A stretch of DNA of 64,000 nt from Mumia flava (GCF_002797495.1 NZ_PGEZ01000001.1:558001-622000), one strand, 5' to 3'. Shown: positions 1-64,000, numbered from the stretch's first letter. Notes: a model not told the origin generated them from the letters alone. Numbers and translations: made by a program.

Positions 1-1
1 G

Positions 2-124
2 CGCGTGGAGCAGGATCCGGACCCCGCTCGTCTCGACGCCGACGCCGCGGCGATCCGCGAGGCTCTCGTGACCCAGGGGGACGGCGCGCACGTCCCTCCT
101 GACGTGTCCAGCGCCGCGCGCTGA
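2..124 (+). CDS. 3' end of an unidentified CDS (partial)
   Basis: An open frame enters from the left edge and stops with TGA at 122-124, leaving 40 codons with typical high-GC codon use. The visible tail is acidic and Ala-rich, with no domain I can name. The 147 bases between this stop and the next start hold no other convincing gene. It could be the end of any cytoplasmic protein. Confidence 0.45.
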   Translation, partial: RVEQDPDPARLDADAAAIREALVTQGDGAHVPPDVSSAAR

Positions 125-271
125 GCCGCGCCCGACGGCTGGCGCGGACCGGCCGGCGTCGTCCTCGCGGATGACACCGGTCGTCCTCGCGAACGACGAC
201 ACCGCCGTCGCCTCACGCCACGCTGGTGCGGCGAGCGTTCGTGCTCGCCGACACGGAGGTGGCACGGTTCC

Positions 272-3163
272 ATGACGCGCACGCACCGGCGCTCACGCGC
301 GGCTACGACCTCGGCTCTCGTCCTCGCGCTGGCTGCGGCGCTGCTGCTGGGCTCGGCCGCCACAGCAGCACCTGCGCGGCCGGGCCCGGCGGACGCCGTC
401 GCCGGTGCAGGGCCGACCACCGGCGGCGCCGAGGCCTGGTCGGCCGCACGCACCCGCGGGTCCCTGAGCATCCGGGCGAGCGACCGTACGCCGACCGTCG
501 GCGTCGCGTTCACGCTCCGCTCGACCGTGACACCACGGGTCCGCGGACGGCGTGTGCTGGTCGACCGGCGGGTCGGAGAGCGCTGGGTCCGCGTCGGCCG
601 CGCCCGCACGAACAGCCGTGGACTCGCGACGCTGCGCACGACACTGCGCTCGGTGGGGGCGACCCGGCTGCGGGCGACCGCTGTCGCGTACCGCGGCCAG
701 CCCCGTCGCCGCGCCACCACGTCGGTCACCGTCGTGAGGGCCCGCAGCACGGTGGCGGCCACCGTCCCCGCCGGCCCGTGGACGGTCGGGCGCAGGATCA
801 CCGTGGCCGCCACGGTCTCTCCGCGTACCGCGGGCCGCCGGGTCTGGCTCGAGCGCCGCTCCGGGACCCGGTGGTCGCGGGTCTCGCCCGTCGTCACCAC
901 CGGGTCCACCGGGAAGGCGAGCATCGGGTGGACCCCGCCCGGCGCAGGCACCCACGCGTACCGGATCGGCCTGGCGGCCACGTCGACGCGCGCGGGTGGC
1001 ACCAGTGCAGCCCTCACCCGCCAGACCAAGGCGACCGGCGCTCCGCTGACCGTCGAGGCCCCACCGAGGGTGGTCACCGGGTCCGTCTTCGAGGTCGTGT
1101 TCGCGGTGGGCCGGGAAGGCTCCCCGACCTCCGGCACGCTCACCGTGCAGGTGCCGACCTCGGGCAGCGAGGTGACGCCTCCGCACGACCTGGACACCGA
1201 TCCGGACTCCGGGATCGCGAGCGCGCCGGTCCCGACGGTGGAGGCTGGGTCGACCCGCGCCTACCGGCTGCGGTGGCGCGCACCCTCCACGCCGACGACC
1301 CTGACCCTCGACGCCACGATCGCCGGCGTCACGGTGCCCGCTGCCGTGCAGGTGGTCGCCGAGCCCGCCGGCGGCGGACGGTTCGGCGACGGGCTGCACA
1401 TGGCCCGCGAGCTCCGCGGCGCTCCCACGGAGCCCGAGGCCGTGAGCCCGTACGGATGCACCATCCCCGGCAGCACCGCGAGCATCCCGTCCTTCGCCCA
1501 GGCGATCGACACCGCCCAGGCCTGGGTCGACGACGCGATCGTCTCCGAGCACGCCGAGGCCTGGGCCGACGAGCCCGCGCTCACCGAGCCCGAGCTGATC
1601 GACGAGGTCGTGCTGGCCGCGCTCGCCGACAAGCGCCCGGGTGCTGCGCTGGCGGCGTCGCTGCGCGGGCACGCGCTCGATCCGAGCGACCCGATCGCGC
1701 TGTCGAACGCCGCCGTGGCCGCGAACATGCTCAACCGCCCGGAGTGGGCGATCGCGTTCCTGCGGCACGCCGGGACGCTCGGTCCCGCACCGTCGGTCGG
1801 CGTCGACTCCGAGGCGGTCCGCCTGGTCAACCTCGGCCACGCCTACGGGCTGATGCAACGCTGGAACGACGCCGAAGCGACCGTGCGACAGGCGCTGCTC
1901 GTCGCCCCCGACAGCCCGCACGTCCACCAGCAGCTCGCCCGGATCCACCAGTGCCAGCGGGATCGCGAGGCGTCGCTGCCGCACGCCAAGCGCGCCCTGC
2001 GCATCGACGAAGGACCGGACGACGTCGAGCCGGGTGAGTTCGACTACCCGCTGTCGTTCCTCGACACGACACGCCTGCTCGACACGTCGATGGTCGGCGA
2101 GCCGCCCGGCCTGGTGCTCCCGACCCTGCCGGACACGGCGTCGGAGCTCGCCTCGATGAGCGGGTACGAGAGCTACTACCGCACCCACCTGCAGCGCCTC
2201 CAGGCCGAGTGGACCGCCCTCAATCAGCAAGCAAGCACGCTGAGAGGTCAGGTCTACGCGCGGCTCGCGTCGGCCGACCCGGCCGAGGCGCGCGTCACCC
2301 GGGACCTGATCCATCGAGCGTCTGCTGCCCACGTGACCGAGGCAACCGTCCGGGACGCCTACGACGACTGGTGGGAGGCGAACGACCGGATCCTGCGCCT
2401 CAACAGCTGCCACGGGCAGTTCCAGGAGCTCACGGTCTGCCGCTACAGCGCGGTCGACCCTCCCCAGGTGTGCTCGATCCTCGCCACCGGCTTCTACCAG
2501 GCGTGGTCGACGCGCTTCTACGCCGCCGTCGACGCGACGGTGGCGTACCACGAGGAGCGCTGGCGGGTCGCCACCGCGGCCCGTGCCGCACTGTCCGACC
2601 CGACCGCCCGCCAGGCCGCCGGCCTCACGATCCAGGCCAACGACGTCTGGCTGATGATCAACCTGCTGACTGCCATCGATACCCTCGGCGGCCACCACTC
2701 GATGCAGAGCTGCTTCGACGCGCCGCCGCCGCCGCCCGACCTCGAGGAGGAACCAGGGGCCGAGACGGACGATCCTGACGCGTTCTGCGAGGCCGGCTCG
2801 CTGGAGTCGAAGTTCGCCTTCGAGGTCGACCTCAAGGTCGCCAAGGTCAAGTCGAGCTGCGAGAAGGCCTCCATGGAGGTGGCTGGCGGGGTCCGGTTCC
2901 TGGAGGCGTTCGCGCGGGTCGAGCAGCTCTACGGGACCGAGTCGACGACGACCGTCTTCGTCGGCACGAAGGCGGTGCTCCCCTACGTCGGGTCGTTCGA
3001 CAGCGCGTTCTACGTCGAGTTCGACGGCCGCGGCCGGATCGCGGACCTGGGGATCGAGGTCGGGCCCGAGCTCGAGGCCGGGAAGTACGTCCTCGTGAAC
3101 TTCGGGAGCGACAAGATCCGGATGAGCGCGATGAGCATCTTCGGCGACCCCGGCGGGGTCTGA
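272..3163 (+). CDS. Large secreted protein with Ig-like repeats and a TPR region
   Basis: The 963-residue protein begins with an Arg-rich n-region and a long Ala/Leu core ending near ATAA-APA (about residue 33), a Sec-type signal peptide. Residues about 65-240 hold two similar modules of roughly 90 residues with alternating hydrophobic and Arg-rich strands, resembling bacterial Ig-like or MSCRAMM-type folds. Residues about 490-620 look like TPR helices (paired motifs around NLGHAYGLMQRWNDAEA). The C-terminal part contains several cysteines that may form disulfides. No anchor motif or catalytic signature is visible, so it is probably exported and involved in binding. The ATG at 272 follows GGAGG at a long spacing of about 12 bases, so a nearby upstream start is possible. 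The gene is single and converges on the ABC exporter operon. Confidence 0.75.
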   Translation: MTRTHRRSRAATTSALVLALAAALLLGSAATAAPARPGPADAVAGAGPTTGGAEAWSAARTRGSLSIRASDRTPTVGVAFTLRSTVTPRVRGRRVLVDRRVGERWVRVGRARTNSRGLATLRTTLRSVGATRLRATAVAYRGQPRRRATTSVTVVRARSTVAATVPAGPWTVGRRITVAATVSPRTAGRRVWLERRSGTRWSRVSPVVTTGSTGKASIGWTPPGAGTHAYRIGLAATSTRAGGTSAALTRQTKATGAPLTVEAPPRVVTGSVFEVVFAVGREGSPTSGTLTVQVPTSGSEVTPPHDLDTDPDSGIASAPVPTVEAGSTRAYRLRWRAPSTPTTLTLDATIAGVTVPAAVQVVAEPAGGGRFGDGLHMARELRGAPTEPEAVSPYGCTIPGSTASIPSFAQAIDTAQAWVDDAIVSEHAEAWADEPALTEPELIDEVVLAALADKRPGAALAASLRGHALDPSDPIALSNAAVAANMLNRPEWAIAFLRHAGTLGPAPSVGVDSEAVRLVNLGHAYGLMQRWNDAEATVRQALLVAPDSPHVHQQLARIHQCQRDREASLPHAKRALRIDEGPDDVEPGEFDYPLSFLDTTRLLDTSMVGEPPGLVLPTLPDTASELASMSGYESYYRTHLQRLQAEWTALNQQASTLRGQVYARLASADPAEARVTRDLIHRASAAHVTEATVRDAYDDWWEANDRILRLNSCHGQFQELTVCRYSAVDPPQVCSILATGFYQAWSTRFYAAVDATVAYHEERWRVATAARAALSDPTARQAAGLTIQANDVWLMINLLTAIDTLGGHHSMQSCFDAPPPPPDLEEEPGAETDDPDAFCEAGSLESKFAFEVDLKVAKVKSSCEKASMEVAGGVRFLEAFARVEQLYGTESTTTVFVGTKAVLPYVGSFDSAFYVEFDGRGRIADLGIEVGPELEAGKYVLVNFGSDKIRMSAMSIFGDPGGV

Positions 3164-3182
3164 CCCCCAGCTCGACCCGGCC

Positions 3183-5108
3183 TCAGATCGTCGCGCCGGC
3201 GAACTGCGCGGCGTACAGCCGGGCGTACGCCCCGCCGGCCTCGATCAGCTCGTCGTGCGTGCCCTGCTCGACGATGTGCCCGTGCTCCATCACGACGATC
3301 CGGCTCGCGTCGCGGATCGTCGAGAGCCGGTGGGCGATCACGAAGCTGGTGCGGCCGCGCCGCAGCTCCTCCATCGCCTGCTGGACCAGCGCCTCGGTGC
3401 GCGTGTCGACGGAGCTGGTGGCCTCGTCGAGCACGAGGATCGACGGGTTCGCGAGGAACGCCCGGGCGATCGTGAGCAGCTGGCGCTGCCCGGCGCTCAG
3501 GTTGCTGCCCTCGTCGTCGACCACGGTGTCGTAGCCGTCGGGGAGGGTGCGGACGAAGTGGTCGACGTACGCGGTGGTGGCCGCGGCGACGATCTCGTCC
3601 TCGGACGCCCCCTCGCGCCCGTACGCGATGTTGTCCCGGATTGTCCCGCCGAACAGCCAGGCGTCCTGGAGCACCACGCCGAAGTTCGCACGCAGCACGT
3701 CGCGGTCCATCGCGCGGACGTCGACCCCGTCGAGGGTGATCCGGCCCGCGTCGACGTCGTAGAAGCGCAGCGCGAGGTTCGTCAGGGTCGTCTTGCCGGC
3801 CCCGGTCGGTCCGACGATCGCGATCGTCTGGCCGGGCTCGGCGACCAGGTCGAGGTGCTCGATCAGCGGCTCGTCGGGCTTGTACGAGAAGGAGACGTCC
3901 TCGAACGCGACCCGTCCCTGCACGAGCGTCGGTGCCAGGGCCTCGGACAGGTCGGGGACCTCGTTCTCCTCGTCGAGCAGGTCGAAGACGCGCTCGGCGG
4001 AGGCGACCCCGGACTGGAGCAGGTTGATCATCGACGCGACCTGGGTGAGCGGCTGGGTGAACTGGCGCGAGTACTGGACGAAGGCCTGCACGTCGCCGAC
4101 CGAGATCGCGCCCGAGGCGACCCGCAGCGCGCCGATCACCGCGATCACCACGTAGTTCAGGTTGGAGACGAACATCATCACCGGCTGGATGATCCCGGAG
4201 ACGAACTGCGCCCGGAAGCTCGCGCCGAAGACGCGGTCGTTCGCCTCGTCGAAGGTGACCTTGGCCTGCTCCTGCCGGCCGAAGACCTTGACCACCTCGT
4301 GGCCGGTGAAGTTCTCCTCGATGTGCCCGTTGAGGACGCCGGTCGACTTCCACTGCTCGACGAACTGCGGTTGCGACCGCTTGGCGATCGCCGCCGCGAC
4401 GAACCCGGCGACCGGGACGGTGACGATCGCGACCAGCGTCAGCATCGGTGAGATCGTCAGCATCATCACGAGCACACCGACGATCGTGAGCAGCGAGGTG
4501 ACCAGCTGGCTCATCGTCTGCTGGAGCGACTGTGCGACGTTGTCGAGGTCGTTGGTGACGCGCGAGAGGATCTCGCCGCGCGAGCGGGTGTCGAACGACG
4601 CCAGCGGCAGTCGGGCGATCTTGTCCTCGACCTCGCTGCGCAGGCCTGCGACCGTGCGCTGGACGAGCCGGGTGGTCAGGACGCCCTGGACGAACATGAA
4701 GATCGAGGCGAGCAGGTAGATCGCGATCACGCCGAGCAGCACCTGCCCGAGCGCGTCGAAGTCGATCCCCTGGCCCGGGGTGATGTCCATCGCCCCGACC
4801 ATGTCGGCCACCTGCCCGTCGCCGGAGGCGCGCAGCTGATCGACGGCCTGCTCCTTGGTCACGCCTTCGGGCAGCTGCGACGCGACGAACCCGGAGAACA
4901 CGATGTCGGTGGCGTGCCCGAGCACCTTGGGACCGACGACGCTGAGGCCGACCCCGATGGTGCCGAGCACCATGACGCCGATCACCGACGCCCGGTCCAC
5001 GAGCAGGGTGGCGAACAGCCGCTTCGCCGAGCCTCGGAAGTCCTCGGCGCGGCGCGGGGGCCCCGCCTGGCCGCCGTGGCCCAGGGGGCCCGGCCCTCGG
5101 CCGCTCAT
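3183..5108 (-). CDS. ABC exporter half-transporter, canonical ATPase subunit
   Basis: This 641-residue type IV ABC half-transporter has a Gly/Pro-rich cytoplasmic N-tail, six membrane segments (about residues 40-380) and a C-terminal ATPase. Walker A is GPTGAGKTT, the signature is LSAGQRQ and Walker B reads ILVLDEATS with the catalytic Glu. The start codon overlaps the stop of the upstream subunit by four bases (ATGA, 5105-5108), so the two are translationally coupled. By family it should export lipids, drugs or peptides as a heterodimer. Together with the degenerate upstream subunit it matches the TM287/288 type. The substrate cannot be told from sequence. Confidence 0.9.
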   Translation of the reverse strand: MSGRGPGPLGHGGQAGPPRRAEDFRGSAKRLFATLLVDRASVIGVMVLGTIGVGLSVVGPKVLGHATDIVFSGFVASQLPEGVTKEQAVDQLRASGDGQVADMVGAMDITPGQGIDFDALGQVLLGVIAIYLLASIFMFVQGVLTTRLVQRTVAGLRSEVEDKIARLPLASFDTRSRGEILSRVTNDLDNVAQSLQQTMSQLVTSLLTIVGVLVMMLTISPMLTLVAIVTVPVAGFVAAAIAKRSQPQFVEQWKSTGVLNGHIEENFTGHEVVKVFGRQEQAKVTFDEANDRVFGASFRAQFVSGIIQPVMMFVSNLNYVVIAVIGALRVASGAISVGDVQAFVQYSRQFTQPLTQVASMINLLQSGVASAERVFDLLDEENEVPDLSEALAPTLVQGRVAFEDVSFSYKPDEPLIEHLDLVAEPGQTIAIVGPTGAGKTTLTNLALRFYDVDAGRITLDGVDVRAMDRDVLRANFGVVLQDAWLFGGTIRDNIAYGREGASEDEIVAAATTAYVDHFVRTLPDGYDTVVDDEGSNLSAGQRQLLTIARAFLANPSILVLDEATSSVDTRTEALVQQAMEELRRGRTSFVIAHRLSTIRDASRIVVMEHGHIVEQGTHDELIEAGGAYARLYAAQFAGATI

Positions 5109-6838
5109 GCCGCCTCCTCCTCGCTCAGCTGGGACAGGACGATCTCGCGGTAGGTCTCGCACGACTCCATCAGCTCGTGGTGCCGGCCGGTCCCGACCGC
5201 CCGGCCTTCGTCGAGCACGACGATCCGGTCGGCGTCGCGGATCGTGCTGACCCGCTGGGCGACGACGATCACGGCGGCGTCGGCCGTCGCGGCCCGCAAC
5301 GCCCGCCGCAGCGCCGCATCGGTGGCGAAGTCGAGCGCCGAGAACGAGTCGTCGAAGAGGAGGATCCGCGGTCGGGCCACGATCGCGCGGGCGATCGCGA
5401 GCCGCTGGCGCTGTCCGCCGGAGAGGTTCGCGCCGCCCTGCGAGACAGAGGCGTCGAGCCCCTGCGGCATCGCCTCGACGAAGTCGCGGGCCTGGGCGAT
5501 CTCGAGCGCTTCCCACAGCGCCTCGTCGGACGCGTCGGGGTCGCCCATGCGGAGGTTCGAGGCGACCGTGCCGCCGAACAGGAAGGCCTTCTGCGGGACG
5601 AGACCCATCGACGACCACACGGTCGTCAGGGTCCGCTCACGGACGTCGACCCCGTCGAGCAGCACCTGTCCCCCGGTGACGTCGAACAAGCGGGGCACGA
5701 GGTTCAGCAGGGTCGACTTGCCGGAGCCGGTCGACCCGATGATCGCGGTGGTCTCCCCCGGTCGCGCGACCAGGTCGACGCCTCGGAGCACCGGCTCCTC
5801 CGCGTCCGGGTAGGAGAAGGTGACGTCGCGCAGGTCGACGGTCCCGGTGGTGACGGGCACGTCGACGGCGTCGGCGGCGTCGGTCACGCTCGGATCCGTC
5901 GCGAGCACCTCGTGGATGCGCTCGGCGGAGACCTCGGCGCGCGGGAGCAGCACGAACAGGAACGTCGCCATCATCACGGCCATGAGGATCTGGACCAGGT
6001 AGGTCAGGTACGCGGAGAGCGTGCCGACCTCGAGCGTGCCGTCGGCGACGCGATGCCCGCCGAACCAGATCACCGCGACGCTCGAGACGTTCATCACGAG
6101 CATCACGGTCGGGAACATCAGCGACATCCACTGCCCCGCACGGACCGCGACCTGGCGGTAGTCGTCGTTGGCCACCTCGAACCGGCGACGCTCGTAGTCG
6201 GTCTTCACGAACGCCCGGATCACCTGGATGCCCATGATCTGCTCGCGCAGCACCCGGTTGATCGCGTCGATCCGGGTCTGCATCTTCCGGAAGTGCGGTC
6301 GCATCCGGCTGATGATGAACGCGACCGCAGCCACGAGGACCGGGACCGCGACCGCGATCAGCCACGACAGCCCGAGGTCCTGACGCATCGCCATGATGAT
6401 GCCGCCGATCCCCATGATCGGCGCCGCGATCAGCATCGCGAAGAACATGAAGGTGACGAGCTGGACCTGCTGGACGTCGTTGGTCGTCCGCGTGATCAGC
6501 GTCGGCGCTCCGAACCGCCCGACCTCCTCGGCGGCGAACGTCTGGACCCGGTCGAAGGTCGCCTTGCGCAGGTCGCGCCCGAATGCCATCGCGGTCCGGG
6601 CGCCGTAGTAGACGGCCACGATCGCGGCGACCACCTGGAGCGCCGTGACGGCGATCATGACGGCGCCGATCCGCAGGATGTAGCCGGTGTCGCCGGTGAC
6701 GATCCCGTTGTCGATGATGTCCGCGTTCAGCCCCGGGAGGTAGAGGTTCGCCAGCGCCTGGACGGCCTGGAAGGCGACGACGACGGCGATCGCACCCGCG
6801 TACGGGCGCAGGTAGGTCCGCGCAAGGGTGAGGAGCAC
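5105..6838 (-). CDS. ABC exporter half-transporter, degenerate ATPase subunit
   Basis: A 577-residue half-transporter with six membrane segments followed by an ATPase. Walker A is GSTGSGKST and the signature is LSGGQRQ, but Walker B reads ILLFDDSFSALD, with Asp in place of the catalytic Glu. That substitution is typical of the degenerate site in heterodimeric exporters, and the next gene supplies the canonical one. I place the start at GTG 6838, 32 bases after the gluconokinase stop. No good Shine-Dalgarno lies in front of it, so the start is less sure than the rest. It probably belongs to one transcript with gluconokinase. Confidence 0.9.
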   Translation of the reverse strand: MLLTLARTYLRPYAGAIAVVVAFQAVQALANLYLPGLNADIIDNGIVTGDTGYILRIGAVMIAVTALQVVAAIVAVYYGARTAMAFGRDLRKATFDRVQTFAAEEVGRFGAPTLITRTTNDVQQVQLVTFMFFAMLIAAPIMGIGGIIMAMRQDLGLSWLIAVAVPVLVAAVAFIISRMRPHFRKMQTRIDAINRVLREQIMGIQVIRAFVKTDYERRRFEVANDDYRQVAVRAGQWMSLMFPTVMLVMNVSSVAVIWFGGHRVADGTLEVGTLSAYLTYLVQILMAVMMATFLFVLLPRAEVSAERIHEVLATDPSVTDAADAVDVPVTTGTVDLRDVTFSYPDAEEPVLRGVDLVARPGETTAIIGSTGSGKSTLLNLVPRLFDVTGGQVLLDGVDVRERTLTTVWSSMGLVPQKAFLFGGTVASNLRMGDPDASDEALWEALEIAQARDFVEAMPQGLDASVSQGGANLSGGQRQRLAIARAIVARPRILLFDDSFSALDFATDAALRRALRAATADAAVIVVAQRVSTIRDADRIVVLDEGRAVGTGRHHELMESCETYREIVLSQLSEEEAA

Positions 6839-6870
6839 GGGAGGAAACCTACCCCCACGCTGGTTGCGAA

Positions 6871-7401
6871 TCACACCGAATTCGCGGGCCCACCTCCGCC
6901 CTCGGACCGGCGGAGGAAGGTGTCGACGACCTCGCTGGGCGCGCCCCCTGCGTCGACGGTGAGACCGGGCTCGTCCGGCGCGAGCGGCTCGAGGGTCGCC
7001 AGCTGGGAGTCGAGCAGCGCCGGAGGCATGAAGTGCTCGCGCGTCCGCATGCGCTCGAGCAGCACGTCCCGGGACGCCTGCAGCGAGAGGAACACGCAGT
7101 CCGGCGCGGCGGCGCGCAGCCGGTCGCGGTAGCGGCGCCGCAGCGCGGAACAGCTGACCACGGCTCCGGAGCCGACGTGGTCGGCGAGCCATGCGCCGAC
7201 CGTGTCGAGCCACGGCTCCCGCTCGGCATCCGTCAGCGGCCGCCCGGCCGCCATCGCCGCGACGTTCTCCGGCGGGTGGAAGTCGTCGCCGTCGGCGTAC
7301 GGGACCCCGAGGCGCGTGGCGAGAGCCTGCCCGACCGTCGACTTCCCGACCCCGGAGACGCCCATGACGACCACGAGCGGTGCCGGTCGTACGGGATCCA
7401 T
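6871..7401 (-). CDS. gntK: Gluconokinase
   Basis: A 176-residue P-loop kinase that phosphorylates D-gluconate to 6-phosphogluconate with ATP, in the cytoplasm. The P-loop GVSGVGKST is at residues 14-22. The family motifs DGDDFHPPENVAAMAAGRPL and CSALRRRYRD follow, and the length is normal. The start at 7401 is preferred over an ATG 21 bases upstream because GAGGAGG lies about seven bases before it. It is the first gene of a probable three-gene operon with the exporter pair, and it diverges from the bicupin operon across 7402-7530. Confidence 0.9.
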   Translation of the reverse strand: MDPVRPAPLVVVMGVSGVGKSTVGQALATRLGVPYADGDDFHPPENVAAMAAGRPLTDAEREPWLDTVGAWLADHVGSGAVVSCSALRRRYRDRLRAAAPDCVFLSLQASRDVLLERMRTREHFMPPALLDSQLATLEPLAPDEPGLTVDAGGAPSEVVDTFLRRSEGGGGPANSV

Positions 7402-7488
7402 CGCCCACCTCCTCGCGCCCACCCTCGCAGTCCCGCCGGATCTTGCAAGGGAGATCCCCGGGAACCCTGGTCACGGAGGCCTTGAATA

Positions 7489-7501
7489 GATATCGTATAT
7501 T
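7489..7501 (+). promoter_or_regulatory. Regulon site A (GntR-type operator candidate)
   Basis: The 13-mer GATATCGTATATT is an imperfect dyad (GATAT-N3-ATATT) in an AT-rich island 29 bases before the bicupin start. It matches the window-wide consensus TAGATCRTATATC in its core and conserved right half. It also lies between the divergent gluconokinase and bicupin transcripts. Confidence 0.6.
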
Positions 7502-7530
7502 CTCGTATCCGCTCAGCATCAGGAGGCACC

Positions 7531-8822
<1,292 letters not shown>

Positions 8823-8826
<4 letters not shown>

Positions 8827-9560
8827 CCACCACGCTCGCGGCCGTCGAGGCGGTGCACGGGGTCAACGCCTACAGCCTCGCGATCCTGCTGCACATCCTC
8901 CTGTTCGTCTACTGGCTCGGCGGAGATCTCGGCGTCTACTACTCCAGCCGGTTCATCCTGCGGGACGACCTCGCCCCGCAGGCCCGCGCCACCGCGCTGA
9001 AGATCATGCACGGCGTCGACCTGGCCCCACGGATCTGCCTCGTGCTGTTCCTGCCGAGCGGGGTCACCCTGATGGCGGCCGGTCCGCTCGGCGACGAGTT
9101 CTTCGTCGGCCCGGTCCTGCTGACGCTGCTGTGGATCGCGTCGGGGGTGTGGCTCGCGATGGCCGTCTACGACTACACCCGCGGCGCGACCCGGTTCGGC
9201 CGGACGGTGCAGCGGCTCGACCTCGCGGTGCGGTACGGCCTGGTGGCCGTGCTGCTCGCGATCGCCGGCTACACGATGATCGCGACCGACCCGTTCGGCG
9301 TCGACACGAACCCGAGGTGGCTCGGCGCGAAGCTCGGCGCGTACGCGCTGTGCATCCTCGCCGGCGTCCTGATCAGGTGGCGGCTGCGCGGCTTCGGACC
9401 CGCCTTCGGCCGACTCATGGCGACCGGCTCGACGCCGCAGGTCGAGCACGACATCCGGTCGTCGCTGCGCAGCTGCGAACCCTACGTCTACAGCATCTGG
9501 GCCCTGGTGCTGCTCGCCGCCGTCCTCGGCGTCGTGAAGCCCGGATCGACCGCATTCTGA
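8823..9560 (+). CDS. Integral membrane protein, CopD/DUF2269/HemJ-like
   Basis: A 245-residue protein with about six membrane segments. The first helix reads LLHILLFVYWLGGDLG, like the H-x-x-x-x-x-x-W-x-G-G helix of the CopD/DUF2269/HemJ group, whose members often bind haem or metals through such histidines. A second conserved His (MHGVDL) lies at the start of another helix. The start is GTG 8823, overlapping the bicupin stop by four bases (GTGA), which implies coupled translation. A haem-bearing redox or transport partner for the operon is possible. The family call is tentative. Confidence 0.6.
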
Positions 9561-9580
9561 CCCACGAACGGACGGACACG

Positions 9581-10105
9581 ATGACCATCAAGCAGGGCTG
9601 GACCGGTCGCTTCTACGAGGACTTCGAGGTCGGCGACGTCTACCGCCACCCGCTCGGCCGGACGGTCACCGAGACCGACAACACGTGGTTCTCGCTGCTG
9701 ACGATGAACACGAACCAGATGCACTTCAACACCGAGTACGCCGCGAGGTCGGAGTTCTCCAAGCCGCTGGTGGTCTCGACCCTGACGGTCGCGATCGCGG
9801 TGGGCCAGAGCGTCACCGACATCACCCAGAACGCGTTCGCGAACCTCGGCTGGGACGAGATCCGGATGACGCACCCGGTCTTCGCCGGCGACACGCTGTT
9901 CAGCGAGTCGATGGTGCTCGAGAAGCGCGAGTCGGCGAGCCGCCCGCACGCGGGCATCGTCACCGTCCGCACCCGCACGCTGAACCAGGACGGCGACGAG
10001 GTCTGCTCCTTCAAGCGGACCTTCTACGTCTACCGGCGCGGCGCCGAGCAGGTCGAGGACACCTTCCCCACCCCGAAGCATCCGCTGTCGGCCGAGGGTG
10101 CGTGA
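9581..10105 (+). CDS. MaoC-like dehydratase (mesaconyl-CoA hydratase-like)
   Basis: A 174-residue single hot-dog protein. Motifs include YEDFEVGDVYRHPLGRTVTE at the N-terminus, NTNQMHFN and AVGQSVTDI in the central helix, and FAGDTLF. The pattern fits MaoC enoyl-CoA hydratases, with mesaconyl-CoA hydratase as the nearest type I recall. It would hydrate a CoA-bound unsaturated acid in the cytoplasm. ATG 9581 lies 20 bases after the membrane-protein stop. It is followed directly by the LLM oxidoreductase, whose GTG start overlaps its stop by four bases. Confidence 0.8.
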   Translation: MTIKQGWTGRFYEDFEVGDVYRHPLGRTVTETDNTWFSLLTMNTNQMHFNTEYAARSEFSKPLVVSTLTVAIAVGQSVTDITQNAFANLGWDEIRMTHPVFAGDTLFSESMVLEKRESASRPHAGIVTVRTRTLNQDGDEVCSFKRTFYVYRRGAEQVEDTFPTPKHPLSAEGA

Positions 10106-11142
10106 GCACGGTGCGGATCGGCTACGCGCCGTGGGGCGAGACGCTCGAGGAGGTCGCTGACGCCGCCCGGCGCGCGGAGGCGGCGGGGGCAAAGGTGATC
10201 TGGGTCCCCGAGCTGCACCGCAGCGCGACCGTGACCGCCGCCGCGGTCGCGGCGGCGACCACGACGGCACGCGTCGGCACCGCCATCGCGCTGGCGTTCA
10301 CCCGCAGCCCCATGGTGACGGCGCTCGAGGCGATGGACCTCGACGAGCTCGCCGACGGCCGGTTCGTGCTCGGGCTCGGCTCGGGCGTGCAGCGGCTGAA
10401 CGAGGACTGGCACCACGCCCGCTGGGGCAAGCCGGTCGCCCACCTCGACGAGACCGTCCGCGCGATCCGCACGTTCGTCGCCGAATGCACCACCGGGGAG
10501 CCGATCGAGCTCGACGGCGCGCACGAGCCCATGCGCATCCGCGGCTACCAGCGCCCGTACGCCGTCCGTCGCCCGGCGATCCCGGTCTACCTCGCCGCGA
10601 TGGGCCCCGCGATGACCCGGCTCGCGGGTCGGGTGGGCGACGGCTGGATCAGCCACGAGCTGTGCTCACCGGCGTACCTGGAGAAGCGGATCCTGCCCGA
10701 GCTCGAGACCGGGCTCGAGCAGGCGGGGCGTGCTCGCACGGAGCTCGACGTCGTGGTGTCCGCCTGCTGCAGCGTCGACGACGACGCGGCCACGGCCCGA
10801 CGACGCGTGGCCGCCACCGTCGGGTTCTACGCCAGCGTCCGGACGTACGCCGAGTTCTTCGCCTTCCACGGGCTGGCCGCGCAGCAGGAGCAGGTCCGCG
10901 AGGCGTTCCGCGGCGGGCGCGGCGCCGACCACCTCGCCGACGCCGTCGACGACACGATGGTCGACTGCCTGACCCTGGCGGGCGACCCGGACGCGGTCGC
11001 CGGGCGGCTGGCCGCGTACGAGGGCCTGGCCGACTCGGTCAAGCTCAGCCCGCCGACCCACGGGATCGACGCCGCGCAGACCCGTGCGGCGCAGGACTCG
11101 ATCATCGCGCTCGTCGCCACGCTCACCGGAGGTCACGCATGA
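10102..11142 (+). CDS. LLM-class (F420-dependent type) oxidoreductase
   Basis: A 346-residue luciferase-like TIM-barrel flavin/F420 protein. The N-terminal strand VRIGYAPWGETLEEV, the AAATTTARVGTAI loop, the GRFVLGLGSG motif and the RRPAIPVYLAAMGP region are characteristic. Actinobacterial members usually use F420 for hydride transfer, while some use FMN as monooxygenases. The substrate is unknown. The GTG start overlaps the MaoC stop by four bases, and the stop overlaps the CoA-transferase start by three bases. It may carry out a reduction or oxidation within the pathway encoded by this operon. Confidence 0.8.
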   Translation: MSTVRIGYAPWGETLEEVADAARRAEAAGAKVIWVPELHRSATVTAAAVAAATTTARVGTAIALAFTRSPMVTALEAMDLDELADGRFVLGLGSGVQRLNEDWHHARWGKPVAHLDETVRAIRTFVAECTTGEPIELDGAHEPMRIRGYQRPYAVRRPAIPVYLAAMGPAMTRLAGRVGDGWISHELCSPAYLEKRILPELETGLEQAGRARTELDVVVSACCSVDDDAATARRRVAATVGFYASVRTYAEFFAFHGLAAQQEQVREAFRGGRGADHLADAVDDTMVDCLTLAGDPDAVAGRLAAYEGLADSVKLSPPTHGIDAAQTRAAQDSIIALVATLTGGHA

Positions 11143-12374
11143 AGCCCCTCGAGGACGTCCGCATCGTCGCCGTCGAGCAGTACGGCGCCGGCCCGTTCGG
11201 GAGCGTCCACCTCGCCGACCTCGGCGCCGAGGTGATCAAGATCGAGGACCCGCGGGTCGGCGGCGACGTCGGGCGGTACGTCCCGCCGTACGCGCAGGAC
11301 GAGGACTCGCTGTTCTTCGAGACCTTCAACCGCAACAAGCGCAGCCTCAGCCTCGACCTGTCGACCGAGGCCGGCCGATCGGTCTTCGAGGACCTGGTGC
11401 GGGTCTCCGACGTCGTCTACTCCAACCTCCGCGGCGACGTGCCCGCCAAGATGCGGATCACCTACGCCGACCTGGCGCACCTCAACCCCGCGATCGTGTG
11501 CTGCTCGCTGACCGGCTTCGGGATGACCGGGCCGCGCAGCACCGAGCCGGGCTACGACTACGTCCTCCAGGGGCTGGCGGGCTGGATGGACCTGACCGGG
11601 GAGCCCGACGGACCGCCCACGAAGTCCGGGCTCTCGCTGGTCGACTTCTCCGGCGGGTACGTCGCCGCGCTGTCGATGCTCGCGGCGCTGCACGCGGCCC
11701 GGCGTGACGGTGTCGGGACCGACTGTGACGTGAGCCTGTACGACACCGCGGTCTCGATGCTCACCTATCCGGCGACCTGGCACCTCAACGCCGGCTACGA
11801 GCCCGAGCGCACCCGGCACTCCGCGCACCCGTCGCTGGTCCCGTTCCAGGCGTTCGAGGCCTCCGACGGCTGGCTCGTGGTGGGGTGCGCGAAGGAGAAG
11901 TTCTGGGCGCGACTCGCCGTGGTCGTCGGGCACCCCGAGTGGGCCGAGCAGCCGTCGCCGTACGCCGACTTCTCCGGTCGCCAGGAGAACCGGGTCGAGC
12001 TGCTGGCCCAGCTCGAGGCGATCTTCGCCGAGCGCACCGTGGCCGAGTGGCTCGCGGTGCTCTACCCCGCCTCGATCCCGTGCGGGCCGGTCAACGACGT
12101 GCCGCAGGCGCTGCGCGAGGAGCACACCGCGGCCCGCGGGCTGGTGGTCGAGACCGAGCACCCGCGGTACGGGACGCTGCGTCAGGTCGCGTCGCCGGTC
12201 CGGGTGGGGTCGGAGCCCCCGACGTACCGCCGAGCGCCGCGCCGCAACGAGGACGCCGACCACGTGCTGGGCTCGATCGCCGGCTACGACGCGGAGCGGA
12301 TCGCCTCGCTCGCCGACGCGGGCGCGTTCGGCACGGAACCGGATCGCACGGCCCCGGAACGTACGGGGGCCTGA
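11139..12374 (+). CDS. Class III CoA transferase (CaiB/BaiF family)
   Basis: A 411-residue family III CoA transferase, which moves CoA from an acyl-CoA donor to a free acid. Visible signatures are the N-terminal LEDVRIVAVEQYGAGPFG, LADLGAEVIKIEDP, NRNKRSLSLDL and the active-site region KSGLSLVDFSGGYVAA, whose Asp forms the mixed anhydride. It is coupled to its neighbours by an ATGA overlap upstream. A second member at 58941-60149 sits under regulon site H. It probably activates or recycles a carboxylate intermediate. The substrate is not inferable. Confidence 0.88.
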   Translation: MKPLEDVRIVAVEQYGAGPFGSVHLADLGAEVIKIEDPRVGGDVGRYVPPYAQDEDSLFFETFNRNKRSLSLDLSTEAGRSVFEDLVRVSDVVYSNLRGDVPAKMRITYADLAHLNPAIVCCSLTGFGMTGPRSTEPGYDYVLQGLAGWMDLTGEPDGPPTKSGLSLVDFSGGYVAALSMLAALHAARRDGVGTDCDVSLYDTAVSMLTYPATWHLNAGYEPERTRHSAHPSLVPFQAFEASDGWLVVGCAKEKFWARLAVVVGHPEWAEQPSPYADFSGRQENRVELLAQLEAIFAERTVAEWLAVLYPASIPCGPVNDVPQALREEHTAARGLVVETEHPRYGTLRQVASPVRVGSEPPTYRRAPRRNEDADHVLGSIAGYDAERIASLADAGAFGTEPDRTAPERTGA

Positions 12375-12375
12375 G

Positions 12376-13773
12376 GTGATCGCCGAGCAGCTCGCCGCCT
12401 GGGTGGTCGAGGCCGCCGAGATCCCCGACGACGTCACCGCGACCACGCTCGCGCACGTCCTCGACGGGCTCGGGACCGCGGTCGGCGCGCGGCGGCTCGA
12501 CGCGTGCGGGCCGACGCTGACGGTGGCACGTGGCCTCGGCGGGCCGGCGGAGGCGACGCTGCTGGGCGAGGCGACCCGCGTCGGCGCCCCGGCGGCGGCC
12601 CTGGCGAGCGGCGTGATGGTGCACGCGCTCGACTTCGACGACACCCACGCGGGCGGCCTGGTGCACCCGACCGCGGTCGCGCTGCCCGCGGCGCTCGCGG
12701 TCGGCGAGCAGGTCGGTGCGACGGGTCGCGAGGTGCTCGACGCGGTGACGGTCGGGCTGGAGGTGGCGTGCCGGATCGGCGCGGCGGCGCCGCACGCCTT
12801 CCACCGGCGCGGGCTCCACGCCACGATGGTCGCCGGCGTGTTCGCCTCGGCGGCGGTCGCAGCCCGACTGTCCGGGCTCGATGCGACCACCACGACCGAT
12901 GCGCTCGGCATCGCCGGCAGCCAGGCCGGTGGTCTGCTCGCGTTCCTCGGGACCGGGGCCAGCACGAAGCAGCTGCACCCCGGGCTCGCGTCGCACGCCG
13001 GGATCCTCGCGGCCCGCCTGGCGGCGGCCGGCGCGAGCGGGCCGGCGACGGTGCTCGACGGGCCGCACGGCCTGTACGACGCGCTGGCCGACACGACCGC
13101 CCGCCCGTCGCAGGTGGTCGAGGGTCTCGGCGAGTGCTGGGAGGTCCGCTCGATCGGGTTCAAGCCGTGGCCGACCTGCCAGCTCGCGCACGCCACGATG
13201 GCCGCGGCGCAGGCAGGGCTGTTCGCCGCCGGCGTCGCGGGGTCGCGGGTCCGGGCGGTGCACGCGCGGGTGCACCCCGACTCGGCGTCCGTCGTGTGCG
13301 CCCCCGACCGCGACCTGGCGGCGCCCGCCAGCCCGTACGCGGCGAAGTTCTCGCTGCCGTGGAGCGTCGCGGCGCTGGTCCTCGACGGCCGGCTCGGCAC
13401 CGACACGTACTCCGAGACCGCGCTCGAGCGTGCCGACGCGCGCGCCCTGGCCGCGGCGGTGACGTGGGAGGTCGACGCCGCGGCGGTCGGGCACGCGGCC
13501 GACGCACCCGGCGACGTCCGCCTGCGCCTCGACGACGGCAGGACGCTGCACGGCCGCGTCGAGCGCAGCCCCGGGAGCGACGGCGCGCTGCCGGCGCGCG
13601 ACCTGCACGCCAAGCTGCGCGGCAACGCCGGCCCGCGGGCCGACGAGGTCGCCGCCGCCGTCGCCGCGCTCCCCCTGGCGCCCGACCTGCGAGGGCTGCT
13701 CCGTGCCGTCGCCCGTGCCGTCGAGGCGCCCGACGAGATCCCGACCCCCGACCGCCAGGAGGCCGACGCATGA
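12376..13773 (+). CDS. MmgE/PrpD family protein
   Basis: A 465-residue all-helical MmgE/PrpD protein. The family includes 2-methylcitrate dehydratase, cis-aconitate decarboxylase and uncharacterised dehydratases or isomerases of branched polycarboxylic acids. The motif HALDFDDTHAGGLVHP and the later IGFKPWPTCQLAH are typical. GTG 12376 is used, one base after the CoA-transferase stop. The context (CoA transferase, hydratases, CitE-like lyase nearby) fits dehydration or isomerisation of a substituted dicarboxylate. I would not assign propionate metabolism because prpB and prpC are not adjacent. Confidence 0.82.
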   Translation: MIAEQLAAWVVEAAEIPDDVTATTLAHVLDGLGTAVGARRLDACGPTLTVARGLGGPAEATLLGEATRVGAPAAALASGVMVHALDFDDTHAGGLVHPTAVALPAALAVGEQVGATGREVLDAVTVGLEVACRIGAAAPHAFHRRGLHATMVAGVFASAAVAARLSGLDATTTTDALGIAGSQAGGLLAFLGTGASTKQLHPGLASHAGILAARLAAAGASGPATVLDGPHGLYDALADTTARPSQVVEGLGECWEVRSIGFKPWPTCQLAHATMAAAQAGLFAAGVAGSRVRAVHARVHPDSASVVCAPDRDLAAPASPYAAKFSLPWSVAALVLDGRLGTDTYSETALERADARALAAAVTWEVDAAAVGHAADAPGDVRLRLDDGRTLHGRVERSPGSDGALPARDLHAKLRGNAGPRADEVAAAVAALPLAPDLRGLLRAVARAVEAPDEIPTPDRQEADA

Positions 13774-14993
13774 CCGTGACCGACATCCGCCCCGACGACT
13801 TCGGCTGGCTGCCCGCCGACGGGTTCACCTTCAGCCTGGGTCTGGCCGAGCGGGGGCACGCGTGGACCTCGGGGCACACCGCGGCGGCGATGGATGCCGC
13901 GATCGGCAAGATGACCGTGTCGGGCTCGATGGTCGAGCAGGCCGGCACCGCGTACCGCAAGGTGCTGACCATCATCGAGGCGGCAGGACTCGGCGCGCAC
14001 GAGGTCACGCACGTGACCGAGTACGTGACGATCGCGGGCCTGGCCGAGTACGACCAGGCCGCGGGCGTGCGCGACGAGGTGCTCGGCCTCCACGGCGGCG
14101 GTGACGCCGGTCCGACGATCAGCACCGTGGTCGTCGACCGGCTGGTCCGCTCGGCGGCTCTGCTCGAGGTCGAGATCCGGGCGTCGTCGGGCGCCGGCGT
14201 CGTGCTGGCCGCGAGCGAGCGGCGCCAGGCGGGCACCTGGATCGCGTCGCCGGTCACCGAAGGCCACGACGGCACCGTGCACCTGCCGACGTTGGTGCCG
14301 CTCGACGCGTCGGGCGAGGTCGTGGCTCCTGGCGACTTCACGGGCCAGTACCGCTACTGCCTCGAGCGCGCGGGGGCGCTGCTGGAGCAGGCCGGGCTCA
14401 GCCTGGACGCGGCGGTGACGACCTACGACTACTCGACCCCCGCCACCCGCGGTGAGTACCGCCGCACCCACCGGGTCCGCACGGAGCTCCTCGGCGGCGC
14501 CGGCGTCTACCCGGGTGCCGGCGGGATCCTGATGAGCCGGCTGCACCACCCCGACCAGCTGGTCGCGATCGACGTGACCGCGTCGCGGCACCCGCTGGAG
14601 CTGGTCAACCCCGGCTGGGAGCGCTACGACACGCTCACCTACGCACCGGGCGTCCGGGCGGGTCGCACGCTGTTCATGTCCGGCTTCGCGGCGCTCGACA
14701 TGGAGACGCAGGAGGCGCTGCACCCCGGCGACCTCGCCGCGCAGGCCGAGACCACGTACGGCGCGGTGCTGCAGCTGCTCGCGCACGCCGGGCTCGGGCC
14801 GCAGCACCTGACCAGCACGATCGAGTTCTGCGTCGAGCGGGCGCTGGGCGACTACAAGGTCGTCGCCGACGTCCGCGAGCGGCTGCTCGCGCCGCCGTGG
14901 CCGGCCTCGACCGGCGCGATCTGCGCCGACCTGCTGCGCCCCGAGTTCCTGCTCGAGGTCTTCCCGACCGCCCGCTACCCCGAGGGGGCCTGA
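13770..14993 (+). CDS. Triple RidA-domain fusion protein
   Basis: A 407-residue protein made of three RidA/YjgF-like modules in a row: about residues 18-142, 153-270 and 278-407. Each shows the fold's pattern of a strand pair, a long helix with a VTHVTEY-like segment, and a closing hydrophobic strand (for example ALLEVEIRAS and QLVAIDVTAS). RidA proteins normally work as homotrimers of one domain, so one chain here could form a whole trimer-like ring. The usual P-x-R active-site segment reads GPTISTVVV, YPGAGGILM and WPASTGAIC in the three modules, so the imine-hydrolysing Arg is missing in all. A binding or altered catalytic role is more likely than classic 2-iminobutanoate deamination. Confidence 0.75.
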   Translation: MTVTDIRPDDFGWLPADGFTFSLGLAERGHAWTSGHTAAAMDAAIGKMTVSGSMVEQAGTAYRKVLTIIEAAGLGAHEVTHVTEYVTIAGLAEYDQAAGVRDEVLGLHGGGDAGPTISTVVVDRLVRSAALLEVEIRASSGAGVVLAASERRQAGTWIASPVTEGHDGTVHLPTLVPLDASGEVVAPGDFTGQYRYCLERAGALLEQAGLSLDAAVTTYDYSTPATRGEYRRTHRVRTELLGGAGVYPGAGGILMSRLHHPDQLVAIDVTASRHPLELVNPGWERYDTLTYAPGVRAGRTLFMSGFAALDMETQEALHPGDLAAQAETTYGAVLQLLAHAGLGPQHLTSTIEFCVERALGDYKVVADVRERLLAPPWPASTGAICADLLRPEFLLEVFPTARYPEGA

Positions 14994-14994
14994 C

Positions 14995-15495
14995 GTGAGC
15001 CTGCTGACCGACGAGCTGCGCGCGATGATCGGCACGACCCGCACGTACACGGCCCCGGAGCCGCTCGGCGCGGCCGCCGGGCGCTACTTCGCGCTCGCCG
15101 TCGGCGATGCCAACCCGCTCTACACCGACGACGCGTTCGCCCGCGAGCACGGCCTCGCCGGGGTGACCGCGCCGCCGACCCTGATCTGCGAGACCAACCA
15201 GTACGCGGGCCTGCCCCCCGACGCGGAGGGGTACGCCGGCCACACCTGGGGTCTGGAGCTCCCCGGCACGCGTCAGGTCCGAGGCGGCAACCGCTACACG
15301 TTCGGGCGGCGGACCCGTCCTGACGACGTCGTCACGGCGACCTGGCGGATTACCGACGTGGCCGAGAAGTCCACCCGCTCCGGCGCGGACATGCTCGTGG
15401 TCTCGTCGACGGCCACCTACACGGCCTCGGGCGGCGACCTGCTCGCCGAGAACGCCGAGACGCTGATCTTCGTCGCGCTGGAGCCGAGCGCATGA
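14995..15495 (+). CDS. FAS1-like/MaoC N-terminal hot-dog subunit
   Basis: A 166-residue hot-dog protein that resembles the N-terminal half (HadA- or ChsH2-like) of two-subunit enoyl-CoA hydratases: FALAVGDANPLYTDDAFA, the AGVTAPPTLICE loop and GGNRYTFGRRTRPDDVV. In steroid and mycolate systems such proteins pair with a small MaoC partner, and that partner is encoded immediately downstream with a four-base overlap. It probably forms a heteromeric hydratase acting on a CoA-bound side chain. The GTG start lies one base after the RidA-fusion stop. Confidence 0.8.
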   Translation: MSLLTDELRAMIGTTRTYTAPEPLGAAAGRYFALAVGDANPLYTDDAFAREHGLAGVTAPPTLICETNQYAGLPPDAEGYAGHTWGLELPGTRQVRGGNRYTFGRRTRPDDVVTATWRITDVAEKSTRSGADMLVVSSTATYTASGGDLLAENAETLIFVALEPSA

Positions 15496-15929
15496 GCGGC
15501 CCCGAGGTCGGCACCCCGATGCCGCCGCTGGAGCGCACGATCACGCTGACCGACATGGTCGCGTACGCCGGGGCGACCTGGGACTGGCACCGGCTGCACT
15601 ACGACACCGCGTACACCGCGTCGAAGGGCCTGCCCGGTCCGATCGTCGACGGCCAGGTCTTCGGTGCCTACCTCGTGCAGGCGCTCCAGGACTGGCTCGG
15701 CCCGGACTGCTTCGTGCGCAGCCTCGAGATCGGGTACCGCGCGCTGGTCTTCGCCGGCGAGACGATCCGCTGCACGGGCGAGGTCACCGAGTCCGCACCC
15801 GATCGCGTCGCGCTCACCCTGCGCGTCGAGGTGGTCGGTGCGGGCGGGACGGCGGAGCGGACCGCCGTCGCGCCCGCGTCCGCCGTGGTGCTGCTGGGCT
15901 CGGCCGAGGGTCCCGGGGGCACGCCATGA
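15492..15929 (+). CDS. Small MaoC-like hydratase subunit
   Basis: A 145-residue hot-dog protein carrying the hydratase active-site pattern: YAGATWDWHRLHYD supplies an Asp/His pair, and GLPGPIVDGQVFGAYL supplies the following glycine-rich helix. The previous gene encodes the non-catalytic partner. The pair mirrors ChsH1/ChsH2-type hydratases of steroid side-chain degradation. Starts and stops overlap by four bases on both sides. The function is inferred as hydration of an alpha,beta-unsaturated acyl-CoA. Confidence 0.8.
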   Translation: MSGPEVGTPMPPLERTITLTDMVAYAGATWDWHRLHYDTAYTASKGLPGPIVDGQVFGAYLVQALQDWLGPDCFVRSLEIGYRALVFAGETIRCTGEVTESAPDRVALTLRVEVVGAGGTAERTAVAPASAVVLLGSAEGPGGTP

Positions 15930-17071
15930 GCGGCGTCGCGATCGTCGGTGCGGCCGAGTGCGACCTCGGCGTCACCGGCCGGTCGGTCCTCGGGCTCCAG
16001 ACCCAGGCGATCACCCGCGCCCTCGACGACGCGGGGCTCACCCTGGCCGACGTCGACGGCCTCGCGGCCACCGGGGTGTCGCGGTTCTCGGTGACGCAGC
16101 TCGCCGACTACCTCGGCGTGCAGCCCCGATGGGGCGACTCCACGTTCGCGGGTGGCTCGGCCTTCGAGATGTTCGTCGCCCGCGCGGCGCAGGCGATCGA
16201 GGCGGGCCAGGCCGAGGTCGTGGTGATCTCGTTCGCCTCCAACCAGCGCTCGGCCCGCTCGCGCAGCCTGGCCGGGGCGAGCGACCAGCACACGCTCGAG
16301 GCGCAGTTCGAGTCGCCGTACGACCCGCTCTACCCGCTGTCGTACTACGCGATGGCCGCACGCGCGTACCTCCACCGCGCGGGGCGTGACCGCGCCGCGC
16401 TGGCCGAGATCGCCGTCGCGGCGCGCGCGTGGGCCCTCCTCAACCCGGCGGCGTACCGCCACGAGGCCGGGCCGCTGACCATAGCCGACGTGCTCGACGC
16501 GCCGATGATCTCCAGCCCGCTCACCGCCGCGGACTGCTGCCTGGTCACCGACGGCGGCGGCGCCGTCGTCGTCACCTCCGCCGAGCGGGCCCGTGACCTG
16601 CCCAGGCCGCCCGTGCACGTCCTGGGCTACGGGGAGCGGACCACGAACACCTCGATGACCACGCGCCCGGTGATCACCGAGACCGGGGCGTCCGGCGCCG
16701 CCGCCGATGCCCTCGCGGCCGCCGACCTGGCGATCGCGGACATCGACGTGCTCGAGCTGTACGACTCGTTCACGATCACGGTCGCGCTGACCCTGGAGGA
16801 GCTCGGGCTCTGCGGCCGCGGCGAGGCGCTCGACCTGGTCGCGGACGGCGCGATCCGTCCCGGCGGCGCTCTGCCCCTCAACACCTCCGGCGGCGGGCTC
16901 TCGTACTGCCACCCGGGCCAGATGGGCATCCTCCTCCTCGTCGAGGCCGTCCGGCAGCTGCGCGGCGAGGCGGGCGCCCGCCAGGTCCCCGGCGCCCGGA
17001 CCGCCCTCGTGCACGGCACCGGCGGGATCCTCTCCACCCACGCCACGGTCGTGCTGGGAGCCGACCGATGA
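15926..17071 (+). CDS. Thiolase-superfamily retro-aldolase-like protein (Ltp2/SCPx type)
   Basis: A 381-residue SCPx/lipid-transfer type thiolase-fold protein. The position of the thiolase nucleophile reads FAGGSAFEMF with no Cys, while the later SYCHPGQMG and HGTGGILSTHA motifs of the group are kept. Loss of the Cys next to a DUF35 partner (encoded next) is the hallmark of Ltp2-like aldolases, which cleave a beta-hydroxyacyl-CoA to an aldehyde or ketone plus a short acyl-CoA. With the hydratase pair and acyl-CoA dehydrogenase in the same operon this makes a side-chain shortening module. Classic thiolysis is unlikely. Confidence 0.8.
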   Translation: MSGVAIVGAAECDLGVTGRSVLGLQTQAITRALDDAGLTLADVDGLAATGVSRFSVTQLADYLGVQPRWGDSTFAGGSAFEMFVARAAQAIEAGQAEVVVISFASNQRSARSRSLAGASDQHTLEAQFESPYDPLYPLSYYAMAARAYLHRAGRDRAALAEIAVAARAWALLNPAAYRHEAGPLTIADVLDAPMISSPLTAADCCLVTDGGGAVVVTSAERARDLPRPPVHVLGYGERTTNTSMTTRPVITETGASGAAADALAAADLAIADIDVLELYDSFTITVALTLEELGLCGRGEALDLVADGAIRPGGALPLNTSGGGLSYCHPGQMGILLLVEAVRQLRGEAGARQVPGARTALVHGTGGILSTHATVVLGADR

Positions 17072-17508
17072 CCGCATCCGTCGTACCGCCGCCGGACGAG
17101 ACCACGGCGCCGTGGTGGGACGCGACGCGCCGGGGTGTGCTGCTCGTCCAGACCTGCGACTGCGGCCACCGCCAGCACCCGCCGCGTGCGCTGTGCACCG
17201 GCTGCGGCCGCACCGACCGGCTCGGCTGGACCGAGTCCGACGGACGCGGCGTGGTCGACACGTTCACGGTCGTGCACCGCGCGCCCCGCGCCGACCTGGA
17301 CGTCCCGTACGTCGTGGCCCGCGTCCGGCTCGACGGCGGCGTCGTCCTGCTGACCCGGCTGGAGGGGCGCGACGACCCGGAGTCCTGGCGGATCGGGGAC
17401 CCGGTCGCGCTCGCGTGGGCCGACCTGCCCGACGGACGCGCGCTGCCGGTCGCCGTCCCCGCCCCCGCCCGAGAAGCAGGCCCGAGAGAAGGATCGCCAT
17501 GGACCTGA
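17068..17508 (+). CDS. DUF35 zinc-ribbon/OB-fold partner of the aldolase
   Basis: A 146-residue OB-fold protein with an N-terminal zinc ribbon (CDCGHRQHPPRALCTGC, about residues 30-46) and a short beta-barrel. DUF35 proteins bind thiolase-like or Ltp2-like enzymes and are needed for their activity. The gene follows the thiolase-like gene with a four-base overlap. Its 3' end overlaps the acyl-CoA dehydrogenase start by ten bases. Confidence 0.85.
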   Translation: MTASVVPPPDETTAPWWDATRRGVLLVQTCDCGHRQHPPRALCTGCGRTDRLGWTESDGRGVVDTFTVVHRAPRADLDVPYVVARVRLDGGVVLLTRLEGRDDPESWRIGDPVALAWADLPDGRALPVAVPAPAREAGPREGSPWT

Positions 17509-18656
17509 CCGCAGACCAGCAGGACTTCCGCGACCTCCTGCGCAGCTTCGTCGACCGCGAGATCGTGCCGGTCGCCCGGGAGTGGGAGCAGTCGGGGCGC
17601 TACCCGACCGAGATCGTCGCCGGGCTCGGCCGGATGGGGCTGTTCGGGATCACCGTGCCGGAGGAGTACGGCGGCCTGGACCTCGACCCGGTCTCGTTCG
17701 CGCTGGTCTTCGAGGAGATCGCCCGCGGCTGGATGGGGATCGCCGGCATCCTGGGCAGCCACTCGCTGGCGTGCCGGATGATCGCGACCCACGGCACCGA
17801 CGAGCAGAAGCAGCGCTATCTCCCCGACCTCGCGACCGGGCAGCGCCGGACGGGCATCGGCCTGACCGAGCCCGACGCGGGCACCGACCTCCAGGGCATC
17901 CGGACGACGGCGCGGCGCGACGGCGACCACTACGTGGTGTCCGGGACGAAGACGTGGATCACGAACGCCCGGCACGCGGACCCGCTGCCGGTTCTGGTGA
18001 AGACGGACCCGTCCGCGACGCCGGCGCACCGCGGGATGAGCGTGCTGCTGGTCGAGGCGGACACGCCCGGGTTCACCGTCACGCGGGACATCGCGAAGCT
18101 CGGCTACAAGGGCACCGAGTCCTGCGAGGTCGTCCTCGACGAGGCCACGGTCCCGGTCTCGGCGTTGCTGGGCGGTGTCGAGGGCCGCGGCATGCAGCAG
18201 GTGCTCTCGGCACTGGAGTGGGGCCGGGTCAACATCGCGTCCCGCTCGGTCGGGATCGCCCAGCGGGCGCTCGACGAGGCGCTGGCGTACGCACGCCAGC
18301 GGCAGGCGTTCGGGCGGCCGATCGCCGAGTTCCAGGCCGTGCAGCTCACGCTCGCCACGATCGGGACCCGGCTCCAGGCGGCGCGGCTGATGGCCTGGTG
18401 GGCCGCCGACGCGGTCCGACGCGGCCGGGCCGACGGCGAGACCGGGATGGCGAAGATCTTCTGCTCCGAGGTCGCGCTCGACGCGGCGATCGACGCGATG
18501 AAGGTGCACGGCGGCTACGGGTACTCGACCGAGTTCGAGGTCGAGCGGCTCTACCGCGACGCGATCCTGATGAGCATCGGCGAGGGCACGAACGACGTGC
18601 TGCGCACGGTGGTGGCGCGCTCGCTCGTCGACGGGACGACGGTGGTGGGGAGATGA
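17499..18656 (+). CDS. Acyl-CoA dehydrogenase
   Basis: A 385-residue FAD acyl-CoA dehydrogenase with the standard parts: ITVPEEYGG, the FAD/substrate loop GIGLTEPDAGTD, WITNARHADPL, RQAFGRPIAEFQ, and the C-terminal MKVHGGYGYSTEFEVERLYRD followed by IGEGTNDVLR. It would introduce the double bond that the downstream-acting hydratase pair uses. ATG 17499 overlaps the DUF35 gene by ten bases. It is the last gene of the operon; the opposite-strand lyase ends 11 bases beyond, leaving no room for a separate terminator. Confidence 0.9.
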   Translation: MDLTADQQDFRDLLRSFVDREIVPVAREWEQSGRYPTEIVAGLGRMGLFGITVPEEYGGLDLDPVSFALVFEEIARGWMGIAGILGSHSLACRMIATHGTDEQKQRYLPDLATGQRRTGIGLTEPDAGTDLQGIRTTARRDGDHYVVSGTKTWITNARHADPLPVLVKTDPSATPAHRGMSVLLVEADTPGFTVTRDIAKLGYKGTESCEVVLDEATVPVSALLGGVEGRGMQQVLSALEWGRVNIASRSVGIAQRALDEALAYARQRQAFGRPIAEFQAVQLTLATIGTRLQAARLMAWWAADAVRRGRADGETGMAKIFCSEVALDAAIDAMKVHGGYGYSTEFEVERLYRDAILMSIGEGTNDVLRTVVARSLVDGTTVVGR

Positions 18657-18667
18657 GCCCGCCCGGC

Positions 18668-19552
18668 TCAGCGCGCGAGCGCCACCAGGTTGCGGGCCCG
18701 GCGGACCACGGCCTCGTCGATCATCCGCCCGTCGGGTCCCACGATCACGCCCTGGCCGGCCTCGACCGCGCGGTCGAAGGTGGCGATCAGCGCGCGGGCC
18801 GCGGCGAGGCGCTGCTCGCTCGGGGTGAACACGTCGTTGACGACCGAGACCTGGGCGGGGTGGATGCACGCCCGGCCGACGTAGCCGCGCCGCGCCAGCG
18901 CTCGCGTGCTCGCCGCGAGCGCGTCGAGATCGCGGAAGTCCGTCGAGACCGGCGCGACGGGGGCGCTGATCCCCGCAGCAGCGCTCGTCACCACGATCTG
19001 GCTGCGGATCGGCGCCCAGTCGGCGTCGTCGGCGTCCTCGCCGAACCCCAGGTCCGCGGCCAGGTCGGCCTCCCCCACCTGCAGCCGCACGACCCTCGGA
19101 CCGGCCGCGATCGCGGGCGCCCGCAGCAGCGCGGCCGCGGACTCGAGCAGGGGCACGACCCCGATCGAGCCGCTCGGGAGGCCGCGGCGTTGCTCCGCAT
19201 CGGTGAGGACCGCGTCGAGCGCGTCGATCTCCTCACGGGTCTCGGTCTTGGCCAGCATCACGCCCGCGACGCGCGGAGCCGCGACGGCGGCCGCGTCGAC
19301 CAGACCCGGCTCGCCGGCGTTCAGCCGGACCCAGATCTCGACGTCCGGCGGACCGGCCGGCCGCCGGTCGACGTCGCTCCTTCCGTCCAGGCCCTCCAGC
19401 CAGGCGACGACGTCCGCACGCGCTCCGTCCTTCGCGGGGAAGGGGACGGCGTCCTCCAGGTCGACGATGACCGCGTCGGCACCGCGCTGCAGGACCTTGG
19501 CGAGCTTGTCGCCCGCCGTCGCCGGGACGTAGAGGTACGAACGAGCGACCAC
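18668..19552 (-). CDS. HpcH/HpaI aldolase family CoA-ester lyase (CitE-like)
   Basis: A 294-residue CitE-like TIM barrel: RSYLYVPATAGDKLAKV, DAVIVDLEDAVPF, EIWVRLNAGE and the metal-binding VPLLESAAAL plus RLQVGEADLAADLG. The family includes malyl-CoA, citramalyl-CoA and methylmalyl-CoA lyases, which cleave a hydroxyacyl-CoA to an alpha-keto acid (pyruvate or glyoxylate) and acyl-CoA. GTG 19552 is chosen because GGAGG lies seven bases upstream. A perfect palindrome lies just upstream at 19570-19584. The IclR gene is upstream on the same strand, so the lyase is the likely IclR target. Confidence 0.85.
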   Translation of the reverse strand: MVARSYLYVPATAGDKLAKVLQRGADAVIVDLEDAVPFPAKDGARADVVAWLEGLDGRSDVDRRPAGPPDVEIWVRLNAGEPGLVDAAAVAAPRVAGVMLAKTETREEIDALDAVLTDAEQRRGLPSGSIGVVPLLESAAALLRAPAIAAGPRVVRLQVGEADLAADLGFGEDADDADWAPIRSQIVVTSAAAGISAPVAPVSTDFRDLDALAASTRALARRGYVGRACIHPAQVSVVNDVFTPSEQRLAAARALIATFDRAVEAGQGVIVGPDGRMIDEAVVRRARNLVALAR

Positions 19553-19569
19553 GGCGCGACCTCCGAATA

Positions 19570-19584
19570 CGAAACGCTGTTTCG
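19570..19584. promoter_or_regulatory. Palindrome upstream of the CitE-like lyase (IclR operator candidate)
   Basis: CGAAAC-GCT-GTTTCG is a perfect 6-bp inverted repeat with a 3-bp spacer, 18 bases before the lyase start. IclR-type regulators bind short dyads of this general kind, and the adjacent gene encodes one. A shorter relative lies at 20488-20500. Confidence 0.55.
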
Positions 19585-19636
19585 CTTGACCGTAGACCGG
19601 CTGCCCGACCTCCGTCAACGCGGCGCGGTCGTCACG

Positions 19637-20443
19637 TCAGCCCGTCCACCCCGCGGCGTGGGACAACCGGCGGGTGACCTCGAGCAGCACCTCTCGACAC
19701 GCGTCGACCTCGGACTCGAACCGCTCGGCGGGCCCGCAGACGCTGACCACCGCCAGGGGCAGGCCGTCGTGGCCGAGGACCGGGGACGCGACCGACGCGG
19801 CCCCGTCGAGGCGCTCTCCGCGCGAGTGCGCCCACCCCTGGTCATGGATCGCGGCCAGGTCGGTCCGCAGCTCGTCGGGGTCGACCAGGGTGGCACCGGT
19901 GACCGCCCTCAGCGGCCCGCTCGACAGGTAGGCCCCGCGGCGCTCCTCGGGCAGGAAGGCCAGCAGCGCCCGGGAGGACGCGCCCGCGTGCAGCGGGTAC
20001 GGGACGGCGAGCGAGACGGTCATCATCACCTCGCGGTCCGGCGTCACCTGCTCGACGTACATCCGGCTGTCGGTCCCGTGCAGGACCGACAGCGTCGCGG
20101 TCTCCCCGGTCCGCTCGGACAGCTCCTTCAGCAGCGGCCGAGCGGTCCGACGGATGTCGATCCGCTCGAGCGAGACGACCCCCAGCCGCACCGCGGCGGG
20201 ACCGAGCGCGTACCGCCGGGTCTGCTCGTCCAGGACCACGAGGTCGCGGCTGCGCAGCGACGCCAGGATCCGGTGGACGGCCGCCTTGGGCAACGACAGG
20301 GCGGACGCGATCTCGGTGACGCCGAGGTCGGCCTCGGAGCTCGCGGCGAGCTGGAGCAGCACGTCGGCCGCCCGCTCCACCGCGGTGATGGTCCCCGCAG
20401 GTGCAGCCGCGTCCACGGTCGCGTCGCTCCTCGGCTCCGCCAC
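19637..20443 (-). CDS. IclR-family transcriptional regulator
   Basis: A 268-residue regulator with an N-terminal winged helix (about residues 18-80, including LPKAAVHRILASLRSRDLV) and a C-terminal effector domain (about 95-265). GTG 20443 is chosen because GAGGAGG lies about six bases before it; longer frames upstream run through the divergent promoter. It diverges from the acyl-CoA ligase (20586) and precedes the CitE-like lyase. It probably senses an acid or CoA intermediate of this branch and controls the lyase, the ligase and itself through the two related dyads. Confidence 0.88.
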   Translation of the reverse strand: MAEPRSDATVDAAAPAGTITAVERAADVLLQLAASSEADLGVTEIASALSLPKAAVHRILASLRSRDLVVLDEQTRRYALGPAAVRLGVVSLERIDIRRTARPLLKELSERTGETATLSVLHGTDSRMYVEQVTPDREVMMTVSLAVPYPLHAGASSRALLAFLPEERRGAYLSSGPLRAVTGATLVDPDELRTDLAAIHDQGWAHSRGERLDGAASVASPVLGHDGLPLAVVSVCGPAERFESEVDACREVLLEVTRRLSHAAGWTG

Positions 20444-20487
20444 GGCCCCTCCTCGCGCTTGCTCCCCGACTCCGCGCTCGGAGCCGG

Positions 20488-20500
20488 CGAACACCGTTCT
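20488..20500. promoter_or_regulatory. Second IclR-operator-like dyad
   Basis: CGAAC-ACC-GTTCT has a 4-bp GAAC/GTTC dyad with the same 3-bp spacer as the palindrome at 19570-19584. It lies between the divergent IclR and acyl-CoA ligase genes, a usual place for autoregulation. Confidence 0.4.
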
Positions 20501-20585
20501 CCCACGAAGCCGCGTCCGAGGCAAGACGCCTCGCGACCACGGACCGCCGTACCGTCCCCGACCCGACGACGCACGAGGTGATCCC

Positions 20586-22139
20586 ATGACCCTGACCGCT
20601 CTCGGAGCTTCCCTCAACATCGCCAACGGCGTGCGCGAGTTCGCGCGGGCCACCCCCCGCGCCACAGCCGTCGTCGACGGCGAGCGCACCTGGACGTACG
20701 CACGGCTCGCGGAGCGCTCCGCTCGCTGGGCGAACGCCCTGATCGACCTCGGACTCGCGGACGGCGCCCACGTCGCGGTGTGCGTGGGCAACCGCGGCGA
20801 GCACCTGGAGGTCGCCTGCGGCACCGCCATGGCCGCCATGACGACGGTGCCGGTGAACCCGCGCTACACCGCGACCGAGGCCGGGTACGTGATCGAGCAC
20901 TCCGAGACGGCGGCGGTCGTGGTGGAGGCCGCTCTCCTCGACGTCGTCACCCCGGCCGCGAGCGCGCGCGGGATCCCGATGATCGTGATCGGCGACGGCG
21001 CCCCTGGCAGGACCGTCGACGGCGGAGTCGTGCAAGACTACGAGACGGTGCTGGCGGCGGCCTCACCCCTCGACCCGCACCGCCCGGTCGAGGAGTCCGA
21101 CCCGTTCTCGATCGCGTACACGTCCGGCACCACCGGGCGGCCGAAGGGCGTGATGATCAGCCACCGGTCGCGGACCCTCACCTTCTACCAGGCGGCCGCC
21201 GAGTGGGGCCTCGGCAACGGCCGGGTCTCGCTCGCGGTGGCACCCCTCTACCACGGCGCGGGCTTCGCGTTCGGCTACGCACCGGTGTTCACCGGCGGGA
21301 CGGTGGTCATGCTGCGCGCGTGGTCGCCCGAGGCGATGCTCGACCTGACCGAGCGGCACGGCGTGCAGTCGGTCTTCCTGGTGCCGGCCCACGCGCAGAT
21401 GCTCCGCTCCCTCGGCGAGGAGGCGATCGCAGCGCGGGACCTGAGCCGGCTCGACACGCTCTACTTCAACGCCGCGGCGTTGCCGTGGGGGCTCAAGCAG
21501 TGGGTGATGGCGACGTTCCCCGGCGTCGCCGTGCACGAGCTCTACGGTTCGACCGAGAGCGGGATCATCTCCAACCTCCGCCCCCCGGACGCGGCACGCA
21601 AGCCCGGCTCGGTCGGCCTGCCCTGGTACATGACCGAGACGCGCGTGATCGGTCACGACGGCGCCGAGGTCGGCCCGGGCGGCACCGGCGAGCTGTTCAG
21701 CCGGTCGCCGTACCTGATGCGCGGCTACTTCAAGGACCCCGACGCGACGGCGGCGTGCACGACCGAGGACGGGTTCGTCACCTGCGGCGACCTGGTCCGG
21801 CTGGACGAGGAGGGCTACCTGCACATCGTCGGGCGCACCAAGGACATGATCGTCTCCGGCGGCGTCAACGTGTACCCGCGCGAGATCGAGGACGTCCTCG
21901 CCACCCACCCGGACGTGATGGAGGCGTGCGTCCTCGGCGTGGAGTCGCGGACGTGGGGCGAGGAGGTGGCGGCGGTGGTCGTGATGGCGCCGGGCCGCGA
22001 GCTCGACACCGACGCGCTGGACGCGCACTGCCGCACCTCGCTCGCCGGGTTCAAGGTCCCACGCCGCTGGTCGACCATCGAGGCTCTTCCCCGCAACGCC
22101 GCGGGCAAGGTCGTCAAGCGGGACGTTCCACTGCCGTGA
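20586..22139 (+). CDS. Acyl-CoA synthetase (AMP-forming ligase)
   Basis: A 517-residue ANL-superfamily enzyme that activates a carboxylic acid with ATP and CoA. The P-loop-like motif YTSGTTGRPKG is at residues 178-188, the adenine-binding HELYGSTE motif follows, then GDLVRLDEEGYLHIVGR and the final catalytic Lys at residue 508 (RNAAGKVVKRD). ATG 20586 has GAGGTG six bases upstream. It diverges from the IclR gene. Its 3' end overlaps the convergent hydrolase gene by 26 bases. Substrate class (fatty, aromatic or pyrrole acid) is not resolvable by eye. Confidence 0.9.
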   Translation: MTLTALGASLNIANGVREFARATPRATAVVDGERTWTYARLAERSARWANALIDLGLADGAHVAVCVGNRGEHLEVACGTAMAAMTTVPVNPRYTATEAGYVIEHSETAAVVVEAALLDVVTPAASARGIPMIVIGDGAPGRTVDGGVVQDYETVLAAASPLDPHRPVEESDPFSIAYTSGTTGRPKGVMISHRSRTLTFYQAAAEWGLGNGRVSLAVAPLYHGAGFAFGYAPVFTGGTVVMLRAWSPEAMLDLTERHGVQSVFLVPAHAQMLRSLGEEAIAARDLSRLDTLYFNAAALPWGLKQWVMATFPGVAVHELYGSTESGIISNLRPPDAARKPGSVGLPWYMTETRVIGHDGAEVGPGGTGELFSRSPYLMRGYFKDPDATAACTTEDGFVTCGDLVRLDEEGYLHIVGRTKDMIVSGGVNVYPREIEDVLATHPDVMEACVLGVESRTWGEEVAAVVVMAPGRELDTDALDAHCRTSLAGFKVPRRWSTIEALPRNAAGKVVKRDVPLP

Positions 22140-22806
22140 GCAGGACGTCGGCCACGAGACGCGGAGCCGTCAGCGGCGCGTCGTGGCCGGCGTCGAGCGT
22201 GCGGTAGCCGATCCCACGCTCGTCCAGCCGCGTGCGCGTCACCTCCGACGGGTAGCCGGCCGGGGTGTCCGCGCAGAACACGTACGAGGCCGGAACCGCC
22301 CGCTCCGCCGTGACGACGACCCGGTCGAGCGACGGCGCGAACGGTGTGGGGGTGAGCCGGCCCGCCATCCACGCGGCGAGCTCGTCGTCGACGTCACCGC
22401 CCGGCTCGGGCGGACGGGCCGGGACCAGCGCATCGCGCCCGGGCAGCGCGAACCCGGGCGGCGGCGGGGTGAGGTCGATCGCACGCTCACCGGGATCCGG
22501 GACCGCCGCGTCGAGGTAGACGACCTGCGCGATCCGCTCCGGCGCCGCCGCGACCAGCGCGCGGACGACGACCCCGCCCTGGCTGTGCGCGACCGCGACG
22601 ACCTCGGTCAGGTCCTCTGTGTCGAGCAGGCCGGCGAGCTGGTCCACCCAGGTCGCCAGGCCGGCGACGGGCTCACCGACCCGCTCGCCGGCACCGACCA
22701 GGCTCGGGGCGTACACGTCGTGCCCGGCGGCGACGAGGTGCGGACGCACGCGCCGCCACGCCCAGCCCCCACGGAACGCCCCGTGCACGAGCAGGAAGGT
22801 CGTCAT
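22114..22806 (-). CDS. Alpha/beta-hydrolase
   Basis: A 230-residue alpha/beta-hydrolase. HGAF at residues 8-11 forms the oxyanion region, the nucleophile is Ser75 in AHSQGG, and His208 lies in LDAGHDAP. Its size and pattern suit small esterases of the salicylate-esterase/hydroxynitrile-lyase type. The start overlaps the ABM gene stop by four bases (22803-22806), so the two are cotranscribed from the promoter region at regulon site B. A role in ester hydrolysis in the same pathway is inferred. Confidence 0.85.
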   Translation of the reverse strand: MTTFLLVHGAFRGGWAWRRVRPHLVAAGHDVYAPSLVGAGERVGEPVAGLATWVDQLAGLLDTEDLTEVVAVAHSQGGVVVRALVAAAPERIAQVVYLDAAVPDPGERAIDLTPPPPGFALPGRDALVPARPPEPGGDVDDELAAWMAGRLTPTPFAPSLDRVVVTAERAVPASYVFCADTPAGYPSEVTRTRLDERGIGYRTLDAGHDAPLTAPRLVADVLLTAVERPA

Positions 22807-23120
22807 CGCGGGTCGGGCTCGTCGAGGACGACCTCGAGGTACTCGCGCGGGTACGACTCGTACGGCCGCAGGTGCTCGTACATCGCCTCGAGGTGCGCGG
22901 TGTAGTCGGGGTGCCGGGTGCAGGCCTCGTAGTCCTCGACCGTGTCGAAGAAGCGCAGGTGGGTGAAGTGGGTGCGGTCCTCCACCCCGCGGACCAGGCG
23001 GCGCCCCCGGTAGCCGGGGTGGTCGGCGAAGAACCGGCCGAACGCGCCGGACAGCGCGACGTAGGCCTCCGCGTGCTCCTCACCCGGTCGGGTCCAGGCC
23101 TGACTGACGACGACGATCAT
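22803..23120 (-). CDS. Small ABM-fold (dimeric alpha+beta barrel) protein
   Basis: A 105-residue protein with the length and pattern of antibiotic-biosynthesis-monooxygenase/EthD-like barrels: an N-terminal strand MIVVVSQAWTRPG, a helix with FGRFFADHPGYRGRRLV, and FTHLRFFDTVEDYEA. Such proteins are cofactor-less oxygenases or decarboxylase-like enzymes, and the IsdG haem-degrading group shares the fold. I do not see the IsdG Asn/Trp/His triad, so haem cleavage is not claimed. ATG 23120 has GGAG six bases upstream. It diverges from the RCCR-like gene across site B. Confidence 0.65.
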   Translation of the reverse strand: MIVVVSQAWTRPGEEHAEAYVALSGAFGRFFADHPGYRGRRLVRGVEDRTHFTHLRFFDTVEDYEACTRHPDYTAHLEAMYEHLRPYESYPREYLEVVLDEPDPR

Positions 23121-23144
23121 GCGGTGCTCCAGACTCTCGACGCA

Positions 23145-23157
23145 TAGATCATATATC
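23145..23157 (+). promoter_or_regulatory. Regulon site B between divergent operons
   Basis: TAGATCATATATC is the best match to the consensus. It lies between the hydrolase/ABM operon (minus) and the RCCR-like/epimerase operon (plus). TATGAT hexamers occur here on both strands and could serve as divergent -10 elements, so a bound regulator would block both promoters. The RCCR-like ATG is only 15 bases downstream. Confidence 0.65.
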
Positions 23158-23171
23158 ATTATGATTCGGTC

Positions 23172-23990
23172 ATGACAAGCAGCAGCGCACAGACCAAGAC
23201 CATCCCGGAGTTCCTCGCGGAGGCCCCCGACGTCGACAGCCGCGAGCTGTGGCAGGCGTTCTGGGAGATCCTGACCGCGGCGAAGGACCGGATCACCGCC
23301 GAGCTCGACGTGCAGCCGCACCCGAGCAGCGCGGGGCTCAGCGCGTGGAGCACCCCGGACGAGACCTACGAGGGCTCGCTGAACACCTACGCCGGTGATC
23401 CCGACGAAGGCGTCGAGTGGCTCGTCCACTCCTGGATCGGCAACCGTCGGGCCTCGATCCTCGACATGAACCTCCAGGTCTGGCTCGGACCGCACGTCGA
23501 CGTGCCGCACCTCGTGATCGTGTTCGGCACGATCCCGAACGTCTTCCACTTCAGCGACGCGATCCCGCGCCGCGACCTGATGACCGACATCGACTACCTG
23601 GACCGCTACTACGAGCCGGACAACGCCTCCTGGCTCGCGCTGCGCGGCGACGACCGCTTCACCTGGTCGGTCAGCCACGGCACCTACATGCGGGCGTTCC
23701 TCTCCCCCACCGGATCCTCCTACGTCGCGGAGCGCGACGAGTCCGTGATCGAGACGCTGCGGGCCCACGTCGAGGAGCGGGTCACCACCTGGCTCGGCTG
23801 GGTCCGCGATGCCGAGCCCGTCCCCGTCGAGCAGCGCGCCGCGCTGCGCGAGCGCGACCACGCGCTGCGGACGTACGCCTACACGCTCGACCCGATGAAC
23901 GAGCTCTCGAAGCGGTTCCTCGGCGAGCAGCGCGTCGAGGAGCTGGTCTCCGTCCGCGCCGGGCTCGAGCAGATCCGGAGCACCCGATGA
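23172..23990 (+). CDS. RCCR-like protein (red chlorophyll catabolite reductase family), paralogue 1
   Basis: A 272-residue protein that I align by eye with plant red chlorophyll catabolite reductase (ACD2). Shared features are VPHL before a strand, IPRRDL (131-136), DYLDRYYEP (141-149), YMRAFLSPTG (172-181), and a C-terminal helix ending DPMNELSKRFLG, matching the plant order PHRKDL, YLKEYYQ, VRSAFSPTA and FPRMFG. RCCR enzymes use ferredoxin to reduce an open-chain tetrapyrrole. The residue matching the plant active-site Glu is not acidic here, while the later Asp is kept, so the chemistry may differ. It resembles the proteins at 43676-44491 and, more distantly, 40670-41446. The next gene overlaps by four bases. 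Confidence 0.65.
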   Translation: MTSSSAQTKTIPEFLAEAPDVDSRELWQAFWEILTAAKDRITAELDVQPHPSSAGLSAWSTPDETYEGSLNTYAGDPDEGVEWLVHSWIGNRRASILDMNLQVWLGPHVDVPHLVIVFGTIPNVFHFSDAIPRRDLMTDIDYLDRYYEPDNASWLALRGDDRFTWSVSHGTYMRAFLSPTGSSYVAERDESVIETLRAHVEERVTTWLGWVRDAEPVPVEQRAALRERDHALRTYAYTLDPMNELSKRFLGEQRVEELVSVRAGLEQIRSTR

Positions 23991-24847
23991 GGGTCCTGGT
24001 GATCGGTGCCGGGCTGGTCGGGACGGCGGCCGGCGCGCGCCTGAGATCAGCCGGCCATCACGTCACCGGCACCACGACCACGCCGGCGCGGGTCGAGGAC
24101 CTGCGCCGACGCTTCGACGACGTGGTCGTCTTGCGAGGGACCGATCGCGCCGCCGTCGCACGGCACGTCGCCGATGCCGACGCCGTGGTCGTCACGGCCG
24201 GACCGGCGGCCGCGCGCGCGATGACGCCCGAGGACCGGGCGGCCACGTACCACGAGGTGCTGGTCGAGACCGCGCTCAGCGTCACGGCGGCCGGCGCGGG
24301 CACGCACCTCGTCGCCCTGTCCGCGCTCTCGGTGTACGGGAACGCCTGCGACCACCTGGACGAGGTGACCGAGGACGCGCCGGTGACCAGCGACGACGAC
24401 CCGAGCCCGCGGATGTTCCTCGCGATGGAGCAGGTCTACCGCGACACCGCCGGCGACCGGCTGACCATCTTCCGGTGCGGCGACGTCTTCGGCGCCGACG
24501 ATCCCCCGATCGAGGCCAAGGTCGCCCTCGCGCACACCCACCTCGGCGGGTCGGTGCCGTTCGGCGCGGACGCCCTCTTCTACCGGCTCTCCGTCGACGA
24601 CGCCGCCGACGCGGTGCTGCACGCGGTGCAGAACGAGCTCGTCGGGGTCTTCAACCTCACGCACCCCGAGGTCCCGCCCCGCAACGCCGAGCTGTTCGAC
24701 ACGATCGCCGCGAGCCAGGGCCTGGAGCCCCTGGTCTACCGGGCTGAGATCGCCGCTCCGTCGGTCCCGGTCTCGACCCGGCGCCTGGCCGAGGCCGGCT
24801 TCGTGGCCGAGCGGTCGTACGTGCCGCACCCGCTGCTGGCACGCTGA
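23987..24847 (+). CDS. NAD(P)-dependent epimerase/dehydratase-like protein
   Basis: A 286-residue extended-SDR/atypical Rossmann protein. The N-terminal nucleotide motif is VLVIGAGLVGTAAGARL. A VYGNACDHLDE segment carries Tyr but lacks a clear Y-x3-K pair, and FRCGDVFG follows. Such proteins reduce, isomerise or only bind NAD(P). It is coupled to the RCCR-like gene by an ATGA overlap, and a 16-bp stem-loop follows its stop. It may process the product of the RCCR-like enzyme. Confidence 0.78.
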   Translation: MRVLVIGAGLVGTAAGARLRSAGHHVTGTTTTPARVEDLRRRFDDVVVLRGTDRAAVARHVADADAVVVTAGPAAARAMTPEDRAATYHEVLVETALSVTAAGAGTHLVALSALSVYGNACDHLDEVTEDAPVTSDDDPSPRMFLAMEQVYRDTAGDRLTIFRCGDVFGADDPPIEAKVALAHTHLGGSVPFGADALFYRLSVDDAADAVLHAVQNELVGVFNLTHPEVPPRNAELFDTIAASQGLEPLVYRAEIAAPSVPVSTRRLAEAGFVAERSYVPHPLLAR

Positions 24848-24854
24848 CGTACGA

Positions 24855-24894
24855 GCGGACTCCCTGGCGTTGACAGGTACGCCAGGGAGTCCGC
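24855..24894. terminator. Bidirectional terminator-like stem-loop
   Basis: Arms at 24855-24870 and 24879-24894 form a perfect 16-bp stem with an 8-base loop. It lies between the convergent epimerase-like gene and the LPXTG gene, so it can serve both. Confidence 0.8.
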
Positions 24895-24915
24895 CGTCTG
24901 TGGGGCGTCAGGCGG

Positions 24916-26289
24916 TCATCCGCCCGCCGCCGTGCGGCGCCGGCCCGGCACCAGGACCAGGCCCGCGGAACCGAGCAGCAGCAGCGCCCCGGCCCAGAGC
25001 GCGGCGACCACCAGGCCGTCCGTCCCGCCGGTCTGCGGCAGCGTGCCGCCGCCGGAGGCGGTCCCCCCGCCGTCGCCGCCGCCCGAGCCGTCACCGTCGC
25101 CGCCACCGCCGTCCCCGCCGTCCGGGGGAACCTCGGAGCCGACGACCATCCTCGAGAGCTCGGCGTCGCCCGTGCAGTCCGCGCTGATGTCGAGGTCGGG
25201 GAAGTCGAAGGTGAAGCCGGTGACCGCCATGTCGATCTCCGCCTCCTCCGAGGTCATCTCACCCGTGAGCACCGGGACCGGGACGGGGGCCTTGGTGGCT
25301 GCCTCCACGTGACCGCCGCCGGAGAGCGTGACGTCCTGACCGCCGGCGACGAGATCGAGCGTGACGTCCATCGTGCCGTTGATCGGCAGCGGCGCGATCC
25401 CCGGCAGGTCGCTCAGCTCGCCCTGGAGGGTGACCGGGTCGGAGTCGGCCGCACGGTACCCGAGGACCGAGATCTCGGCCGGGTAGTCGAACTCGGTCCC
25501 GAGCGGCTCGAGGGTGCAGGCGAACGTCACGTCACCGGTGGCCGGCTCGCCCTCACGGGCGGCCGTCGGTGTCGACGTGGTCGGCGCCGTGGTCGCGGCG
25601 CTCGTGGGCGCGCTCGTCGGCGCGGTCGTCGGGGTCGTGGTCGGCGGCGTGGTGGTCGGCGCGGTCGTCGGCTCCGGATCCACGGGGTCACCCGACGCGA
25701 CCACGCTGGCTGTCACGTTCGTGGGCAGGGGCGCCGTCCGCGGATTCGTCTGCGCGGTGCCGCTGGTCTGACCGTTGCAGTCGATCCGGATGTCGAACGC
25801 CGTCGCCCGGAAGACCGCGCCCTCCAGCCGGACGTCGTTGTCGCCCTCGACCGCGACGAAGCTCGTCGTCACGGTCGATCCGGGGATCGCAGCGCCGCCG
25901 GCGACGGTGCCGAAGTCCTTGCTCGCCGTGACCTCGGTGCCGTCGTTCACCGAGAAGGTGAACGTCCCGGCCACGGCCGCCGCCGGGCCGCCGTTCTTCG
26001 GACCCTTGTTGAAGGCGTACTCGATCGTCACCCGCTGGCCCGGCGCCGGATCGCTCGGCGACAGCGTGATCGTGTGGTCGGCGGGACCTGCCGGTGCCGA
26101 CGCCGCGTCCGCCCAGGGCGCGAGCGACGTCGAGATGTTCGATGACGGCGTCCCGGCGTACCAGACCCAGCACCCGCCGGTCGGCGCGACCGCCTGAGCC
26201 GGCGGCGAGGTCAGCACGAGCGCACCCGCCGCGAGCACGGCCGACGCCACGACCCGCAGGGCGGCGGAGCGCCGCGCCCGCGCACTCAT
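24916..26289 (-). CDS. LPXTG cell-wall-anchored surface protein with TGGCWV N-domain
   Basis: A 457-residue exported protein with a signal peptide of about 33 residues. Residues about 34-200 are homologous to the N-terminal domain of the WxL-type protein at 34537-36282 (shared TGGCWV, NKGPKNGGP, a D/VNCNGQ segment and TNV/IAAS). A Thr/Pro/Ala linker (about 205-250) leads to a second beta domain (about 260-390), then a Gly/Asp-rich spacer, LPQTG, a hydrophobic helix and an Arg-rich tail. This is a standard sortase substrate. The start overlaps the stop of the gene at 26286-26942 by four bases. The class E sortase at 36437 is the obvious partner. Confidence 0.85.
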   Translation of the reverse strand: MSARARRSAALRVVASAVLAAGALVLTSPPAQAVAPTGGCWVWYAGTPSSNISTSLAPWADAASAPAGPADHTITLSPSDPAPGQRVTIEYAFNKGPKNGGPAAAVAGTFTFSVNDGTEVTASKDFGTVAGGAAIPGSTVTTSFVAVEGDNDVRLEGAVFRATAFDIRIDCNGQTSGTAQTNPRTAPLPTNVTASVVASGDPVDPEPTTAPTTTPPTTTPTTAPTSAPTSAATTAPTTSTPTAAREGEPATGDVTFACTLEPLGTEFDYPAEISVLGYRAADSDPVTLQGELSDLPGIAPLPINGTMDVTLDLVAGGQDVTLSGGGHVEAATKAPVPVPVLTGEMTSEEAEIDMAVTGFTFDFPDLDISADCTGDAELSRMVVGSEVPPDGGDGGGGDGDGSGGGDGGGTASGGGTLPQTGGTDGLVVAALWAGALLLLGSAGLVLVPGRRRTAAGG

Positions 26290-26942
26290 GCTCCGGCTCC
26301 GCTGCGGCGGCGGGACGGGAGGGCGAGCATCAGGGCGGCCCCGGGAAGGACCAGCGCCGCGCCGGCCAGCAGCAGCACCGGCAGGCTGTCGGTCGGGCCG
26401 GTCTTGGGAAGGGCGCCCGCGTCGGCCTGCGCCGGCGCAGCCTCGGCCGGCGCCTGCGCCGGAGCCTCCGCCGGCGCCGACGCCTCCTCGGCGCCGCCCC
26501 CGGCCGCTGCGCCGAACTCGAGCGGCACGATCGCGGTGTTCGCGTCGACGACCGCCTGGGAGCTCGCGGTCGGCAGCGGTGCAGCGCCGATCACGCACTG
26601 CTGGGTGGTGCAGTCGATCCCGTTGAACGACTCCGCGAGCTTCAGGGTGACCGTCGCGATCGTGCCGGAGCCGTCGGCGTTGCGGAAGGTCGCACCGCCC
26701 TGGAGGTTGCAGTCCGACGGACCGGTGAAGCCTTCCTTGCACTGGCCGACCGCGATGCCCTCGAGGTTCGGGTCGAACCCGGAACCGTCGACGGTGATGG
26801 ACTGCCCGTCGCTGAGACCGGTCGTCTCGCTCACGTCGAGCTGCGGGGCTGCTGAGGCTGCGGGCGCGGCGACGAGCATGACGACGCCGAGCGCGAGCGC
26901 GCCGAGGAGGCCTCGCACGGCCCTGATGAGGTTCGATGTCAT
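26286..26942 (-). CDS. LPXTG surface protein, neocarzinostatin-like domain
   Basis: A 218-residue exported protein with a signal peptide cut near ASA-AP (about residue 32) and a beta domain (about 33-150). The motif LSDGQSITVDGSGFDPN and the cysteine pairs QCKEGFTGPSDC and CTTQQC resemble the neocarzinostatin/macromomycin-like fold found in actinobacterial surface proteins. A Pro/Ala/Glu spacer, LPKTG, a membrane helix and an RRR tail complete the anchor. It is upstream of, and coupled to, the longer LPXTG protein. It probably displays a binding domain on the wall; the ligand is unknown. Confidence 0.82.
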   Translation of the reverse strand: MTSNLIRAVRGLLGALALGVVMLVAAPAASAAPQLDVSETTGLSDGQSITVDGSGFDPNLEGIAVGQCKEGFTGPSDCNLQGGATFRNADGSGTIATVTLKLAESFNGIDCTTQQCVIGAAPLPTASSQAVVDANTAIVPLEFGAAAGGGAEEASAPAEAPAQAPAEAAPAQADAGALPKTGPTDSLPVLLLAGAALVLPGAALMLALPSRRRSGAGA

Positions 26943-27010
26943 GGGCGTTCTCCGGGTGCGTGGGATGGGTGCGTGACGGATCGGACGGGTGACGGTGCGG
27001 CGTGGTGCGA

Positions 27011-29869
27011 TCACGGCGACCCCGCGGGCAGCGGTGCGACCGGGGTCAGGCTCGGGCCCGAGCGCTCGATGGCGGCGAGGTCCGAGCCGAGGTAGGAGGT
27101 GACGACGTCCGGATGGGTCCGGACCTCGTCCGGCGTCCCCGCCGCGATCACGCGCCCGAGGTTCATCGCGACCATCCGGTCGCTCAGCCGTGACAGCAGC
27201 GGCAGGTCGTGCTCGATCACGACCATCGCGGTCCCGAGGTCGCGACGGACGTCGAGCAGCAGCTCTCCGAGCGCCTCGCACTCGCTCTGCGCGATCCCCG
27301 CCGACGGCTCGTCGAGGAGCAGCACGCGCGGCTCCAGCGCGAGCAGGCAGGTCAGCTCGACGACGCGACGGGTCCCGGTGGAGAGCTCGCTGATCGTACG
27401 GTCCGCGAACGGGGCCAGGCCCATCCGCTCGATCAGCTCGTCGGCCCGCGCGGCCCGCTGCCGGTCGGGCACCGGAGTCCCCAGAGCGCAGACCCACAGC
27501 CGGCTGGGACGGGTCCGCTCCCCGGCGAGCATGACGGTCTCGCGCACGGTGAGGGTCGGGAAGAGCGCCGCGTCCTGGAAGGAGCGCACGAGCCCGGCGA
27601 CCGCGCGCTGCTCCGGGCTCGCCCCGGTGACGTCCCGGCCCGCGAAGACCACCTGGCCGGCGTCCGGACGGGTGAACCCTGCGACGATCTCGAACAGCGT
27701 GGTCTTCCCTGCGCCGTTCGGACCGATCACGCCCACGATCTCACCGGGGTCGACGACCAGGTCGACGTGGTCCACCGCGACCACGCCGCCGAAGCGACGT
27801 CCGACTCCGTGGACCTGGAGCAGCGGCGCCGCGCCCGGCCCGGAGGCCCGGTCGACCTCGTCGACCGCGAAGATCCCACCGATGTCCGCGCCGTGGTGCA
27901 GCGGCGAGCGCTGGGTCACGTCGGGGTGGGCCCGCGCGACGGCCGGGTCGATCCCGGCCCGGGCGGCCAACCAGTCGTACCACCGGTCGCGCAGCCGCAT
28001 CCCGACCCCGCCGAGGCCGTCGGGCAGCAGCACGACGACCAGCAGCCAGCCGAGCGCCAGCGCCGCCTGGCCGGGGATCCCGAGTGCGACCGCCCCGGGG
28101 ATCCCGACGATGATCAGGGCGCCGATCAGGGGGCCGATGACGAGGCCGAGCCCGCCGACGACCGTCAGTGCGACGACGTCGATGCTCGCGGCCGCGGGGA
28201 AGGAGTTGACCGTGAGCTGCGTCTGGCCGTGCCCGATCACGACGCCGCCGAGGCCGGCGAGCGCGCCGGCCACCGCGTACAGCTGGAGCTTGCGGAGAGT
28301 CCGCGGAACGGTGAACGCGCGAGCCGCGTCCTCGTTGTCGCGCAGCGCCTGGAGGGAGCGGCCGAAGCCGCTGCGCCAGAGGTTCGCCGAGACGAACACG
28401 CCGAGCGCGAGCATGAGGATCGCGAACAGGTAGTAGTCGCGCGCGAGCTCCATGGGGTAGCCGAACCACGACGGCTTGCCGGGCGCGACCCCGTCACCGA
28501 GGAAGAGGTCGAGCCGCAGCACCCAGGCCGTCGTCGCCAGGGCGAAGGCGAGCGTGGAGACGGCCAGGGCGAGCCCGCGCAGACGCAGCGCCGGGATCCC
28601 GACGAGAGCCGAGACGACCGCACCGGCCAGGACCCCCGCGAGGACGCCCACGACCCACCCGCCGGTCCACTCCATCATGTGGACCGAGACCGCGGCCGCG
28701 ATCCCGGCGTAGGCGAACTGGCCGAGCGAGAGCTGGCCGGCGACACCCGTGATCAGACCGACGCTGAGGCCGACGAGCGCGAAGCCCGCCACGCTGGTGA
28801 GCACCGAGGCCGTCTCGTTGCTGACCACGTAGGCGAGCGCGACCGCGAGCACGACGCTGAACGCGACCACCGCCACGGCGCTCAGCCTGATCGAGCGCAC
28901 CCGGGTGTACGCGGCGGGGATCGGCGGTGCGCCGACCCGGCGCCAGCCGCCCCGGTCGGCCTCCGCGCGTCCCAGCGACGGCTGCCGCAGGAGCGCGACC
29001 ACGATCACGAGGCCGAGCACGACCGGCACCAGGCCGCGGGTGTCGGGGTTGGAGAGCAGGACCTGCTCCAGCACGCCGATCCCGATCGACGCGGCGAACG
29101 CGATCGGGATGGACGACATCCGTGCGATCACCGCCCCGGCGAGGCCCTTGAGCAACAGGTCCGGCCCGAGCGTGTCGATCGACTGGCCCGCGGTCGTCGG
29201 GGTCACGAGGATCGCCGACAGCGCCGCGATCCCCCCGGAGATCGCCCAGGCGAACGACGCCATCCGCGGGGCCCGGATGCCCTCCAGCTCCGCGGTCTCG
29301 GCCGCATCGGCGGCAGCCCGGATCGCGAGGCCGTGCTTCGAGCGACGCAGGAAGAGGGCCAGGCCGACCAGCACGGCCGGGGCGAGCAGGAGCATCGCCA
29401 GGTACGACGGGCCGACCGGGGTGCTGCCGAGCGTGAACGACGGGAGCAACGGCGGCTCGGGGAACGTGAAGCCGCTGACGCCGTCGCTGTTCACCAGCAG
29501 CGCCATGATCAGGATGAACTGCGAGAGGCCGAGGGTCGCGATCATCCCGATCAGGCTCGGCCGCCCGGCGAGCCGGCGGATCACGCCCACCTCGATCCCG
29601 CCCGCGAGCGCGGCGGCGACCGCGATCGCGACGGGGAACGCCAGCACGTACGGGGCGCCCCAGTCGACCACGAGCAGCCCGAGGACGGAGGCGCCGAAGG
29701 CGCCGATCGACCCGTACGCGAAGTTGACGAACTTGCTCGACCGGTACACCAGGACCAGGCCGACGGCGAGCAGGCCGTACGTCAGTCCGGTGAAGACGCC
29801 GATCACCAGGCGGTCGATCCCGAGGTCGAAGCCGGCGACGTCGAGGGCCAGCGCCTGCGCCGCCGTCAC
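27011..29869 (-). CDS. LivH-LivM-LivG fusion of a branched-chain-amino-acid-type ABC importer
   Basis: One 952-residue frame carries what are normally three proteins. Residues about 1-295 are a LivH-type permease (FTGLTYGLLAVGLVLVYRSS, FAYGSIGAFGA). Residues about 320-620 are a LivM-type permease (GLSVGLITGVAGQLSLGQFA, PALRLRGLALAVSTLAFA). Residues about 690-930 are a LivG-type ATPase with Walker A GPNGAGKTT, signature STGTRRVVEL and Walker B VLLLDEPSAGI. GTG 29869 overlaps the livF stop by four bases. Permease-permease fusions and permease-ATPase fusions are known, but all three in one chain is unusual. Context suggests import of the pathway substrate or its fragments rather than amino acids. 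Confidence 0.88.
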   Translation of the reverse strand: MTAAQALALDVAGFDLGIDRLVIGVFTGLTYGLLAVGLVLVYRSSKFVNFAYGSIGAFGASVLGLLVVDWGAPYVLAFPVAIAVAAALAGGIEVGVIRRLAGRPSLIGMIATLGLSQFILIMALLVNSDGVSGFTFPEPPLLPSFTLGSTPVGPSYLAMLLLAPAVLVGLALFLRRSKHGLAIRAAADAAETAELEGIRAPRMASFAWAISGGIAALSAILVTPTTAGQSIDTLGPDLLLKGLAGAVIARMSSIPIAFAASIGIGVLEQVLLSNPDTRGLVPVVLGLVIVVALLRQPSLGRAEADRGGWRRVGAPPIPAAYTRVRSIRLSAVAVVAFSVVLAVALAYVVSNETASVLTSVAGFALVGLSVGLITGVAGQLSLGQFAYAGIAAAVSVHMMEWTGGWVVGVLAGVLAGAVVSALVGIPALRLRGLALAVSTLAFALATTAWVLRLDLFLGDGVAPGKPSWFGYPMELARDYYLFAILMLALGVFVSANLWRSGFGRSLQALRDNEDAARAFTVPRTLRKLQLYAVAGALAGLGGVVIGHGQTQLTVNSFPAAASIDVVALTVVGGLGLVIGPLIGALIIVGIPGAVALGIPGQAALALGWLLVVVLLPDGLGGVGMRLRDRWYDWLAARAGIDPAVARAHPDVTQRSPLHHGADIGGIFAVDEVDRASGPGAAPLLQVHGVGRRFGGVVAVDHVDLVVDPGEIVGVIGPNGAGKTTLFEIVAGFTRPDAGQVVFAGRDVTGASPEQRAVAGLVRSFQDAALFPTLTVRETVMLAGERTRPSRLWVCALGTPVPDRQRAARADELIERMGLAPFADRTISELSTGTRRVVELTCLLALEPRVLLLDEPSAGIAQSECEALGELLLDVRRDLGTAMVVIEHDLPLLSRLSDRMVAMNLGRVIAAGTPDEVRTHPDVVTSYLGSDLAAIERSGPSLTPVAPLPAGSP

Positions 29870-30636
29870 GCGGTCACCTCCGCGTGCCCGCCGAGCATGA
29901 GCGCGCGCACCCGCTCCGGCTCGGCCGCGAGCTCGGGCGCCGACTCGCACGCCACGATCCGCCCCTTCTCCATGAAGTACGCACGGTCGACCAGGGCGAG
30001 CGCCACGTTGACCGACTGCTCGACCATGAGGACCGCCGTGCCCCGGGCGTTCAGCCGGCGTACCAGCTCGAGCAGGCCGCCGACCACGACCGGAGCGAGC
30101 CCGAGCGAGAACTCGTCGACGACGAGGACCCGGGGTGACTGCACGATCGCCTTCGCGAGAGCGAGCATCTGGCGCTCGCCTCCGGACAGCGTCGACGCCG
30201 GCTGGTCCCGTCGCGCGTGCAGCCGGGGGAAGACCGTGAGCGCGGCGTCGACGGCCTCCCGGGCCCACGCCTGGTCGTCGATCGTGTACGCGTGCACCCG
30301 CAGGTTCTCGGCCACCGTCAGCGAGCCGAAGGTGGCCTGGCCGACGACCTGGGCGAGCCCCCGCTCGATCCGTTCCCGGGTGGGTGCCCGCGTCACGTCG
30401 ACCCCCTGGATCGACACCGATCCGGCGTCGGGCGCGAGCAGTCCGCCGATCACCTTGAGCAGGGTCGACTTGCCCACGCCGTTGGGTCCGAGCAGCGCGA
30501 CCATCTCCCCCTGCTCGACGTGCAGGCCGGCATCGAACAGCACCTGGACCTGGCCGTACGAGCACGCGACGCCCTCGCAGGCGAGCACGGGCGCTCCGCC
30601 GCGCGGCGCGGAGGCGTCATGACGTCGGGAACTCAA
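29866..30636 (-). CDS. LivF-type ABC importer ATPase
   Basis: A 256-residue ATPase of the LivF group: Walker A GPNGVGKST, Q-loop VVGQATFGSLTVAENL, signature TLSGGERQMLALAKAI and Walker B VLVVDEFSLGLAP. It powers import with the LivG domain of the fusion protein. The start is uncertain: TTG 30636 overlaps the binding-protein gene by 20 bases, while GTG 30588 (16 codons later, with CGGAG six bases upstream) gives a more usual LivF N-terminus. It is coupled to the fusion gene by GTGA. Confidence 0.85.
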   Translation of the reverse strand: MSSRRHDASAPRGGAPVLACEGVACSYGQVQVLFDAGLHVEQGEMVALLGPNGVGKSTLLKVIGGLLAPDAGSVSIQGVDVTRAPTRERIERGLAQVVGQATFGSLTVAENLRVHAYTIDDQAWAREAVDAALTVFPRLHARRDQPASTLSGGERQMLALAKAIVQSPRVLVVDEFSLGLAPVVVGGLLELVRRLNARGTAVLMVEQSVNVALALVDRAYFMEKGRIVACESAPELAAEPERVRALMLGGHAEVTA

Positions 30637-31999
30637 CGTCGCCCCCTTCGTAGACGAAGCAGCCGCAGTCGCTGTCGAAGCGCATCACGCGGTAGGCACC
30701 CGAGGCGGCGTGCCGGCCGGGGCCGAGTGCTCCCGCGAAGCCGGTCGCCGGGACGAAGGCAGAGCCGAGCTTCTCGACCGCGGCACCCCAGGCCGACGCG
30801 TTCAGGTCGCCGCTGAGGTCGATCGCGCCGGCCTGCAGCAGCAGCGCGGCGTCGCAGTACGGGAGGGCCACCCGGGCGGCCTCGCGCGAGGAGAAGGTGA
30901 TGCCGGACTCGCCGTAGATGTCGACGCAGCGCTGCTCGGCCTCGGAGTCGGGGAACGCGAGCGCGTCGTCCGCGACCTCCTGCGAGGGCGCGAACCCGAC
31001 CCCGACCATGCCGTCCATCACCCCGGGCGGGATGGTGTCGGGGTTGTTGACGAAGAACGCCGGGTTGTCGAACGTCGAGATCGAGTACTGCGCCTCGAAG
31101 CTCTGCGAGCTCGCGACCGTTGCGAAGATCGACGCGAGGCGCGCCCCGCCGAGGAACATGACGCGGTCGATCCCCGCGGTGCGGAAGGTCACGGCACCCT
31201 GCTCGTTGCCCTGGAACAGGCTCCCCTGGTCGGTGGTGTCGACCCAGGCGACCTCGGCGCGGACGCCGGCGTCGGAGAGCAGCGGGATCGCGAGCTCCTC
31301 CATCGTCGCCCGGTTGATCGGGTTGTCGGCGGCGACGACGCCGACCTCCTCGCGGCCGTCGAAGAACCCTTGCTCGGCCAGCGTGGCGACGTAGGCCTCG
31401 ACGAAGCCGTCGTAGGACGGGTAGCTCGCCGACCACAGGTACGGCGACAGCTCGGCGTAGGTGGCCTCGTCGGTGGCGACGAGCGTCGCGTCGAGCACGA
31501 GGGTCTCGCGCTGCGCGTAGCACGGCCTCGCGTTGCTCTGGAACTGCCCCGTCAGGACGACCGCGAAGGCCTGGTCGTCCTGGGTGATCTTGTTGCAGAG
31601 CTGCTCCTCGGCGGCCGGTGAGTCCACCTGGGCGTCGTACATCCGAAAGACCGCGTCGAGCGTGCGGCCGCCGATCCCGCCGTTCGCGTTGACCCAGGTC
31701 TCCAGGGCCTTCACCTGCTTGGCCGGGTTCCCGGCGTCCGCGGACTGGAAGCCGGTGATGCTCTTGACGCCCTCCAGGTCGACGCCGACGAAGACCACCT
31801 TGACGGAGTCCTCGGTCACCCCGGGGCCGTTGCCGGCGGCGGTGGGCGACGTGCCGCTGCCGGCCCCGTCACGGATGCTCCCCGGCATCACGCTGCCGCA
31901 TCCCACCAGCGCGAGCGCGAACGCGGCGAGCGCGACGCTCGCACGCACCAGCAGCGAGCGGTCGAGACCGCTGTTCCGTTCGACGATCGATGGCCGCAT
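30617..31999 (-). CDS. LivK-type substrate-binding lipoprotein
   Basis: A 460-residue periplasmic-binding-protein-like lipoprotein. The lipobox LVGC gives lipid-modified Cys34 after a hydrophobic signal. The body has the type I fold of Leu/Ile/Val-binding proteins (GVDLEGVKSITGFQSADAG, WVNANGGIGGRTL, FAVVLTGQFQSNARP). It is longer than LivK of E. coli and ends in a Cys-containing DCGCFVYEG segment. It heads the importer operon 30 bases downstream of regulon site C, so importer expression follows the catabolic regulon. Ligand unknown; these proteins also bind aromatic acids, amides and other small carboxylates. Confidence 0.85.
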   Translation of the reverse strand: MRPSIVERNSGLDRSLLVRASVALAAFALALVGCGSVMPGSIRDGAGSGTSPTAAGNGPGVTEDSVKVVFVGVDLEGVKSITGFQSADAGNPAKQVKALETWVNANGGIGGRTLDAVFRMYDAQVDSPAAEEQLCNKITQDDQAFAVVLTGQFQSNARPCYAQRETLVLDATLVATDEATYAELSPYLWSASYPSYDGFVEAYVATLAEQGFFDGREEVGVVAADNPINRATMEELAIPLLSDAGVRAEVAWVDTTDQGSLFQGNEQGAVTFRTAGIDRVMFLGGARLASIFATVASSQSFEAQYSISTFDNPAFFVNNPDTIPPGVMDGMVGVGFAPSQEVADDALAFPDSEAEQRCVDIYGESGITFSSREAARVALPYCDAALLLQAGAIDLSGDLNASAWGAAVEKLGSAFVPATGFAGALGPGRHAASGAYRVMRFDSDCGCFVYEGGDVEFPTS

Positions 32000-32029
32000 G
32001 CTCGCTCCGGAGTGAGTAGGTGAAGTGAG

Positions 32030-32042
32030 GATATACGATATC
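32030..32042 (-). promoter_or_regulatory. Regulon site C upstream of the ABC importer
   Basis: GATAT-ACG-ATATC is a perfect 5-bp inverted repeat with a 3-bp spacer, the most symmetric copy of the motif. It lies 30 bases before the binding-protein start and near the 3' end of the gene at 32050-33384. Confidence 0.65.
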
Positions 32043-32049
32043 GAGCGAC

Positions 32050-33384
32050 CTAGGAAGATTCTTTCCTCTGTCGGCGGTCCAACCAGCCGTCCGCGGCGTC
32101 GATGTCGACGACCGCGTCGGTCGTCGCGGGCGCCTCCGCAGGCCCCCCACCCGCGTCCGGGTCGGTCGGCAGAGGCGGTGCCAACGGGTCCAGGACCTGC
32201 ATCCCCACGTCCGCCCGGCGACGTGCGCTCCCCCGGACGAGCCAGGCGTCGAGAGCGGCGAGGTCGACCACCGCAGCGCCGTCACGGGCCGACGACTCAC
32301 CAGCGCCCCGCAGGACGGTCGTGCCGGTGGCGAGCCCCGGATCCCGCAGCAACGCCTCGAGGTCCTCGCTCTCCAGCCGCCCGTCGAGCTTCTTGATCAG
32401 GCCGGTGCGGCCGACCGCCGCAGGACTCACGAGGAAGCCGCCGATCGCCTCGACGTAGACCACGTCGGGCAGCGGGTACGGGCGGCTCGCGATCTCGGCC
32501 CGCCGAGCGGCATCGACCGTCGGACGGGCGCGGCGCGCCGCCATCCGACGGCGGATGCCCCACACGAGCAGCACGACGCCGATCACGTTCAGCGCCACCA
32601 GGCCCCAGGGGTAGGCCTTCCACGTGGTGGAGAACGACGTGCCCGCTTCTCCCTGCCCGACCACGCCGACGACGTGGTAGGTCCCGAACGCGGCGAACGG
32701 CAGCGCCACCGTGGTCTCGATGTCGACGCTCTGGAGGGGTTCGATCGTCACGTTGCGCTCGGTGATCACCGTCGGCTCGGTGCGGTCGGAGCGCCCCACC
32801 CCGATCTTCACCTCGGGGTTGACCGCCGGGGCGTTCCCGACGTTCTCGACGGTGACGACGAGGGTGCGCTCCGGCGACGCGCCGAAGAGGCCGGCGATCC
32901 CCCCGTCGCCCTCGAGACGGACGTCGGTGACCCGCAGGCTCGGGATCGGCAGGGCGGCGGACGGCGGTGTGCCGGTGGGGTGCCCGCTGACCACGAACGG
33001 GATGTCCACCGCGAGCGCCGGGCCGGTGTACGACGCCACCCGGACGACGCACGGGCAGGGTTTGGGAGGGTTCCCGACGACCATGTCGAGGTCGATCTCG
33101 CCGTCGACGTTGGCGACCGCCAGGATCGCCGTGGTCTGGTCGCACGCCGCCGACCCGCCGACCGCGAGGTCGCCGCAGACGACGGCCTGGATCTGGGTGA
33201 GCGCGGGCCAGCCCGCACCGTCGATGTGGATCCGGTCTCCGGGCGCGCCAGCCCCGGGCGACGCCGTGGCCCCGAGCCCCGGACCGTCCTCGGCACCGTC
33301 CGCGGTGTCCGCCGCGTGCGCGGTCGGGACGGCCGTCAGCGCGAGGACCAGCGGCACGAGCAGCCAGAGCAACCGCCTCGACAT
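32050..33384 (-). CDS. Exported membrane-anchored protein of the WxL/DUF916 locus
   Basis: A 444-residue protein with a cleavable signal peptide (ending near AHA-AD), two extracytoplasmic beta domains (about residues 35-265), one membrane helix (WGLVALNVIGVVLLVWGI, about 280) and a cytoplasmic tail of about 150 residues. The central part looks like the CARDB/DUF11-type beta sandwich found in WxL-interacting proteins. ATG 33384 overlaps the DUF916 protein stop by one base (TGATG). I do not recognise a named family for the tail. It probably holds the surface complex to the membrane. Confidence 0.7.
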   Translation of the reverse strand: MSRRLLWLLVPLVLALTAVPTAHAADTADGAEDGPGLGATASPGAGAPGDRIHIDGAGWPALTQIQAVVCGDLAVGGSAACDQTTAILAVANVDGEIDLDMVVGNPPKPCPCVVRVASYTGPALAVDIPFVVSGHPTGTPPSAALPIPSLRVTDVRLEGDGGIAGLFGASPERTLVVTVENVGNAPAVNPEVKIGVGRSDRTEPTVITERNVTIEPLQSVDIETTVALPFAAFGTYHVVGVVGQGEAGTSFSTTWKAYPWGLVALNVIGVVLLVWGIRRRMAARRARPTVDAARRAEIASRPYPLPDVVYVEAIGGFLVSPAAVGRTGLIKKLDGRLESEDLEALLRDPGLATGTTVLRGAGESSARDGAAVVDLAALDAWLVRGSARRRADVGMQVLDPLAPPLPTDPDAGGGPAEAPATTDAVVDIDAADGWLDRRQRKESS

Positions 33385-34406
33385 CACCGGCCGGCCGAGA
33401 CCGTGAGGGTCGGGGCGTTCTCGAGCGCCTCGAAGGCGCGGCGTCGCTCGGCGCGGCGGTGCAGCCACCACCACGCGCCGAGGGCGAGCAACGCGAGGAC
33501 GACGGCGATCAGGACCCAGGGAACGACCCAGGTCGTGGTCTCGCCGACGTCGCCGATGCCTTCGGCGGTCGTGAGCGTCACCGTCGTGGTCACGCGGTCG
33601 AACGGGCCGATCCCCTCGACCTCGGCGTTCAGCCGGGCCGACTGGCCGGGGAGCAGGTCGACGACGCCGGCCGACTCGACGGCGTCGAGCTCGCGCGACG
33701 GGAGTCCGCTCAGAGTGATCACGCTCTGCGGGGACAGCCGGAGGTTGCCGGTGTTCGTCACCGTGTAGCTGACGGTGCCGCTCGAGGAACCGGTCCACCC
33801 GAGGGCGCCGCGATCGTGCTCGAGCTCGATGTCGGTCACCTCGACGGCGGGCATCGTGGGCCCGCTGACCCGCAGGTAGAGCCGTGCGGCGACGGCCCGC
33901 TTCAGCCCGACCTCGAGACCGTCGGCCTCGGTCGTGCCCTCGACGGCGCCGTTCAGTGCGACGATCCCACCGACGTGGTCTCCCGGGGTCGCGTTGTCGG
34001 GGATGCGGATCGTGATCGGCACGTCGACCTGGGTCTTCTTCGCGACCTTGACCGTCTGGACCGGCACCGTCACCCAGGCGCCCACGTCCTTCTGCGGGAA
34101 CTCCAGGCCACGCAGGGCGAAGAATCCTCCCTCGGTGGTGTTGTACCCGTCCGCGCCGTAGATGGAGAAGGTCAGGGCCCGCTTCGTGAAGTTGCGGATC
34201 CGGACCTTGTCCGTGAGCGTCGCGCCGGGGGCGCCCTCGAGCACGAAGTAGCTGCGAGGGGTCGGCGAGGAGTCGTCGGCCGGCGTCGGCGTGACCGACC
34301 AGGCGCCGTTGTCGGCGGCCTGAGCGGGAACAGCCGGGCCGACGACCGCGACCGCGGCGACGGCCAGGGCGATGAGGGGGCGCACCAGGCGCTTCGCGAC
34401 GGACAT
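33384..34406 (-). CDS. DUF916-like WxL-interacting membrane protein
   Basis: A 340-residue protein: signal peptide (ending about AQA-AD), a DUF916-like peptidoglycan-binding region (about 40-185; RSYFVLEGAPGATLTDKVRI, IRIPDNATPGDHVGGIVA), a second beta domain (about 190-300) and a C-terminal membrane helix before HRRAERRR. In Firmicutes such proteins anchor WxL proteins to the wall; the WxL-like gene is just upstream. ATG 34406 follows GAGGAG. A terminator-like hairpin separates it from the WxL-like gene. Confidence 0.8.
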   Translation of the reverse strand: MSVAKRLVRPLIALAVAAVAVVGPAVPAQAADNGAWSVTPTPADDSSPTPRSYFVLEGAPGATLTDKVRIRNFTKRALTFSIYGADGYNTTEGGFFALRGLEFPQKDVGAWVTVPVQTVKVAKKTQVDVPITIRIPDNATPGDHVGGIVALNGAVEGTTEADGLEVGLKRAVAARLYLRVSGPTMPAVEVTDIELEHDRGALGWTGSSSGTVSYTVTNTGNLRLSPQSVITLSGLPSRELDAVESAGVVDLLPGQSARLNAEVEGIGPFDRVTTTVTLTTAEGIGDVGETTTWVVPWVLIAVVLALLALGAWWWLHRRAERRRAFEALENAPTLTVSAGR

Positions 34407-34442
34407 CGACGGCTCCTCGTCCGGGGGGTAGGAACGATCCGT

Positions 34443-34477
34443 CCCGGGTGGGTGTCGGCCGGCGACACCCACCCGGG
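34443..34477. terminator. Terminator-like hairpin after the WxL-like gene
   Basis: Arms 34443-34457 and 34463-34477 pair perfectly (15 bp) around a 5-base loop. It lies 59 bases past the stop of the WxL-like gene and upstream of the DUF916 gene, so it may attenuate or end the surface-protein transcript. Confidence 0.75.
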
Positions 34478-34536
34478 TCGGGTTACTTCGGTGGTGCGGT
34501 TCTCGTCATCTCAGATGACGTGTCGGGACCCGAGGG

Positions 34537-36282
34537 TCACGACAGCGTCAGCGTGAGCAGACCGGTGTAGTTGCCGGCTGCCTGCGACGACCCGACCTCG
34601 AGCGAGAGCCCGGCGTCGGCGAGGGTGTCGCCGCCGCTGGTCCCGTCCGTGCCCAGCCCGGTCGTGGCGACCGAGCAGAGCGGCAGGTCGGTGGAGTCCG
34701 TCGTGAACGACCCGGTGCCACCCGCGACGACGGTGTCGTCGTTGTTGGCGTCGGCCGTGCACGACGGCGTCCAGCTCATCGCGCTCGACGGGATCGTGAA
34801 GTTCCCGCCGGCGGGGTTCGCCGGACCGTTGAGGCCGGAGAACCGGCCCACGAGCGACCAGCCGAGGGTGCCACCGCGGTAGTCCATGACGGTGACGTCC
34901 TGCAGGTCGCCGGTCGAGGTCTGGACGGTGCCGTCCAGCGTGACCCCGTCCATCGCGACGTTGCCGGCGTCCTTCGACATCTTGAGGTCACCGGCGACGA
35001 CCGTGAGGTCGACGGTCTCGAGCAGCGAGCAGCTGCCCGTGGTGGCCGCACCCTGCTTGGCGGTGCAGGTGTCACCCGAGAAGGTGAAGGCCTGCGAGCC
35101 GAACAGGACGGTCGGAGGCGGACCGGCCGCGTGGGTGCGGCTGGCGCCGATGAACGCGGTGGCCGCGTCGTTGACCGTGAAGGTCGCCGAGATGTTGCCG
35201 GACGAGTCGGCCGTCGTCGAGACGGTCGGGTCCGACGACGCCGGCGGCGGGAACGGCGGACCGTTCTGGTAGCCGCCGATCGTCACGGCCTGGCCCGGGT
35301 CCCAGTTGCTCCCGGAGACCGTCACCACGGTCCCGGCGCCACCGCCGGTCACGTTGGTGGACACCGTCACGCCGGCGAGGACGGTGATCGGAGTCAGGCT
35401 CGTCTCACCACCCGACGTGACCTTCAGGGCCCGTGAACCGGTGGTCGCGCCCGAGGGCACGGCATAGGTTCCCGAGCCCGTACCCGCGGCGGCGATCGTC
35501 ACGGAGCCGGTGGTGGCGTCGCAGGTGCTGCCCGACGCGTTGCACAGCTCGACCGTGCCGGTCCCCGCACCCGCGAAGTTCGACACGCCGAAGCTGATCG
35601 CATCACCGCTGCGGGCCGCCGTGGTGACGACCTGGTTGGTGATGCCGGTGATCGTCGCCGTCGGCCCGACCGCGGAGAAGCTCGCCGCGATGTTGGTGTC
35701 CAACGGGGTGGTGGCGGGGTTGACGCCGTTCGCGACGCCGACCGACTGACCGTTGCAGTTCACGCGGGTCAGGAAGGTCGGGATGTCGTAGATCACCTTG
35801 CGCAGCCGGACCGTGTTGGTCCCTGCCGAGGTGATCGTGAACGAGCCGCTGATGGTGTCACCGGGGATCAGCGCAGCACCGCCCGCGGAGAACCCCGAGG
35901 TGATCGCCGGCAGGTTGGTGCCGTTCACCGAGAAGTAGTAGTACGCCGTGCCGCTGGCCGGCGGACCACCGTTCTTCGGCCCCTTGTTGAACGTCAGCGA
36001 GAAGTCGCGCGTGCTGCCGACGGTCGTGCCACCGGTGGTGGTGATGGTGTAGTCCGCGTCACCGACGGGCGCCATCGCCGGGTCGGTCCACGGTGCGAGC
36101 GTGGACGAGGTGTTGCTCGCGGGGTTGGTGTCCTCGATGTCGGCTCCACTCGGGGGTGAGTAGACCCAACATCCACCTGTGGGGGTTACCGCTGCCGCTG
36201 GTCCGGCGCTGACGACGACCGCCGACGCGGCCAGCATGCCGGCTCCCGCCAGCAAGGCGACCGTGCGATTCTTCGATCTCAT
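34537..36282 (-). CDS. WxL-domain-like secreted surface protein
   Basis: A 581-residue exported protein with a 31-residue signal peptide. Residues about 32-200 match the N-domain of the LPXTG protein at 24916 (TGGCWV, NKGPKNGGP). A repeat region about 205-400 holds Ig-like strands (VVTVSGSNWDPGQAVTIGGYQ). The last 170 residues resemble a WxL domain: QDVTVMDYRGGTLGWSLVG contains the first W-x-L, while the terminal YTGLLTLTLS replaces the usual second Trp. WxL domains bind peptidoglycan non-covalently, often through a DUF916 protein such as the one encoded next. AGAGGAG lies six to seven bases before the ATG. Confidence 0.75.
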   Translation of the reverse strand: MRSKNRTVALLAGAGMLAASAVVVSAGPAAAVTPTGGCWVYSPPSGADIEDTNPASNTSSTLAPWTDPAMAPVGDADYTITTTGGTTVGSTRDFSLTFNKGPKNGGPPASGTAYYYFSVNGTNLPAITSGFSAGGAALIPGDTISGSFTITSAGTNTVRLRKVIYDIPTFLTRVNCNGQSVGVANGVNPATTPLDTNIAASFSAVGPTATITGITNQVVTTAARSGDAISFGVSNFAGAGTGTVELCNASGSTCDATTGSVTIAAAGTGSGTYAVPSGATTGSRALKVTSGGETSLTPITVLAGVTVSTNVTGGGAGTVVTVSGSNWDPGQAVTIGGYQNGPPFPPPASSDPTVSTTADSSGNISATFTVNDAATAFIGASRTHAAGPPPTVLFGSQAFTFSGDTCTAKQGAATTGSCSLLETVDLTVVAGDLKMSKDAGNVAMDGVTLDGTVQTSTGDLQDVTVMDYRGGTLGWSLVGRFSGLNGPANPAGGNFTIPSSAMSWTPSCTADANNDDTVVAGGTGSFTTDSTDLPLCSVATTGLGTDGTSGGDTLADAGLSLEVGSSQAAGNYTGLLTLTLS

Positions 36283-36410
36283 CTACCCGCTCCTCTTCTT
36301 CGGGTAGGGGGCCCCGAAGGGACCCGACCTAGGTCGCAGCCCTGTCTACTGCCATTCGCACCCATCGGGAGTGCAAGTAGAGATAGGCTGAAGCACCAAC
36401 CTCGATATTG
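36283..36410 (-). promoter_or_regulatory. 5' leader of the WxL-like gene with a hairpin
   Basis: The 120 bases before the WxL-like start hold no gene. A hairpin CTTCGGG/CCCGAAG pairs 36298-36304 with 36313-36319 just upstream of the ribosome-binding site, and GACCTAGGTC is a nearby palindrome. It may affect translation. I could not match it to any known riboswitch. Confidence 0.35.
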
Positions 36411-36423
36411 TCAATGATATATC
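36411..36423 (+). promoter_or_regulatory. Regulon site D before the sortase
   Basis: TCAATGATATATC keeps the conserved right half ATATC and most of the core. It lies 13 bases before the sortase GTG and near the divergent WxL-like gene. A further GATAT at 36404-36408 adds to the AT-rich island. This suggests the surface module belongs to the same regulon, though the match is weaker than at sites B, C and H. Confidence 0.45.
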
Positions 36424-36436
36424 AGAGAGGATTTCG

Positions 36437-37099
36437 GTGTTCGTTCGTTCGACGGCCACCCGCAGCCTCGCGCGCGCCGCGGCAGAGCTGCTGGTCACCT
36501 GCGGTGCCGTGGTCCTGCTCTTCGGGGTCTACCTCGTGTTCTGGAGCGACGTGCAGGCGAGCGTGGCCCAGGTCGGGCTGCGTGACGACTTCGAGCAGCA
36601 GGTCGAGGCCGCCCAGGACGGGCCCGCCACCCAGCCGGTCGCCGCGAAGCCGGCCGTCGGCAGCGGGATCGCCGTCATGTCGATCCCCCGGCTCGGCGCC
36701 GACTGGTCGTGGGTCGTCGTCGAGGGCGTGACCGACGACCAGATCGCCCGTGGCCCGGGTCACTTCCCCGAGACCGCGCTGCCGGGCCGGACGGGCAACT
36801 TCGCGGTCGCCGGCCACCGTGCGACCCACGGCGAGCCCTTCGCCCACCTCGACCAGGTCCAGCCGCGTGACACCATCCTGGTCGAGACACCCGGGGCGGC
36901 GTACGAGTACGTCGTGACCCGCACGGAGATCGTCGCGCCGAGCTCCACCGGGGTCCTGCTTCCGGTGCCGGACCGCCCGGACGCGACGCCGAAGAAGGCC
37001 CGCATCACACTCGTCACGTGCCACCCACGGTGGGGTTCCAGCGAGCGGATGATCGTGCACGGCCACCTCCAGCGCACCATCACCGGGACGGGAGCCTGA
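36437..37099 (+). CDS. Class E sortase
   Basis: A 220-residue sortase with one N-terminal membrane helix (about 14-36). Catalytic His127 lies in AGHRATHGEPF, Cys195 in TLVTCHPRWG and Arg204 in SSERMIVHG, the class E arrangement common in Actinobacteria. It joins LPXTG proteins to the peptidoglycan. The GTG start has AGAGAGG about seven bases upstream. The two LPXTG genes at 24916-26942 are the only substrates in the window. Regulon site D lies just upstream. Confidence 0.9.
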   Translation: MFVRSTATRSLARAAAELLVTCGAVVLLFGVYLVFWSDVQASVAQVGLRDDFEQQVEAAQDGPATQPVAAKPAVGSGIAVMSIPRLGADWSWVVVEGVTDDQIARGPGHFPETALPGRTGNFAVAGHRATHGEPFAHLDQVQPRDTILVETPGAAYEYVVTRTEIVAPSSTGVLLPVPDRPDATPKKARITLVTCHPRWGSSERMIVHGHLQRTITGTGA

Positions 37100-37100
37100 C

Positions 37101-37286
37101 GTGTACGCGACCCTCTGGCGACTGCTGCCCGGCCCGACGCCGGTCCGCGTCCTGCTCGCGCTCGTGCTCTTCCTCGCAGCGGTCGCGCTGCTCTTCCTCG
37201 TGGTGTTCCCGGCCCTGGAGCCGCTGCTCCCGCTCGAGCAGATCACGCTCGAGCCGCAGACCGCGTCCGGCGCCCAGCCGCGCTGA
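37101..37286 (+). CDS. Small membrane protein after the sortase
   Basis: A 61-residue protein with one strong membrane helix (about residues 16-40, Leu/Val/Ala rich) and a short polar C-terminus. GTG 37101 lies one base after the sortase stop, so it is cotranscribed. No family is recognised. It could support sortase placement in the membrane. Confidence 0.6.
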   Translation: MYATLWRLLPGPTPVRVLLALVLFLAAVALLFLVVFPALEPLLPLEQITLEPQTASGAQPR

Positions 37287-37339
37287 CGCCCGGCACACCA
37301 CCCTGTCCGGGGACGGCCGCGCCCGGTCGGCCGACGAAC

Positions 37340-37368
37340 GCACCCCCGGGCCCTGGTCCCGGGGGTGC
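37340..37368 (+). terminator. Terminator hairpin after the sortase operon
   Basis: Arms 37340-37350 and 37358-37368 form an 11-bp GC-rich stem with a 7-base loop. It lies 53 bases after the small membrane protein stop. Confidence 0.7.
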
Positions 37369-37377
37369 GCGTGGAGT

Positions 37378-37422
37378 TCCGTACGGGGCAGCCCAGGGGT
37401 CGGGAGGGCTGCCCCGTACGGA
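37378..37422 (-). terminator. Terminator hairpin after the tetrapyrrole-type operon
   Basis: Arms 37378-37394 and 37406-37422 pair over 17 bp around an 11-base loop, 17 bases past the stop of the minus-strand gene at 37440. With the hairpin at 37340-37368 it insulates the two convergent operons. Confidence 0.75.
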
Positions 37423-37439
37423 GTCGTGGGGTGCGGTGA

Positions 37440-38183
37440 TCAGTGCTCGCGCAGCAGCGAGCCGAACCCGTCCAGCTGGTCGTGGATCCCGTTGTCGCGC
37501 AGGGCCATCCACCAGGTCGCCGCGTTGATCGCGATCACCGGCTTGCCGAGCCACCGCTCGGCCTCGTCGGCGAGCTCGGACATGCACAGGTTCGTGCCGC
37601 ACTGCACGATCGCATCGACGTCCTCGCCGTCGACCGCCAGGATCGCGTCGCGCAGGTCCTGCTCGCTCACGTGCGCGATCGACACGGCCGTCGGGCAGCG
37701 CAGACCACGGATCGAGGCGACCTCGAAGCCGAGCTCACCGAAGAACCGCACGACGTTCTCGTCGCCGATCGGCTGGTACGGCGTGACGACACCGATCCGA
37801 CGCGCACCGTACAGCTGGAGCGCGCGCTCGCACGCCTCCGCTCCGGTGGCGACCTCCAGGCCGGTGATGTCGGTGATCTGCTTCTTGAAGCGGCGGTTGC
37901 CCTCCACGCCGTCCCAGAAGGTCTCCGCGCTCATGCCCATCACCATGTAGTCGGGCTCGCAGGTCAGGACCCGCTCGCACGAGGACCCGATCTCCTCGCG
38001 GATCTGGTCGAGCAGCCGCTCCATGCCGGCGTCGTCGGCCATGTTCTGGTCGCGGATGTGGATCCGGGAGAAGTGCGAGGTGACGCCCCGCGGCGCCATC
38101 ATCGCGAACTCGGGCTCCACGATCGTGTTGGTGCTGGGGGCGATCACGCCGAACTTGCGGCGCCAGCCGAGGCGGTCGGTCAT
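37440..38183 (-). CDS. Maleate isomerase/arylmalonate decarboxylase family protein
   Basis: A 247-residue Asp/Glu-racemase-superfamily protein. The N-terminus FGVIAPSTNTIVEPEF and the C-terminal KPVIAINAATWWMALR fit the maleate isomerase/arylmalonate decarboxylase group. The first catalytic position reads MGMS (82-85), lacking Cys as in arylmalonate decarboxylase, and the second has Cys195 in VQCGTNLC. A decarboxylase, or an isomerase working with one Cys, is therefore more likely than a standard two-Cys maleate isomerase. AAGGAG lies before ATG 38183. It is the last gene of the operon. Decarboxylation of a malonate-like group is a testable idea, since chlorophyll ring E carries a beta-keto ester. 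Confidence 0.75.
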   Translation of the reverse strand: MTDRLGWRRKFGVIAPSTNTIVEPEFAMMAPRGVTSHFSRIHIRDQNMADDAGMERLLDQIREEIGSSCERVLTCEPDYMVMGMSAETFWDGVEGNRRFKKQITDITGLEVATGAEACERALQLYGARRIGVVTPYQPIGDENVVRFFGELGFEVASIRGLRCPTAVSIAHVSEQDLRDAILAVDGEDVDAIVQCGTNLCMSELADEAERWLGKPVIAINAATWWMALRDNGIHDQLDGFGSLLREH

Positions 38184-38860
38184 CGGACTCGCTCTCCTTC
38201 GGGGACTTCGGGGGTGCTCCGAGCACCCAGGCGGCTGCGCAGGCGCAGCGCGCCCAGCAGGAAGCACAGCTGGACCAGCGAGTTGGTCAGCTGCTCGGCC
38301 CACTGCACCAGCTCGGTCTGGTGCTCGCGGGCCGCGAGCGGGGGCAGGACCAGCGTCCCGGCGAGGTACACCACGAACAGCCAGGCTCCGAGCCGGTCGC
38401 CGTGCCGTCGGCTCAGCGTCGCCGCCAGCACGCCGACCGCCACCGCGGCCAGAGCCGCGACACCGAGCATCGGCATGGTGCTCCCGAGCCCGACGGCGCA
38501 CCCGGCCCCGACGAGAGGAACCAGCGCGAACGGCCACCAGGCGACCGCCCGCCTGCGCAGCACGCTCGTCAGCGCCCACGCGATCGCGCTGAACCCGACC
38601 ATCAGGCACGGGAACAGAAGGTTCTCCAGCAGGTCGTACTGCCGGCACGGCTCCATGGCGACCAGCAGCTTCCAGACCGCCTTCGCCAGCCCGCCGAGGG
38701 TGACCACGACGCCGCCGGCCAGCGCCGCCGCCCGCACGCGCGGCAGCGCGCGGCCGGTCGCGGAGGCGAGCGCGAGCGCGCCGGCACCGGCCAGCACGAC
38801 CGGGACGAAGTCCTCCACGGCCAGCGCCAGGCCGTACTCGGTGCACGGATCGACCGCCAT
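38180..38860 (-). CDS. Multi-spanning membrane protein of unknown function
   Basis: A 226-residue protein with about six membrane helices and polar termini. No transporter signature is visible. Two Cys-containing extracytoplasmic or loop segments (DPCTEYGLAL and EPCRQYDLLENLLFPC) share a P-C-x-x-Y/Q pattern that could form disulfides or bind a cofactor. ATG 38860 overlaps the SDR stop by one base. It may be a membrane transport or anchoring part of the operon. Confidence 0.6.
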   Translation of the reverse strand: MAVDPCTEYGLALAVEDFVPVVLAGAGALALASATGRALPRVRAAALAGGVVVTLGGLAKAVWKLLVAMEPCRQYDLLENLLFPCLMVGFSAIAWALTSVLRRRAVAWWPFALVPLVGAGCAVGLGSTMPMLGVAALAAVAVGVLAATLSRRHGDRLGAWLFVVYLAGTLVLPPLAAREHQTELVQWAEQLTNSLVQLCFLLGALRLRSRLGARSTPEVPEGERVR

Positions 38861-39687
38861 CACGCCGCCGCTCGGTCACCGGACGGCGCGAAGATGTCCC
38901 GCGACCGGAACCCTGCGGTCATGAAGCGCCCGAACGCCTTCGACCGGGTCAGCCACGCGACCTTGGCGCCGTGCTTGGGCTCGGCCAGCAGCCGCTCGGC
39001 GAGCCAGGGGGTGACCGTCTCGACCCGGTCGCCGAGGATGTTGAAGATCCGGCGGGCCTTCTCGAACGCCTCGGGCTGACCGTCGTAGTCGTCGACGAGG
39101 AGGTCGGTGGCAACGATCCCCGGCGAGAGGGACCCGACCTTCACCGAGGTGCCCTTGGTCTCCTTGACCAGCGCCGCGGTGAGGTAGCTGACGCCGCGCT
39201 TGCTGGCGCCGTAGACCGCCATCCCCGGCTGGATCTGCCCGTCGGAGCCGAACCCCTCCATGTTCCAGATCCAGCCGCCCCCGGACTGGGCGGCCAGGCC
39301 CGCCGACGCGACCGCGCAGCCGTGCACGGTGCCGACCAGGTTGGTCGCGACCACGGTCTCGACGGCCTCGGACGGCACCTCGGCCAGCGGGCGGCGGGGC
39401 GCGGACATCCCGGCGTTGTTGATCCAGACGTCGACGCGCCCGAAGGTCGCGACCGCGTGGTCCCACAGCGCGCTCAGCGCCGTACGGTCGGTGATGTCGG
39501 CGACCAGGCCGGTGACCGCGAACGGGTCGCCGGCCGCACCGAGCTCGGTCACGGCGTCGGCGAGCCGCTCGGGCGAGCGCCCGCACACCACGACCCGGCA
39601 GCCGCGCGCCAGCAGCTCGCGGGCCAGGCCGAGCCCGATCCCCCGGGTCCCGCCGGTCACGACGACGACCCGGCCGGCGGCGCTCAC
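38860..39687 (-). CDS. Short-chain dehydrogenase resembling chlorophyll b reductase (NYC1/NOL-like)
   Basis: A 275-residue classical SDR. The nucleotide motif TGGTRGIG is at residues 11-18, NNAG at 90-93, and the catalytic Tyr159 and Lys163 in YGASK. Several non-generic segments match plant NYC1/NOL as I recall it: VDVWINNAG, TNLVGT, GGGWIWNMEGFGSDG (plant GGHIFNMDGAGSGG), AVYGASKRGV, LVKETKGTSVKV, SLSPGIVATDLL and RRIFNILGDRVETV (plant MFNIICELPETV). NYC1/NOL reduce the 7-formyl of chlorophyll b to hydroxymethyl. Related bacterial SDRs of unknown role share some of these, so the substrate is inferred. Its operon neighbours are RCCR-like and PAO-like genes. Both ends are coupled by short overlaps. 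Confidence 0.7.
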   Translation of the reverse strand: MSAAGRVVVVTGGTRGIGLGLARELLARGCRVVVCGRSPERLADAVTELGAAGDPFAVTGLVADITDRTALSALWDHAVATFGRVDVWINNAGMSAPRRPLAEVPSEAVETVVATNLVGTVHGCAVASAGLAAQSGGGWIWNMEGFGSDGQIQPGMAVYGASKRGVSYLTAALVKETKGTSVKVGSLSPGIVATDLLVDDYDGQPEAFEKARRIFNILGDRVETVTPWLAERLLAEPKHGAKVAWLTRSKAFGRFMTAGFRSRDIFAPSGDRAAA

Positions 39688-40673
39688 CGCTGCGGCTCCC
39701 AGCTCAGCAGGCCGTGCACGACGTGGCTCGTGGTGTCGCCGCGCATCAGCTGCCAGACCACGGCCAGGTCACGGGTGTCGGGGTCGATGAGGACCTCGCG
39801 GCCCTTGATCTTCTCGACCCCGCGCGCGTCGGTCCCCACCAGGTGCTGGCTGGTGAACAGCGCCCGGCCGTACGCGATCGCGTTGCCGTAGACCTCGGGA
39901 CCGTCGTACTGGACCCGGGCGCCGTCGCGCGAGCGCTCCAGCGCGTAGCTGCGGTCGAGCGCTCCGCGCCAGGTGATCCGCTGCCGGGCACGCCGCAGCG
40001 ACTCCGGCTCGTGCTCGATCACGACCTCGGTCTCGCCGAGCGGCTCCTGGTCGGCGCCGTGCACCGCGAGCGTCCCGGTCCAGCGGCCGCGCTCCTTGGT
40101 CGGCAGGACCTGCGGGGTCGACCCGCGCCGGGTCTCCGCCGCGATCCACTCGTCGACGAAGGCCTGGGTCTGCGGGTTCGTCGCGTGGTCGGACGTGCGT
40201 TTGTAGACGCCGTTGAAGACCGCGCAGACCGCCCAGCCGTCGTGCAGCACCGACGAGTAGACCTGGGTCTCGCCGTCGGGCAGCACCTGGTTCCAGGTGC
40301 GCAGGTCGGCCTGCCAGCCCGGCGAGTAGTAGTGCGCGTCCACGAACAGGCCGTACGGCTGGCCGGTGCCGTAGAAGTCCGGTCCGCAGTAGACGCGGTT
40401 CTCGTCGGAGTCGACGATGCCGAAGTCGAACTGCGCACCGAGCTCGAGGCGGTTGCGCAGCGGACCCGAGCCCTCGAGGCTGGTCCGCATCCAGTAGCGG
40501 GCGACGTCGCCGTCGACCACGCTCGCCCGGACCACGTGCTCGTAGCCGACGTGGTTGCCCTCGGCGTCGAAGAGCGAGGGCCGGCCGTGCCACTCCCCCT
40601 CGATCCGCTGCTGCCAGGCGCTGGTCTCGCTGCTCTGCGCGGAGGCGTCGGTCTCCGCGTCCGTCGCGGTCAT
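39684..40673 (-). CDS. Uncharacterised beta-barrel (lipocalin-like) protein
   Basis: A 329-residue soluble protein without signal peptide. It appears as two similar beta-rich halves (about 20-165 and 185-325), each beginning with a WxG-type strand (IEGEWHGRPSLFD, KERGRWTGTLAVHG), as in lipocalin-like or DUF3598-like barrels. Tetrapyrrole-handling proteins such as bilin lyases and some chlorophyll-binding proteins have such barrels, so a carrier or lyase for the operon's substrate is possible. I cannot name a family. ATG 40673 overlaps the upstream gene by four bases. Confidence 0.55.
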   Translation of the reverse strand: MTATDAETDASAQSSETSAWQQRIEGEWHGRPSLFDAEGNHVGYEHVVRASVVDGDVARYWMRTSLEGSGPLRNRLELGAQFDFGIVDSDENRVYCGPDFYGTGQPYGLFVDAHYYSPGWQADLRTWNQVLPDGETQVYSSVLHDGWAVCAVFNGVYKRTSDHATNPQTQAFVDEWIAAETRRGSTPQVLPTKERGRWTGTLAVHGADQEPLGETEVVIEHEPESLRRARQRITWRGALDRSYALERSRDGARVQYDGPEVYGNAIAYGRALFTSQHLVGTDARGVEKIKGREVLIDPDTRDLAVVWQLMRGDTTSHVVHGLLSWEPQR

Positions 40674-41446
40674 GCCCGTACCTCGTTGTCCAGCAGCTGG
40701 GCCCGGACGTCCTCCATGGCCTCGTCGCCGACCAGACGAGCGACCTGCGCCCACACGTGGTCGACGTCGGGGCTGAAGATGTTGGCGCGGTTGCGGGCGT
40801 CACGGAGGCTCAGGTCGGTGTCGGCCACGTCGGCGACCACCGCGTCCGGGACCGGCGCGGCGAGCAACCCGAACCAGTGGTCCAGGTAGGTGGTCACCGC
40901 GTCGTCGATCCCGGTGAACGCCGCCTCCTCGGCCCGGTGCACGAGCATCCAGGGCGACATCATCGCGAACTGGCGCGGCCCGATCGCGGCCTTGCTCAGC
41001 CCGGGCCGCTGCGAGACCTCCTCGAACGCCGGGGTCAGCGGGGCGTGCGCCCAGTCCAGGTACGTCAGGTGGGTGCCGAGGTCGGCACGCGGGATCAGGT
41101 CGAGGTGGAAGGCGTACGAGCCCTGCCCCTGCACGGAGTCCAGCGTGAAGTGCGGCACCGGGAGGTCGGGACGGACGAAGGCGAAGACCATGTGGCTGTC
41201 CAGCCCGATCGCGCGCACGGTGAGCCCGACGTAGACCAGCTTGGCGACCGGCTCCGTCTCGTCGGCGGCGGTGAACACGCGGACCTCGCCCACGGGGTCC
41301 GGCGACATCGGCGAGACGAGCGTCCGGAACGCCCGGCCGGAGGCCGACCGAGCCTCGACGAGGCCGCGCTCGTGGACGATCCGCTCCCAGGTGCGCCGGC
41401 ACAGCCCGCCGGAGAGGCTCGTGCTCTCGGCCTCGGTGGCGCTCAT
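40670..41446 (-). CDS. Divergent RCCR-like/bilin-reductase-fold protein, paralogue 3
   Basis: A 258-residue protein that shares the central signature of the two other RCCR-like proteins: VPHFTLDS (97-104), HLDLIPRADL (114-123), HLTYLDW (126-132) and a later RQFAMMSPWMLVHR segment in place of VRAGLSPTA. The position after VPHF keeps an acidic residue (Asp) where plant RCCR has the catalytic Glu, unlike paralogues 1 and 2. The fold is shared with ferredoxin-dependent bilin reductases (PcyA/HY2), so either identity is possible. It sits directly downstream of the Rieske oxygenase with an ATGA overlap, the expected place for an enzyme acting on its product. Confidence 0.5.
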   Translation of the reverse strand: MSATEAESTSLSGGLCRRTWERIVHERGLVEARSASGRAFRTLVSPMSPDPVGEVRVFTAADETEPVAKLVYVGLTVRAIGLDSHMVFAFVRPDLPVPHFTLDSVQGQGSYAFHLDLIPRADLGTHLTYLDWAHAPLTPAFEEVSQRPGLSKAAIGPRQFAMMSPWMLVHRAEEAAFTGIDDAVTTYLDHWFGLLAAPVPDAVVADVADTDLSLRDARNRANIFSPDVDHVWAQVARLVGDEAMEDVRAQLLDNEVRA

Positions 41447-42660
41447 GCCGGCACCTCCTCGCCCGGGGCCTCCACGGTGTCGGTCCGCGGGAGGTCGCCG
41501 CGCTCCTCGCGCTCGGCGCGCTGCCCGAGCAGCTCCTTGCTCCGGACCTCCTTGAAGTTCCACGCCGAGGCCAGCTCGGGCACCTCGCGCCGGACCGGCG
41601 ACGGTACGACCCGCGCCTCGACCCGCGCCGGGCCCTCGCCGACGATCGTGTTGCCCTCGACCGACCATCCCGCCTCGATCAGCTCGCGACGGCGGCGGCG
41701 GTACATGACCTGGTTGTAGTCGCTGCGCACGTGCAGCTCGTCGGACAGGTCGTACGGCAGCAGCTCGGGCCGCACCGTGTCGACGACGGCCTCGTCCTGC
41801 TTCAGCACCTTGAACACGCGGCGCCTGGCGTCCTTGTCGGCCCACCTGCCCTTGAAGAAGGTCCGCAGCGCGATGAACTTGACGAGGGTGGTCTCCTCGT
41901 CGATCGGGATGTTGATGTCGAAGATCTTCAGCTTTCCCATCGGCAGGTCGACCTCGAGCAGGATCGCGTTGGGCAGCCACCACGTGGTGGACACCGGCAC
42001 GAGGGGGCGGTTCAGGAGGTCGCCCCCACCCGGGTTCATCCGTGCCCACAGGCCCTTGGGCTTCGGCGGGTTCAGCTTGACCGAGGCCTTGCAGTGCCAG
42101 GGGGACGTCTCCACCTCGAACTCCGGCACCTCGGGCTTCTCCGGGTTGCCGAACGCGCCGCGGTGCACGAACGGCGTGTGCGCGATGTCGACGCCGTTCT
42201 CCAGGATCCGCTCGTAGTTCGACTTCCACAGGAACGTCCCGGTCACCGCACGGTAGGTCTCGGTGTCGTCGACCGCGGACCAGTCGGGGATCGGCGGCCG
42301 CTCCTCCTCCGGCAGGTCGCCGAGGAAGACCCAGATCATCTTGTGCCGCTCGACCACCGGGTACGCGTCGATCCGCGCCTTGCGCGGGATCCCCTTCTCG
42401 GGGTGCGCGGGGATCTTCAGGACCTCGCCGCGCTCGTTGTACTCCCACCCGTGGTACGGGCAGACGATGCAGTCGCCCTTGAGCTCGCCCGCCGAGAGCG
42501 CGGCACCGCGGTGGACGCACAGGTCCGAGAGGCACACGACCGATCCGTCGCTGGGCTTGCGGTAGATCACCAGCTGCTGCCCCAGCACCTTGATGCGCTT
42601 GGGCGTCCCGACGACGAGGTCGTCGCTGAACTCCACCCCGTACCAGAAGTTCTTGAACAT
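41443..42660 (-). CDS. Rieske non-haem iron oxygenase (pheophorbide a oxygenase-like)
   Basis: A 405-residue oxygenase alpha subunit. The Rieske cluster ligands are Cys48-x-His50 and Cys67-x2-His70 (CVH, CPYHGWEY). Mononuclear iron ligands Asp158, His161 and His166 lie in NGVDIAHTPFVH, so it is complete. The architecture (single subunit, Rieske then catalytic domain) is that of the PAO/CAO/TIC55 and VanA-type oxygenases. The plant PAO C-terminal membrane segment and CxxC are not present, so it is a soluble relative. PAO opens the pheophorbide ring at C4/C5 to give the RCCR substrate; RCCR-like genes flank this gene. No reductase or ferredoxin is adjacent. AGGAGGAG lies before ATG 42660. Confidence 0.85.
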   Translation of the reverse strand: MFKNFWYGVEFSDDLVVGTPKRIKVLGQQLVIYRKPSDGSVVCLSDLCVHRGAALSAGELKGDCIVCPYHGWEYNERGEVLKIPAHPEKGIPRKARIDAYPVVERHKMIWVFLGDLPEEERPPIPDWSAVDDTETYRAVTGTFLWKSNYERILENGVDIAHTPFVHRGAFGNPEKPEVPEFEVETSPWHCKASVKLNPPKPKGLWARMNPGGGDLLNRPLVPVSTTWWLPNAILLEVDLPMGKLKIFDINIPIDEETTLVKFIALRTFFKGRWADKDARRRVFKVLKQDEAVVDTVRPELLPYDLSDELHVRSDYNQVMYRRRRRELIEAGWSVEGNTIVGEGPARVEARVVPSPVRREVPELASAWNFKEVRSKELLGQRAEREERGDLPRTDTVEAPGEEVPA

Positions 42661-42674
42661 CGCGGAATCTCCTC

Positions 42675-43670
42675 CTACCGTCGCCGGATCTCGGCGATCT
42701 GTGGACCGGGCTGCTCGACCAGCAGCTCCAGCGCGTCTTTGGCCTCGGCCTCCCCGCGCACGTGGGCGCGCAGGAAGGTCGCGACGGTCTCGGCGAGCGT
42801 CGCTCGCAGGGCCGCGGCATCGCCGCCGGTGGCCTCCTCGAGGAAGCCGCGAGCCGTGGTGGGGTCGTCGGGGTGGGCGGCGAGCATGTGGCCCGCGCCT
42901 GCGAGCGTGACGAGCCACGCGTCGGTCGTGGCCGGGACGGCGTCGCGCCAGGTGGCGGCGATCGGGTCGTGGTCGGGATCGCCCGCGTCGCCGCCGTAGC
43001 GCAGCGCGCTCGCGGCGACGACACCGTCCGCGCTGCCCCCGACGAGCAGGACCGGGACCTCGACCGCGACCGGCAGCACGGTGCCCGCCGCGTGTCCGAG
43101 CTGCTGCGACGCCATCGTGTGCGCGCCGTAGGTGACGACGGCCCGAACCTGGTCGAACCAGGCCGGTCGGGCCGACTGCAGCGCGACCGTCCCGCCGGCG
43201 GAGTGCCCGAACAGGCCGACGGCGCCGGGCTCGAGCAGCCCGGCGAGCGGACCGTGGTGGCCGAGCCGGCCGACCGTCTCGAGGACGGGCCCGAGCGCCT
43301 GGGTGGTGGGGCGGCGGCCGTAGGTGTCAGGTCCGACCGCGCCGAGGTCGACCCCGGGAGTCAGCCCGTGCTCACCCGCGAACAGCTCCCCGACCCAGTC
43401 GTAGGTCACCGCGACGAACCCGGACTCGACGAGCGTGGTCGCGAGCCAGGCGTACGCCTCGGCTGCCACGTTGACGCCCGACAGCAGGACCACGACCGGG
43501 TACGGTCCCCCGGCGGGGTCGGCGGCCAGACGACCGCTCATGCGCTCGGCGTCCGTGCGGGCGGCGAGCGCGGGGTACCTCACGGTCACGTGCGCGGTGT
43601 CGTACGGCGCCTCGGCGCCCGGGATCCGGGTCGCGGTGCGGAGCGCGCGGACGAGGGCGGGAGCGGCCAC
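42675..43670 (-). CDS. Chlorophyllase-like alpha/beta-hydrolase
   Basis: A 331-residue alpha/beta-hydrolase without signal peptide. The oxyanion strand is YPVVVLLSGVN, the nucleophile Ser157 lies in LFGHSAGGTVAL, and His261 lies in LAGAGHMLAAHPDDPTTARG. The layout, including the GHxxxL-DD-P-x-x-RG segment after the His and the closing helix VATFLRAHVRG, parallels plant chlorophyllase (GHLDMLDDDTPGIRG, FMKAYLQG). It would hydrolyse the phytyl ester or another ester of the tetrapyrrole. Dienelactone-hydrolase-like or lipase-like alternatives cannot be excluded. GTG 43670 lies five bases after the RCCR-like stop. Confidence 0.65.
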   Translation of the reverse strand: MAAPALVRALRTATRIPGAEAPYDTAHVTVRYPALAARTDAERMSGRLAADPAGGPYPVVVLLSGVNVAAEAYAWLATTLVESGFVAVTYDWVGELFAGEHGLTPGVDLGAVGPDTYGRRPTTQALGPVLETVGRLGHHGPLAGLLEPGAVGLFGHSAGGTVALQSARPAWFDQVRAVVTYGAHTMASQQLGHAAGTVLPVAVEVPVLLVGGSADGVVAASALRYGGDAGDPDHDPIAATWRDAVPATTDAWLVTLAGAGHMLAAHPDDPTTARGFLEEATGGDAAALRATLAETVATFLRAHVRGEAEAKDALELLVEQPGPQIAEIRRR

Positions 43671-43675
43671 GGTCC

Positions 43676-44491
43676 TCAGGCGCCCTGCTCGTGCGCCCGC
43701 GGCAGCATCCGGTCGCCGCCCCACAGCGCCCGGACGAGGCGCTGGGTGGTGTCGGCCCCGAAGTAGCGGTCGCCCATCACGTTCGCCGGGTCCCGCTCGG
43801 CGATGTTGCGACGGATCGCCTCGTCGGCCGCAGCGAGCGCGGCCTGCTCGTCGGCGGGCACGCGCGGCGCCTCGTCGACCCAGCCGAGCCAGCGCTCCAG
43901 GTGCTCGGTGGCCAGCTCGCTGACGAGGTCGGTCATCCGCTCGTCTGCGGGCGCCATGTAGCAGAAGGCCGTCGGTGAGAGCCCGGCCCGGACGAATCCC
44001 GAGCGGCTGATGAACGGCTCGAGCCAGTCGTTGTCGTTGCGGACCTGCTCCCAGCGCGCATTGACGGGCTCGTAGTACCGGTCGTAGGAGTCGGTGTCGG
44101 TGACGAGGTAGCTGCGCGGGACGGAGTCGAGGTACATCCAGCCGTGAGGGAAGCACCCGAGCGCCATCCCGAAGTGCGGAACCTTGACCTGGGGTCCGAG
44201 CCAGATGGTCAGGTGCACGTTGCAGAAGCCGGCGGCGGCGTTCTCCATGTGGGAGTGGACCATCCAGTCGATCTCCGGACCGGCGTAGGTGCGGACCCGT
44301 CCGCGCGGCCCGTCGTCGGAGCCGACGTCCTCGAGGACCTCCGAGGACGGGTCGCGCTCGAGCGAGAAGCGCTCCTGGACCCGTGCCTGCAGCCGCTCGA
44401 CGAGGGCCAGCCAGGCGGAGAAGGTCTCGGTCACGTCGGTCGGAGCCGACTCGTCCAGGTGCTCCTGCACGTGCTTCAGCGTCTGACTCAC
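43676..44491 (-). CDS. RCCR-like protein (red chlorophyll catabolite reductase family), paralogue 2
   Basis: A 271-residue protein, the clearest RCCR relative in the window. VPHF (104-107), LDSVPRSYL (121-129), YDRYYEPVN (136-144), FVRAGLSPTA (166-175) and the C-terminal segment with AIRRNIAERDP and YFG match, in order, the plant LDLPHRKDL, YLKEYYQ, FVRSAFSPTA, SFRRKSIEDD and MFG. Plant RCCR reduces red chlorophyll catabolite with ferredoxin. The acidic residue of the plant active site near VVELI is not kept here, while the later Asp is. It is the first gene of the eight-gene operon: GTG 44491 with GAGGAGGAG upstream, and regulon site E 36 bases before it. Confidence 0.7.
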   Translation of the reverse strand: MSQTLKHVQEHLDESAPTDVTETFSAWLALVERLQARVQERFSLERDPSSEVLEDVGSDDGPRGRVRTYAGPEIDWMVHSHMENAAAGFCNVHLTIWLGPQVKVPHFGMALGCFPHGWMYLDSVPRSYLVTDTDSYDRYYEPVNARWEQVRNDNDWLEPFISRSGFVRAGLSPTAFCYMAPADERMTDLVSELATEHLERWLGWVDEAPRVPADEQAALAAADEAIRRNIAERDPANVMGDRYFGADTTQRLVRALWGGDRMLPRAHEQGA

Positions 44492-44526
44492 GGACTCCTC
44501 CTCGACTGCCGATCCAGTGATGCGAC

Positions 44527-44539
44527 TATATATGATCTA
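44527..44539 (-). promoter_or_regulatory. Regulon site E before the RCCR/Rieske operon
   Basis: Read on the minus strand the site is TAGATCATATATA, 12 of 13 bases identical to site B. It lies 36 bases before the start of the RCCR-like gene. The rest of 44540-44672 shows no gene. Confidence 0.65.
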
Positions 44540-44672
44540 TACCGTCGCGGATAGTGGTTCTGCGAGGAATCTTCACCCGGGAGCACCCGCGCGTCTGCCG
44601 ATTCGTCCGACGTGACAGGTTTGTCATCGAACGGAGACACCGACCGCCGGCTCCCGGGGACGCCGTGGACGT

Positions 44673-46163
44673 TCAGGAGGGGTACGCGGTGGCGCCCAGA
44701 CCGCGACCGCCGGCCCGGAACGCCGCGGGAGCGTGCAGCACACACGTCTGCACGTGCTCGAGGATCCCCTCGTCGCCGTACTCGCGGCCCCAGCCGGAGC
44801 GCTTCACACCGCCGAACGGTGCGCGCAGCGACAGACCGGTGCGGTTGTGGGTGTTCACGAAGGTGAAGCCCGCGTCGAGCCGGGCGCCGACCGCGAACGC
44901 GCGGTCCTCGTCCGCGGACCACACCGAGGCCCCCAGACCGAGGTCCCCCGCGTTCGCACGACCGACCGCCTCGTCGAGGGTGTCGAAGGCCAGCACCGGC
45001 AGCGTCGGTCCGAACTGCTCGACGGCCACGACCGCGTCGGTGTCCGAGGCACCGAGCACGAGCGTGGGCCGCACGAACCAGCCCGCCGCCAGGTCGGTAC
45101 CCGGATCCACCGAGCCGAGCTCGGTGACGTCCGCTCCGCCGGCGCGCGCCGCACCGACGAGGTCCTCGACCCGGCGGGCCGACGGCTCGGAGACCACCGG
45201 ACCCATGGTCACGCCGTCGTGGAGGGGGTCACCGGTCCGCAGCAGCCGGCCGGCCGCCGCCCGCAGCCCGTCGACGACCTCGTCGTAGCGCGACCGGTGG
45301 ACGTAGAGCCGCTTGAGCGCCATGCACACCTGACCGCTGGTCGCGAACGCCGCCATCACCATCCGCTCGAGGGACCCGTCGTCGAGCACGGCGTCGTCCA
45401 GCACGAGCGCCGGGTCGTTGCCGCCGAGCTCGAGCAACGACGGCGTCAGCGCCCGTGCCGCCGTCGCCGCGATCGCGCGACCCGCCGTCTCGCCACCGGT
45501 GAACGCGACCCGGTCGACCCCCGGGTGCCCGACGAGCGCGGTCGCGGTCGACGCGTGCCCGTGCACGACCTGGAGGCAGCCCTCCGGAAGCACCTCGCCC
45601 ATCCGCCCCACGAAGCGCTCGACGGCGAACGGAGCCAGGGGCGACGGCTTGACCACGATCGCGTTGCCACCGACGAGCGCCGGCGCCACCTTGAGCGCGG
45701 CCAGCACGACCGGCGCGTTCCACGGCGTGACGGCCCCCACGACTCCGTACGGCCGGTGCCGCCGCACCAGCCGACCGTCCTCGTCGTCGGTGACGCCGTC
45801 GACGAGCAGCGCCTCGCCGCGGTCGGCCGCCCAGCGCAGGACGGCCAGCGAGAACGTGATCTCGCCACGGCAGTCGGGCAGCGGCTTGCCGGTCTCGCGG
45901 GCCATCAGCTCGGCGAGCGCCTCGACGTCGGACGCGAGCAGGTCCGAGGCCACCCGCAGCAGGCGGGCGCGCTCCGGCACCGGCTGCCGGCTCCAGACCG
46001 CCTGGGCGTCCCGTGCGCGACGGACGGCAGCGTCGACGTCGTCCGGACCGGTCGTCGCGAGCCGGCCGACCACCTCGATGGTCCGGGCCGGGTTCTCGCG
46101 GACGACCGTCTCCGCAGCGACGGCCGCGGCCGACGCCCGCGGCGCCGGAGCTCCGGACGTCAC
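44673..46163 (-). CDS. Aldehyde dehydrogenase (1)
   Basis: A 496-residue NAD(P)-dependent aldehyde dehydrogenase. The cofactor region is VVGAVTPWNAP, the general base Glu245 lies in LLELGGNDP and the nucleophile Cys280 in SGQVCMA. It oxidises an aldehyde to the acid. The GTG start overlaps the FAD monooxygenase stop by four bases. It is the last gene of the operon starting at 52354. Aldehydes released by the Ltp2-like aldolase of the first operon are plausible substrates. Confidence 0.9.
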   Translation of the reverse strand: MTSGAPAPRASAAAVAAETVVRENPARTIEVVGRLATTGPDDVDAAVRRARDAQAVWSRQPVPERARLLRVASDLLASDVEALAELMARETGKPLPDCRGEITFSLAVLRWAADRGEALLVDGVTDDEDGRLVRRHRPYGVVGAVTPWNAPVVLAALKVAPALVGGNAIVVKPSPLAPFAVERFVGRMGEVLPEGCLQVVHGHASTATALVGHPGVDRVAFTGGETAGRAIAATAARALTPSLLELGGNDPALVLDDAVLDDGSLERMVMAAFATSGQVCMALKRLYVHRSRYDEVVDGLRAAAGRLLRTGDPLHDGVTMGPVVSEPSARRVEDLVGAARAGGADVTELGSVDPGTDLAAGWFVRPTLVLGASDTDAVVAVEQFGPTLPVLAFDTLDEAVGRANAGDLGLGASVWSADEDRAFAVGARLDAGFTFVNTHNRTGLSLRAPFGGVKRSGWGREYGDEGILEHVQTCVLHAPAAFRAGGRGLGATAYPS

Positions 46164-47353
46164 CCGGCCGCCTCGGCCGCGGGACGGGGCCGCAGGGAGT
46201 CGATCATCGACGTGCGCAGCAGGTACGAGCGCGCCGCAGCGGGGTCGGCCGCGAGCGCCCGCAGCTCCGCGTGGTGTGCGGCGCGCGCCCGCGGGTCGGA
46301 CTCACGCAGCTGCTTCCAGTTGTCGTGCGTCACGGTCCTGACGTAGGACCGTGCGACCTCGCGGCGCCGCGCGAGGACCGCGTCGAGCTCGTCGACGCCC
46401 GCGCGGCCGTCGAGCAGGTCCGCCAACGCACCCGACACCAGCACGGCGTCGTGGACGCCGCTGTTCATCCCCATCCCGCCGAGCGGGTTGTTGACGTGAG
46501 CGGCGTCGCCCACCAGGATCGCCGGGCCGACCCGGAAGGTGCTCGCGACCCGCTGGTGGACCGCGTAGAGCGACGAGTGCAGGACGTCCCAGTCCCGTCC
46601 GAGGTCAGCGACCCGGCGCAGCCGCTCCTGCACCCGGGCGGGGGCGACCTCGGCTTCGGCCGGGCTCTCGGGATCGGTCGGGAACAGGATCCGCCAGTGC
46701 TCGGGAGTCCGCAGCAGCACGAGCCACTCACGGGGGTCGAAGACGTAGTTCACGTCGGCGATCCCCGGCAGCGCGGCGCTCAGGTCCTCGGTGGTCGAGA
46801 CGACGAGGAACCGCTCCGGGTACGTGAGCCCCTCGAACGCGGCACCGATCGCCTTGCGCACGCGCGAGCCGGCGCCGTCGGCACCGACGACCCAGTCCGC
46901 GGTCCAGGTCCGTCCCGTCGCCGAGGTCACGCTGGCGGTCGCGCCCTCGATCGTCACGCCCGTCACCGGCTCGCCGAGCTCCAGGGCGCAGCCGGCGTGC
47001 CGCAGCAGGGCCTCGGCCAGGATCGGCGTCAGCTTGCTCTGCTCGCACTGCACCCGGAACGGGTAGCGGGTCTCGTCGGCGAGCAGCCCGAGGTCGAGCT
47101 CGGCGATCGGGCCGTCGGTGCGGTCGCGGTACTGGAACCGCTGGGACTCGATCCCGACCGACCGCAGGGCGTCGAGGACCCCGAGGTCGTCGAGCATCTC
47201 CAGCGTCGGGGGGTGGTACGTGCTCGCCCGCGACTCGGACGACAGCTGCGTACCCGCCTCCAGCACGGTCACGGCGTGGCCCGCACGAGCGAGGCTCAGG
47301 GCGGAGGTCAGGCCGACCGGACCCGCCCCGACCACGAGGATCCGCTCACTCAT
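46160..47353 (-). CDS. FAD-dependent aromatic monooxygenase (UbiH/PHBH type)
   Basis: A 397-residue group A flavoprotein monooxygenase. The FAD-binding GAGPVG motif is at residues 9-14, the DG motif GADGAGSR at 157-164 and the second FAD motif GDAAHVNNP at 282-290. Such enzymes hydroxylate aromatic or heteroaromatic rings with NAD(P)H and O2. A pyrrole, phenol or enol ring of a pathway intermediate could be the substrate. Both ends overlap neighbours by four bases. It lacks a signal peptide and acts in the cytoplasm. Confidence 0.88.
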   Translation of the reverse strand: MSERILVVGAGPVGLTSALSLARAGHAVTVLEAGTQLSSESRASTYHPPTLEMLDDLGVLDALRSVGIESQRFQYRDRTDGPIAELDLGLLADETRYPFRVQCEQSKLTPILAEALLRHAGCALELGEPVTGVTIEGATASVTSATGRTWTADWVVGADGAGSRVRKAIGAAFEGLTYPERFLVVSTTEDLSAALPGIADVNYVFDPREWLVLLRTPEHWRILFPTDPESPAEAEVAPARVQERLRRVADLGRDWDVLHSSLYAVHQRVASTFRVGPAILVGDAAHVNNPLGGMGMNSGVHDAVLVSGALADLLDGRAGVDELDAVLARRREVARSYVRTVTHDNWKQLRESDPRARAAHHAELRALAADPAAARSYLLRTSMIDSLRPRPAAEAAG

Positions 47354-48240
47354 CCTCGGCTTCCTTCCTCGACGGAGCCGGCTGCGTAGAGCTGCTCCAG
47401 ACCGAGCTGCTCGTCCAGGCCGAGCAGCGCCGTCAGGTCGTCCCACGGCCAGCGCGCAACGTCCTCGGCCGTTCCGCGCGCCGCGATCGCCGCGTACGTG
47501 TCGGCGATCGCGCGGGTCGCGGCCAGCAGGGCGGAGACCGGGTGGATCATCAGCCGCACGCCGACGGCGGCGAGCTCGGCGTCGGTCTCCGTGCCGCCGG
47601 CCGCCGCGGCTTCCGACCGGTTCAGCACGAACGGGACGGCCGGGCCGAGCGCGTCACGCACCCTCGCCAGCGTCGCCAGGTCGGCGCCCTCGACGAAGAC
47701 CGCGTCGGCGCCGACCTCGACGAAGGCAGCGGCCCGCCGGACGACCGAGTCCGGGCCCTCGACCGACAGCGCGTCGGTGCGCGCCACGACCACCGTGCCG
47801 GTGCCCGCGTCGACCGCGGCCCGCACCCGCGCCGCCGCCTCGTCCACGTCGACCACGGCCTTGCCGGTCATGTGCCCGCACCGCTTCGGCGCGACCTGGT
47901 CCTCCAGGTGCAGCCCGGCGATCCCGGCCGCGGCGTAGACCCGGGTCGTCTCGCGGGCCTGCAGCGCGCTGCCGTACCCGGTGTCGGCGTCGGCCAGCAG
48001 CGGCAGGTCGCTCAGCGCCGGGACCACGTCGCGGGCCCGCGCGGCGATCTGGCTGCCGTGCACGTAGCCCAGGTCCGGGAGTCCGAGGCCGACGGCGGAG
48101 GCGACCGCGCCCGAGAGGCAGGCCGCCCGCGCCCCCGAGGCGACCGCGAGACGCGCGGTGACCGCGTCGTGCACGCCCGGCAGGTGGACCACCGTGTCGC
48201 CGGCGAGCAGGGTGCGCAGCCGCTGGGCGGCCGCGGTCAT
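47350..48240 (-). CDS. PEP mutase/isocitrate lyase family C-C lyase
   Basis: A 296-residue PEPM/ICL-superfamily TIM barrel. The metal motif DADTGYG lies at residues 84-90, the catalytic loop reads EDQVAPKRCGH with Cys121, and VVVARTDAL follows. These fit the lyase branch that includes 2-methylisocitrate lyase, 2,3-dimethylmalate lyase and oxaloacetate decarboxylase. It would cleave a substituted malate- or citrate-like acid to an alpha-keto acid and a second acid. Placed between FAD monooxygenase and aldehyde dehydrogenase, it is more likely part of a catabolic pathway than of the methylcitrate cycle. Confidence 0.85.
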   Translation of the reverse strand: MTAAAQRLRTLLAGDTVVHLPGVHDAVTARLAVASGARAACLSGAVASAVGLGLPDLGYVHGSQIAARARDVVPALSDLPLLADADTGYGSALQARETTRVYAAAGIAGLHLEDQVAPKRCGHMTGKAVVDVDEAAARVRAAVDAGTGTVVVARTDALSVEGPDSVVRRAAAFVEVGADAVFVEGADLATLARVRDALGPAVPFVLNRSEAAAAGGTETDAELAAVGVRLMIHPVSALLAATRAIADTYAAIAARGTAEDVARWPWDDLTALLGLDEQLGLEQLYAAGSVEEGSRG

Positions 48241-49739
48241 CGTCCGTGCAGCGCGAAGCTGCCCTCGACGCCGACGACCCTCGCTCCGGTGAAGCACCGG
48301 ATGGTCTCCACGGTGCCTTCCTCTCCCGCGCCGGACATCCCCCAGGCCGGTCGCGGCGTCATGAGGTGCAGGCTCATGATCGACGACCCGTTCACCTTGA
48401 CCTCGCCGGCCTCGATGCGCCGGGCGACGGCGAGCGCGCGGTCGGTGTCCGTGCCCACGACGTACCCCTCCAGCCCGTACGCCGTGCCGTTGGCGATCGC
48501 GAGCGCCTCCTGCTCGTCGCCGTAGGAGTGCACGGTCGCGACCGGCCCGAAGATCTCCTCGGTCGCCGCGTCGGGGTCCAGCCCGGTGACCAGGGCCGGC
48601 GCCAGGAAGCTCCCGCCGGCGTCGGGAACCGTGGTCGCGGTCCGCACGGTGCCTCCGGCGGCCTCGAGGTCGGCGAGCGTCGTCCGCAGCCGCCGCAGGT
48701 GGGAGGAGTGGGCGATCGGACCGAGATCGGTCCGCTCGTCGAGGGGGTCGCCGGCGCTCAGGTCGGCCAGCCGGGAGAGCGCCCGCTCGACGACCTCGTC
48801 GTGCCGGTCGGCCGGCACGACCAGGCGACCCAGCGCCCGGCACCACTGACCGTTCATCGTGGTGAGCAGGTCGACCGCGGCATGTGCGGCGTCCTCGGGG
48901 TCGGCATCCGGCATCACGACCAGCGGGTTGTTGCCGCCGAGCTCGAGCTGGAGGCCGGCCAGGCGCCCGGTGGTCGCCGCCGCGACGGCGGCACCGCCGA
49001 CCTTGCCGCCGGTGAAGGACACCGCACGGACGCGAGGGTCCGCCACGAGCTGCGCTCCGACCTCCGCGCCGCCCTGGACCAGCTGGAAGACCCCGGGGTC
49101 GATCCCGGCGTCGGCGAGCACGCCGGCCACGACGGTCGCGAGCACGGTCGTCGCGTACGGTGCGTACTCGCTCGGCTTCAGGATCGTCGGGCAGCCCGCT
49201 GCGAGGGCGCTGGCGACCTTGTGCGCGGCCATCGGGGCCGGCGCGTTCCACGGGACGAGGCAGACCGCGGGGCCGAGCGGGAGCCGCAGCACCTCGGTGC
49301 GACGGCCGGTGGCCTCGTCGACCTGCTCCTCGGAGAGGACCCCGGCACGCAGCATCTGGGCCGCGAGCGCGAAGGCGCCCGGCACGATCATCCCGACGAC
49401 ACCGGTCTGACGGACCGGGACGCCGGTCGCGAACGCCTCCAGCCCGGTGATGCGGGGCAGCTCGTGCTCGAGCGCCGCCGCGATCGCCTCGAGCAGCTCG
49501 GCGCGCCGCTGCGCCGGGACCGACGACCAGGCGCCGCTGTTGTGCGCGTCCCACGCGGCGGCGAGGGCATCCTCGACCACCACCTCGTCGCTGAGCGCGG
49601 CCGGCGCGAGCGGCGTGCCGCGGTAGGGGTCCTCGAGGACGACCGCGAGCCTCCGCGAGACCGGTCGTACCCGACCGGCGACCACGTCGACGGCGTCGGG
49701 CAGCGCGACGTTCACCAGAGCCTCGCCGGTGGTCGTCAT
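48237..49739 (-). CDS. Aldehyde dehydrogenase (2)
   Basis: A 500-residue aldehyde dehydrogenase. PWNAPAPMAAHKVASALAAG forms the cofactor region, Glu266 lies in LELGGNNP and Cys300 in MNGQWCRALG. The Q-W-C context differs from the G-Q-V-C of the neighbour, so the two enzymes probably have different substrates. It is coupled on both sides by ATGA overlaps. AAGGAG lies six bases before ATG 49739. Confidence 0.9.
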   Translation of the reverse strand: MTTTGEALVNVALPDAVDVVAGRVRPVSRRLAVVLEDPYRGTPLAPAALSDEVVVEDALAAAWDAHNSGAWSSVPAQRRAELLEAIAAALEHELPRITGLEAFATGVPVRQTGVVGMIVPGAFALAAQMLRAGVLSEEQVDEATGRRTEVLRLPLGPAVCLVPWNAPAPMAAHKVASALAAGCPTILKPSEYAPYATTVLATVVAGVLADAGIDPGVFQLVQGGAEVGAQLVADPRVRAVSFTGGKVGGAAVAAATTGRLAGLQLELGGNNPLVVMPDADPEDAAHAAVDLLTTMNGQWCRALGRLVVPADRHDEVVERALSRLADLSAGDPLDERTDLGPIAHSSHLRRLRTTLADLEAAGGTVRTATTVPDAGGSFLAPALVTGLDPDAATEEIFGPVATVHSYGDEQEALAIANGTAYGLEGYVVGTDTDRALAVARRIEAGEVKVNGSSIMSLHLMTPRPAWGMSGAGEEGTVETIRCFTGARVVGVEGSFALHGR

Positions 49740-51034
49740 GCCCTCTCCTTGCGGTCCATCGCGTCCTGGGTGGTCAGGCCCAGCCAGGACTCGTCGTCGA
49801 CGAGCATCTGGGCCAGGTCGAGCCGTCCCCGTTCGGCCGGGAACGCCTGGACCAGGCCCATCGCCGTGTCGCGCACGGCACGGCCGATCGTGTTGTCCAT
49901 CAGCGCACCCGACGTCCCACACATCTTCATCGACGCGATCGCCACGGCGAAGGCGTTCTCGCAGATTGCCCCCTTCGCCAGCTTCCAGCTCTTGACGACG
50001 TCGGGCTTCGGGAGGATCGGAGGATCGCTCGCCTCCAGCTCGACCTGCCTGCGCAGCCACAGGTGCATGTCGCCGAGCCGTTGCTGGGCCTCGCCGATCA
50101 GGGCCTGGTGCATCGGACTGGACGCGATCGGCTTGCCGGTGTCGGCGAAACGCGCGTTCATCGTGCGGTCGAAGGCGAAGTCCCACGCTCCCTGGGCGAC
50201 ACCGGCGTAGATCGCGGCGATCGCCACCTGGTTGCCGACCCAGGAGCCGCGCGACAGGGTGGTGGCGCGCGCGAAGCCGCCGGGGACCGCGAGCGCGTCG
50301 GCCGCCGGGACGAACGTGTCCTCCATCACCAGGCCGTGGTTGTCGGAGGCCCGCATGCCGAGGCCGTTCCACTGCTGGCGCGGACGGATGCCCTCGGAGT
50401 CGCGGGCGACCAGGAAGAGCGAGATCGCGTCGAGCCCGTCGACGTCCGAGCGTCGTGCGGTGACCAGGTAGTAGTCGGCGGTCCCGGACAGGCAGCCGAA
50501 CGACTTCTCCCCGTTGAGCAACCACCCACCGTCGGTCGGGGTCGCGGTGGTCGAGATCAGCACGTTGGCGTTGCTCGCCTTGGGTGCCTCGCTGGCGAAG
50601 TTCGCCAGGCAGCTCGTGTCGCGGCCCATCAGGTAGAGCACCCGCTCGGCGAAGGTCCGGACCTCGTCGGCCTCGTCCTCGCCGTAGAGGCCCGCGTCGA
50701 GCGCAGCCAGCGGCAGGAGCCCGCGAGAGGAGGCCGAGCAGTGGAAGAAGTAGGCGAGAGCCGTCGACCCGCACACGGTGCCGAGCGCGTAGGTGGTCGC
50801 GGCGAGGTCGCGCAGTCCGCCGCCGAGGCCGCCGAACTCCTGCGGCACGACCAGGCCGAGGAGACCCGCGTCGGCGAGCAGCTTGACGTGGCCCGTGGGG
50901 AACTCGCCCCGCGCGTCGGCGTCCTGAGCAGCGTCGCGGACGGCGGGGAGGATCGACTCGACCCGCTCGGCGCGGGCGCGCTCGTCGGGGTCGAGGTCGT
51001 CCAGGAGGTACTCGGCGGTCAGCATGGCCGTCAT
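49736..51034 (-). CDS. Acyl-CoA dehydrogenase-fold flavoprotein (possible two-component monooxygenase)
   Basis: A 432-residue protein with the ACAD fold (LGLVVPQEFGGLGGGL, GWLLNGEKSFGCLSGTADYY, NGLGMRASDNHGL). The C-terminal E-G-T loop of true acyl-CoA dehydrogenases is replaced by a KMCGTSGALMDNTIGRAVRD segment like that of group D flavin monooxygenases (DszC/HpaB relatives). The gene directly upstream encodes a flavin reductase, only six bases away, which supports a two-component monooxygenase. An ordinary dehydrogenase remains possible. GTAGGAG lies five bases before ATG 51034. Confidence 0.75.
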   Translation of the reverse strand: MTAMLTAEYLLDDLDPDERARAERVESILPAVRDAAQDADARGEFPTGHVKLLADAGLLGLVVPQEFGGLGGGLRDLAATTYALGTVCGSTALAYFFHCSASSRGLLPLAALDAGLYGEDEADEVRTFAERVLYLMGRDTSCLANFASEAPKASNANVLISTTATPTDGGWLLNGEKSFGCLSGTADYYLVTARRSDVDGLDAISLFLVARDSEGIRPRQQWNGLGMRASDNHGLVMEDTFVPAADALAVPGGFARATTLSRGSWVGNQVAIAAIYAGVAQGAWDFAFDRTMNARFADTGKPIASSPMHQALIGEAQQRLGDMHLWLRRQVELEASDPPILPKPDVVKSWKLAKGAICENAFAVAIASMKMCGTSGALMDNTIGRAVRDTAMGLVQAFPAERGRLDLAQMLVDDESWLGLTTQDAMDRKERA

Positions 51035-51040
51035 CAGCTC

Positions 51041-52354
51041 CTACAGGGTCGGCAGGGGGGCAGGGTCGGTCGTGGTGAGGCCGGAGCCGACCGCGACCGA
51101 GGAGGTGCGCGAGACGCGCTCGCGCACCTGGCGGACAAGGGTGTCGAGGGTCGAGGGGTCGACCGGTGTCGTCACGTCGAGCGTGCCGAGCAGGCGGACC
51201 AGGTCCTCGGTCGCCACGGCGCCGTCGAGGCCGCCGAGCGTCGTGTCGAAGTGGTGCACACCGGACTTCAGCGCCGTGAGCACGTTGACCAGGCCGAGCC
51301 TGTCGTTGTCGCGCAGCCGGAGCCGCAGCGGGACCGGGCGCGCCAGCCCGACCGAGTCCTGGAGCAGCGCCCTCACCTGCAGCGGGGTCGCCGACCCGGT
51401 CGTGTCGTCGAGACAGACCTCGGTCGCGTCGGCGGACAGCAGCCTGTCGATCGCCGCCAGCGTCTCGTCGACCCGCTCGTCGGCGAACACGTCGCTCAGC
51501 ACGACCACCCGCTGGTCGGCGCCGGGGGTCGAGGCGAAGTGCCCGAGCAGGTCGCAGGCACGGCGGACCGAGCGCAGGTCACGGGCGCTCGCCCGGGTCT
51601 CCAGCACGCTGACGCCACGATCGGCCGCCTGTCGCGCCTGCAGCCGGGACTCGACCAGCGCACTCCCCTCGATCCGCCCGTCACCGGGCCGCGACGGGCC
51701 GTCGTGCCAGGCCAGGTTCTCCAACGAGGCCGTGCCGGTCAGGTCGGCGACCCGGACGCGGATCCCGCTGCGCCGCACCCGGTGGGCCGTGCGGCGGACC
51801 TCCTCGCCACTCTGCCCGTGCTGGAGCAACGACGGCACCAGGCCGCTGTCGGCGAGCGTCGCCACGTCCGGGAGCACGTCCGCGAACTGGCCCCAGCCGC
51901 GGGAGTGGAAGAGCAGCGGCGCCGTGCGGCGCGCAGCGCGGCCGGAGAGGACCTCACCGACGAAGATCGTGTGGTCACCGCCCGGGTAGGCGTGCACCAC
52001 GCGGCAGTCGAGCCAGCCGAGGGCAGAGTCGAGCAGCGGGACGCCGGTCGAGGCCGTCGACCAGCTCTCGCCGGCGAAGCGGTCCTCGGCGTCGGTCATG
52101 CCGGCGAACCGCCGCGCGACGTCCGCCTGGTCCTTCGCGAGGACGCTGATCCCGAAGACGCCGCCGCGCTCGACGAGTCCGTGGCTGTAGAGCTTGCGGT
52201 CGAGACAGATCGACACCAGAGGCGGGTCGAGGCTCACGCTCGAGAACGAGCTCGCCGTCATCCCGTGACGCACGCCGTCGACGACCGTGGTGACGACGGT
52301 GACGCCGCTGGGCCACTGGGCCAGCACGTCACGGAACATCGAAGCCTCGACCAA
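51041..52354 (-). CDS. Flavin reductase fused to an HMG-CoA-lyase-like domain
   Basis: A 437-residue two-part protein. Residues about 4-165 are a flavin reductase of the HpaC/NtaB type (WPSGVTVVTTVVDGVRHGMTASSF, DPPLVSICLDRKLYSH, LDCRVVHAYPGGDHTIFVGEV), which supplies reduced FMN/FAD. Residues about 240-415 resemble the C-terminal TIM-barrel half of HMG-CoA lyase (ATEVCLDDTTGSATPLQV, LGLVNVLTALKSGVHHFDTTLGGLDG, ATEDLVRLL). The lyase HCHD metal segment reads RLRD and the Cys loop is missing, so this half is probably not a working lyase. TTG 52354 is chosen for AGGAGG at eight-base spacing. It heads the operon behind regulon site F. Confidence 0.78.
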   Translation of the reverse strand: MVEASMFRDVLAQWPSGVTVVTTVVDGVRHGMTASSFSSVSLDPPLVSICLDRKLYSHGLVERGGVFGISVLAKDQADVARRFAGMTDAEDRFAGESWSTASTGVPLLDSALGWLDCRVVHAYPGGDHTIFVGEVLSGRAARRTAPLLFHSRGWGQFADVLPDVATLADSGLVPSLLQHGQSGEEVRRTAHRVRRSGIRVRVADLTGTASLENLAWHDGPSRPGDGRIEGSALVESRLQARQAADRGVSVLETRASARDLRSVRRACDLLGHFASTPGADQRVVVLSDVFADERVDETLAAIDRLLSADATEVCLDDTTGSATPLQVRALLQDSVGLARPVPLRLRLRDNDRLGLVNVLTALKSGVHHFDTTLGGLDGAVATEDLVRLLGTLDVTTPVDPSTLDTLVRQVRERVSRTSSVAVGSGLTTTDPAPLPTL

Positions 52355-52381
52355 GGGGACCACCTCCTGTGCGTGGTAGAG

Positions 52382-52394
52382 AATATACAATATC
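52382..52394 (-). promoter_or_regulatory. Regulon site F before the flavin reductase operon
   Basis: AATATACAATATC (GATATTGTATATT on the minus strand) has one mismatch from site A. It lies 28 bases before the flavin-reductase TTG start, in the divergent region shared with the GntR gene. Confidence 0.6.
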
Positions 52395-52462
52395 TGATTG
52401 ACCGAGCGCCATGCCTTTCGCCACATGACACGAATGCAACGCCCGGGTGACGGAGGTGCAAG

Positions 52463-52475
52463 AATCTATGATGTA
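52463..52475 (-). promoter_or_regulatory. Weaker motif copy and -10-like box before the GntR gene
   Basis: On the minus strand TACATCATAGATT matches the consensus at 10 of 13 positions. The plus strand carries TATGAT (52467-52472), a plausible -10 element for the GntR gene 51 bases downstream. Autoregulation is suggested. Confidence 0.4.
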
Positions 52476-52523
52476 GACGACTGATCCGCATCGCACCTGT
52501 CCGTAACGCAGAGGAGCACCCGC

Positions 52524-53234
52524 ATGGCACGACGCAGCCGATCCAGCCGGACGTCCCGGCCGATCGCCCACGTCTCACTCGTCGACCGCGTCACCGACGA
52601 GCTGCGCGCCTCGATCCTCACGGGCGAGATCCAGCCCGGTTCGTCGGTCTCGATCGTCGAGCTCTGCGAGCTGTACGACGTGAGCCACATCCCCGTACGC
52701 GAGGCCCTGCGGCGCCTGGAGAGCGAAGGGATCGTGAGCCTGCGCCCCGGTCGCTCCGCTCTCGTCGCGGCGCTGAGCGCCGACGACCTCACCGACATCT
52801 ACCGGCTGCGCCGCCTGATCGAGGGTGACCTCGCGCTCCAGGCCGGTCGGACGATGACGCCGGAGCTGCTCGCGGAGGCCGAGGAGGCCCTCGAGGAGTA
52901 CGTCTCGATCGAGCGTGAGCCGGCGACGCTCGCGGCCGCGCACCACGCCTTCCACGAGACCCTGCTCGCCGACGTCATGGGCAACGTCGACAAGAACGTG
53001 CTGGAGCTCCTGTGGCACTCGGCCGACCGCTACCTCCACCTGCTGATGTCCAGCCTCGACCAGTCGCCCGAGACCCAGGAGCAGCGGATCAACGAGCACC
53101 GCGAGCTGCTCGAGCTCGCGAAGGTGCGCGACGCGGAGGGCTTCCGCGACTCCTGGATCAACCATCTCAACGGCAGCGAGCAGGCTCTGCACGCCGCGCT
53201 CGAGGCCCGCAGCGACGTGGCGGACTCGGCCTGA
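52524..53234 (+). CDS. GntR-family regulator (FadR/FCD subfamily), likely regulon regulator
   Basis: A 236-residue repressor-type protein. Residues about 17-80 form a GntR winged helix (DELRASILTGEIQPGSSVSI, VSHIPVREALRRLESEGIV). Residues about 88-225 form an FCD effector domain with the metal-binding His region HHAFHETLL (140-148). FCD regulators usually release DNA on binding an acid or acyl-CoA. GAGGAG lies before ATG 52524. It diverges from the flavin-reductase operon in the middle of the cluster. It is the only GntR gene in the window, and the recurring 13-bp dyad has the size and symmetry expected of its operator. The link is inferred. Confidence 0.88.
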   Translation: MARRSRSSRTSRPIAHVSLVDRVTDELRASILTGEIQPGSSVSIVELCELYDVSHIPVREALRRLESEGIVSLRPGRSALVAALSADDLTDIYRLRRLIEGDLALQAGRTMTPELLAEAEEALEEYVSIEREPATLAAAHHAFHETLLADVMGNVDKNVLELLWHSADRYLHLLMSSLDQSPETQEQRINEHRELLELAKVRDAEGFRDSWINHLNGSEQALHAALEARSDVADSA

Positions 53235-53261
53235 TCGCCGCCGCCCGGAGGCCGACGGACG

Positions 53262-53299
53262 ACGGAGGCCCGGTCACCAGGTGGTGACCGGGCCTCCGT
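53262..53299. terminator. Terminator hairpin after the GntR gene
   Basis: Arms 53262-53278 and 53283-53299 form a 17-bp stem closed by a 4-base loop, 27 bases past the GntR stop. Confidence 0.8.
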
Positions 53300-53300
53300 G

Positions 53301-53335
53301 CTTCCGGGCCCGACCCGTGAACGCGGGCCCGGAAG
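53301..53335 (-). terminator. Terminator hairpin after the CbiN-like gene
   Basis: Arms 53301-53312 and 53324-53335 form a 12-bp stem with an 11-base loop, directly beyond the minus-strand stop at 53337. It stands back to back with the GntR terminator. Confidence 0.75.
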
Positions 53336-53336
53336 C

Positions 53337-53648
53337 TCAGTCGGTCGCTCCGCGACGCAGCAGCCGGTCGAGACCGAAGCCGGCGGCTGCCACGACCGCG
53401 CAGCCGAGCAGCCCGGCCGCCGCGCCGGAGATCCGTGCGTCGGAGACTCCGCCGACGACGTAGTCCGCCGTCGGCAGGCCCGCGAGCAGGTGCGGCGTCG
53501 CGGCGGCGTCGAACCCGAGCCGACCCGCGACGAACTCCAGCCCGTCCGGGCTGCCCGACGCCGCGAGCGAGACCGCTCCGGCCAGGACCGCCGCTACCGC
53601 CAGCGCGACCCAGATGAACGTCCGGGTGGAGATCCGCGCGGCGCTCAT
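53337..53648 (-). CDS. PDGLE-domain (CbiN/NikN-like) metal transport protein
   Basis: A 103-residue protein with two membrane helices and a central extracytoplasmic loop holding SPDGLEFVAGRLGF, the PDGLE motif of CbiN/NikN-type components of cobalt/nickel ECF importers. It overlaps cbiM by four bases. The two genes together form the metal-binding half of the importer. The CbiQ/CbiO energising parts are not in the window. Confidence 0.82.
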   Translation of the reverse strand: MSAARISTRTFIWVALAVAAVLAGAVSLAASGSPDGLEFVAGRLGFDAAATPHLLAGLPTADYVVGGVSDARISGAAAGLLGCAVVAAAGFGLDRLLRRGATD

Positions 53649-54337
53649 GCCACGACCTGCTCGGCCGAACGGTCCCGCGCCGCGGGCGCGAGGTCGTCGG
53701 CACCGCGGACCAGGTCGGGACGCAGGGCCATCACGCCCGCCAGCACCGCGCCCGTGACGAGCGCCTCGCCGAGCCCGATCAGGCTGTGCCACCCGACCAT
53801 CGCCGCGACCAGGTCCGGGAGGGCCACGTCGTGGGTGCCGCCGATCGCGTACAGGGCCGCGAACGCCAGCGCACAGGCGGGCACCGAGACCAGCGCACCG
53901 AGCGCGCCCGCGACCGGGACCGAGGCGGGCCGGCGCGGGAGCACGGCCCGCGCGAGCCGGAAGACACCCCAGCCGACCGCCACGCCGACGCCGGCCATCA
54001 GGACGACGTTGGCACCGAGCGCGGTGATGCCCCCGTCCGCGAACAGCACCGCCTGGACCGTCAGGACGAGCGTGATGCTGAGCACCGCCGCCCAGGGCCC
54101 CAGCAGAACGGCCGCGAGCGCGGCGCCGATCAGGTGTCCGCTCGTCCCGCTCCCCACTGCGAAGTTGACCATCTGGGCGGCGAAGACGAACGTCGTGACG
54201 AGTCCGATCATGCCGGCGGCGTGCTGCTGGTGGTGCTCACGTCGGGCGCGGGTGAACGCCTGCCCGACGATCGCGGTCGCGGCGATCGTCGTGGCCACGG
54301 CGGTCGGGGCGTCGAAGTATCCATCGGGGACGTGCAT
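53645..54337 (-). CDS. cbiM: CbiM-type cobalt/nickel importer component
   Basis: A 230-residue membrane protein of the CbiM/NikM family. The mature N-terminus MHVPDGYFDAP keeps the metal-coordinating Met1-His2 and the VPDG motif, and six to seven membrane helices follow, including HLIGAALAAVLLGPWAAVL. It takes up Co2+ or Ni2+. It starts at ATG 54337, 67 bases after the nitrilase-like gene. That gap is too short for a cobalamin riboswitch. Some CbiMN pairs work without CbiQO at low efficiency. Its link to the catabolic genes may be a metal need of the bicupin. Confidence 0.88.
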   Translation of the reverse strand: MHVPDGYFDAPTAVATTIAATAIVGQAFTRARREHHQQHAAGMIGLVTTFVFAAQMVNFAVGSGTSGHLIGAALAAVLLGPWAAVLSITLVLTVQAVLFADGGITALGANVVLMAGVGVAVGWGVFRLARAVLPRRPASVPVAGALGALVSVPACALAFAALYAIGGTHDVALPDLVAAMVGWHSLIGLGEALVTGAVLAGVMALRPDLVRGADDLAPAARDRSAEQVVA

Positions 54338-54404
54338 GTCGAGACCTTTCAGTCGGACGGGGTTGCGTTCGGACAGGATTCGGGTGCGGGGCTCACGGGC
54401 GCGC

Positions 54405-56099
54405 TCACGCGCCGGCCCTGCTCGGACCGGCGGCAGCGTGGGGCCGGACGAGCACCGCGGCCAGGTCCCAGGGCCGTCCGTCGACCACGTCGGTGCCCCG
54501 GGTGACCATCCGGTTGGTCGCACAGGCCGGACGGAGCACGGCGCTGGTCACCGGAGCGCGCGCGAGGACGGGGTCGGGCCGGCTGATCACGCCGGCGAAC
54601 GGGTTGGCCCAGGACGCCCAGAGCGTGAAGTCGGACGAGAGACCGACCAGCATGCCGGCGCCATGGGGACCCGGACGGGAGGCGACCGCGAGATTCAGCC
54701 GGTTCTCCGCGGCACGCTCGAGCAGCATCAGGTCGAGGTCCCGCGCGGCGGTGGTCGTGAAAGGGACGGCGACCACGTCGGCGTCGGCCAGCGCCGCGAG
54801 CCGGAAGGTCTCGGGATAGAGGGCGTCGTCGCCGACGACCACGGCGAGCCGGCCCCAGGGCACGTCGACCACGGTCACGGAGTCCCCGAGCTCGCAGACC
54901 CAGTCCTCGTGCCGCGCGCTCGCGTGCAGCTGCGGCTGGCGCAGGACCACGCCGGAGGCGTCCGCCGCGAGGCCGAGGTGGGTGCCGCCGTCCCGCTCGG
55001 ACCACACGGCGACGGCATCGGTGCCGTCGAGTGCCTCGACGACGTCGGCGAGGCCGAACGCGCCGGCGCCGCCGGCGGCGGGGACGCGCCCGTCCGACCA
55101 CGCCGCGAGCTCAGGGAGCACCACCAGGCGAGCACCGCCGGCGACCGCGGAGCGCAGTCCGGCGAGCGCGTCGTCGCCGGGTCCGGGGCAGACCACCGCC
55201 GCCGTGAGCGCAGCGGCGCCGGCCGGCGCCGTACGACCGCGCGGGGCCTCGACGATCGGCCGGTAGAGCTCGGGCCTGCGCCCTGCCATCGGGTCGGTGC
55301 CGTCCGGCCGTGCCTTGGCGTCGGCGAGGGCCACGTCGATGTCGGCGACGACGACCGCCTCGCCGGCCCGCGGCGCGATCGCGACGACCGTCCCGTCGGG
55401 CGCCACGATCTGGCTCTCCCCTGCTCCGTGCAGCATGTCGACCGGGACCCCGACGCCGGCGGCGACCGCGTGGATGCTGTGGTCGGGCACGAGCGGGCCG
55501 ACCTTGTTCGCGGCGACGACCCAGACGCCGTTCTCGACCGCGCGCACCGGTACGTGCAGGCTCGCCTCGTCGAGGGCGAAGGAGTTGACGCTGTTCAGCA
55601 GGATCTGCGCCCCGTCGACCGCGAGCATGCGCGGCGTCTCGTAGATCACCCCGTCCATGCACGAGTACAACCCGATCCGTCCGAGCGGTGTCTCGACCAC
55701 GGGCGAGGGTGCGGTCGCGGGGTCCAGATGGTCTCGCTCGCTCCCCATCAGGACCTGCTTGTCGCTGGTCGCGAGGACCCCGCCGTCCGGGCCGATCAGG
55801 ACGTTGGTCCCCGTCGTCCGTCCGTCCGCGCGGGCCAGCGTGCAGTTGACCATGAGGTGGATGCCGTGGCGGGCTGCCAGCTCGGCGAGGGTCGTCACGA
55901 ACGGTCCGTCGAGCGTCTCCGCCATCCGCCGCGCGTGGGCCCGGTCGGTGTACCACGAGACGTGGTTCCCGAACTCGGGGAGAACGACCAGCTCAGCGCC
56001 CCGGGCCACGGCGTCGGAGACGAGCCGGACGGCGGCGGCGAGGTTCTCCTCGACGTCCTCGGTGGCGGCGAGCTGCACGGCGGCAACACGAACTGTCAT
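54405..56099 (-). CDS. Tandem nitrilase-superfamily amidohydrolase
   Basis: A 564-residue protein made of two carbon-nitrogen hydrolase domains. Domain 1 (about 1-285) keeps the Glu-Lys-Cys triad: VVLPEFGN, TSDKQVLMG and LYSCMDGVIYET. Domain 2 (about 305-555) keeps Glu (VVLPELAAW), but the Lys region reads LRQPQLHA and the Cys position reads VVGDDALYPET, so it is probably inactive. Domain 1 would hydrolyse an amide or nitrile. Regulon site G lies four bases before the ATG at 56099. A role in opening lactam- or amide-type nitrogen products is suggested by context. Confidence 0.82.
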   Translation of the reverse strand: MTVRVAAVQLAATEDVEENLAAAVRLVSDAVARGAELVVLPEFGNHVSWYTDRAHARRMAETLDGPFVTTLAELAARHGIHLMVNCTLARADGRTTGTNVLIGPDGGVLATSDKQVLMGSERDHLDPATAPSPVVETPLGRIGLYSCMDGVIYETPRMLAVDGAQILLNSVNSFALDEASLHVPVRAVENGVWVVAANKVGPLVPDHSIHAVAAGVGVPVDMLHGAGESQIVAPDGTVVAIAPRAGEAVVVADIDVALADAKARPDGTDPMAGRRPELYRPIVEAPRGRTAPAGAAALTAAVVCPGPGDDALAGLRSAVAGGARLVVLPELAAWSDGRVPAAGGAGAFGLADVVEALDGTDAVAVWSERDGGTHLGLAADASGVVLRQPQLHASARHEDWVCELGDSVTVVDVPWGRLAVVVGDDALYPETFRLAALADADVVAVPFTTTAARDLDLMLLERAAENRLNLAVASRPGPHGAGMLVGLSSDFTLWASWANPFAGVISRPDPVLARAPVTSAVLRPACATNRMVTRGTDVVDGRPWDLAAVLVRPHAAAGPSRAGA

Positions 56100-56102
56100 G
56101 GG

Positions 56103-56115
56103 CAAACCATATATC
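56103..56115. promoter_or_regulatory. Regulon site G between nitrilase and MFS genes
   Basis: CAAACCATATATC keeps the core CAT and the right half ATATC, but its left half is weak. A TATGAT box at 56120-56125 is a plausible -10 for the MFS gene. The site is in the divergent promoter and nearly abuts the nitrilase start. Confidence 0.5.
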
Positions 56116-56173
56116 CTTCTATGATTTTCCCCTAGACTTTCGCCCAACCCGATCAGGGTGAGAGGAGCCAGAC

Positions 56174-57601
56174 GTGAGCGAGCACCCCCCGCAGGACCCC
56201 GAGGCACCGGGAGCAGCGACGGAGGCGACCCCCGGCGACGCCGGTGGGGCCGGCGGACGCACGGCCCGGCTGAACGCCTTCGCCGGACGCGGGGAGACCC
56301 TCGTGCCGTTGGACCGGCCCGCTCCCTTCGGATGGTGGGCAGCGGCCGTGGTCGCCCTGGTCGCCTTCATCGACCGTGTCGAGGTGAACCTCGTCGCCGG
56401 TGCGCTCCCGGCGATCCAGGACCACTTCGGCTTCAGCGACACCTGGGCGGGCGCGATCCCGACGGCCGCGGCCGTCGCCGGCGTGGTTCTCCTGCTCCCG
56501 GCGGGACGGCTCGCCGACACCGGGCGGCGCACCGGCATCATCGCGCTGGTCGTCCTCGCCTGGGCCGTCTGCTCGGTGCTCAGCGGCCTGGCGACGACGT
56601 TCGCGCTGTTCTTCGTCACCCGGATCATGCTCGGTGCCGCGGGCCAGCTGTACAACCCCCCGGCCTCCAGCCTGCTCGCCGACTACTACCCAGGCCAGGC
56701 GCGCGGCAAGGCGTACGGCCTGGAGCGAGCCGGCTACTACCTCGGTCTGCCGGTCGGCGTCGCGCTCGGAGGCGCCGTGGCGGACGCGCTCGGGTGGCGG
56801 GCGGTGTTCTTCGTGATCGCGGTGCCCGGCGTGCTCGTCGCGCTGCTCGTCCTCACGCTCCGCGAGCCGATCCGGGGCATCGGCGACCGGATCGATCGTC
56901 TGCGGGCCCGCACGAACGCGGACCCGTCGGCACCGGAGTCCGAGGTCGAACGATCGGTCCGCGCGGGCGTCGTCGCGGAGGCCCGGGCCCTGCTGCGGAT
57001 CCGGACCCTGCGGGGTGTGATCATCAGCCTCGCGCTGCTCTACCTCGGGCTCGGCGGACTGTTCTACTGGCTGCCGACGCTGCTCGAGCGGACCGAGTCG
57101 CTGGCGTACGACACCGCGGCCGGCCTCGCCGGGGCCGTCGGCGGGACCGGGATCGTGATCGGCATCCTCCTCGGCAGTCGGATCGGCGACCGGTTCCACG
57201 GGGTGCGGGACGGGTGGCGGATCCGGGTCAGCCTGGTCTTCCTGCTGCTCGGCGCGATCTCCATCACCGCCGTCGTGCTGCTGCCCGGCCTCGGCCTTCG
57301 GATCGCCCTCGTCGCACTGGCGTGCGTCGGCTTCGCCGGAGCGATCCCGAACCTCACGGCCGCATCCGCCGACGTCGTGCCGGCCGACCAGCGCGGGATC
57401 GGGTTCGCACTCGTCCAGTTCCTCCTGACGCTCGGCGGCGCGGTCGGCCCGTTGCTGATCGGCGCCGTCTCCGACGCCACCGGGTCGATCAACACCGCGT
57501 TCCTGGCGCTCGTTCCGCCGCTGTTCGCGAGCGTGCTCGTGCTGCGGTTCGCTGCGACGTCCTACGACAGCGACGCCGAGCGCGCGCTGGCGGGCCGCTG
57601 A
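56174..57601 (+). CDS. MFS transporter
   Basis: A 475-residue major facilitator with a 50-residue polar N-tail and 12 predicted helices. The first half carries the A-like motif PAGRLADTGRRTGI, and the second half GSRIGDRFHGVRDGW. It resembles aromatic-acid/metabolite proton symporters. GAGGAG lies six bases before GTG 56174. It diverges from the nitrilase-like gene across site G, and a hairpin follows. It probably imports a substrate or exports an end product of the pathway. Confidence 0.88.
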   Translation: MSEHPPQDPEAPGAATEATPGDAGGAGGRTARLNAFAGRGETLVPLDRPAPFGWWAAAVVALVAFIDRVEVNLVAGALPAIQDHFGFSDTWAGAIPTAAAVAGVVLLLPAGRLADTGRRTGIIALVVLAWAVCSVLSGLATTFALFFVTRIMLGAAGQLYNPPASSLLADYYPGQARGKAYGLERAGYYLGLPVGVALGGAVADALGWRAVFFVIAVPGVLVALLVLTLREPIRGIGDRIDRLRARTNADPSAPESEVERSVRAGVVAEARALLRIRTLRGVIISLALLYLGLGGLFYWLPTLLERTESLAYDTAAGLAGAVGGTGIVIGILLGSRIGDRFHGVRDGWRIRVSLVFLLLGAISITAVVLLPGLGLRIALVALACVGFAGAIPNLTAASADVVPADQRGIGFALVQFLLTLGGAVGPLLIGAVSDATGSINTAFLALVPPLFASVLVLRFAATSYDSDAERALAGR

Positions 57602-57634
57602 GCGCACGCGACGCCCGCCGTACGCGGGAACGAC

Positions 57635-57665
57635 GAAGGGGGCCGCCCGGCGGGCAGCCCCCTTC
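57635..57665. terminator. Terminator hairpin between MFS and cupin genes
   Basis: Arms 57635-57643 and 57657-57665 form a 9-bp stem around a 13-base loop, between convergent genes ending at 57601 and 57683. Confidence 0.7.
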
Positions 57666-57682
57666 CTGCGTCGCCTGGGAGC

Positions 57683-58261
57683 TCAGTCCCAGCGGCGCAC
57701 CACCACGTCGCCGGCGAGCCCGGGGGCGCGCTCTCCGGCGGCGAGGTGGAACCAGCGCCCCTCGCCGGGGCTGATCAGGTCGACCTCGACCTCGAAGGTG
57801 GTCAGGGTCGAGCCGTCGACCACCTCGACCGAGCCGGACAGGCCCGGCGTCGCCGGCCGCACGACTCCGGGCTCGAGCGGCCGGAGGCTCACCTCGCCCG
57901 GCTCGTCGGACTCGGTCGGGCTCCAGCCACCTGCGGCGCCGCTGAACCACACGACTGCCCTGGTCTCCTCGGGCGTCGCGGTCGCCGACCGGGTCGCCCG
58001 CGGCGTGACGACGAGCATGGTCCCGGGGGTGCAGGTCCGGCCGCTCATCGCGAGCGCGCCGGACAGGACCACCATCTCCTCGCCCGCGGGCTGGTGCCCG
58101 GTGATCGTGCGCTCCCAGCCCGCCGGGAAGCGGACCAGCACGGCTCGTCGGGTCGCGTCGGCCGACTGGTAGAGCATCACCAGCTCGGCCTTCTGGTCCG
58201 CTCCGGCCGGCGCGAAGCCGATCCACTCCACGTCGTCGTCTCTGAGGTCCTGCTCGATCAT
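57683..58261 (-). CDS. Cupin-domain protein
   Basis: A 192-residue protein with a cupin barrel in residues about 30-115 (FPAGWERTITGHQPAGEEMVVLSG, with GHQPAGEE giving His and Glu ligands) and a second, degenerate barrel-like C-terminal half. Metal-bound cupins range from dioxygenases to isomerases, and no specific one can be named. It overlaps the isochorismatase-family gene by four bases. It is the last gene of the three-gene operon behind site H. Confidence 0.75.
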   Translation of the reverse strand: MIEQDLRDDDVEWIGFAPAGADQKAELVMLYQSADATRRAVLVRFPAGWERTITGHQPAGEEMVVLSGALAMSGRTCTPGTMLVVTPRATRSATATPEETRAVVWFSGAAGGWSPTESDEPGEVSLRPLEPGVVRPATPGLSGSVEVVDGSTLTTFEVEVDLISPGEGRWFHLAAGERAPGLAGDVVVRRWD

Positions 58262-58941
58262 CGTGCTGCTCCTTCTGCGGGGGCGGGACGGGTCCGGCGC
58301 ACGTACGCGAGCGCGTCGTCGAGGCCGACCACGTCGGCGTACTTGGCGTCGAGGTCGAAGAGGTTGCGCTCGTGGATCTGGGCGGTGCGGTCGCCGCAGG
58401 CGTCGGCGACCACGAGCGGCCGGAAGCCGTGCTGGAGCGCGTCGGTCGCGCTGGCCCGGACGCATCCGCTCGTCGAGAACCCGGCGATCAGCACGGTGTC
58501 GATCCCCCAGGCGTTCAGCGTGGAGGCCAGCGAGGTGCCGAAGAACGCCGAGGCGTACTGCTTGGAGACGACGACCTCACCGTCCTGCGGCGCCGGGTCG
58601 TCGGGGAAGCGCGCCATCGGCGATCCTTCCTCGAACGCCGCCAGCGCCGGCACCTTGACCCGGAACAGGCCGCCGTCGGCGCCGCCGCGCACGAGCCGCA
58701 CCTCGGTGAAGACCACCGGGACGCCGGCCGTGCGAGCCTCGGCGACCAGGTCCGCCGTCGCCCGACGGGCCGCCTCGAACCGCCCGCCCGAGTCGGACAG
58801 CGGCGAGTCCGGGTCGAGGTAGGCCTCGACCACGTCGACCACCAGGACCGCTGGACGGACGCCCGCGCCGAGCCGGCCGAGGAACCCGGCTCCGCGGTAG
58901 TCGGCCCCGGGATCGACCCCGCGGTCGCTGTCGGCGGGCAT
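58258..58941 (-). CDS. Isochorismatase-family (maleamate amidohydrolase-like) hydrolase
   Basis: A 227-residue cysteine hydrolase with the complete triad: Asp36 (VLVVDVVEAY), Lys127 (VVSKQYASAF) and Cys160 (GFSTSGCVRAS). The N-terminal extension GADYRGAGFLGRLGAG resembles N-carbamoylsarcosine amidase and NicF-type maleamate amidohydrolases rather than true isochorismatases. It would hydrolyse an amide to acid and ammonia. The start overlaps the CoA-transferase stop by one base. Pairing with a CoA transferase suggests the freed acid is then activated. Confidence 0.85.
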   Translation of the reverse strand: MPADSDRGVDPGADYRGAGFLGRLGAGVRPAVLVVDVVEAYLDPDSPLSDSGGRFEAARRATADLVAEARTAGVPVVFTEVRLVRGGADGGLFRVKVPALAAFEEGSPMARFPDDPAPQDGEVVVSKQYASAFFGTSLASTLNAWGIDTVLIAGFSTSGCVRASATDALQHGFRPLVVADACGDRTAQIHERNLFDLDAKYADVVGLDDALAYVRRTRPAPAEGAAR

Positions 58942-60149
58942 CAGATCACCCCGGCCGCACCCAGCGCCGCGCGCTCGTCGGCGTCCAGGCCGAGCAGGTC
59001 GCCGTACACCGCCTCGTTGTGCTCCCCCAGCGTCGGACCGGTCCAGCGGACGCTGCCCGGCGTCGCCGAGAGGCGGGGAACGACGTTCGGCATCGCCAAC
59101 GTCCCGAACGTCGGGTCCGGCACGCGCACCACCGCGTCGCGGGCGGCGTAGTGCGGGTCGGCGAGCATGTCCTCGGCGCGGAAGATCCGCCCGGCAGGGA
59201 CGCCCGCCTCGTGCAGCAGGTCGAGCAGCGCATCCGCGTCGTGCTTGGCGGTCCAGTCCGCGATCCGCTGGTCGAGCTCCTCCTGGTGGGAGCCCCGCGC
59301 ACCGTGGGTCGCGTACGCAGGGAGCTCGGCCAGCTCCGGCTCGCCCATGGTCGCGGCGAGCCGGCGGAACACGGTGTCCTGGTTCGCGGCGATCAGGATC
59401 GCGTGCCCGTCCGCGGTCGGATAGACGTTGCTCGGTGCGACGTTCGGCAGGATCGGGCCGGTCCGCTCGCGCTGGTAGCCGGCGACGTCCCACTCCGTCA
59501 CGAGGCTCTCGGTCATCGCGAGCACCGCCTCGTAGATCGCGCTGTCGACGACCTGCCCCTGACCGGTGCGCTCGCGGTGGAGCAGCGCGGCCAGCGTCCC
59601 GACCGTCGCGTGGGTGGCGGCCAGCGAGTCGCCGATCGACAGGCCGGTGCGCGACGGCGGACGGTCCGGCTCGCCGGTGATGTAGCGCAGTCCTCCCATC
59701 GCCTCGCCGATGGAGCCGTACCCGGCGCGCCCGGAGTACGGCCCGGTCTGGCCGTAGCCGCTGACCCGGACGAGGATGATCCCGGGGTTGTGCTCGCGCA
59801 GGCGGTCGTAGTCGAGGTTCCAGCGCTCCAGCGTGCCCGGACGGAAGTTCTCGAGGACGACGTCGGCGTGCTCGACGAGGCGCAGGAACAGCCGCTGGCC
59901 CTCCTCGCGTCGCAGGTCGAGGGTCACCGATCGCTTGTTGCGCGCGACCACCGGCCACCACAGCGAGTGACCGTGCGGCTTCTCGCGTCCCCACTGACGC
60001 ATCGGGTCGCCCGAGCCCGGGGGCTCGACCTTCACGACGTCGGCCCCCAGGTCACCCATCAGCTGACCGGCGAACGGGCCGGCCAGGAGCTGACCGGCCT
60101 CCACGACGCGCACCCCGGCGAGAGGCCCGGGCGTCTCCTCGATTGGCAT
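58941..60149 (-). CDS. Class III CoA transferase (CaiB/BaiF family), second copy
   Basis: A 402-residue family III CoA transferase: LAGVRVVEAGQLLAGPFAGQ, MGDLGADVVKVEPP, RNKRSVTLDL, VSGYGQTGPY and the active-site Asp in LSIGDSLAATH. It is closer to the formyl-/succinyl-CoA transferase pattern than the copy at 11139, so the two probably act on different acids. ATG 60149 lies four bases from regulon site H. It heads a three-gene operon with the amidohydrolase and cupin. Confidence 0.9.
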   Translation of the reverse strand: MPIEETPGPLAGVRVVEAGQLLAGPFAGQLMGDLGADVVKVEPPGSGDPMRQWGREKPHGHSLWWPVVARNKRSVTLDLRREEGQRLFLRLVEHADVVLENFRPGTLERWNLDYDRLREHNPGIILVRVSGYGQTGPYSGRAGYGSIGEAMGGLRYITGEPDRPPSRTGLSIGDSLAATHATVGTLAALLHRERTGQGQVVDSAIYEAVLAMTESLVTEWDVAGYQRERTGPILPNVAPSNVYPTADGHAILIAANQDTVFRRLAATMGEPELAELPAYATHGARGSHQEELDQRIADWTAKHDADALLDLLHEAGVPAGRIFRAEDMLADPHYAARDAVVRVPDPTFGTLAMPNVVPRLSATPGSVRWTGPTLGEHNEAVYGDLLGLDADERAALGAAGVI

Positions 60150-60152
60150 GGG

Positions 60153-60165
60153 TAGATCGTATATC
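60153..60165. promoter_or_regulatory. Regulon site H before the CoA transferase operon
   Basis: TAGATCGTATATC differs from site B at one position. It is four bases from the start codon, so a bound regulator would cover the translation start and probably the transcript start. It is the last copy before the housekeeping genes. Confidence 0.62.
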
Positions 60166-60225
60166 AGATAGACTCTACGGCATAGAGCAACCCGAGGGAG
60201 AACGACCGACCCCGGACCCGGTGGG

Positions 60226-61800
60226 TCAGAAGAGGTCCTTGATCTCCTTGGGGAGCTCGAGGTCGGAGGCCGACTGCGCGCCCTGCTGCTGGTTGCCGAA
60301 GCCGAACGCGGACGCGCCGTCGCTCGGGTCCTGCTGCTTCTCCTGCGCGGCCTTCGCCTCCGCAGCGCGCTTGGCGGGGTTGCCGGAGACCCGGCGGCCC
60401 TTGCCCTTGCCCTTCTTCGCCTGCTGGCGGGCACCGGCACGCTTGCCGCCCATCCCCGGCATCCCCGGCATGCCGGGCATCCCGGGCACGCCACCGCCCT
60501 TGGCCATCTGCTTCATCATCTTGCGGGCCTCGAAGAAGCGGTCCACCAGCTGGTTGACGTCGCTGACCTGGGTGCCGGACCCGCGCGCGATCCGAGAGCG
60601 GCGCGACCCGTCGATGATCTTCGGGTCGTGGCGCTCGGCCGGCGTCATCGACGAGATGATCGCCTGGATCCGGTCGATCTCCCGCTCGTCGAAGTCGGCG
60701 AGCTGGTCCTTGAACTGCGCGGCCCCGGGCAGCATGCCGAGGATCTTGGTGAGCGAGCCCATCTTGCGGACGGCCTGCATCTGCTGCATGAAGTCGTCGA
60801 GCGTGAAGTCGCCGCCCTTGCCGGTCAGCTTCTCGGCGGCCTTCGCGGCCTGCTCCGCGTCGAACGCCTTCTCGGCCTGCTCGATCAGCGTGAGCATGTC
60901 GCCGAGGTCGAGGATGCGCGAGGCCATCCGGTCAGGGTGGAAGACGTCGAAGTCGGTGAGCTTCTCGCCGTTCGACGCGAACATCACCGGGCGTCCGGTC
61001 ATCTGCGCGATCGACAGCGCCGCACCGCCGCGAGCGTCACCGTCGAGCTTGGAGAGCACGACGCCCGAGAAGTCCACGCCCTCGAGGAAGGCCTCGGCCG
61101 TGCGTACCGCGTCCTGACCGATCATCGCGTCGACGACGAACAGGACCTCGTCGGGCTGCACCGCGTCGCGGATGTCGGAGGCCTGCTTCATCAGCTCCTC
61201 GTCGATGCCGAGCCGGCCGGCGGTATCGACGATCACGACGTCGTGGAGCGTACGACGGGCCTCGGTCAGGGCGTCGGTCGCGACCACGACCGGATCGCCG
61301 ACGCCGTTCCCGGGCTGCGGGGCGTACACGTCCACGCCGGCACGCTCGCCGACGACCTGGAGCTGGTTCACGGCGTTCGGGCGCTGGAGGTCGGCCGCGA
61401 CGAGCAGCGGCGCGTGGCCCTGCTCCTTGAGGTGCAGGCCGAGCTTGCCGGCGAGCGTGGTCTTGCCGGCACCCTGGAGGCCGGCGAGCATGATCACGGT
61501 CGGCGGGGTCTTCGCCAGCCGCAGCCGGCGGGTCTCGCCACCGAGGATCTCGACCAGCTCGGCGTTGACGATCTTGACGACCTGCTGGGCCGGGTTCAGG
61601 GCCTGGCTGACCTCCGCGCCGCGAGCGCGCTCCTTGACCCGACCGACGAACTCCTTGACCACCGGGAGCGCGACGTCGGCCTCGAGCAGCGCGACGCGGA
61701 TCTCCCGCGCGGTGGCGTCGATGTCGGCCTCGGACAGCTTTCCCTTGCCGCGGAGGTTGCGGAAGGTCGTCTGCAGGCGGTTCTGGAGTGTGTCGAACAA
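60226..61800 (-). CDS. ffh: Signal recognition particle protein Ffh
   Basis: A 524-residue SRP54 GTPase. The N domain leads to the G domain with P-loop GLQGAGKTTLAGKL, DTAGRLGIDEELM and SKLDGDARGGAAL, then the Met-rich M domain (residues about 330-460), which binds 4.5S RNA and signal sequences. A Gly-Met-Pro repeat and a Lys-rich tail follow. It targets membrane proteins during translation. It is essential and outside the catabolic regulon. Its end is 76 bases from the CoA-transferase gene, marking the right border of the accessory cluster. Confidence 0.97.
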   Translation of the reverse strand: MFDTLQNRLQTTFRNLRGKGKLSEADIDATAREIRVALLEADVALPVVKEFVGRVKERARGAEVSQALNPAQQVVKIVNAELVEILGGETRRLRLAKTPPTVIMLAGLQGAGKTTLAGKLGLHLKEQGHAPLLVAADLQRPNAVNQLQVVGERAGVDVYAPQPGNGVGDPVVVATDALTEARRTLHDVVIVDTAGRLGIDEELMKQASDIRDAVQPDEVLFVVDAMIGQDAVRTAEAFLEGVDFSGVVLSKLDGDARGGAALSIAQMTGRPVMFASNGEKLTDFDVFHPDRMASRILDLGDMLTLIEQAEKAFDAEQAAKAAEKLTGKGGDFTLDDFMQQMQAVRKMGSLTKILGMLPGAAQFKDQLADFDEREIDRIQAIISSMTPAERHDPKIIDGSRRSRIARGSGTQVSDVNQLVDRFFEARKMMKQMAKGGGVPGMPGMPGMPGMGGKRAGARQQAKKGKGKGRRVSGNPAKRAAEAKAAQEKQQDPSDGASAFGFGNQQQGAQSASDLELPKEIKDLF

Positions 61801-61897
61801 GACAGCCGGTCCTCAGGTGTCGCGATGCTCAGTCGCGCCGGGCGTCGGCGCACCGTCCAGCCTAACGGCAGGCCACCAATACCCGACCGGCGGAGCG

Positions 61898-64000
61898 TCA
61901 CAGCGGGAGCGCCGCGAGGCGGGCGGTCAGCGCCTGCGCGGCGGCCTCGTCGAGCGGGGCACCGTCCTCGCCCACCACGTACAGGACGTCGCGTGCCTGC
62001 GGGCCGAACGTCGACAGGTGCGCGGAGCGGATCTCGTGACCCGCCGCCGCGATCGTGCTGCACAACGTCCAGACGAGGCCCCGACGGTCGGCCGCACGCA
62101 CCTCGATCACGGTCGCCGACGTCGAGGAGCGCGCGTGGAGCAGGACCTGCGGCGCGATCCCGGGTGCCGCCTCGGTCAGCCCGAGCCGCGACTCCAGCGA
62201 GAGGTCGCCGGCGAGCACCTGGCGGACCCGGGTGGTGAGGCGGCGCTCGTTCAACGACGGGTCCGGAACCTCCCAGATGCTCGTGGCGACGCCGTCGTCG
62301 GTGCTGCTGCGCGCCGAGCGGATGTCCGTGCCGGCGAGGGCGATCGCCCCGGCCAGGTCGGCCAGCAGTCCGCGACGGTCGGGAGCACTGATCCGGATCA
62401 GCGTCCCGTCGTGGTGCGGGCGCGTGGCGACCACGAACGGCTCACCGCCCAGGTCGCCGTCGGGCCGCGGTTCGGCGGCCGGCCAGCCGGCGTAGTCGTC
62501 GACCCGCGGCTCGCGCCCGTCCTCCTGGGCGGCGAGGACCGCTCGCACCTTGGCGACGAGGCCGCGGATCAGCCCGGCGCGCCAGGCTGTCCAGGCGCTC
62601 GGGCCCGTCGCTCGCGCGTCGGACTCGGTCAGCGCCGCGAGCAGGTCGAGCGTCTCGGTGTCCCCGATCCGGTCGGCAACCGCGACCACGGTGTCCGGGT
62701 CCTCGATGTCGCGCCGCGTCGCGACCGTGGGCAGCACGAGGTGGAGGCGGACCAGTCGGCCGACCGCCGCTGCGTCGTCGGCGTGGAACCCCCACCTCCG
62801 GACGACCCGCTCGGCGATCGGCGCACCGACCTCGCTGTGGTCCCCCGGCACGCCCTTGCCGATGTCGTGCAGGAGAGCGGCCACAGCCAGCAGGTCGGGG
62901 CGGGCGACGGTGCGCATCAGCGCGGTGGCGTTGACGCAGGTCTCGATGCTGTGCCGGTCGATGGTCCACTGGTGCACGGGCGACGTCGATCCGCGCAGCC
63001 GGATCGGCGCCCACTCCGGCAGCCACAGGTCGACCACACCCGCCAGGTCGAGCTCCTCCCAGACCCCGAGGAGTCCACGGCCTGCAGTGAGCATCTCGAC
63101 GAGCAGGCGGCGCGCTTCCGCGGGCCACGGCTGTCCGGGCACGGCGCCGTGCGCCAGCCGTGCCGCCGAAGGGGCGGACAGGGCCAACCCGCGACGAGCG
63201 GCTTCGGACGCGGCGCGCAGCGAGACGAGGGCGTCGGTCGCCGGGTCGGCCGACCCCGTCAGCACGACCTCGTCGTCGACGACGGCGACACCGGGAGCGA
63301 TCTCGTCGAGCCTGGGTCCTGAGCCGCTGCGCCGCCGCGGCCGTGACGCGAGCACGTCGTCGACGCGGCGCCAGGTGGTGCTCGCAAGGTGGGCCGTGCG
63401 ACGCCCCAGATCGCGGACGTGGTGGTCGAGCTGGTCGGGGGCGAAGCCCATCTCGGCGGCGACGTCCGCGACGAGCTCGGGGGTCAGCCGGTCGGTCCGC
63501 CGGCCGGTGACGTGGTGCAGCACGTCGCGGACGTCGAGCATCGCGGCGCGCAGCGCCTCCAGCTCACGGTGCGGCACGTCGACCAACCAGGTCGCCACCA
63601 GCGCACGCATGACGACGCCGTCGCGCAGCCCGCCGCCGGACTCCTTGAGGTCCATGACCGCCGACTGCGCGAGCCAGCCGACCCGCTCCACCCGGTCGCG
63701 CCAGGCCGCTTCGAGCTCCGGCAGCCGACGGCGGGCGTCGCGGCGCCACCCGGCGAGCACCTGGGAGCGCAGTGCGACCACGACCGAGGAGTCGCCCGCG
63801 ACCGGGCGGGCGTCCAGCATCCCGAGCGCCGCACGGACGTCCGCCTCCGCCGTCTCGATCATCTGGGCGTCGGTGCGCACCGCGTGGTCGAGGTCGACGC
63901 CGTCGTCCCACAGTGGATACCAGATCCGCTGGGCGATCTCGTCGACGGCGACGGCATCGGCGTCACCCGGGTGGACGAGGACCACGTCGACGTCGCTCGA
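61898..64000 (-). CDS. glnD: PII uridylyltransferase GlnD (5' part beyond the window)
   Basis: About 700 C-terminal codons are visible. The frame runs off the right edge while still coding, and the first visible codons read SSDVDVVLV, the nucleotidyltransferase active site. Further on come the GlnE/GlnD helical region (DLKESGGGLRD), the HD domain (LLHDIGKGVPGDHSEVG) and two C-terminal ACT domains (LIRISAPDRRGLLADLAGAI and VIEVRAADRRGLVWTL). The enzyme modifies and demodifies PII in response to glutamine. It is upstream of ffh on the same strand. Confidence 0.95.
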   Translation of the reverse strand, partial: SSDVDVVLVHPGDADAVAVDEIAQRIWYPLWDDGVDLDHAVRTDAQMIETAEADVRAALGMLDARPVAGDSSVVVALRSQVLAGWRRDARRRLPELEAAWRDRVERVGWLAQSAVMDLKESGGGLRDGVVMRALVATWLVDVPHRELEALRAAMLDVRDVLHHVTGRRTDRLTPELVADVAAEMGFAPDQLDHHVRDLGRRTAHLASTTWRRVDDVLASRPRRRSGSGPRLDEIAPGVAVVDDEVVLTGSADPATDALVSLRAASEAARRGLALSAPSAARLAHGAVPGQPWPAEARRLLVEMLTAGRGLLGVWEELDLAGVVDLWLPEWAPIRLRGSTSPVHQWTIDRHSIETCVNATALMRTVARPDLLAVAALLHDIGKGVPGDHSEVGAPIAERVVRRWGFHADDAAAVGRLVRLHLVLPTVATRRDIEDPDTVVAVADRIGDTETLDLLAALTESDARATGPSAWTAWRAGLIRGLVAKVRAVLAAQEDGREPRVDDYAGWPAAEPRPDGDLGGEPFVVATRPHHDGTLIRISAPDRRGLLADLAGAIALAGTDIRSARSSTDDGVATSIWEVPDPSLNERRLTTRVRQVLAGDLSLESRLGLTEAAPGIAPQVLLHARSSTSATVIEVRAADRRGLVWTLCSTIAAAGHEIRSAHLSTFGPQARDVLYVVGEDGAPLDEAAAQALTARLAALPL

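Follow-up and report, generated by a model that had tools for sequence, protein, structure and literature searches.

A conserved actinobacterial gene island joining RCC-reductase-family proteins with a Rieske oxygenase: a predicted candidate route for degrading chlorophyll-like pigments

Chlorophyll is degraded in very large quantities every year, and plants stop at phyllobilins; among the matches listed from openly licensed literature, no description was found of bacterial genes that carry the degradation of the tetrapyrrole beyond this point. An operon of Mumia flava, located within the 64,000-nucleotide stretch of DNA analysed here (the window), raises the question of whether bacteria possess such a route, since a first-pass annotation had read its genes as relatives of plant chlorophyll-breakdown enzymes. 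The answer proposed here, as predicted from sequence, is that the gene set resembles a bacterial route, so far undescribed, for degrading chlorophyll-like pigments. The set is large, conserved and apparently co-regulated. In it, relatives of RCC reductase (RCCR), which in plants reduces opened chlorophyll (RCC to pFCC, with ferredoxin), are combined with an oxygenase of the iron-sulphur type and numerous enzymes of degradation.

Rechecking of coordinates, strand and frames confirmed eight genes on the minus strand at 37440-44491. Overlaps of four bases occur at 41443-41446, 40670-40673, 39684-39687, 38860-38863 and 38180-38183, and the only gaps, of 5 and 14 bases, flank the hydrolase gene CHL (42675-43670), just as the short-overlap junctions had been described. 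Among the best 80 of 169 relatives, as read with a simple gene caller, the order RCC1-CHL-RIE-RCC2-LIP-SDR-AMD is kept on one strand in 71/80 loci, with a median junction of -4 bases at most gene pairs; many of these loci are congeners and are thus not independent. The RCC1/RIE/RCC2/LIP core also occurs in distant actinobacterial families picked up through PF06405 alone: its members are adjacent to one another in families f67 and f108, while a single 18.5-kb contig carries the whole core in the small-genome family f6, where, as in the other two, relatives of NIT, CitE, CoA-transferase, AMD or others are found nearby. Small genomes carry several RCC1-, RCC2- and RCC3-type genes. A real operon that joins RCCR-family proteins with a Rieske oxygenase is supported.

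Three proteins of the window belong to the RCCR family or resemble it. RCC1 (43676..44491, minus strand), encoded by the first operon gene, and RCC3 (23172..23990, plus strand) pass the Pfam gathering cut-off of PF06405 (RCC reductase; 24.9 bits) with 50.1 and 57.8 bits, respectively. Their joint profile retrieves Arabidopsis RCCR (2zxk, 3aga) from the PDB at E=7.5e-21 over nearly the whole chain, with bilin reductases next (FDBR matches at 6e-9 and 4e-5), RCC1 being closer to RCCR than to FDBRs. The third protein, RCC2 (40670..41446, minus strand), is a divergent RCCR/FDBR-fold protein which falls below the PF06405 cut-off (13.5 versus 24.9 bits) and whose own profile has no significant sequence match in the PDB. 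It is placed in the RCCR superfamily because of fold comparison: in a Foldseek search of the PDB with its AF2 model (pLDDT 93.4), ranks 1-9 are all Arabidopsis RCCR at a TM of about 0.7, followed by FDBRs. Profile-profile alignment (hhalign) with RCC1/RCC3 agrees (probability 98.3, E=2e-14). The model-based fold test was applied to RCC2, and RCC1 and RCC3 were judged by profile match. The earlier RCCR-like assignment therefore stands for 43676 and 23172 by Pfam, while that of 40670 fails by Pfam score and holds by fold and profile-profile comparison, such that an RCCR match was found for all three products.

To our knowledge, the characterised enzymes of the RCCR fold (RCCR, FDBRs and coproporphyrinogen oxidase) all act on tetrapyrroles. 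Glu154 has a catalytic role in RCCR. At this position, fixed from the F218V chain, Ala is present in 80/81 members of the RCC1 family (Ala110 in RCC1 itself), a count that includes RCC3, which has Val; RCC1 and RCC3 thus both lack the equivalent acidic residue. RCC2 carries Asp there in 80/80 members (Asp103), which we presume from motif comparison may correspond to Asp105 of FDBRs. Because the acidic residue is kept, RCC2 may be the likelier catalytic subunit of an RCC1/RCC2 pair, with RCC1 possibly as its partner. In a midpoint-drawn tree, the single plant sequence lies outside the RCC1, RCC3 and RCC2 groups. The fold common to RCCR, FDBRs and coproporphyrinogen oxidase is stated in PMC10151467. 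Two unrelated-looking motor-complex subunits, Ycf2-FtsHi and Orf2971-FtsHi, also match the RCC2 fold in Foldseek, and the fold by itself is thus no proof of bilin chemistry.

The remaining operon genes, all on the minus strand, fit their earlier labels less closely. RIE (41443..42660) is a Rieske non-haem iron oxygenase of the VanA_C type (PF00355 82.9 bits, PF19112 84.5 bits), in which the PAO-type Rieske [2Fe-2S] and mononuclear iron motifs are present (CxH..CxxH in 78/79 and ENxxDxxHxxxxH in 79/79 family members). It had been called PAO-like, yet PAO-family membership was not borne out: the PAO C-terminal domain, PF08417, is not among its families at E<=1, VanA_C occurring instead, and its nearest solved relatives by phmmer are SxtDIOX/SxtT, NdmA/NdmB and DdmC, demethylases included. 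CHL (42675..43670) is an alpha/beta hydrolase with a GHSAGG motif (GxSxGG in 78/78), scoring 26.6 bits (E=4.4e-6) with PF12146, just under the cut-off of 27; its match to the chlorophyllase family PF07224 covers 37 residues and, at 15.5 bits (E=0.0075), stays under the cut-off of 26, which leaves the chlorophyllase assignment unsupported, and the gene is missing in some clusters. The supposed NYC1/NOL-like protein, SDR (38860..39687; PF00106 148 bits), is indistinguishable from a generic short-chain dehydrogenase/reductase, its YxxxK (77/77) and TGxxxGIG (65/77) motifs being common to classical SDRs in general. AMD (37440..38183) belongs to the Asp/Glu-racemase superfamily and is arylmalonate-decarboxylase/EutA-like (PF17645 68.8 bits), its EutA score of 72.7 bits lying far under the EutA cut-off. 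Maleate isomerases have two catalytic Cys residues, of which AMD, as aligned to them, keeps just the second. MEM (38180..38863) reads as a membrane protein with no Pfam or NCBIfam match, an accessory member that many loci lack or have in the form of a different family.

The lipocalin-like protein, LIP (39684..40673, minus strand), is modelled as a double beta-barrel of the DUF3598/BFA1-like type (AF2, pLDDT 89.4). Its top Foldseek matches are BFA1 (5yvf; E=1.4e-9) and the DUF3598 protein 2o62 (E=3.5e-8), with 9-13% identity and TM of 0.47-0.65. These two known proteins are of chloroplast and cyanobacterial origin, BFA1 presumably being the chloroplast one. LIP has no credible Pfam family and no PDB sequence match, and DUF3598 (which we take to be PF12204) was not among the Pfam families matched at E<=10 by any of 40 members of the LIP family, a search in which HMMER filters drop most weak matches; the resemblance is therefore one of fold only. 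In two overlapping genome samples LIP was found only beside RCCR relatives: all 8/8 LIP-positive genomes of the class sample (n=296) are also PF06405-positive, and both occur in the same 3 genomes of the phylum sample (n=396), with Fisher p values of 1e-13 and 1e-7 that are not phylogeny-corrected. One 99% complete genome (G055) has the cluster without LIP.

The operon is real, but it is too small a unit, being one part of an island that spans about 53 kb. An exact match to the motif AGATNNNRTATA occurs three times in the 4.4-Mb genome, each time inside the window: upstream of RCC1 (44527..44538, minus strand), of a flavin reductase operon (52384..52395, minus) and of a left operon beginning at 7531 (7488..7499, plus). 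Copies with one mismatch lie upstream of RCC3 (23146..23157, plus), upstream of an ABC importer operon (32032..32043, minus) and 4 bases from the called start of a CoA-transferase (60154..60165, plus). With at most one mismatch, the motif precedes RCC1 in 8/9 Mumia/Nocardioides loci and the flavin reductase operon in 9/9. This shared promoter-side motif ties the operon to an island with an importer, surface proteins, amidases and C-C lyases, and the island (7.5-60.2 kb) is probably, at least in part, one regulon.

The left half of the island carries uptake, surface and lyase genes. The left operon (7531..18656, plus strand) codes for DUF4437/cupin, MaoC-type hydratase, luciferase-like oxidoreductase, MmgE/PrpD and acyl-CoA dehydrogenase proteins, named by Pfam (genes at 7531, 9581, 10102, 12376, 14995 and 15492) or NCBIfam (17499); the gene at 8823 has no Pfam match, and, on reading, 11139 looks like a CoA-transferase gene and 15926 like a thiolase gene. 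It is followed by a CitE/RipC-like C-C lyase (18668..19552, minus; PF03328 108.1 bits, RipC 147.6 bits, under cut-off) with relatives near the core in loci L114 and L115, a gene whose sequence reads as an IclR-type regulator (19637..20443, minus), an acyl-CoA synthetase (20586..22139, plus; NCBIfam PRK06187 429.9 bits, under the cut-off of 476), and an alpha/beta hydrolase (22114-22806; PF12697) with an ABM-domain protein (22803-23120; PF03992), both on the minus strand; relatives of the two form a pair close to the core in loci L114 and L117. Two LPxTG-type surface proteins (24916..26942, minus) carry LPQTG and LPKTG; the first (24916-26289) has no Pfam family match, and the second (26286-26942) has a neocarzinostatin-type domain (PF00960 71.3 bits). 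A branched-chain-type ABC importer (27011..31999, minus; PF02653, PF00005), whose relatives follow the RCC operon in the small-genome locus L117, includes a product (30617-31999) that reads as its binding protein, without a family match. Further surface-type proteins (32050..36282, minus) comprise one without a Pfam match (32050-33384), one with a WxLIP-type domain (33384-34406; PF06030 41.4 bits) and one with a borderline neocarzinostatin-type domain (34537-36282; PF00960 25.4 bits versus a cut-off of 25), and a sortase lies beyond them (36437..37099, plus; PF04203 113 bits). In the same set of the best 80 of 169 relatives, 50/80 loci have left-half families close to the RCC operon, the single IclR-type family accounting for 29, with DUF4437 in 19/80 (10-kb flanks) and the acyl-CoA synthetase in 5/80; as a control, six gene families taken from the window beyond the limits of the island were found there in 0/80.

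Upstream of RCC1, the minus strand codes for aldehyde dehydrogenase 1 (44673..46163; PF00171 418.9 bits), an FAD-dependent monooxygenase (46160..47353; PF01494 187.4 bits), a PEP mutase/methylisocitrate-lyase-type protein (47350..48240; PF13714 115 bits; prpB 210.7 bits, under the cut-off of 354.4), aldehyde dehydrogenase 2 (48237..49739; PF00171 355.7 bits), an acyl-CoA-dehydrogenase-fold flavin enzyme, possibly a two-component monooxygenase (49736..51034; PF02770, PF02771, PF08028; weak DszC/HsaA matches), and a flavin reductase with a C-terminal HMGL-like region (51041..52339; PF01613 153.7 bits, PF00682 30.1 bits). A GntR/FCD regulator (52524..53234, plus; PF00392 and PF07729) is followed on the minus strand by NIT, a CN-hydrolase of the amidase/nitrilase superfamily (54405..56099; PF00795 164 bits), an isochorismatase-type hydrolase (58258..58941; PF00857 121 bits) and the CoA-transferase (58941..60149; NCBIfam succinyl-CoA:mesaconate and related transferases, under cut-offs). 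In the best 80 of 169 relatives, the families of aldehyde dehydrogenase 1, the monooxygenase and aldehyde dehydrogenase 2 occur in 71/80, 66/80 and 64/80 loci, and NIT in 75/80 within the stretch fetched, often directly upstream of RCC1; within 10-kb flanks, the isochorismatase-type and CoA-transferase families occur in only 1/80 and 2/80 of these closer loci. Relatives of both are found near the core in L114, L116 and L118, with the former also in L123 and the latter also in L115.

Families, folds, conserved order, co-occurrence and the shared motif are observed features of this island. It probably represents a catabolic regulon for taking up and degrading a tetrapyrrole, most likely a chlorophyll-derived one (pheophorbide, red catabolites or phyllobilins); we infer the substrate and every reaction, chlorophyll use being the leading reading. 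Sortase-linked surface proteins and the ABC importer would capture the hydrophobic substrate, and CHL would remove an ester group. RIE may then oxidise or open the macrocycle, or act on a linear form, after which the adjacent RCC1/RCC2 pair would reduce the opened tetrapyrrole, as RCCR does after PAO in plants, while the predicted double barrel of LIP may hold or carry the pigment. Judging by family names, cleavage and oxidation of the chain by SDR, the aldehyde dehydrogenases and the flavin enzymes could yield lactams or imides derived from its pyrroles, which NIT, the isochorismatase-type enzyme, AMD, CoA-transferases, hydratases and CitE/methylisocitrate-type lyases could lead into central metabolism. 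The complete pathway, from surface capture of chlorophyll or its products through a PAO-like Rieske step with RCC1/RCC2 to mineralisation of the pyrrole fragments to central metabolites, found across numerous genera of actinomycetes and with an expansion in one actinobacterial family whose genomes are very small, is a more tentative proposal. The preferred reading of a tetrapyrrole-degrading regulon is weakened by the position of RIE outside the PAO family with demethylases among its nearest solved relatives, by the sub-threshold score of CHL, by the lack of the RCCR acid in RCC1 and RCC3, by the motor-complex subunits that share the RCC2 fold, by the cluster without LIP in G055 and, for the steps below the tetrapyrrole, by the scarcity of isochorismatase-type and CoA-transferase genes near the operon in the closer set.

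An alternative that we regard as unlikely is that the compounds broken down are bilins formed from haem (biliverdin, bilirubin and their products), a haem oxygenase encoded elsewhere opening the ring and RIE and the RCC pair acting on biliverdin-type chains. The FDBR matches of the RCC1/RCC3 profile would suit such substrates, as would the ABM-domain protein, the ABM fold being used by IsdG-type haem oxygenases, yet RCC1 is nearer to RCCR. A haem oxygenase is encoded in the window genome, but at 2.92 Mb, far from the cluster, and although canonical ones occur in 4/9 other cluster genomes, none was matched in the remaining five (5/10 of the cluster-bearing genomes examined), four of which are at least 93% complete and one 70%. 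Their absence fits ring opening by the cluster or uptake of an already opened tetrapyrrole. Staygreen (Mg-dechelatase) had no match at E<=0.01 in the 10 cluster genomes, a search in which the control also matched nowhere.

Slightly less probable still is the recruitment of RCCR-fold proteins to another bulky hydrophobic compound, such as a sterol, polyketide or lignin-type aromatic, which the island would catabolise. RIE resembles demethylases and, far under cut-off, a sterol monooxygenase, similarity to HsaB/HsaA is seen under cut-off for the flavin reductase and the enzyme of acyl-CoA-dehydrogenase fold, and the missing acid of RCC1 and RCC3 points the same way; set against this are the three RCCR-family genes of the island and their multiplication in small genomes, the acid kept throughout RCC2 and the presence of a DUF3598-like partner. 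Synthesis of a tetrapyrrole-derived pigment or natural product is highly improbable, for although RCCR/FDBR-fold enzymes make bilin chromophores elsewhere and neocarzinostatin-type proteins carry chromophores, the genes present, with amidase-type hydrolases, a CoA-transferase, C-C lyases and an importer, have a catabolic look, and no assembly-line genes were found among the window genes scanned.

The preferred reading, degradation of a chlorophyll-derived tetrapyrrole, sets the island beside several known systems. With the plant PAO/RCCR (phyllobilin) pathway (PMC8219035), it shares a Rieske-type oxygenase, RCCR-family reductases, an SDR and an esterase-like hydrolase; it differs in the VanA_C type of RIE, in having 2-3 RCCR paralogues and a hydrolase outside the chlorophyllase family, and in being linked with numerous genes for carbon degradation as well as with an importer and with proteins of the cell surface. 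The FDBRs, including bacterial pre-PcyA, belong to the same superfamily as the RCC proteins and likewise occur in heterotrophic bacteria, yet they are more distant from them by sequence than RCCR is, and the pre-PcyA clusters (PMC10151467) comprise bilin-binding globins, V4R and iron-sulphur proteins, whereas the Mumia island is catabolic-looking. The lumichrome cluster of Nocardioides similarly combines Rieske and amidase steps in a catabolic cluster, but no RCCR-family or lipocalin-like member was found in the accessible part of its description (PMC12746152). The first-pass annotation knew of no described bacterial operon that joins these families, and none of this kind was found in openly licensed literature among the matches listed. 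Whether bacteria take tetrapyrrole breakdown further can be probed directly with the genes named here and their promoter-side motif, in hosts already in culture (Mumia, Nocardioides, Actinomadura, Streptomyces and others), and the bacterial branch of the RCCR family provides an entry to study the origin of chlorophyll breakdown in plants.

The eight minus-strand genes running from 44491 down to 37440 lie in one coupled operon, as the first-pass annotation had proposed; coordinates and junctions bear this out, neighbouring genes overlapping by 4 bases at five junctions, while the gene of an alpha/beta hydrolase (CHL, 42675-43670) is flanked by spacers of 5 and 14 bases. The window has a G+C content of 72.9% and belongs to a genome of 4.4 Mb, and the nearest named relative of the first protein of the operon (RCC1, 43676-44491) is found in Mumia, at 83% identity in a scan of species genomes which possibly omitted the window's own.

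RCC1 scores 50.1 bits with the RCC reductase profile (PF06405, cut-off 24.9 bits) and RCC3, a protein of the same family encoded on the plus strand (23172-23990), scores 57.8 bits. A joint profile of RCC1 and RCC3 (28 sequences) matches Arabidopsis RCC reductase (RCCR) in the PDB over nearly the whole chain (E=7.5e-21), with a plastid bilin reductase (6e-9) next and phytochromobilin synthase (4e-5) after it. The label of RCCR-like, which had also been given to RCC2 (40670-41446), holds for RCC1 by its PF06405 score; RCC2, at 13.5 bits, stays under that cut-off, and it is the profile alignment and the modelled fold that bear the label out. Its own profile has no significant sequence match in the PDB, while its alignment with the RCC1 and RCC3 profile has a probability of 98.3 (E=2e-14). 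The nine best Foldseek matches of its AlphaFold2 model (pLDDT 93.4) are all RCCR structures (E 5e-11 to 3e-9, TM ~0.7), followed by HY2, PcyA, PebB, PebA and PebS; the matches further include two subunits of chloroplast FtsHi motors. The RCCR match by HMM or structure, suggested earlier as a check on the products of 23172, 40670 and 43676, was thus obtained for all three, and we take them all to be proteins of the superfamily of RCCR and the bilin reductases (FDBR).

The active site sets the pair apart. Glu154, which we take to be the catalytic residue of RCCR, was located by counting from the F218V mutant chain and lies five residues after a Pro conserved in the alignment. This position is Ala in 80 of 81 members of the RCC1 family, counted with the window's RCC3, which has Val; RCC1 and RCC3 belong to the RCC reductase sequence family but are without the acid, whereas RCC2 carries Asp in 80/80 members. 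We infer from this difference that RCC2 is the better candidate catalyst of the pair, whereas RCC1 could serve as its partner or rely on other residues.

The remaining operon proteins resemble the plant enzymes less than had been thought. The supposed PAO-like oxygenase (RIE, 41443-42660) is a Rieske oxygenase with intact metal-site motifs, but of the VanA_C type, and profile scores rule out membership of the PAO family (PF08417); its nearest solved relatives are SxtDIOX/SxtT, methylxanthine demethylases and dicamba demethylase. CHL had been called chlorophyllase-like and is indeed an alpha/beta hydrolase, but its score lies under the chlorophyllase cut-off (PF07224), and membership of that family was rejected. 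The defining features of PAO and chlorophyllase, tested in RIE and CHL, were not found in them. The proposed NYC1/NOL-like SDR (38860-39687) cannot be told apart from an SDR of a generic kind. The comparison of AMD (37440-38183) with arylmalonate decarboxylase was sound, this protein resembling both that enzyme and EutA; a maleate isomerase is disfavoured, since of the two Cys just the second is present. LIP (39684-40673) has neither a credible Pfam family nor a PDB sequence match. Its AlphaFold model is a double beta barrel (pLDDT 89.4), structurally closest to BFA1 and a Nostoc DUF3598 protein (TM 0.47-0.65, 9-13% identity), yet LIP is not classed with DUF3598, whose defining features, tested in LIP, were not found in it.

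The arrangement recurs among close relatives. RCC1-specific peptide patterns were searched in one genome for each of ~85,000 species, and the best 80 of 169 relatives were kept, all of them actinobacteria as judged from genus names; being the closest relatives, many of them congeners, these loci are not independent, and some are cut by contig ends. By tblastn, most of the 80 show the order RCC1-CHL-RIE-RCC2-LIP-SDR-(MEM)-AMD, where MEM (38180-38863) is an operon gene, and a simple gene caller gives the complete ordered set without MEM in 71/80. Within the fetched stretches RCC1 is present in 79 loci, CHL in 77, RIE in 78, RCC2 in 79, LIP in 78, SDR in 76 and AMD in 78, together with a CN-hydrolase (NIT, 54405-56099, minus strand) in 75, two aldehyde dehydrogenases in 71 (44673-46163) and 64 (48237-49739), an FAD monooxygenase (FMO, 46160-47353) in 66, an acyl-CoA-dehydrogenase-fold enzyme in 52 and a flavin reductase in 34. 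One locus (L108) carries RCC1 alone. In Actinomadura sp. J1-007 (L047, 8321-10810), where RIE and LIP lie on the opposite strand, a single 829-aa open frame spans NIT and RCC1, the latter being missed by the gene caller; because the linking stretch reads like an out-of-frame tail, a fusion was rejected and a sequencing or assembly frameshift is probable.

The nitrilase Cys pattern is found in 71/76 NIT proteins when drawn widely (3/76 with a narrower pattern); the remaining five proteins, 343-402 aa long, come from short gene calls. In its C-terminal half, the window's NIT reads like a further CN-hydrolase domain, now degenerate. A gene for a CbiM-type cobalt transporter (53645-54337) was treated as incidental to the system; in two Mumia loci (L032, L033) no gene is called in its place, between NIT and the GntR-type regulator (52524-53234).

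There are more distant hosts as well. By PF06405 alone, 11/296 genomes of the same class and 3/396 of the phylum are positive, in samples which overlap and both count the window's own genome. LIP occurs in 8/296 and 3/396 genomes in the same kind of sample, every one PF06405-positive (Fisher p 1e-13 and 1e-7, not corrected for kinship); the three PF06405 genomes without LIP are G050 (86% complete), G067 (76%) and G055 (99%). Two genome families, f67 and f108, hold RCC1, RIE, RCC2 and LIP side by side, with relatives of NIT and CitE nearby and, in f108, also relatives of a CoA-transferase, AMD and FMO. A third, f6, is an actinobacterial family with small genomes of 1.0-1.7 Mb (G004, G032, G083, G067, G096, G050; loci L008-L013, L015-L020, L022-L031, L116-L123, L126). 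All four genes lie on one 18.5-kb contig in its locus L116, and L117 reads RCC1-CHL-RIE-LIP-LIP-SDR-MEM-AMD, without RCC2. Each of the six f6 genomes has 2 to 5 RCC2-type genes besides RCC1- and RCC3-type ones, and four have two LIP genes; since so many paralogues are kept in such tiny genomes, the pathway may be central to the f6 way of life. A FastTree phylogeny of 71 sequences was drawn by midpoint without an FDBR outgroup and has low support at some nodes; its RCC1 and RCC2 groups each hold f6, f67 and f108 members, and the pair therefore looks old; the single plant sequence falls outside both groups. Carriage on plasmids or viruses was rejected: plasmids gave no RCC1, RCC3 or RCC2 match at the limits used, and none of 22 viral stretches fitting a pattern was confirmed.

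A shared motif ties the operon to the rest of an island of about 53 kb, which would at least in part form a single regulon. Seven AT-rich spots (at least 12 A/T in 16 bases) occur in the window, each between genes as called here, and the motif AGATNNNRTATA, derived from some of them after the window was seen, has 7 matches with at most one mismatch against 0.47 expected, a number reached in 0/100 shuffles. Six stand directly upstream of called gene starts, at 7488 (gene 7531), 23146 (RCC3), 32032 (an ABC-importer operon), 44527 (RCC1), 52384 (the flavin reductase operon) and 60154 (a CoA-transferase); the seventh (9487) falls inside a gene. Two features were not built into the choice of motif, namely the exclusivity of its exact copies and its conservation in relatives. 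The genome has 3 exact copies, none of them outside the window (backward control, 0), and 41 copies with at most one mismatch, 7 of them in the window (control, 23). At that tolerance the motif lies upstream of the flavin reductase in 9/9 Mumia/Nocardioides loci and of RCC1 in 8/9, all matches there being outside called genes. In 50/80 loci the RCC operon has families of the left half (7.5-36 kb) in its neighbourhood, 29 of these through an IclR-type regulator, as against 0/80 for six control families from outside the island. Next after the operon in the f6 locus L117 come relatives of the ABC importer and of the window's WxLIP-type protein.

Judged by its genes, the island is a catabolic one, with an importer, flavin enzymes, a pair of aldehyde dehydrogenases, hydrolases of the amidase type, a CoA-transferase, hydratases and C-C lyases. 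Adjoining the catabolic genes at 24916-37286 are a sortase and surface proteins with WxLIP-type and neocarzinostatin-type domains, predicted to be linked by sortase; to our knowledge, neocarzinostatin-fold proteins look unusual outside antibiotic clusters. With an RCCR pair next to a Rieske oxygenase, the route would start from a tetrapyrrole; the putative steps below it are read only from family names. The window's genome and 4/9 further cluster genomes have a canonical haem oxygenase, but none was found in the other five, of which four reach a completeness of at least 93%; this favours, without proving, chlorophyll-type substrates or ready-made phyllobilins rather than haem-derived biliverdin. 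Hosts without that enzyme would either take up a tetrapyrrole whose ring is already open or open it themselves, through the cluster or through an enzyme of a different kind. An ABM-domain protein (22803-23120) adjoins RCC3 and has relatives in the f67 and f6 clusters; the ABM fold is that used by IsdG-type haem oxygenases. A search of 10 genomes for Staygreen gave nothing at E<=0.01, where the control gave no match either, and at a looser limit the window's own genome had one match at chance level (12.3 bits). Two genes near RCC1 in the f67 cluster (L114:4115-7848) read like hydantoinase/5-oxoprolinase subunits, and lactam opening by their products would fit a bilin pathway.

A known lumichrome-degradation cluster was rejected as an explanation, no RCCR-type protein being seen in the part of its description available (PMC12746152). 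No report of the operon was found in searches of open-licence PubMed Central papers, nor, as the first-pass annotation had held, was any bacterial operon joining these families. One paper was found there which places bacterial proteins near RCCR, with Schekmanbacteria sequences in the RCCR outgroup according to the portion available (PMC10151467), and the plant PAO/RCCR pathway is covered in the accessible part of PMC8219035. If the present reading is true, the system would work like PAO/RCCR, with other components and with a downstream route.
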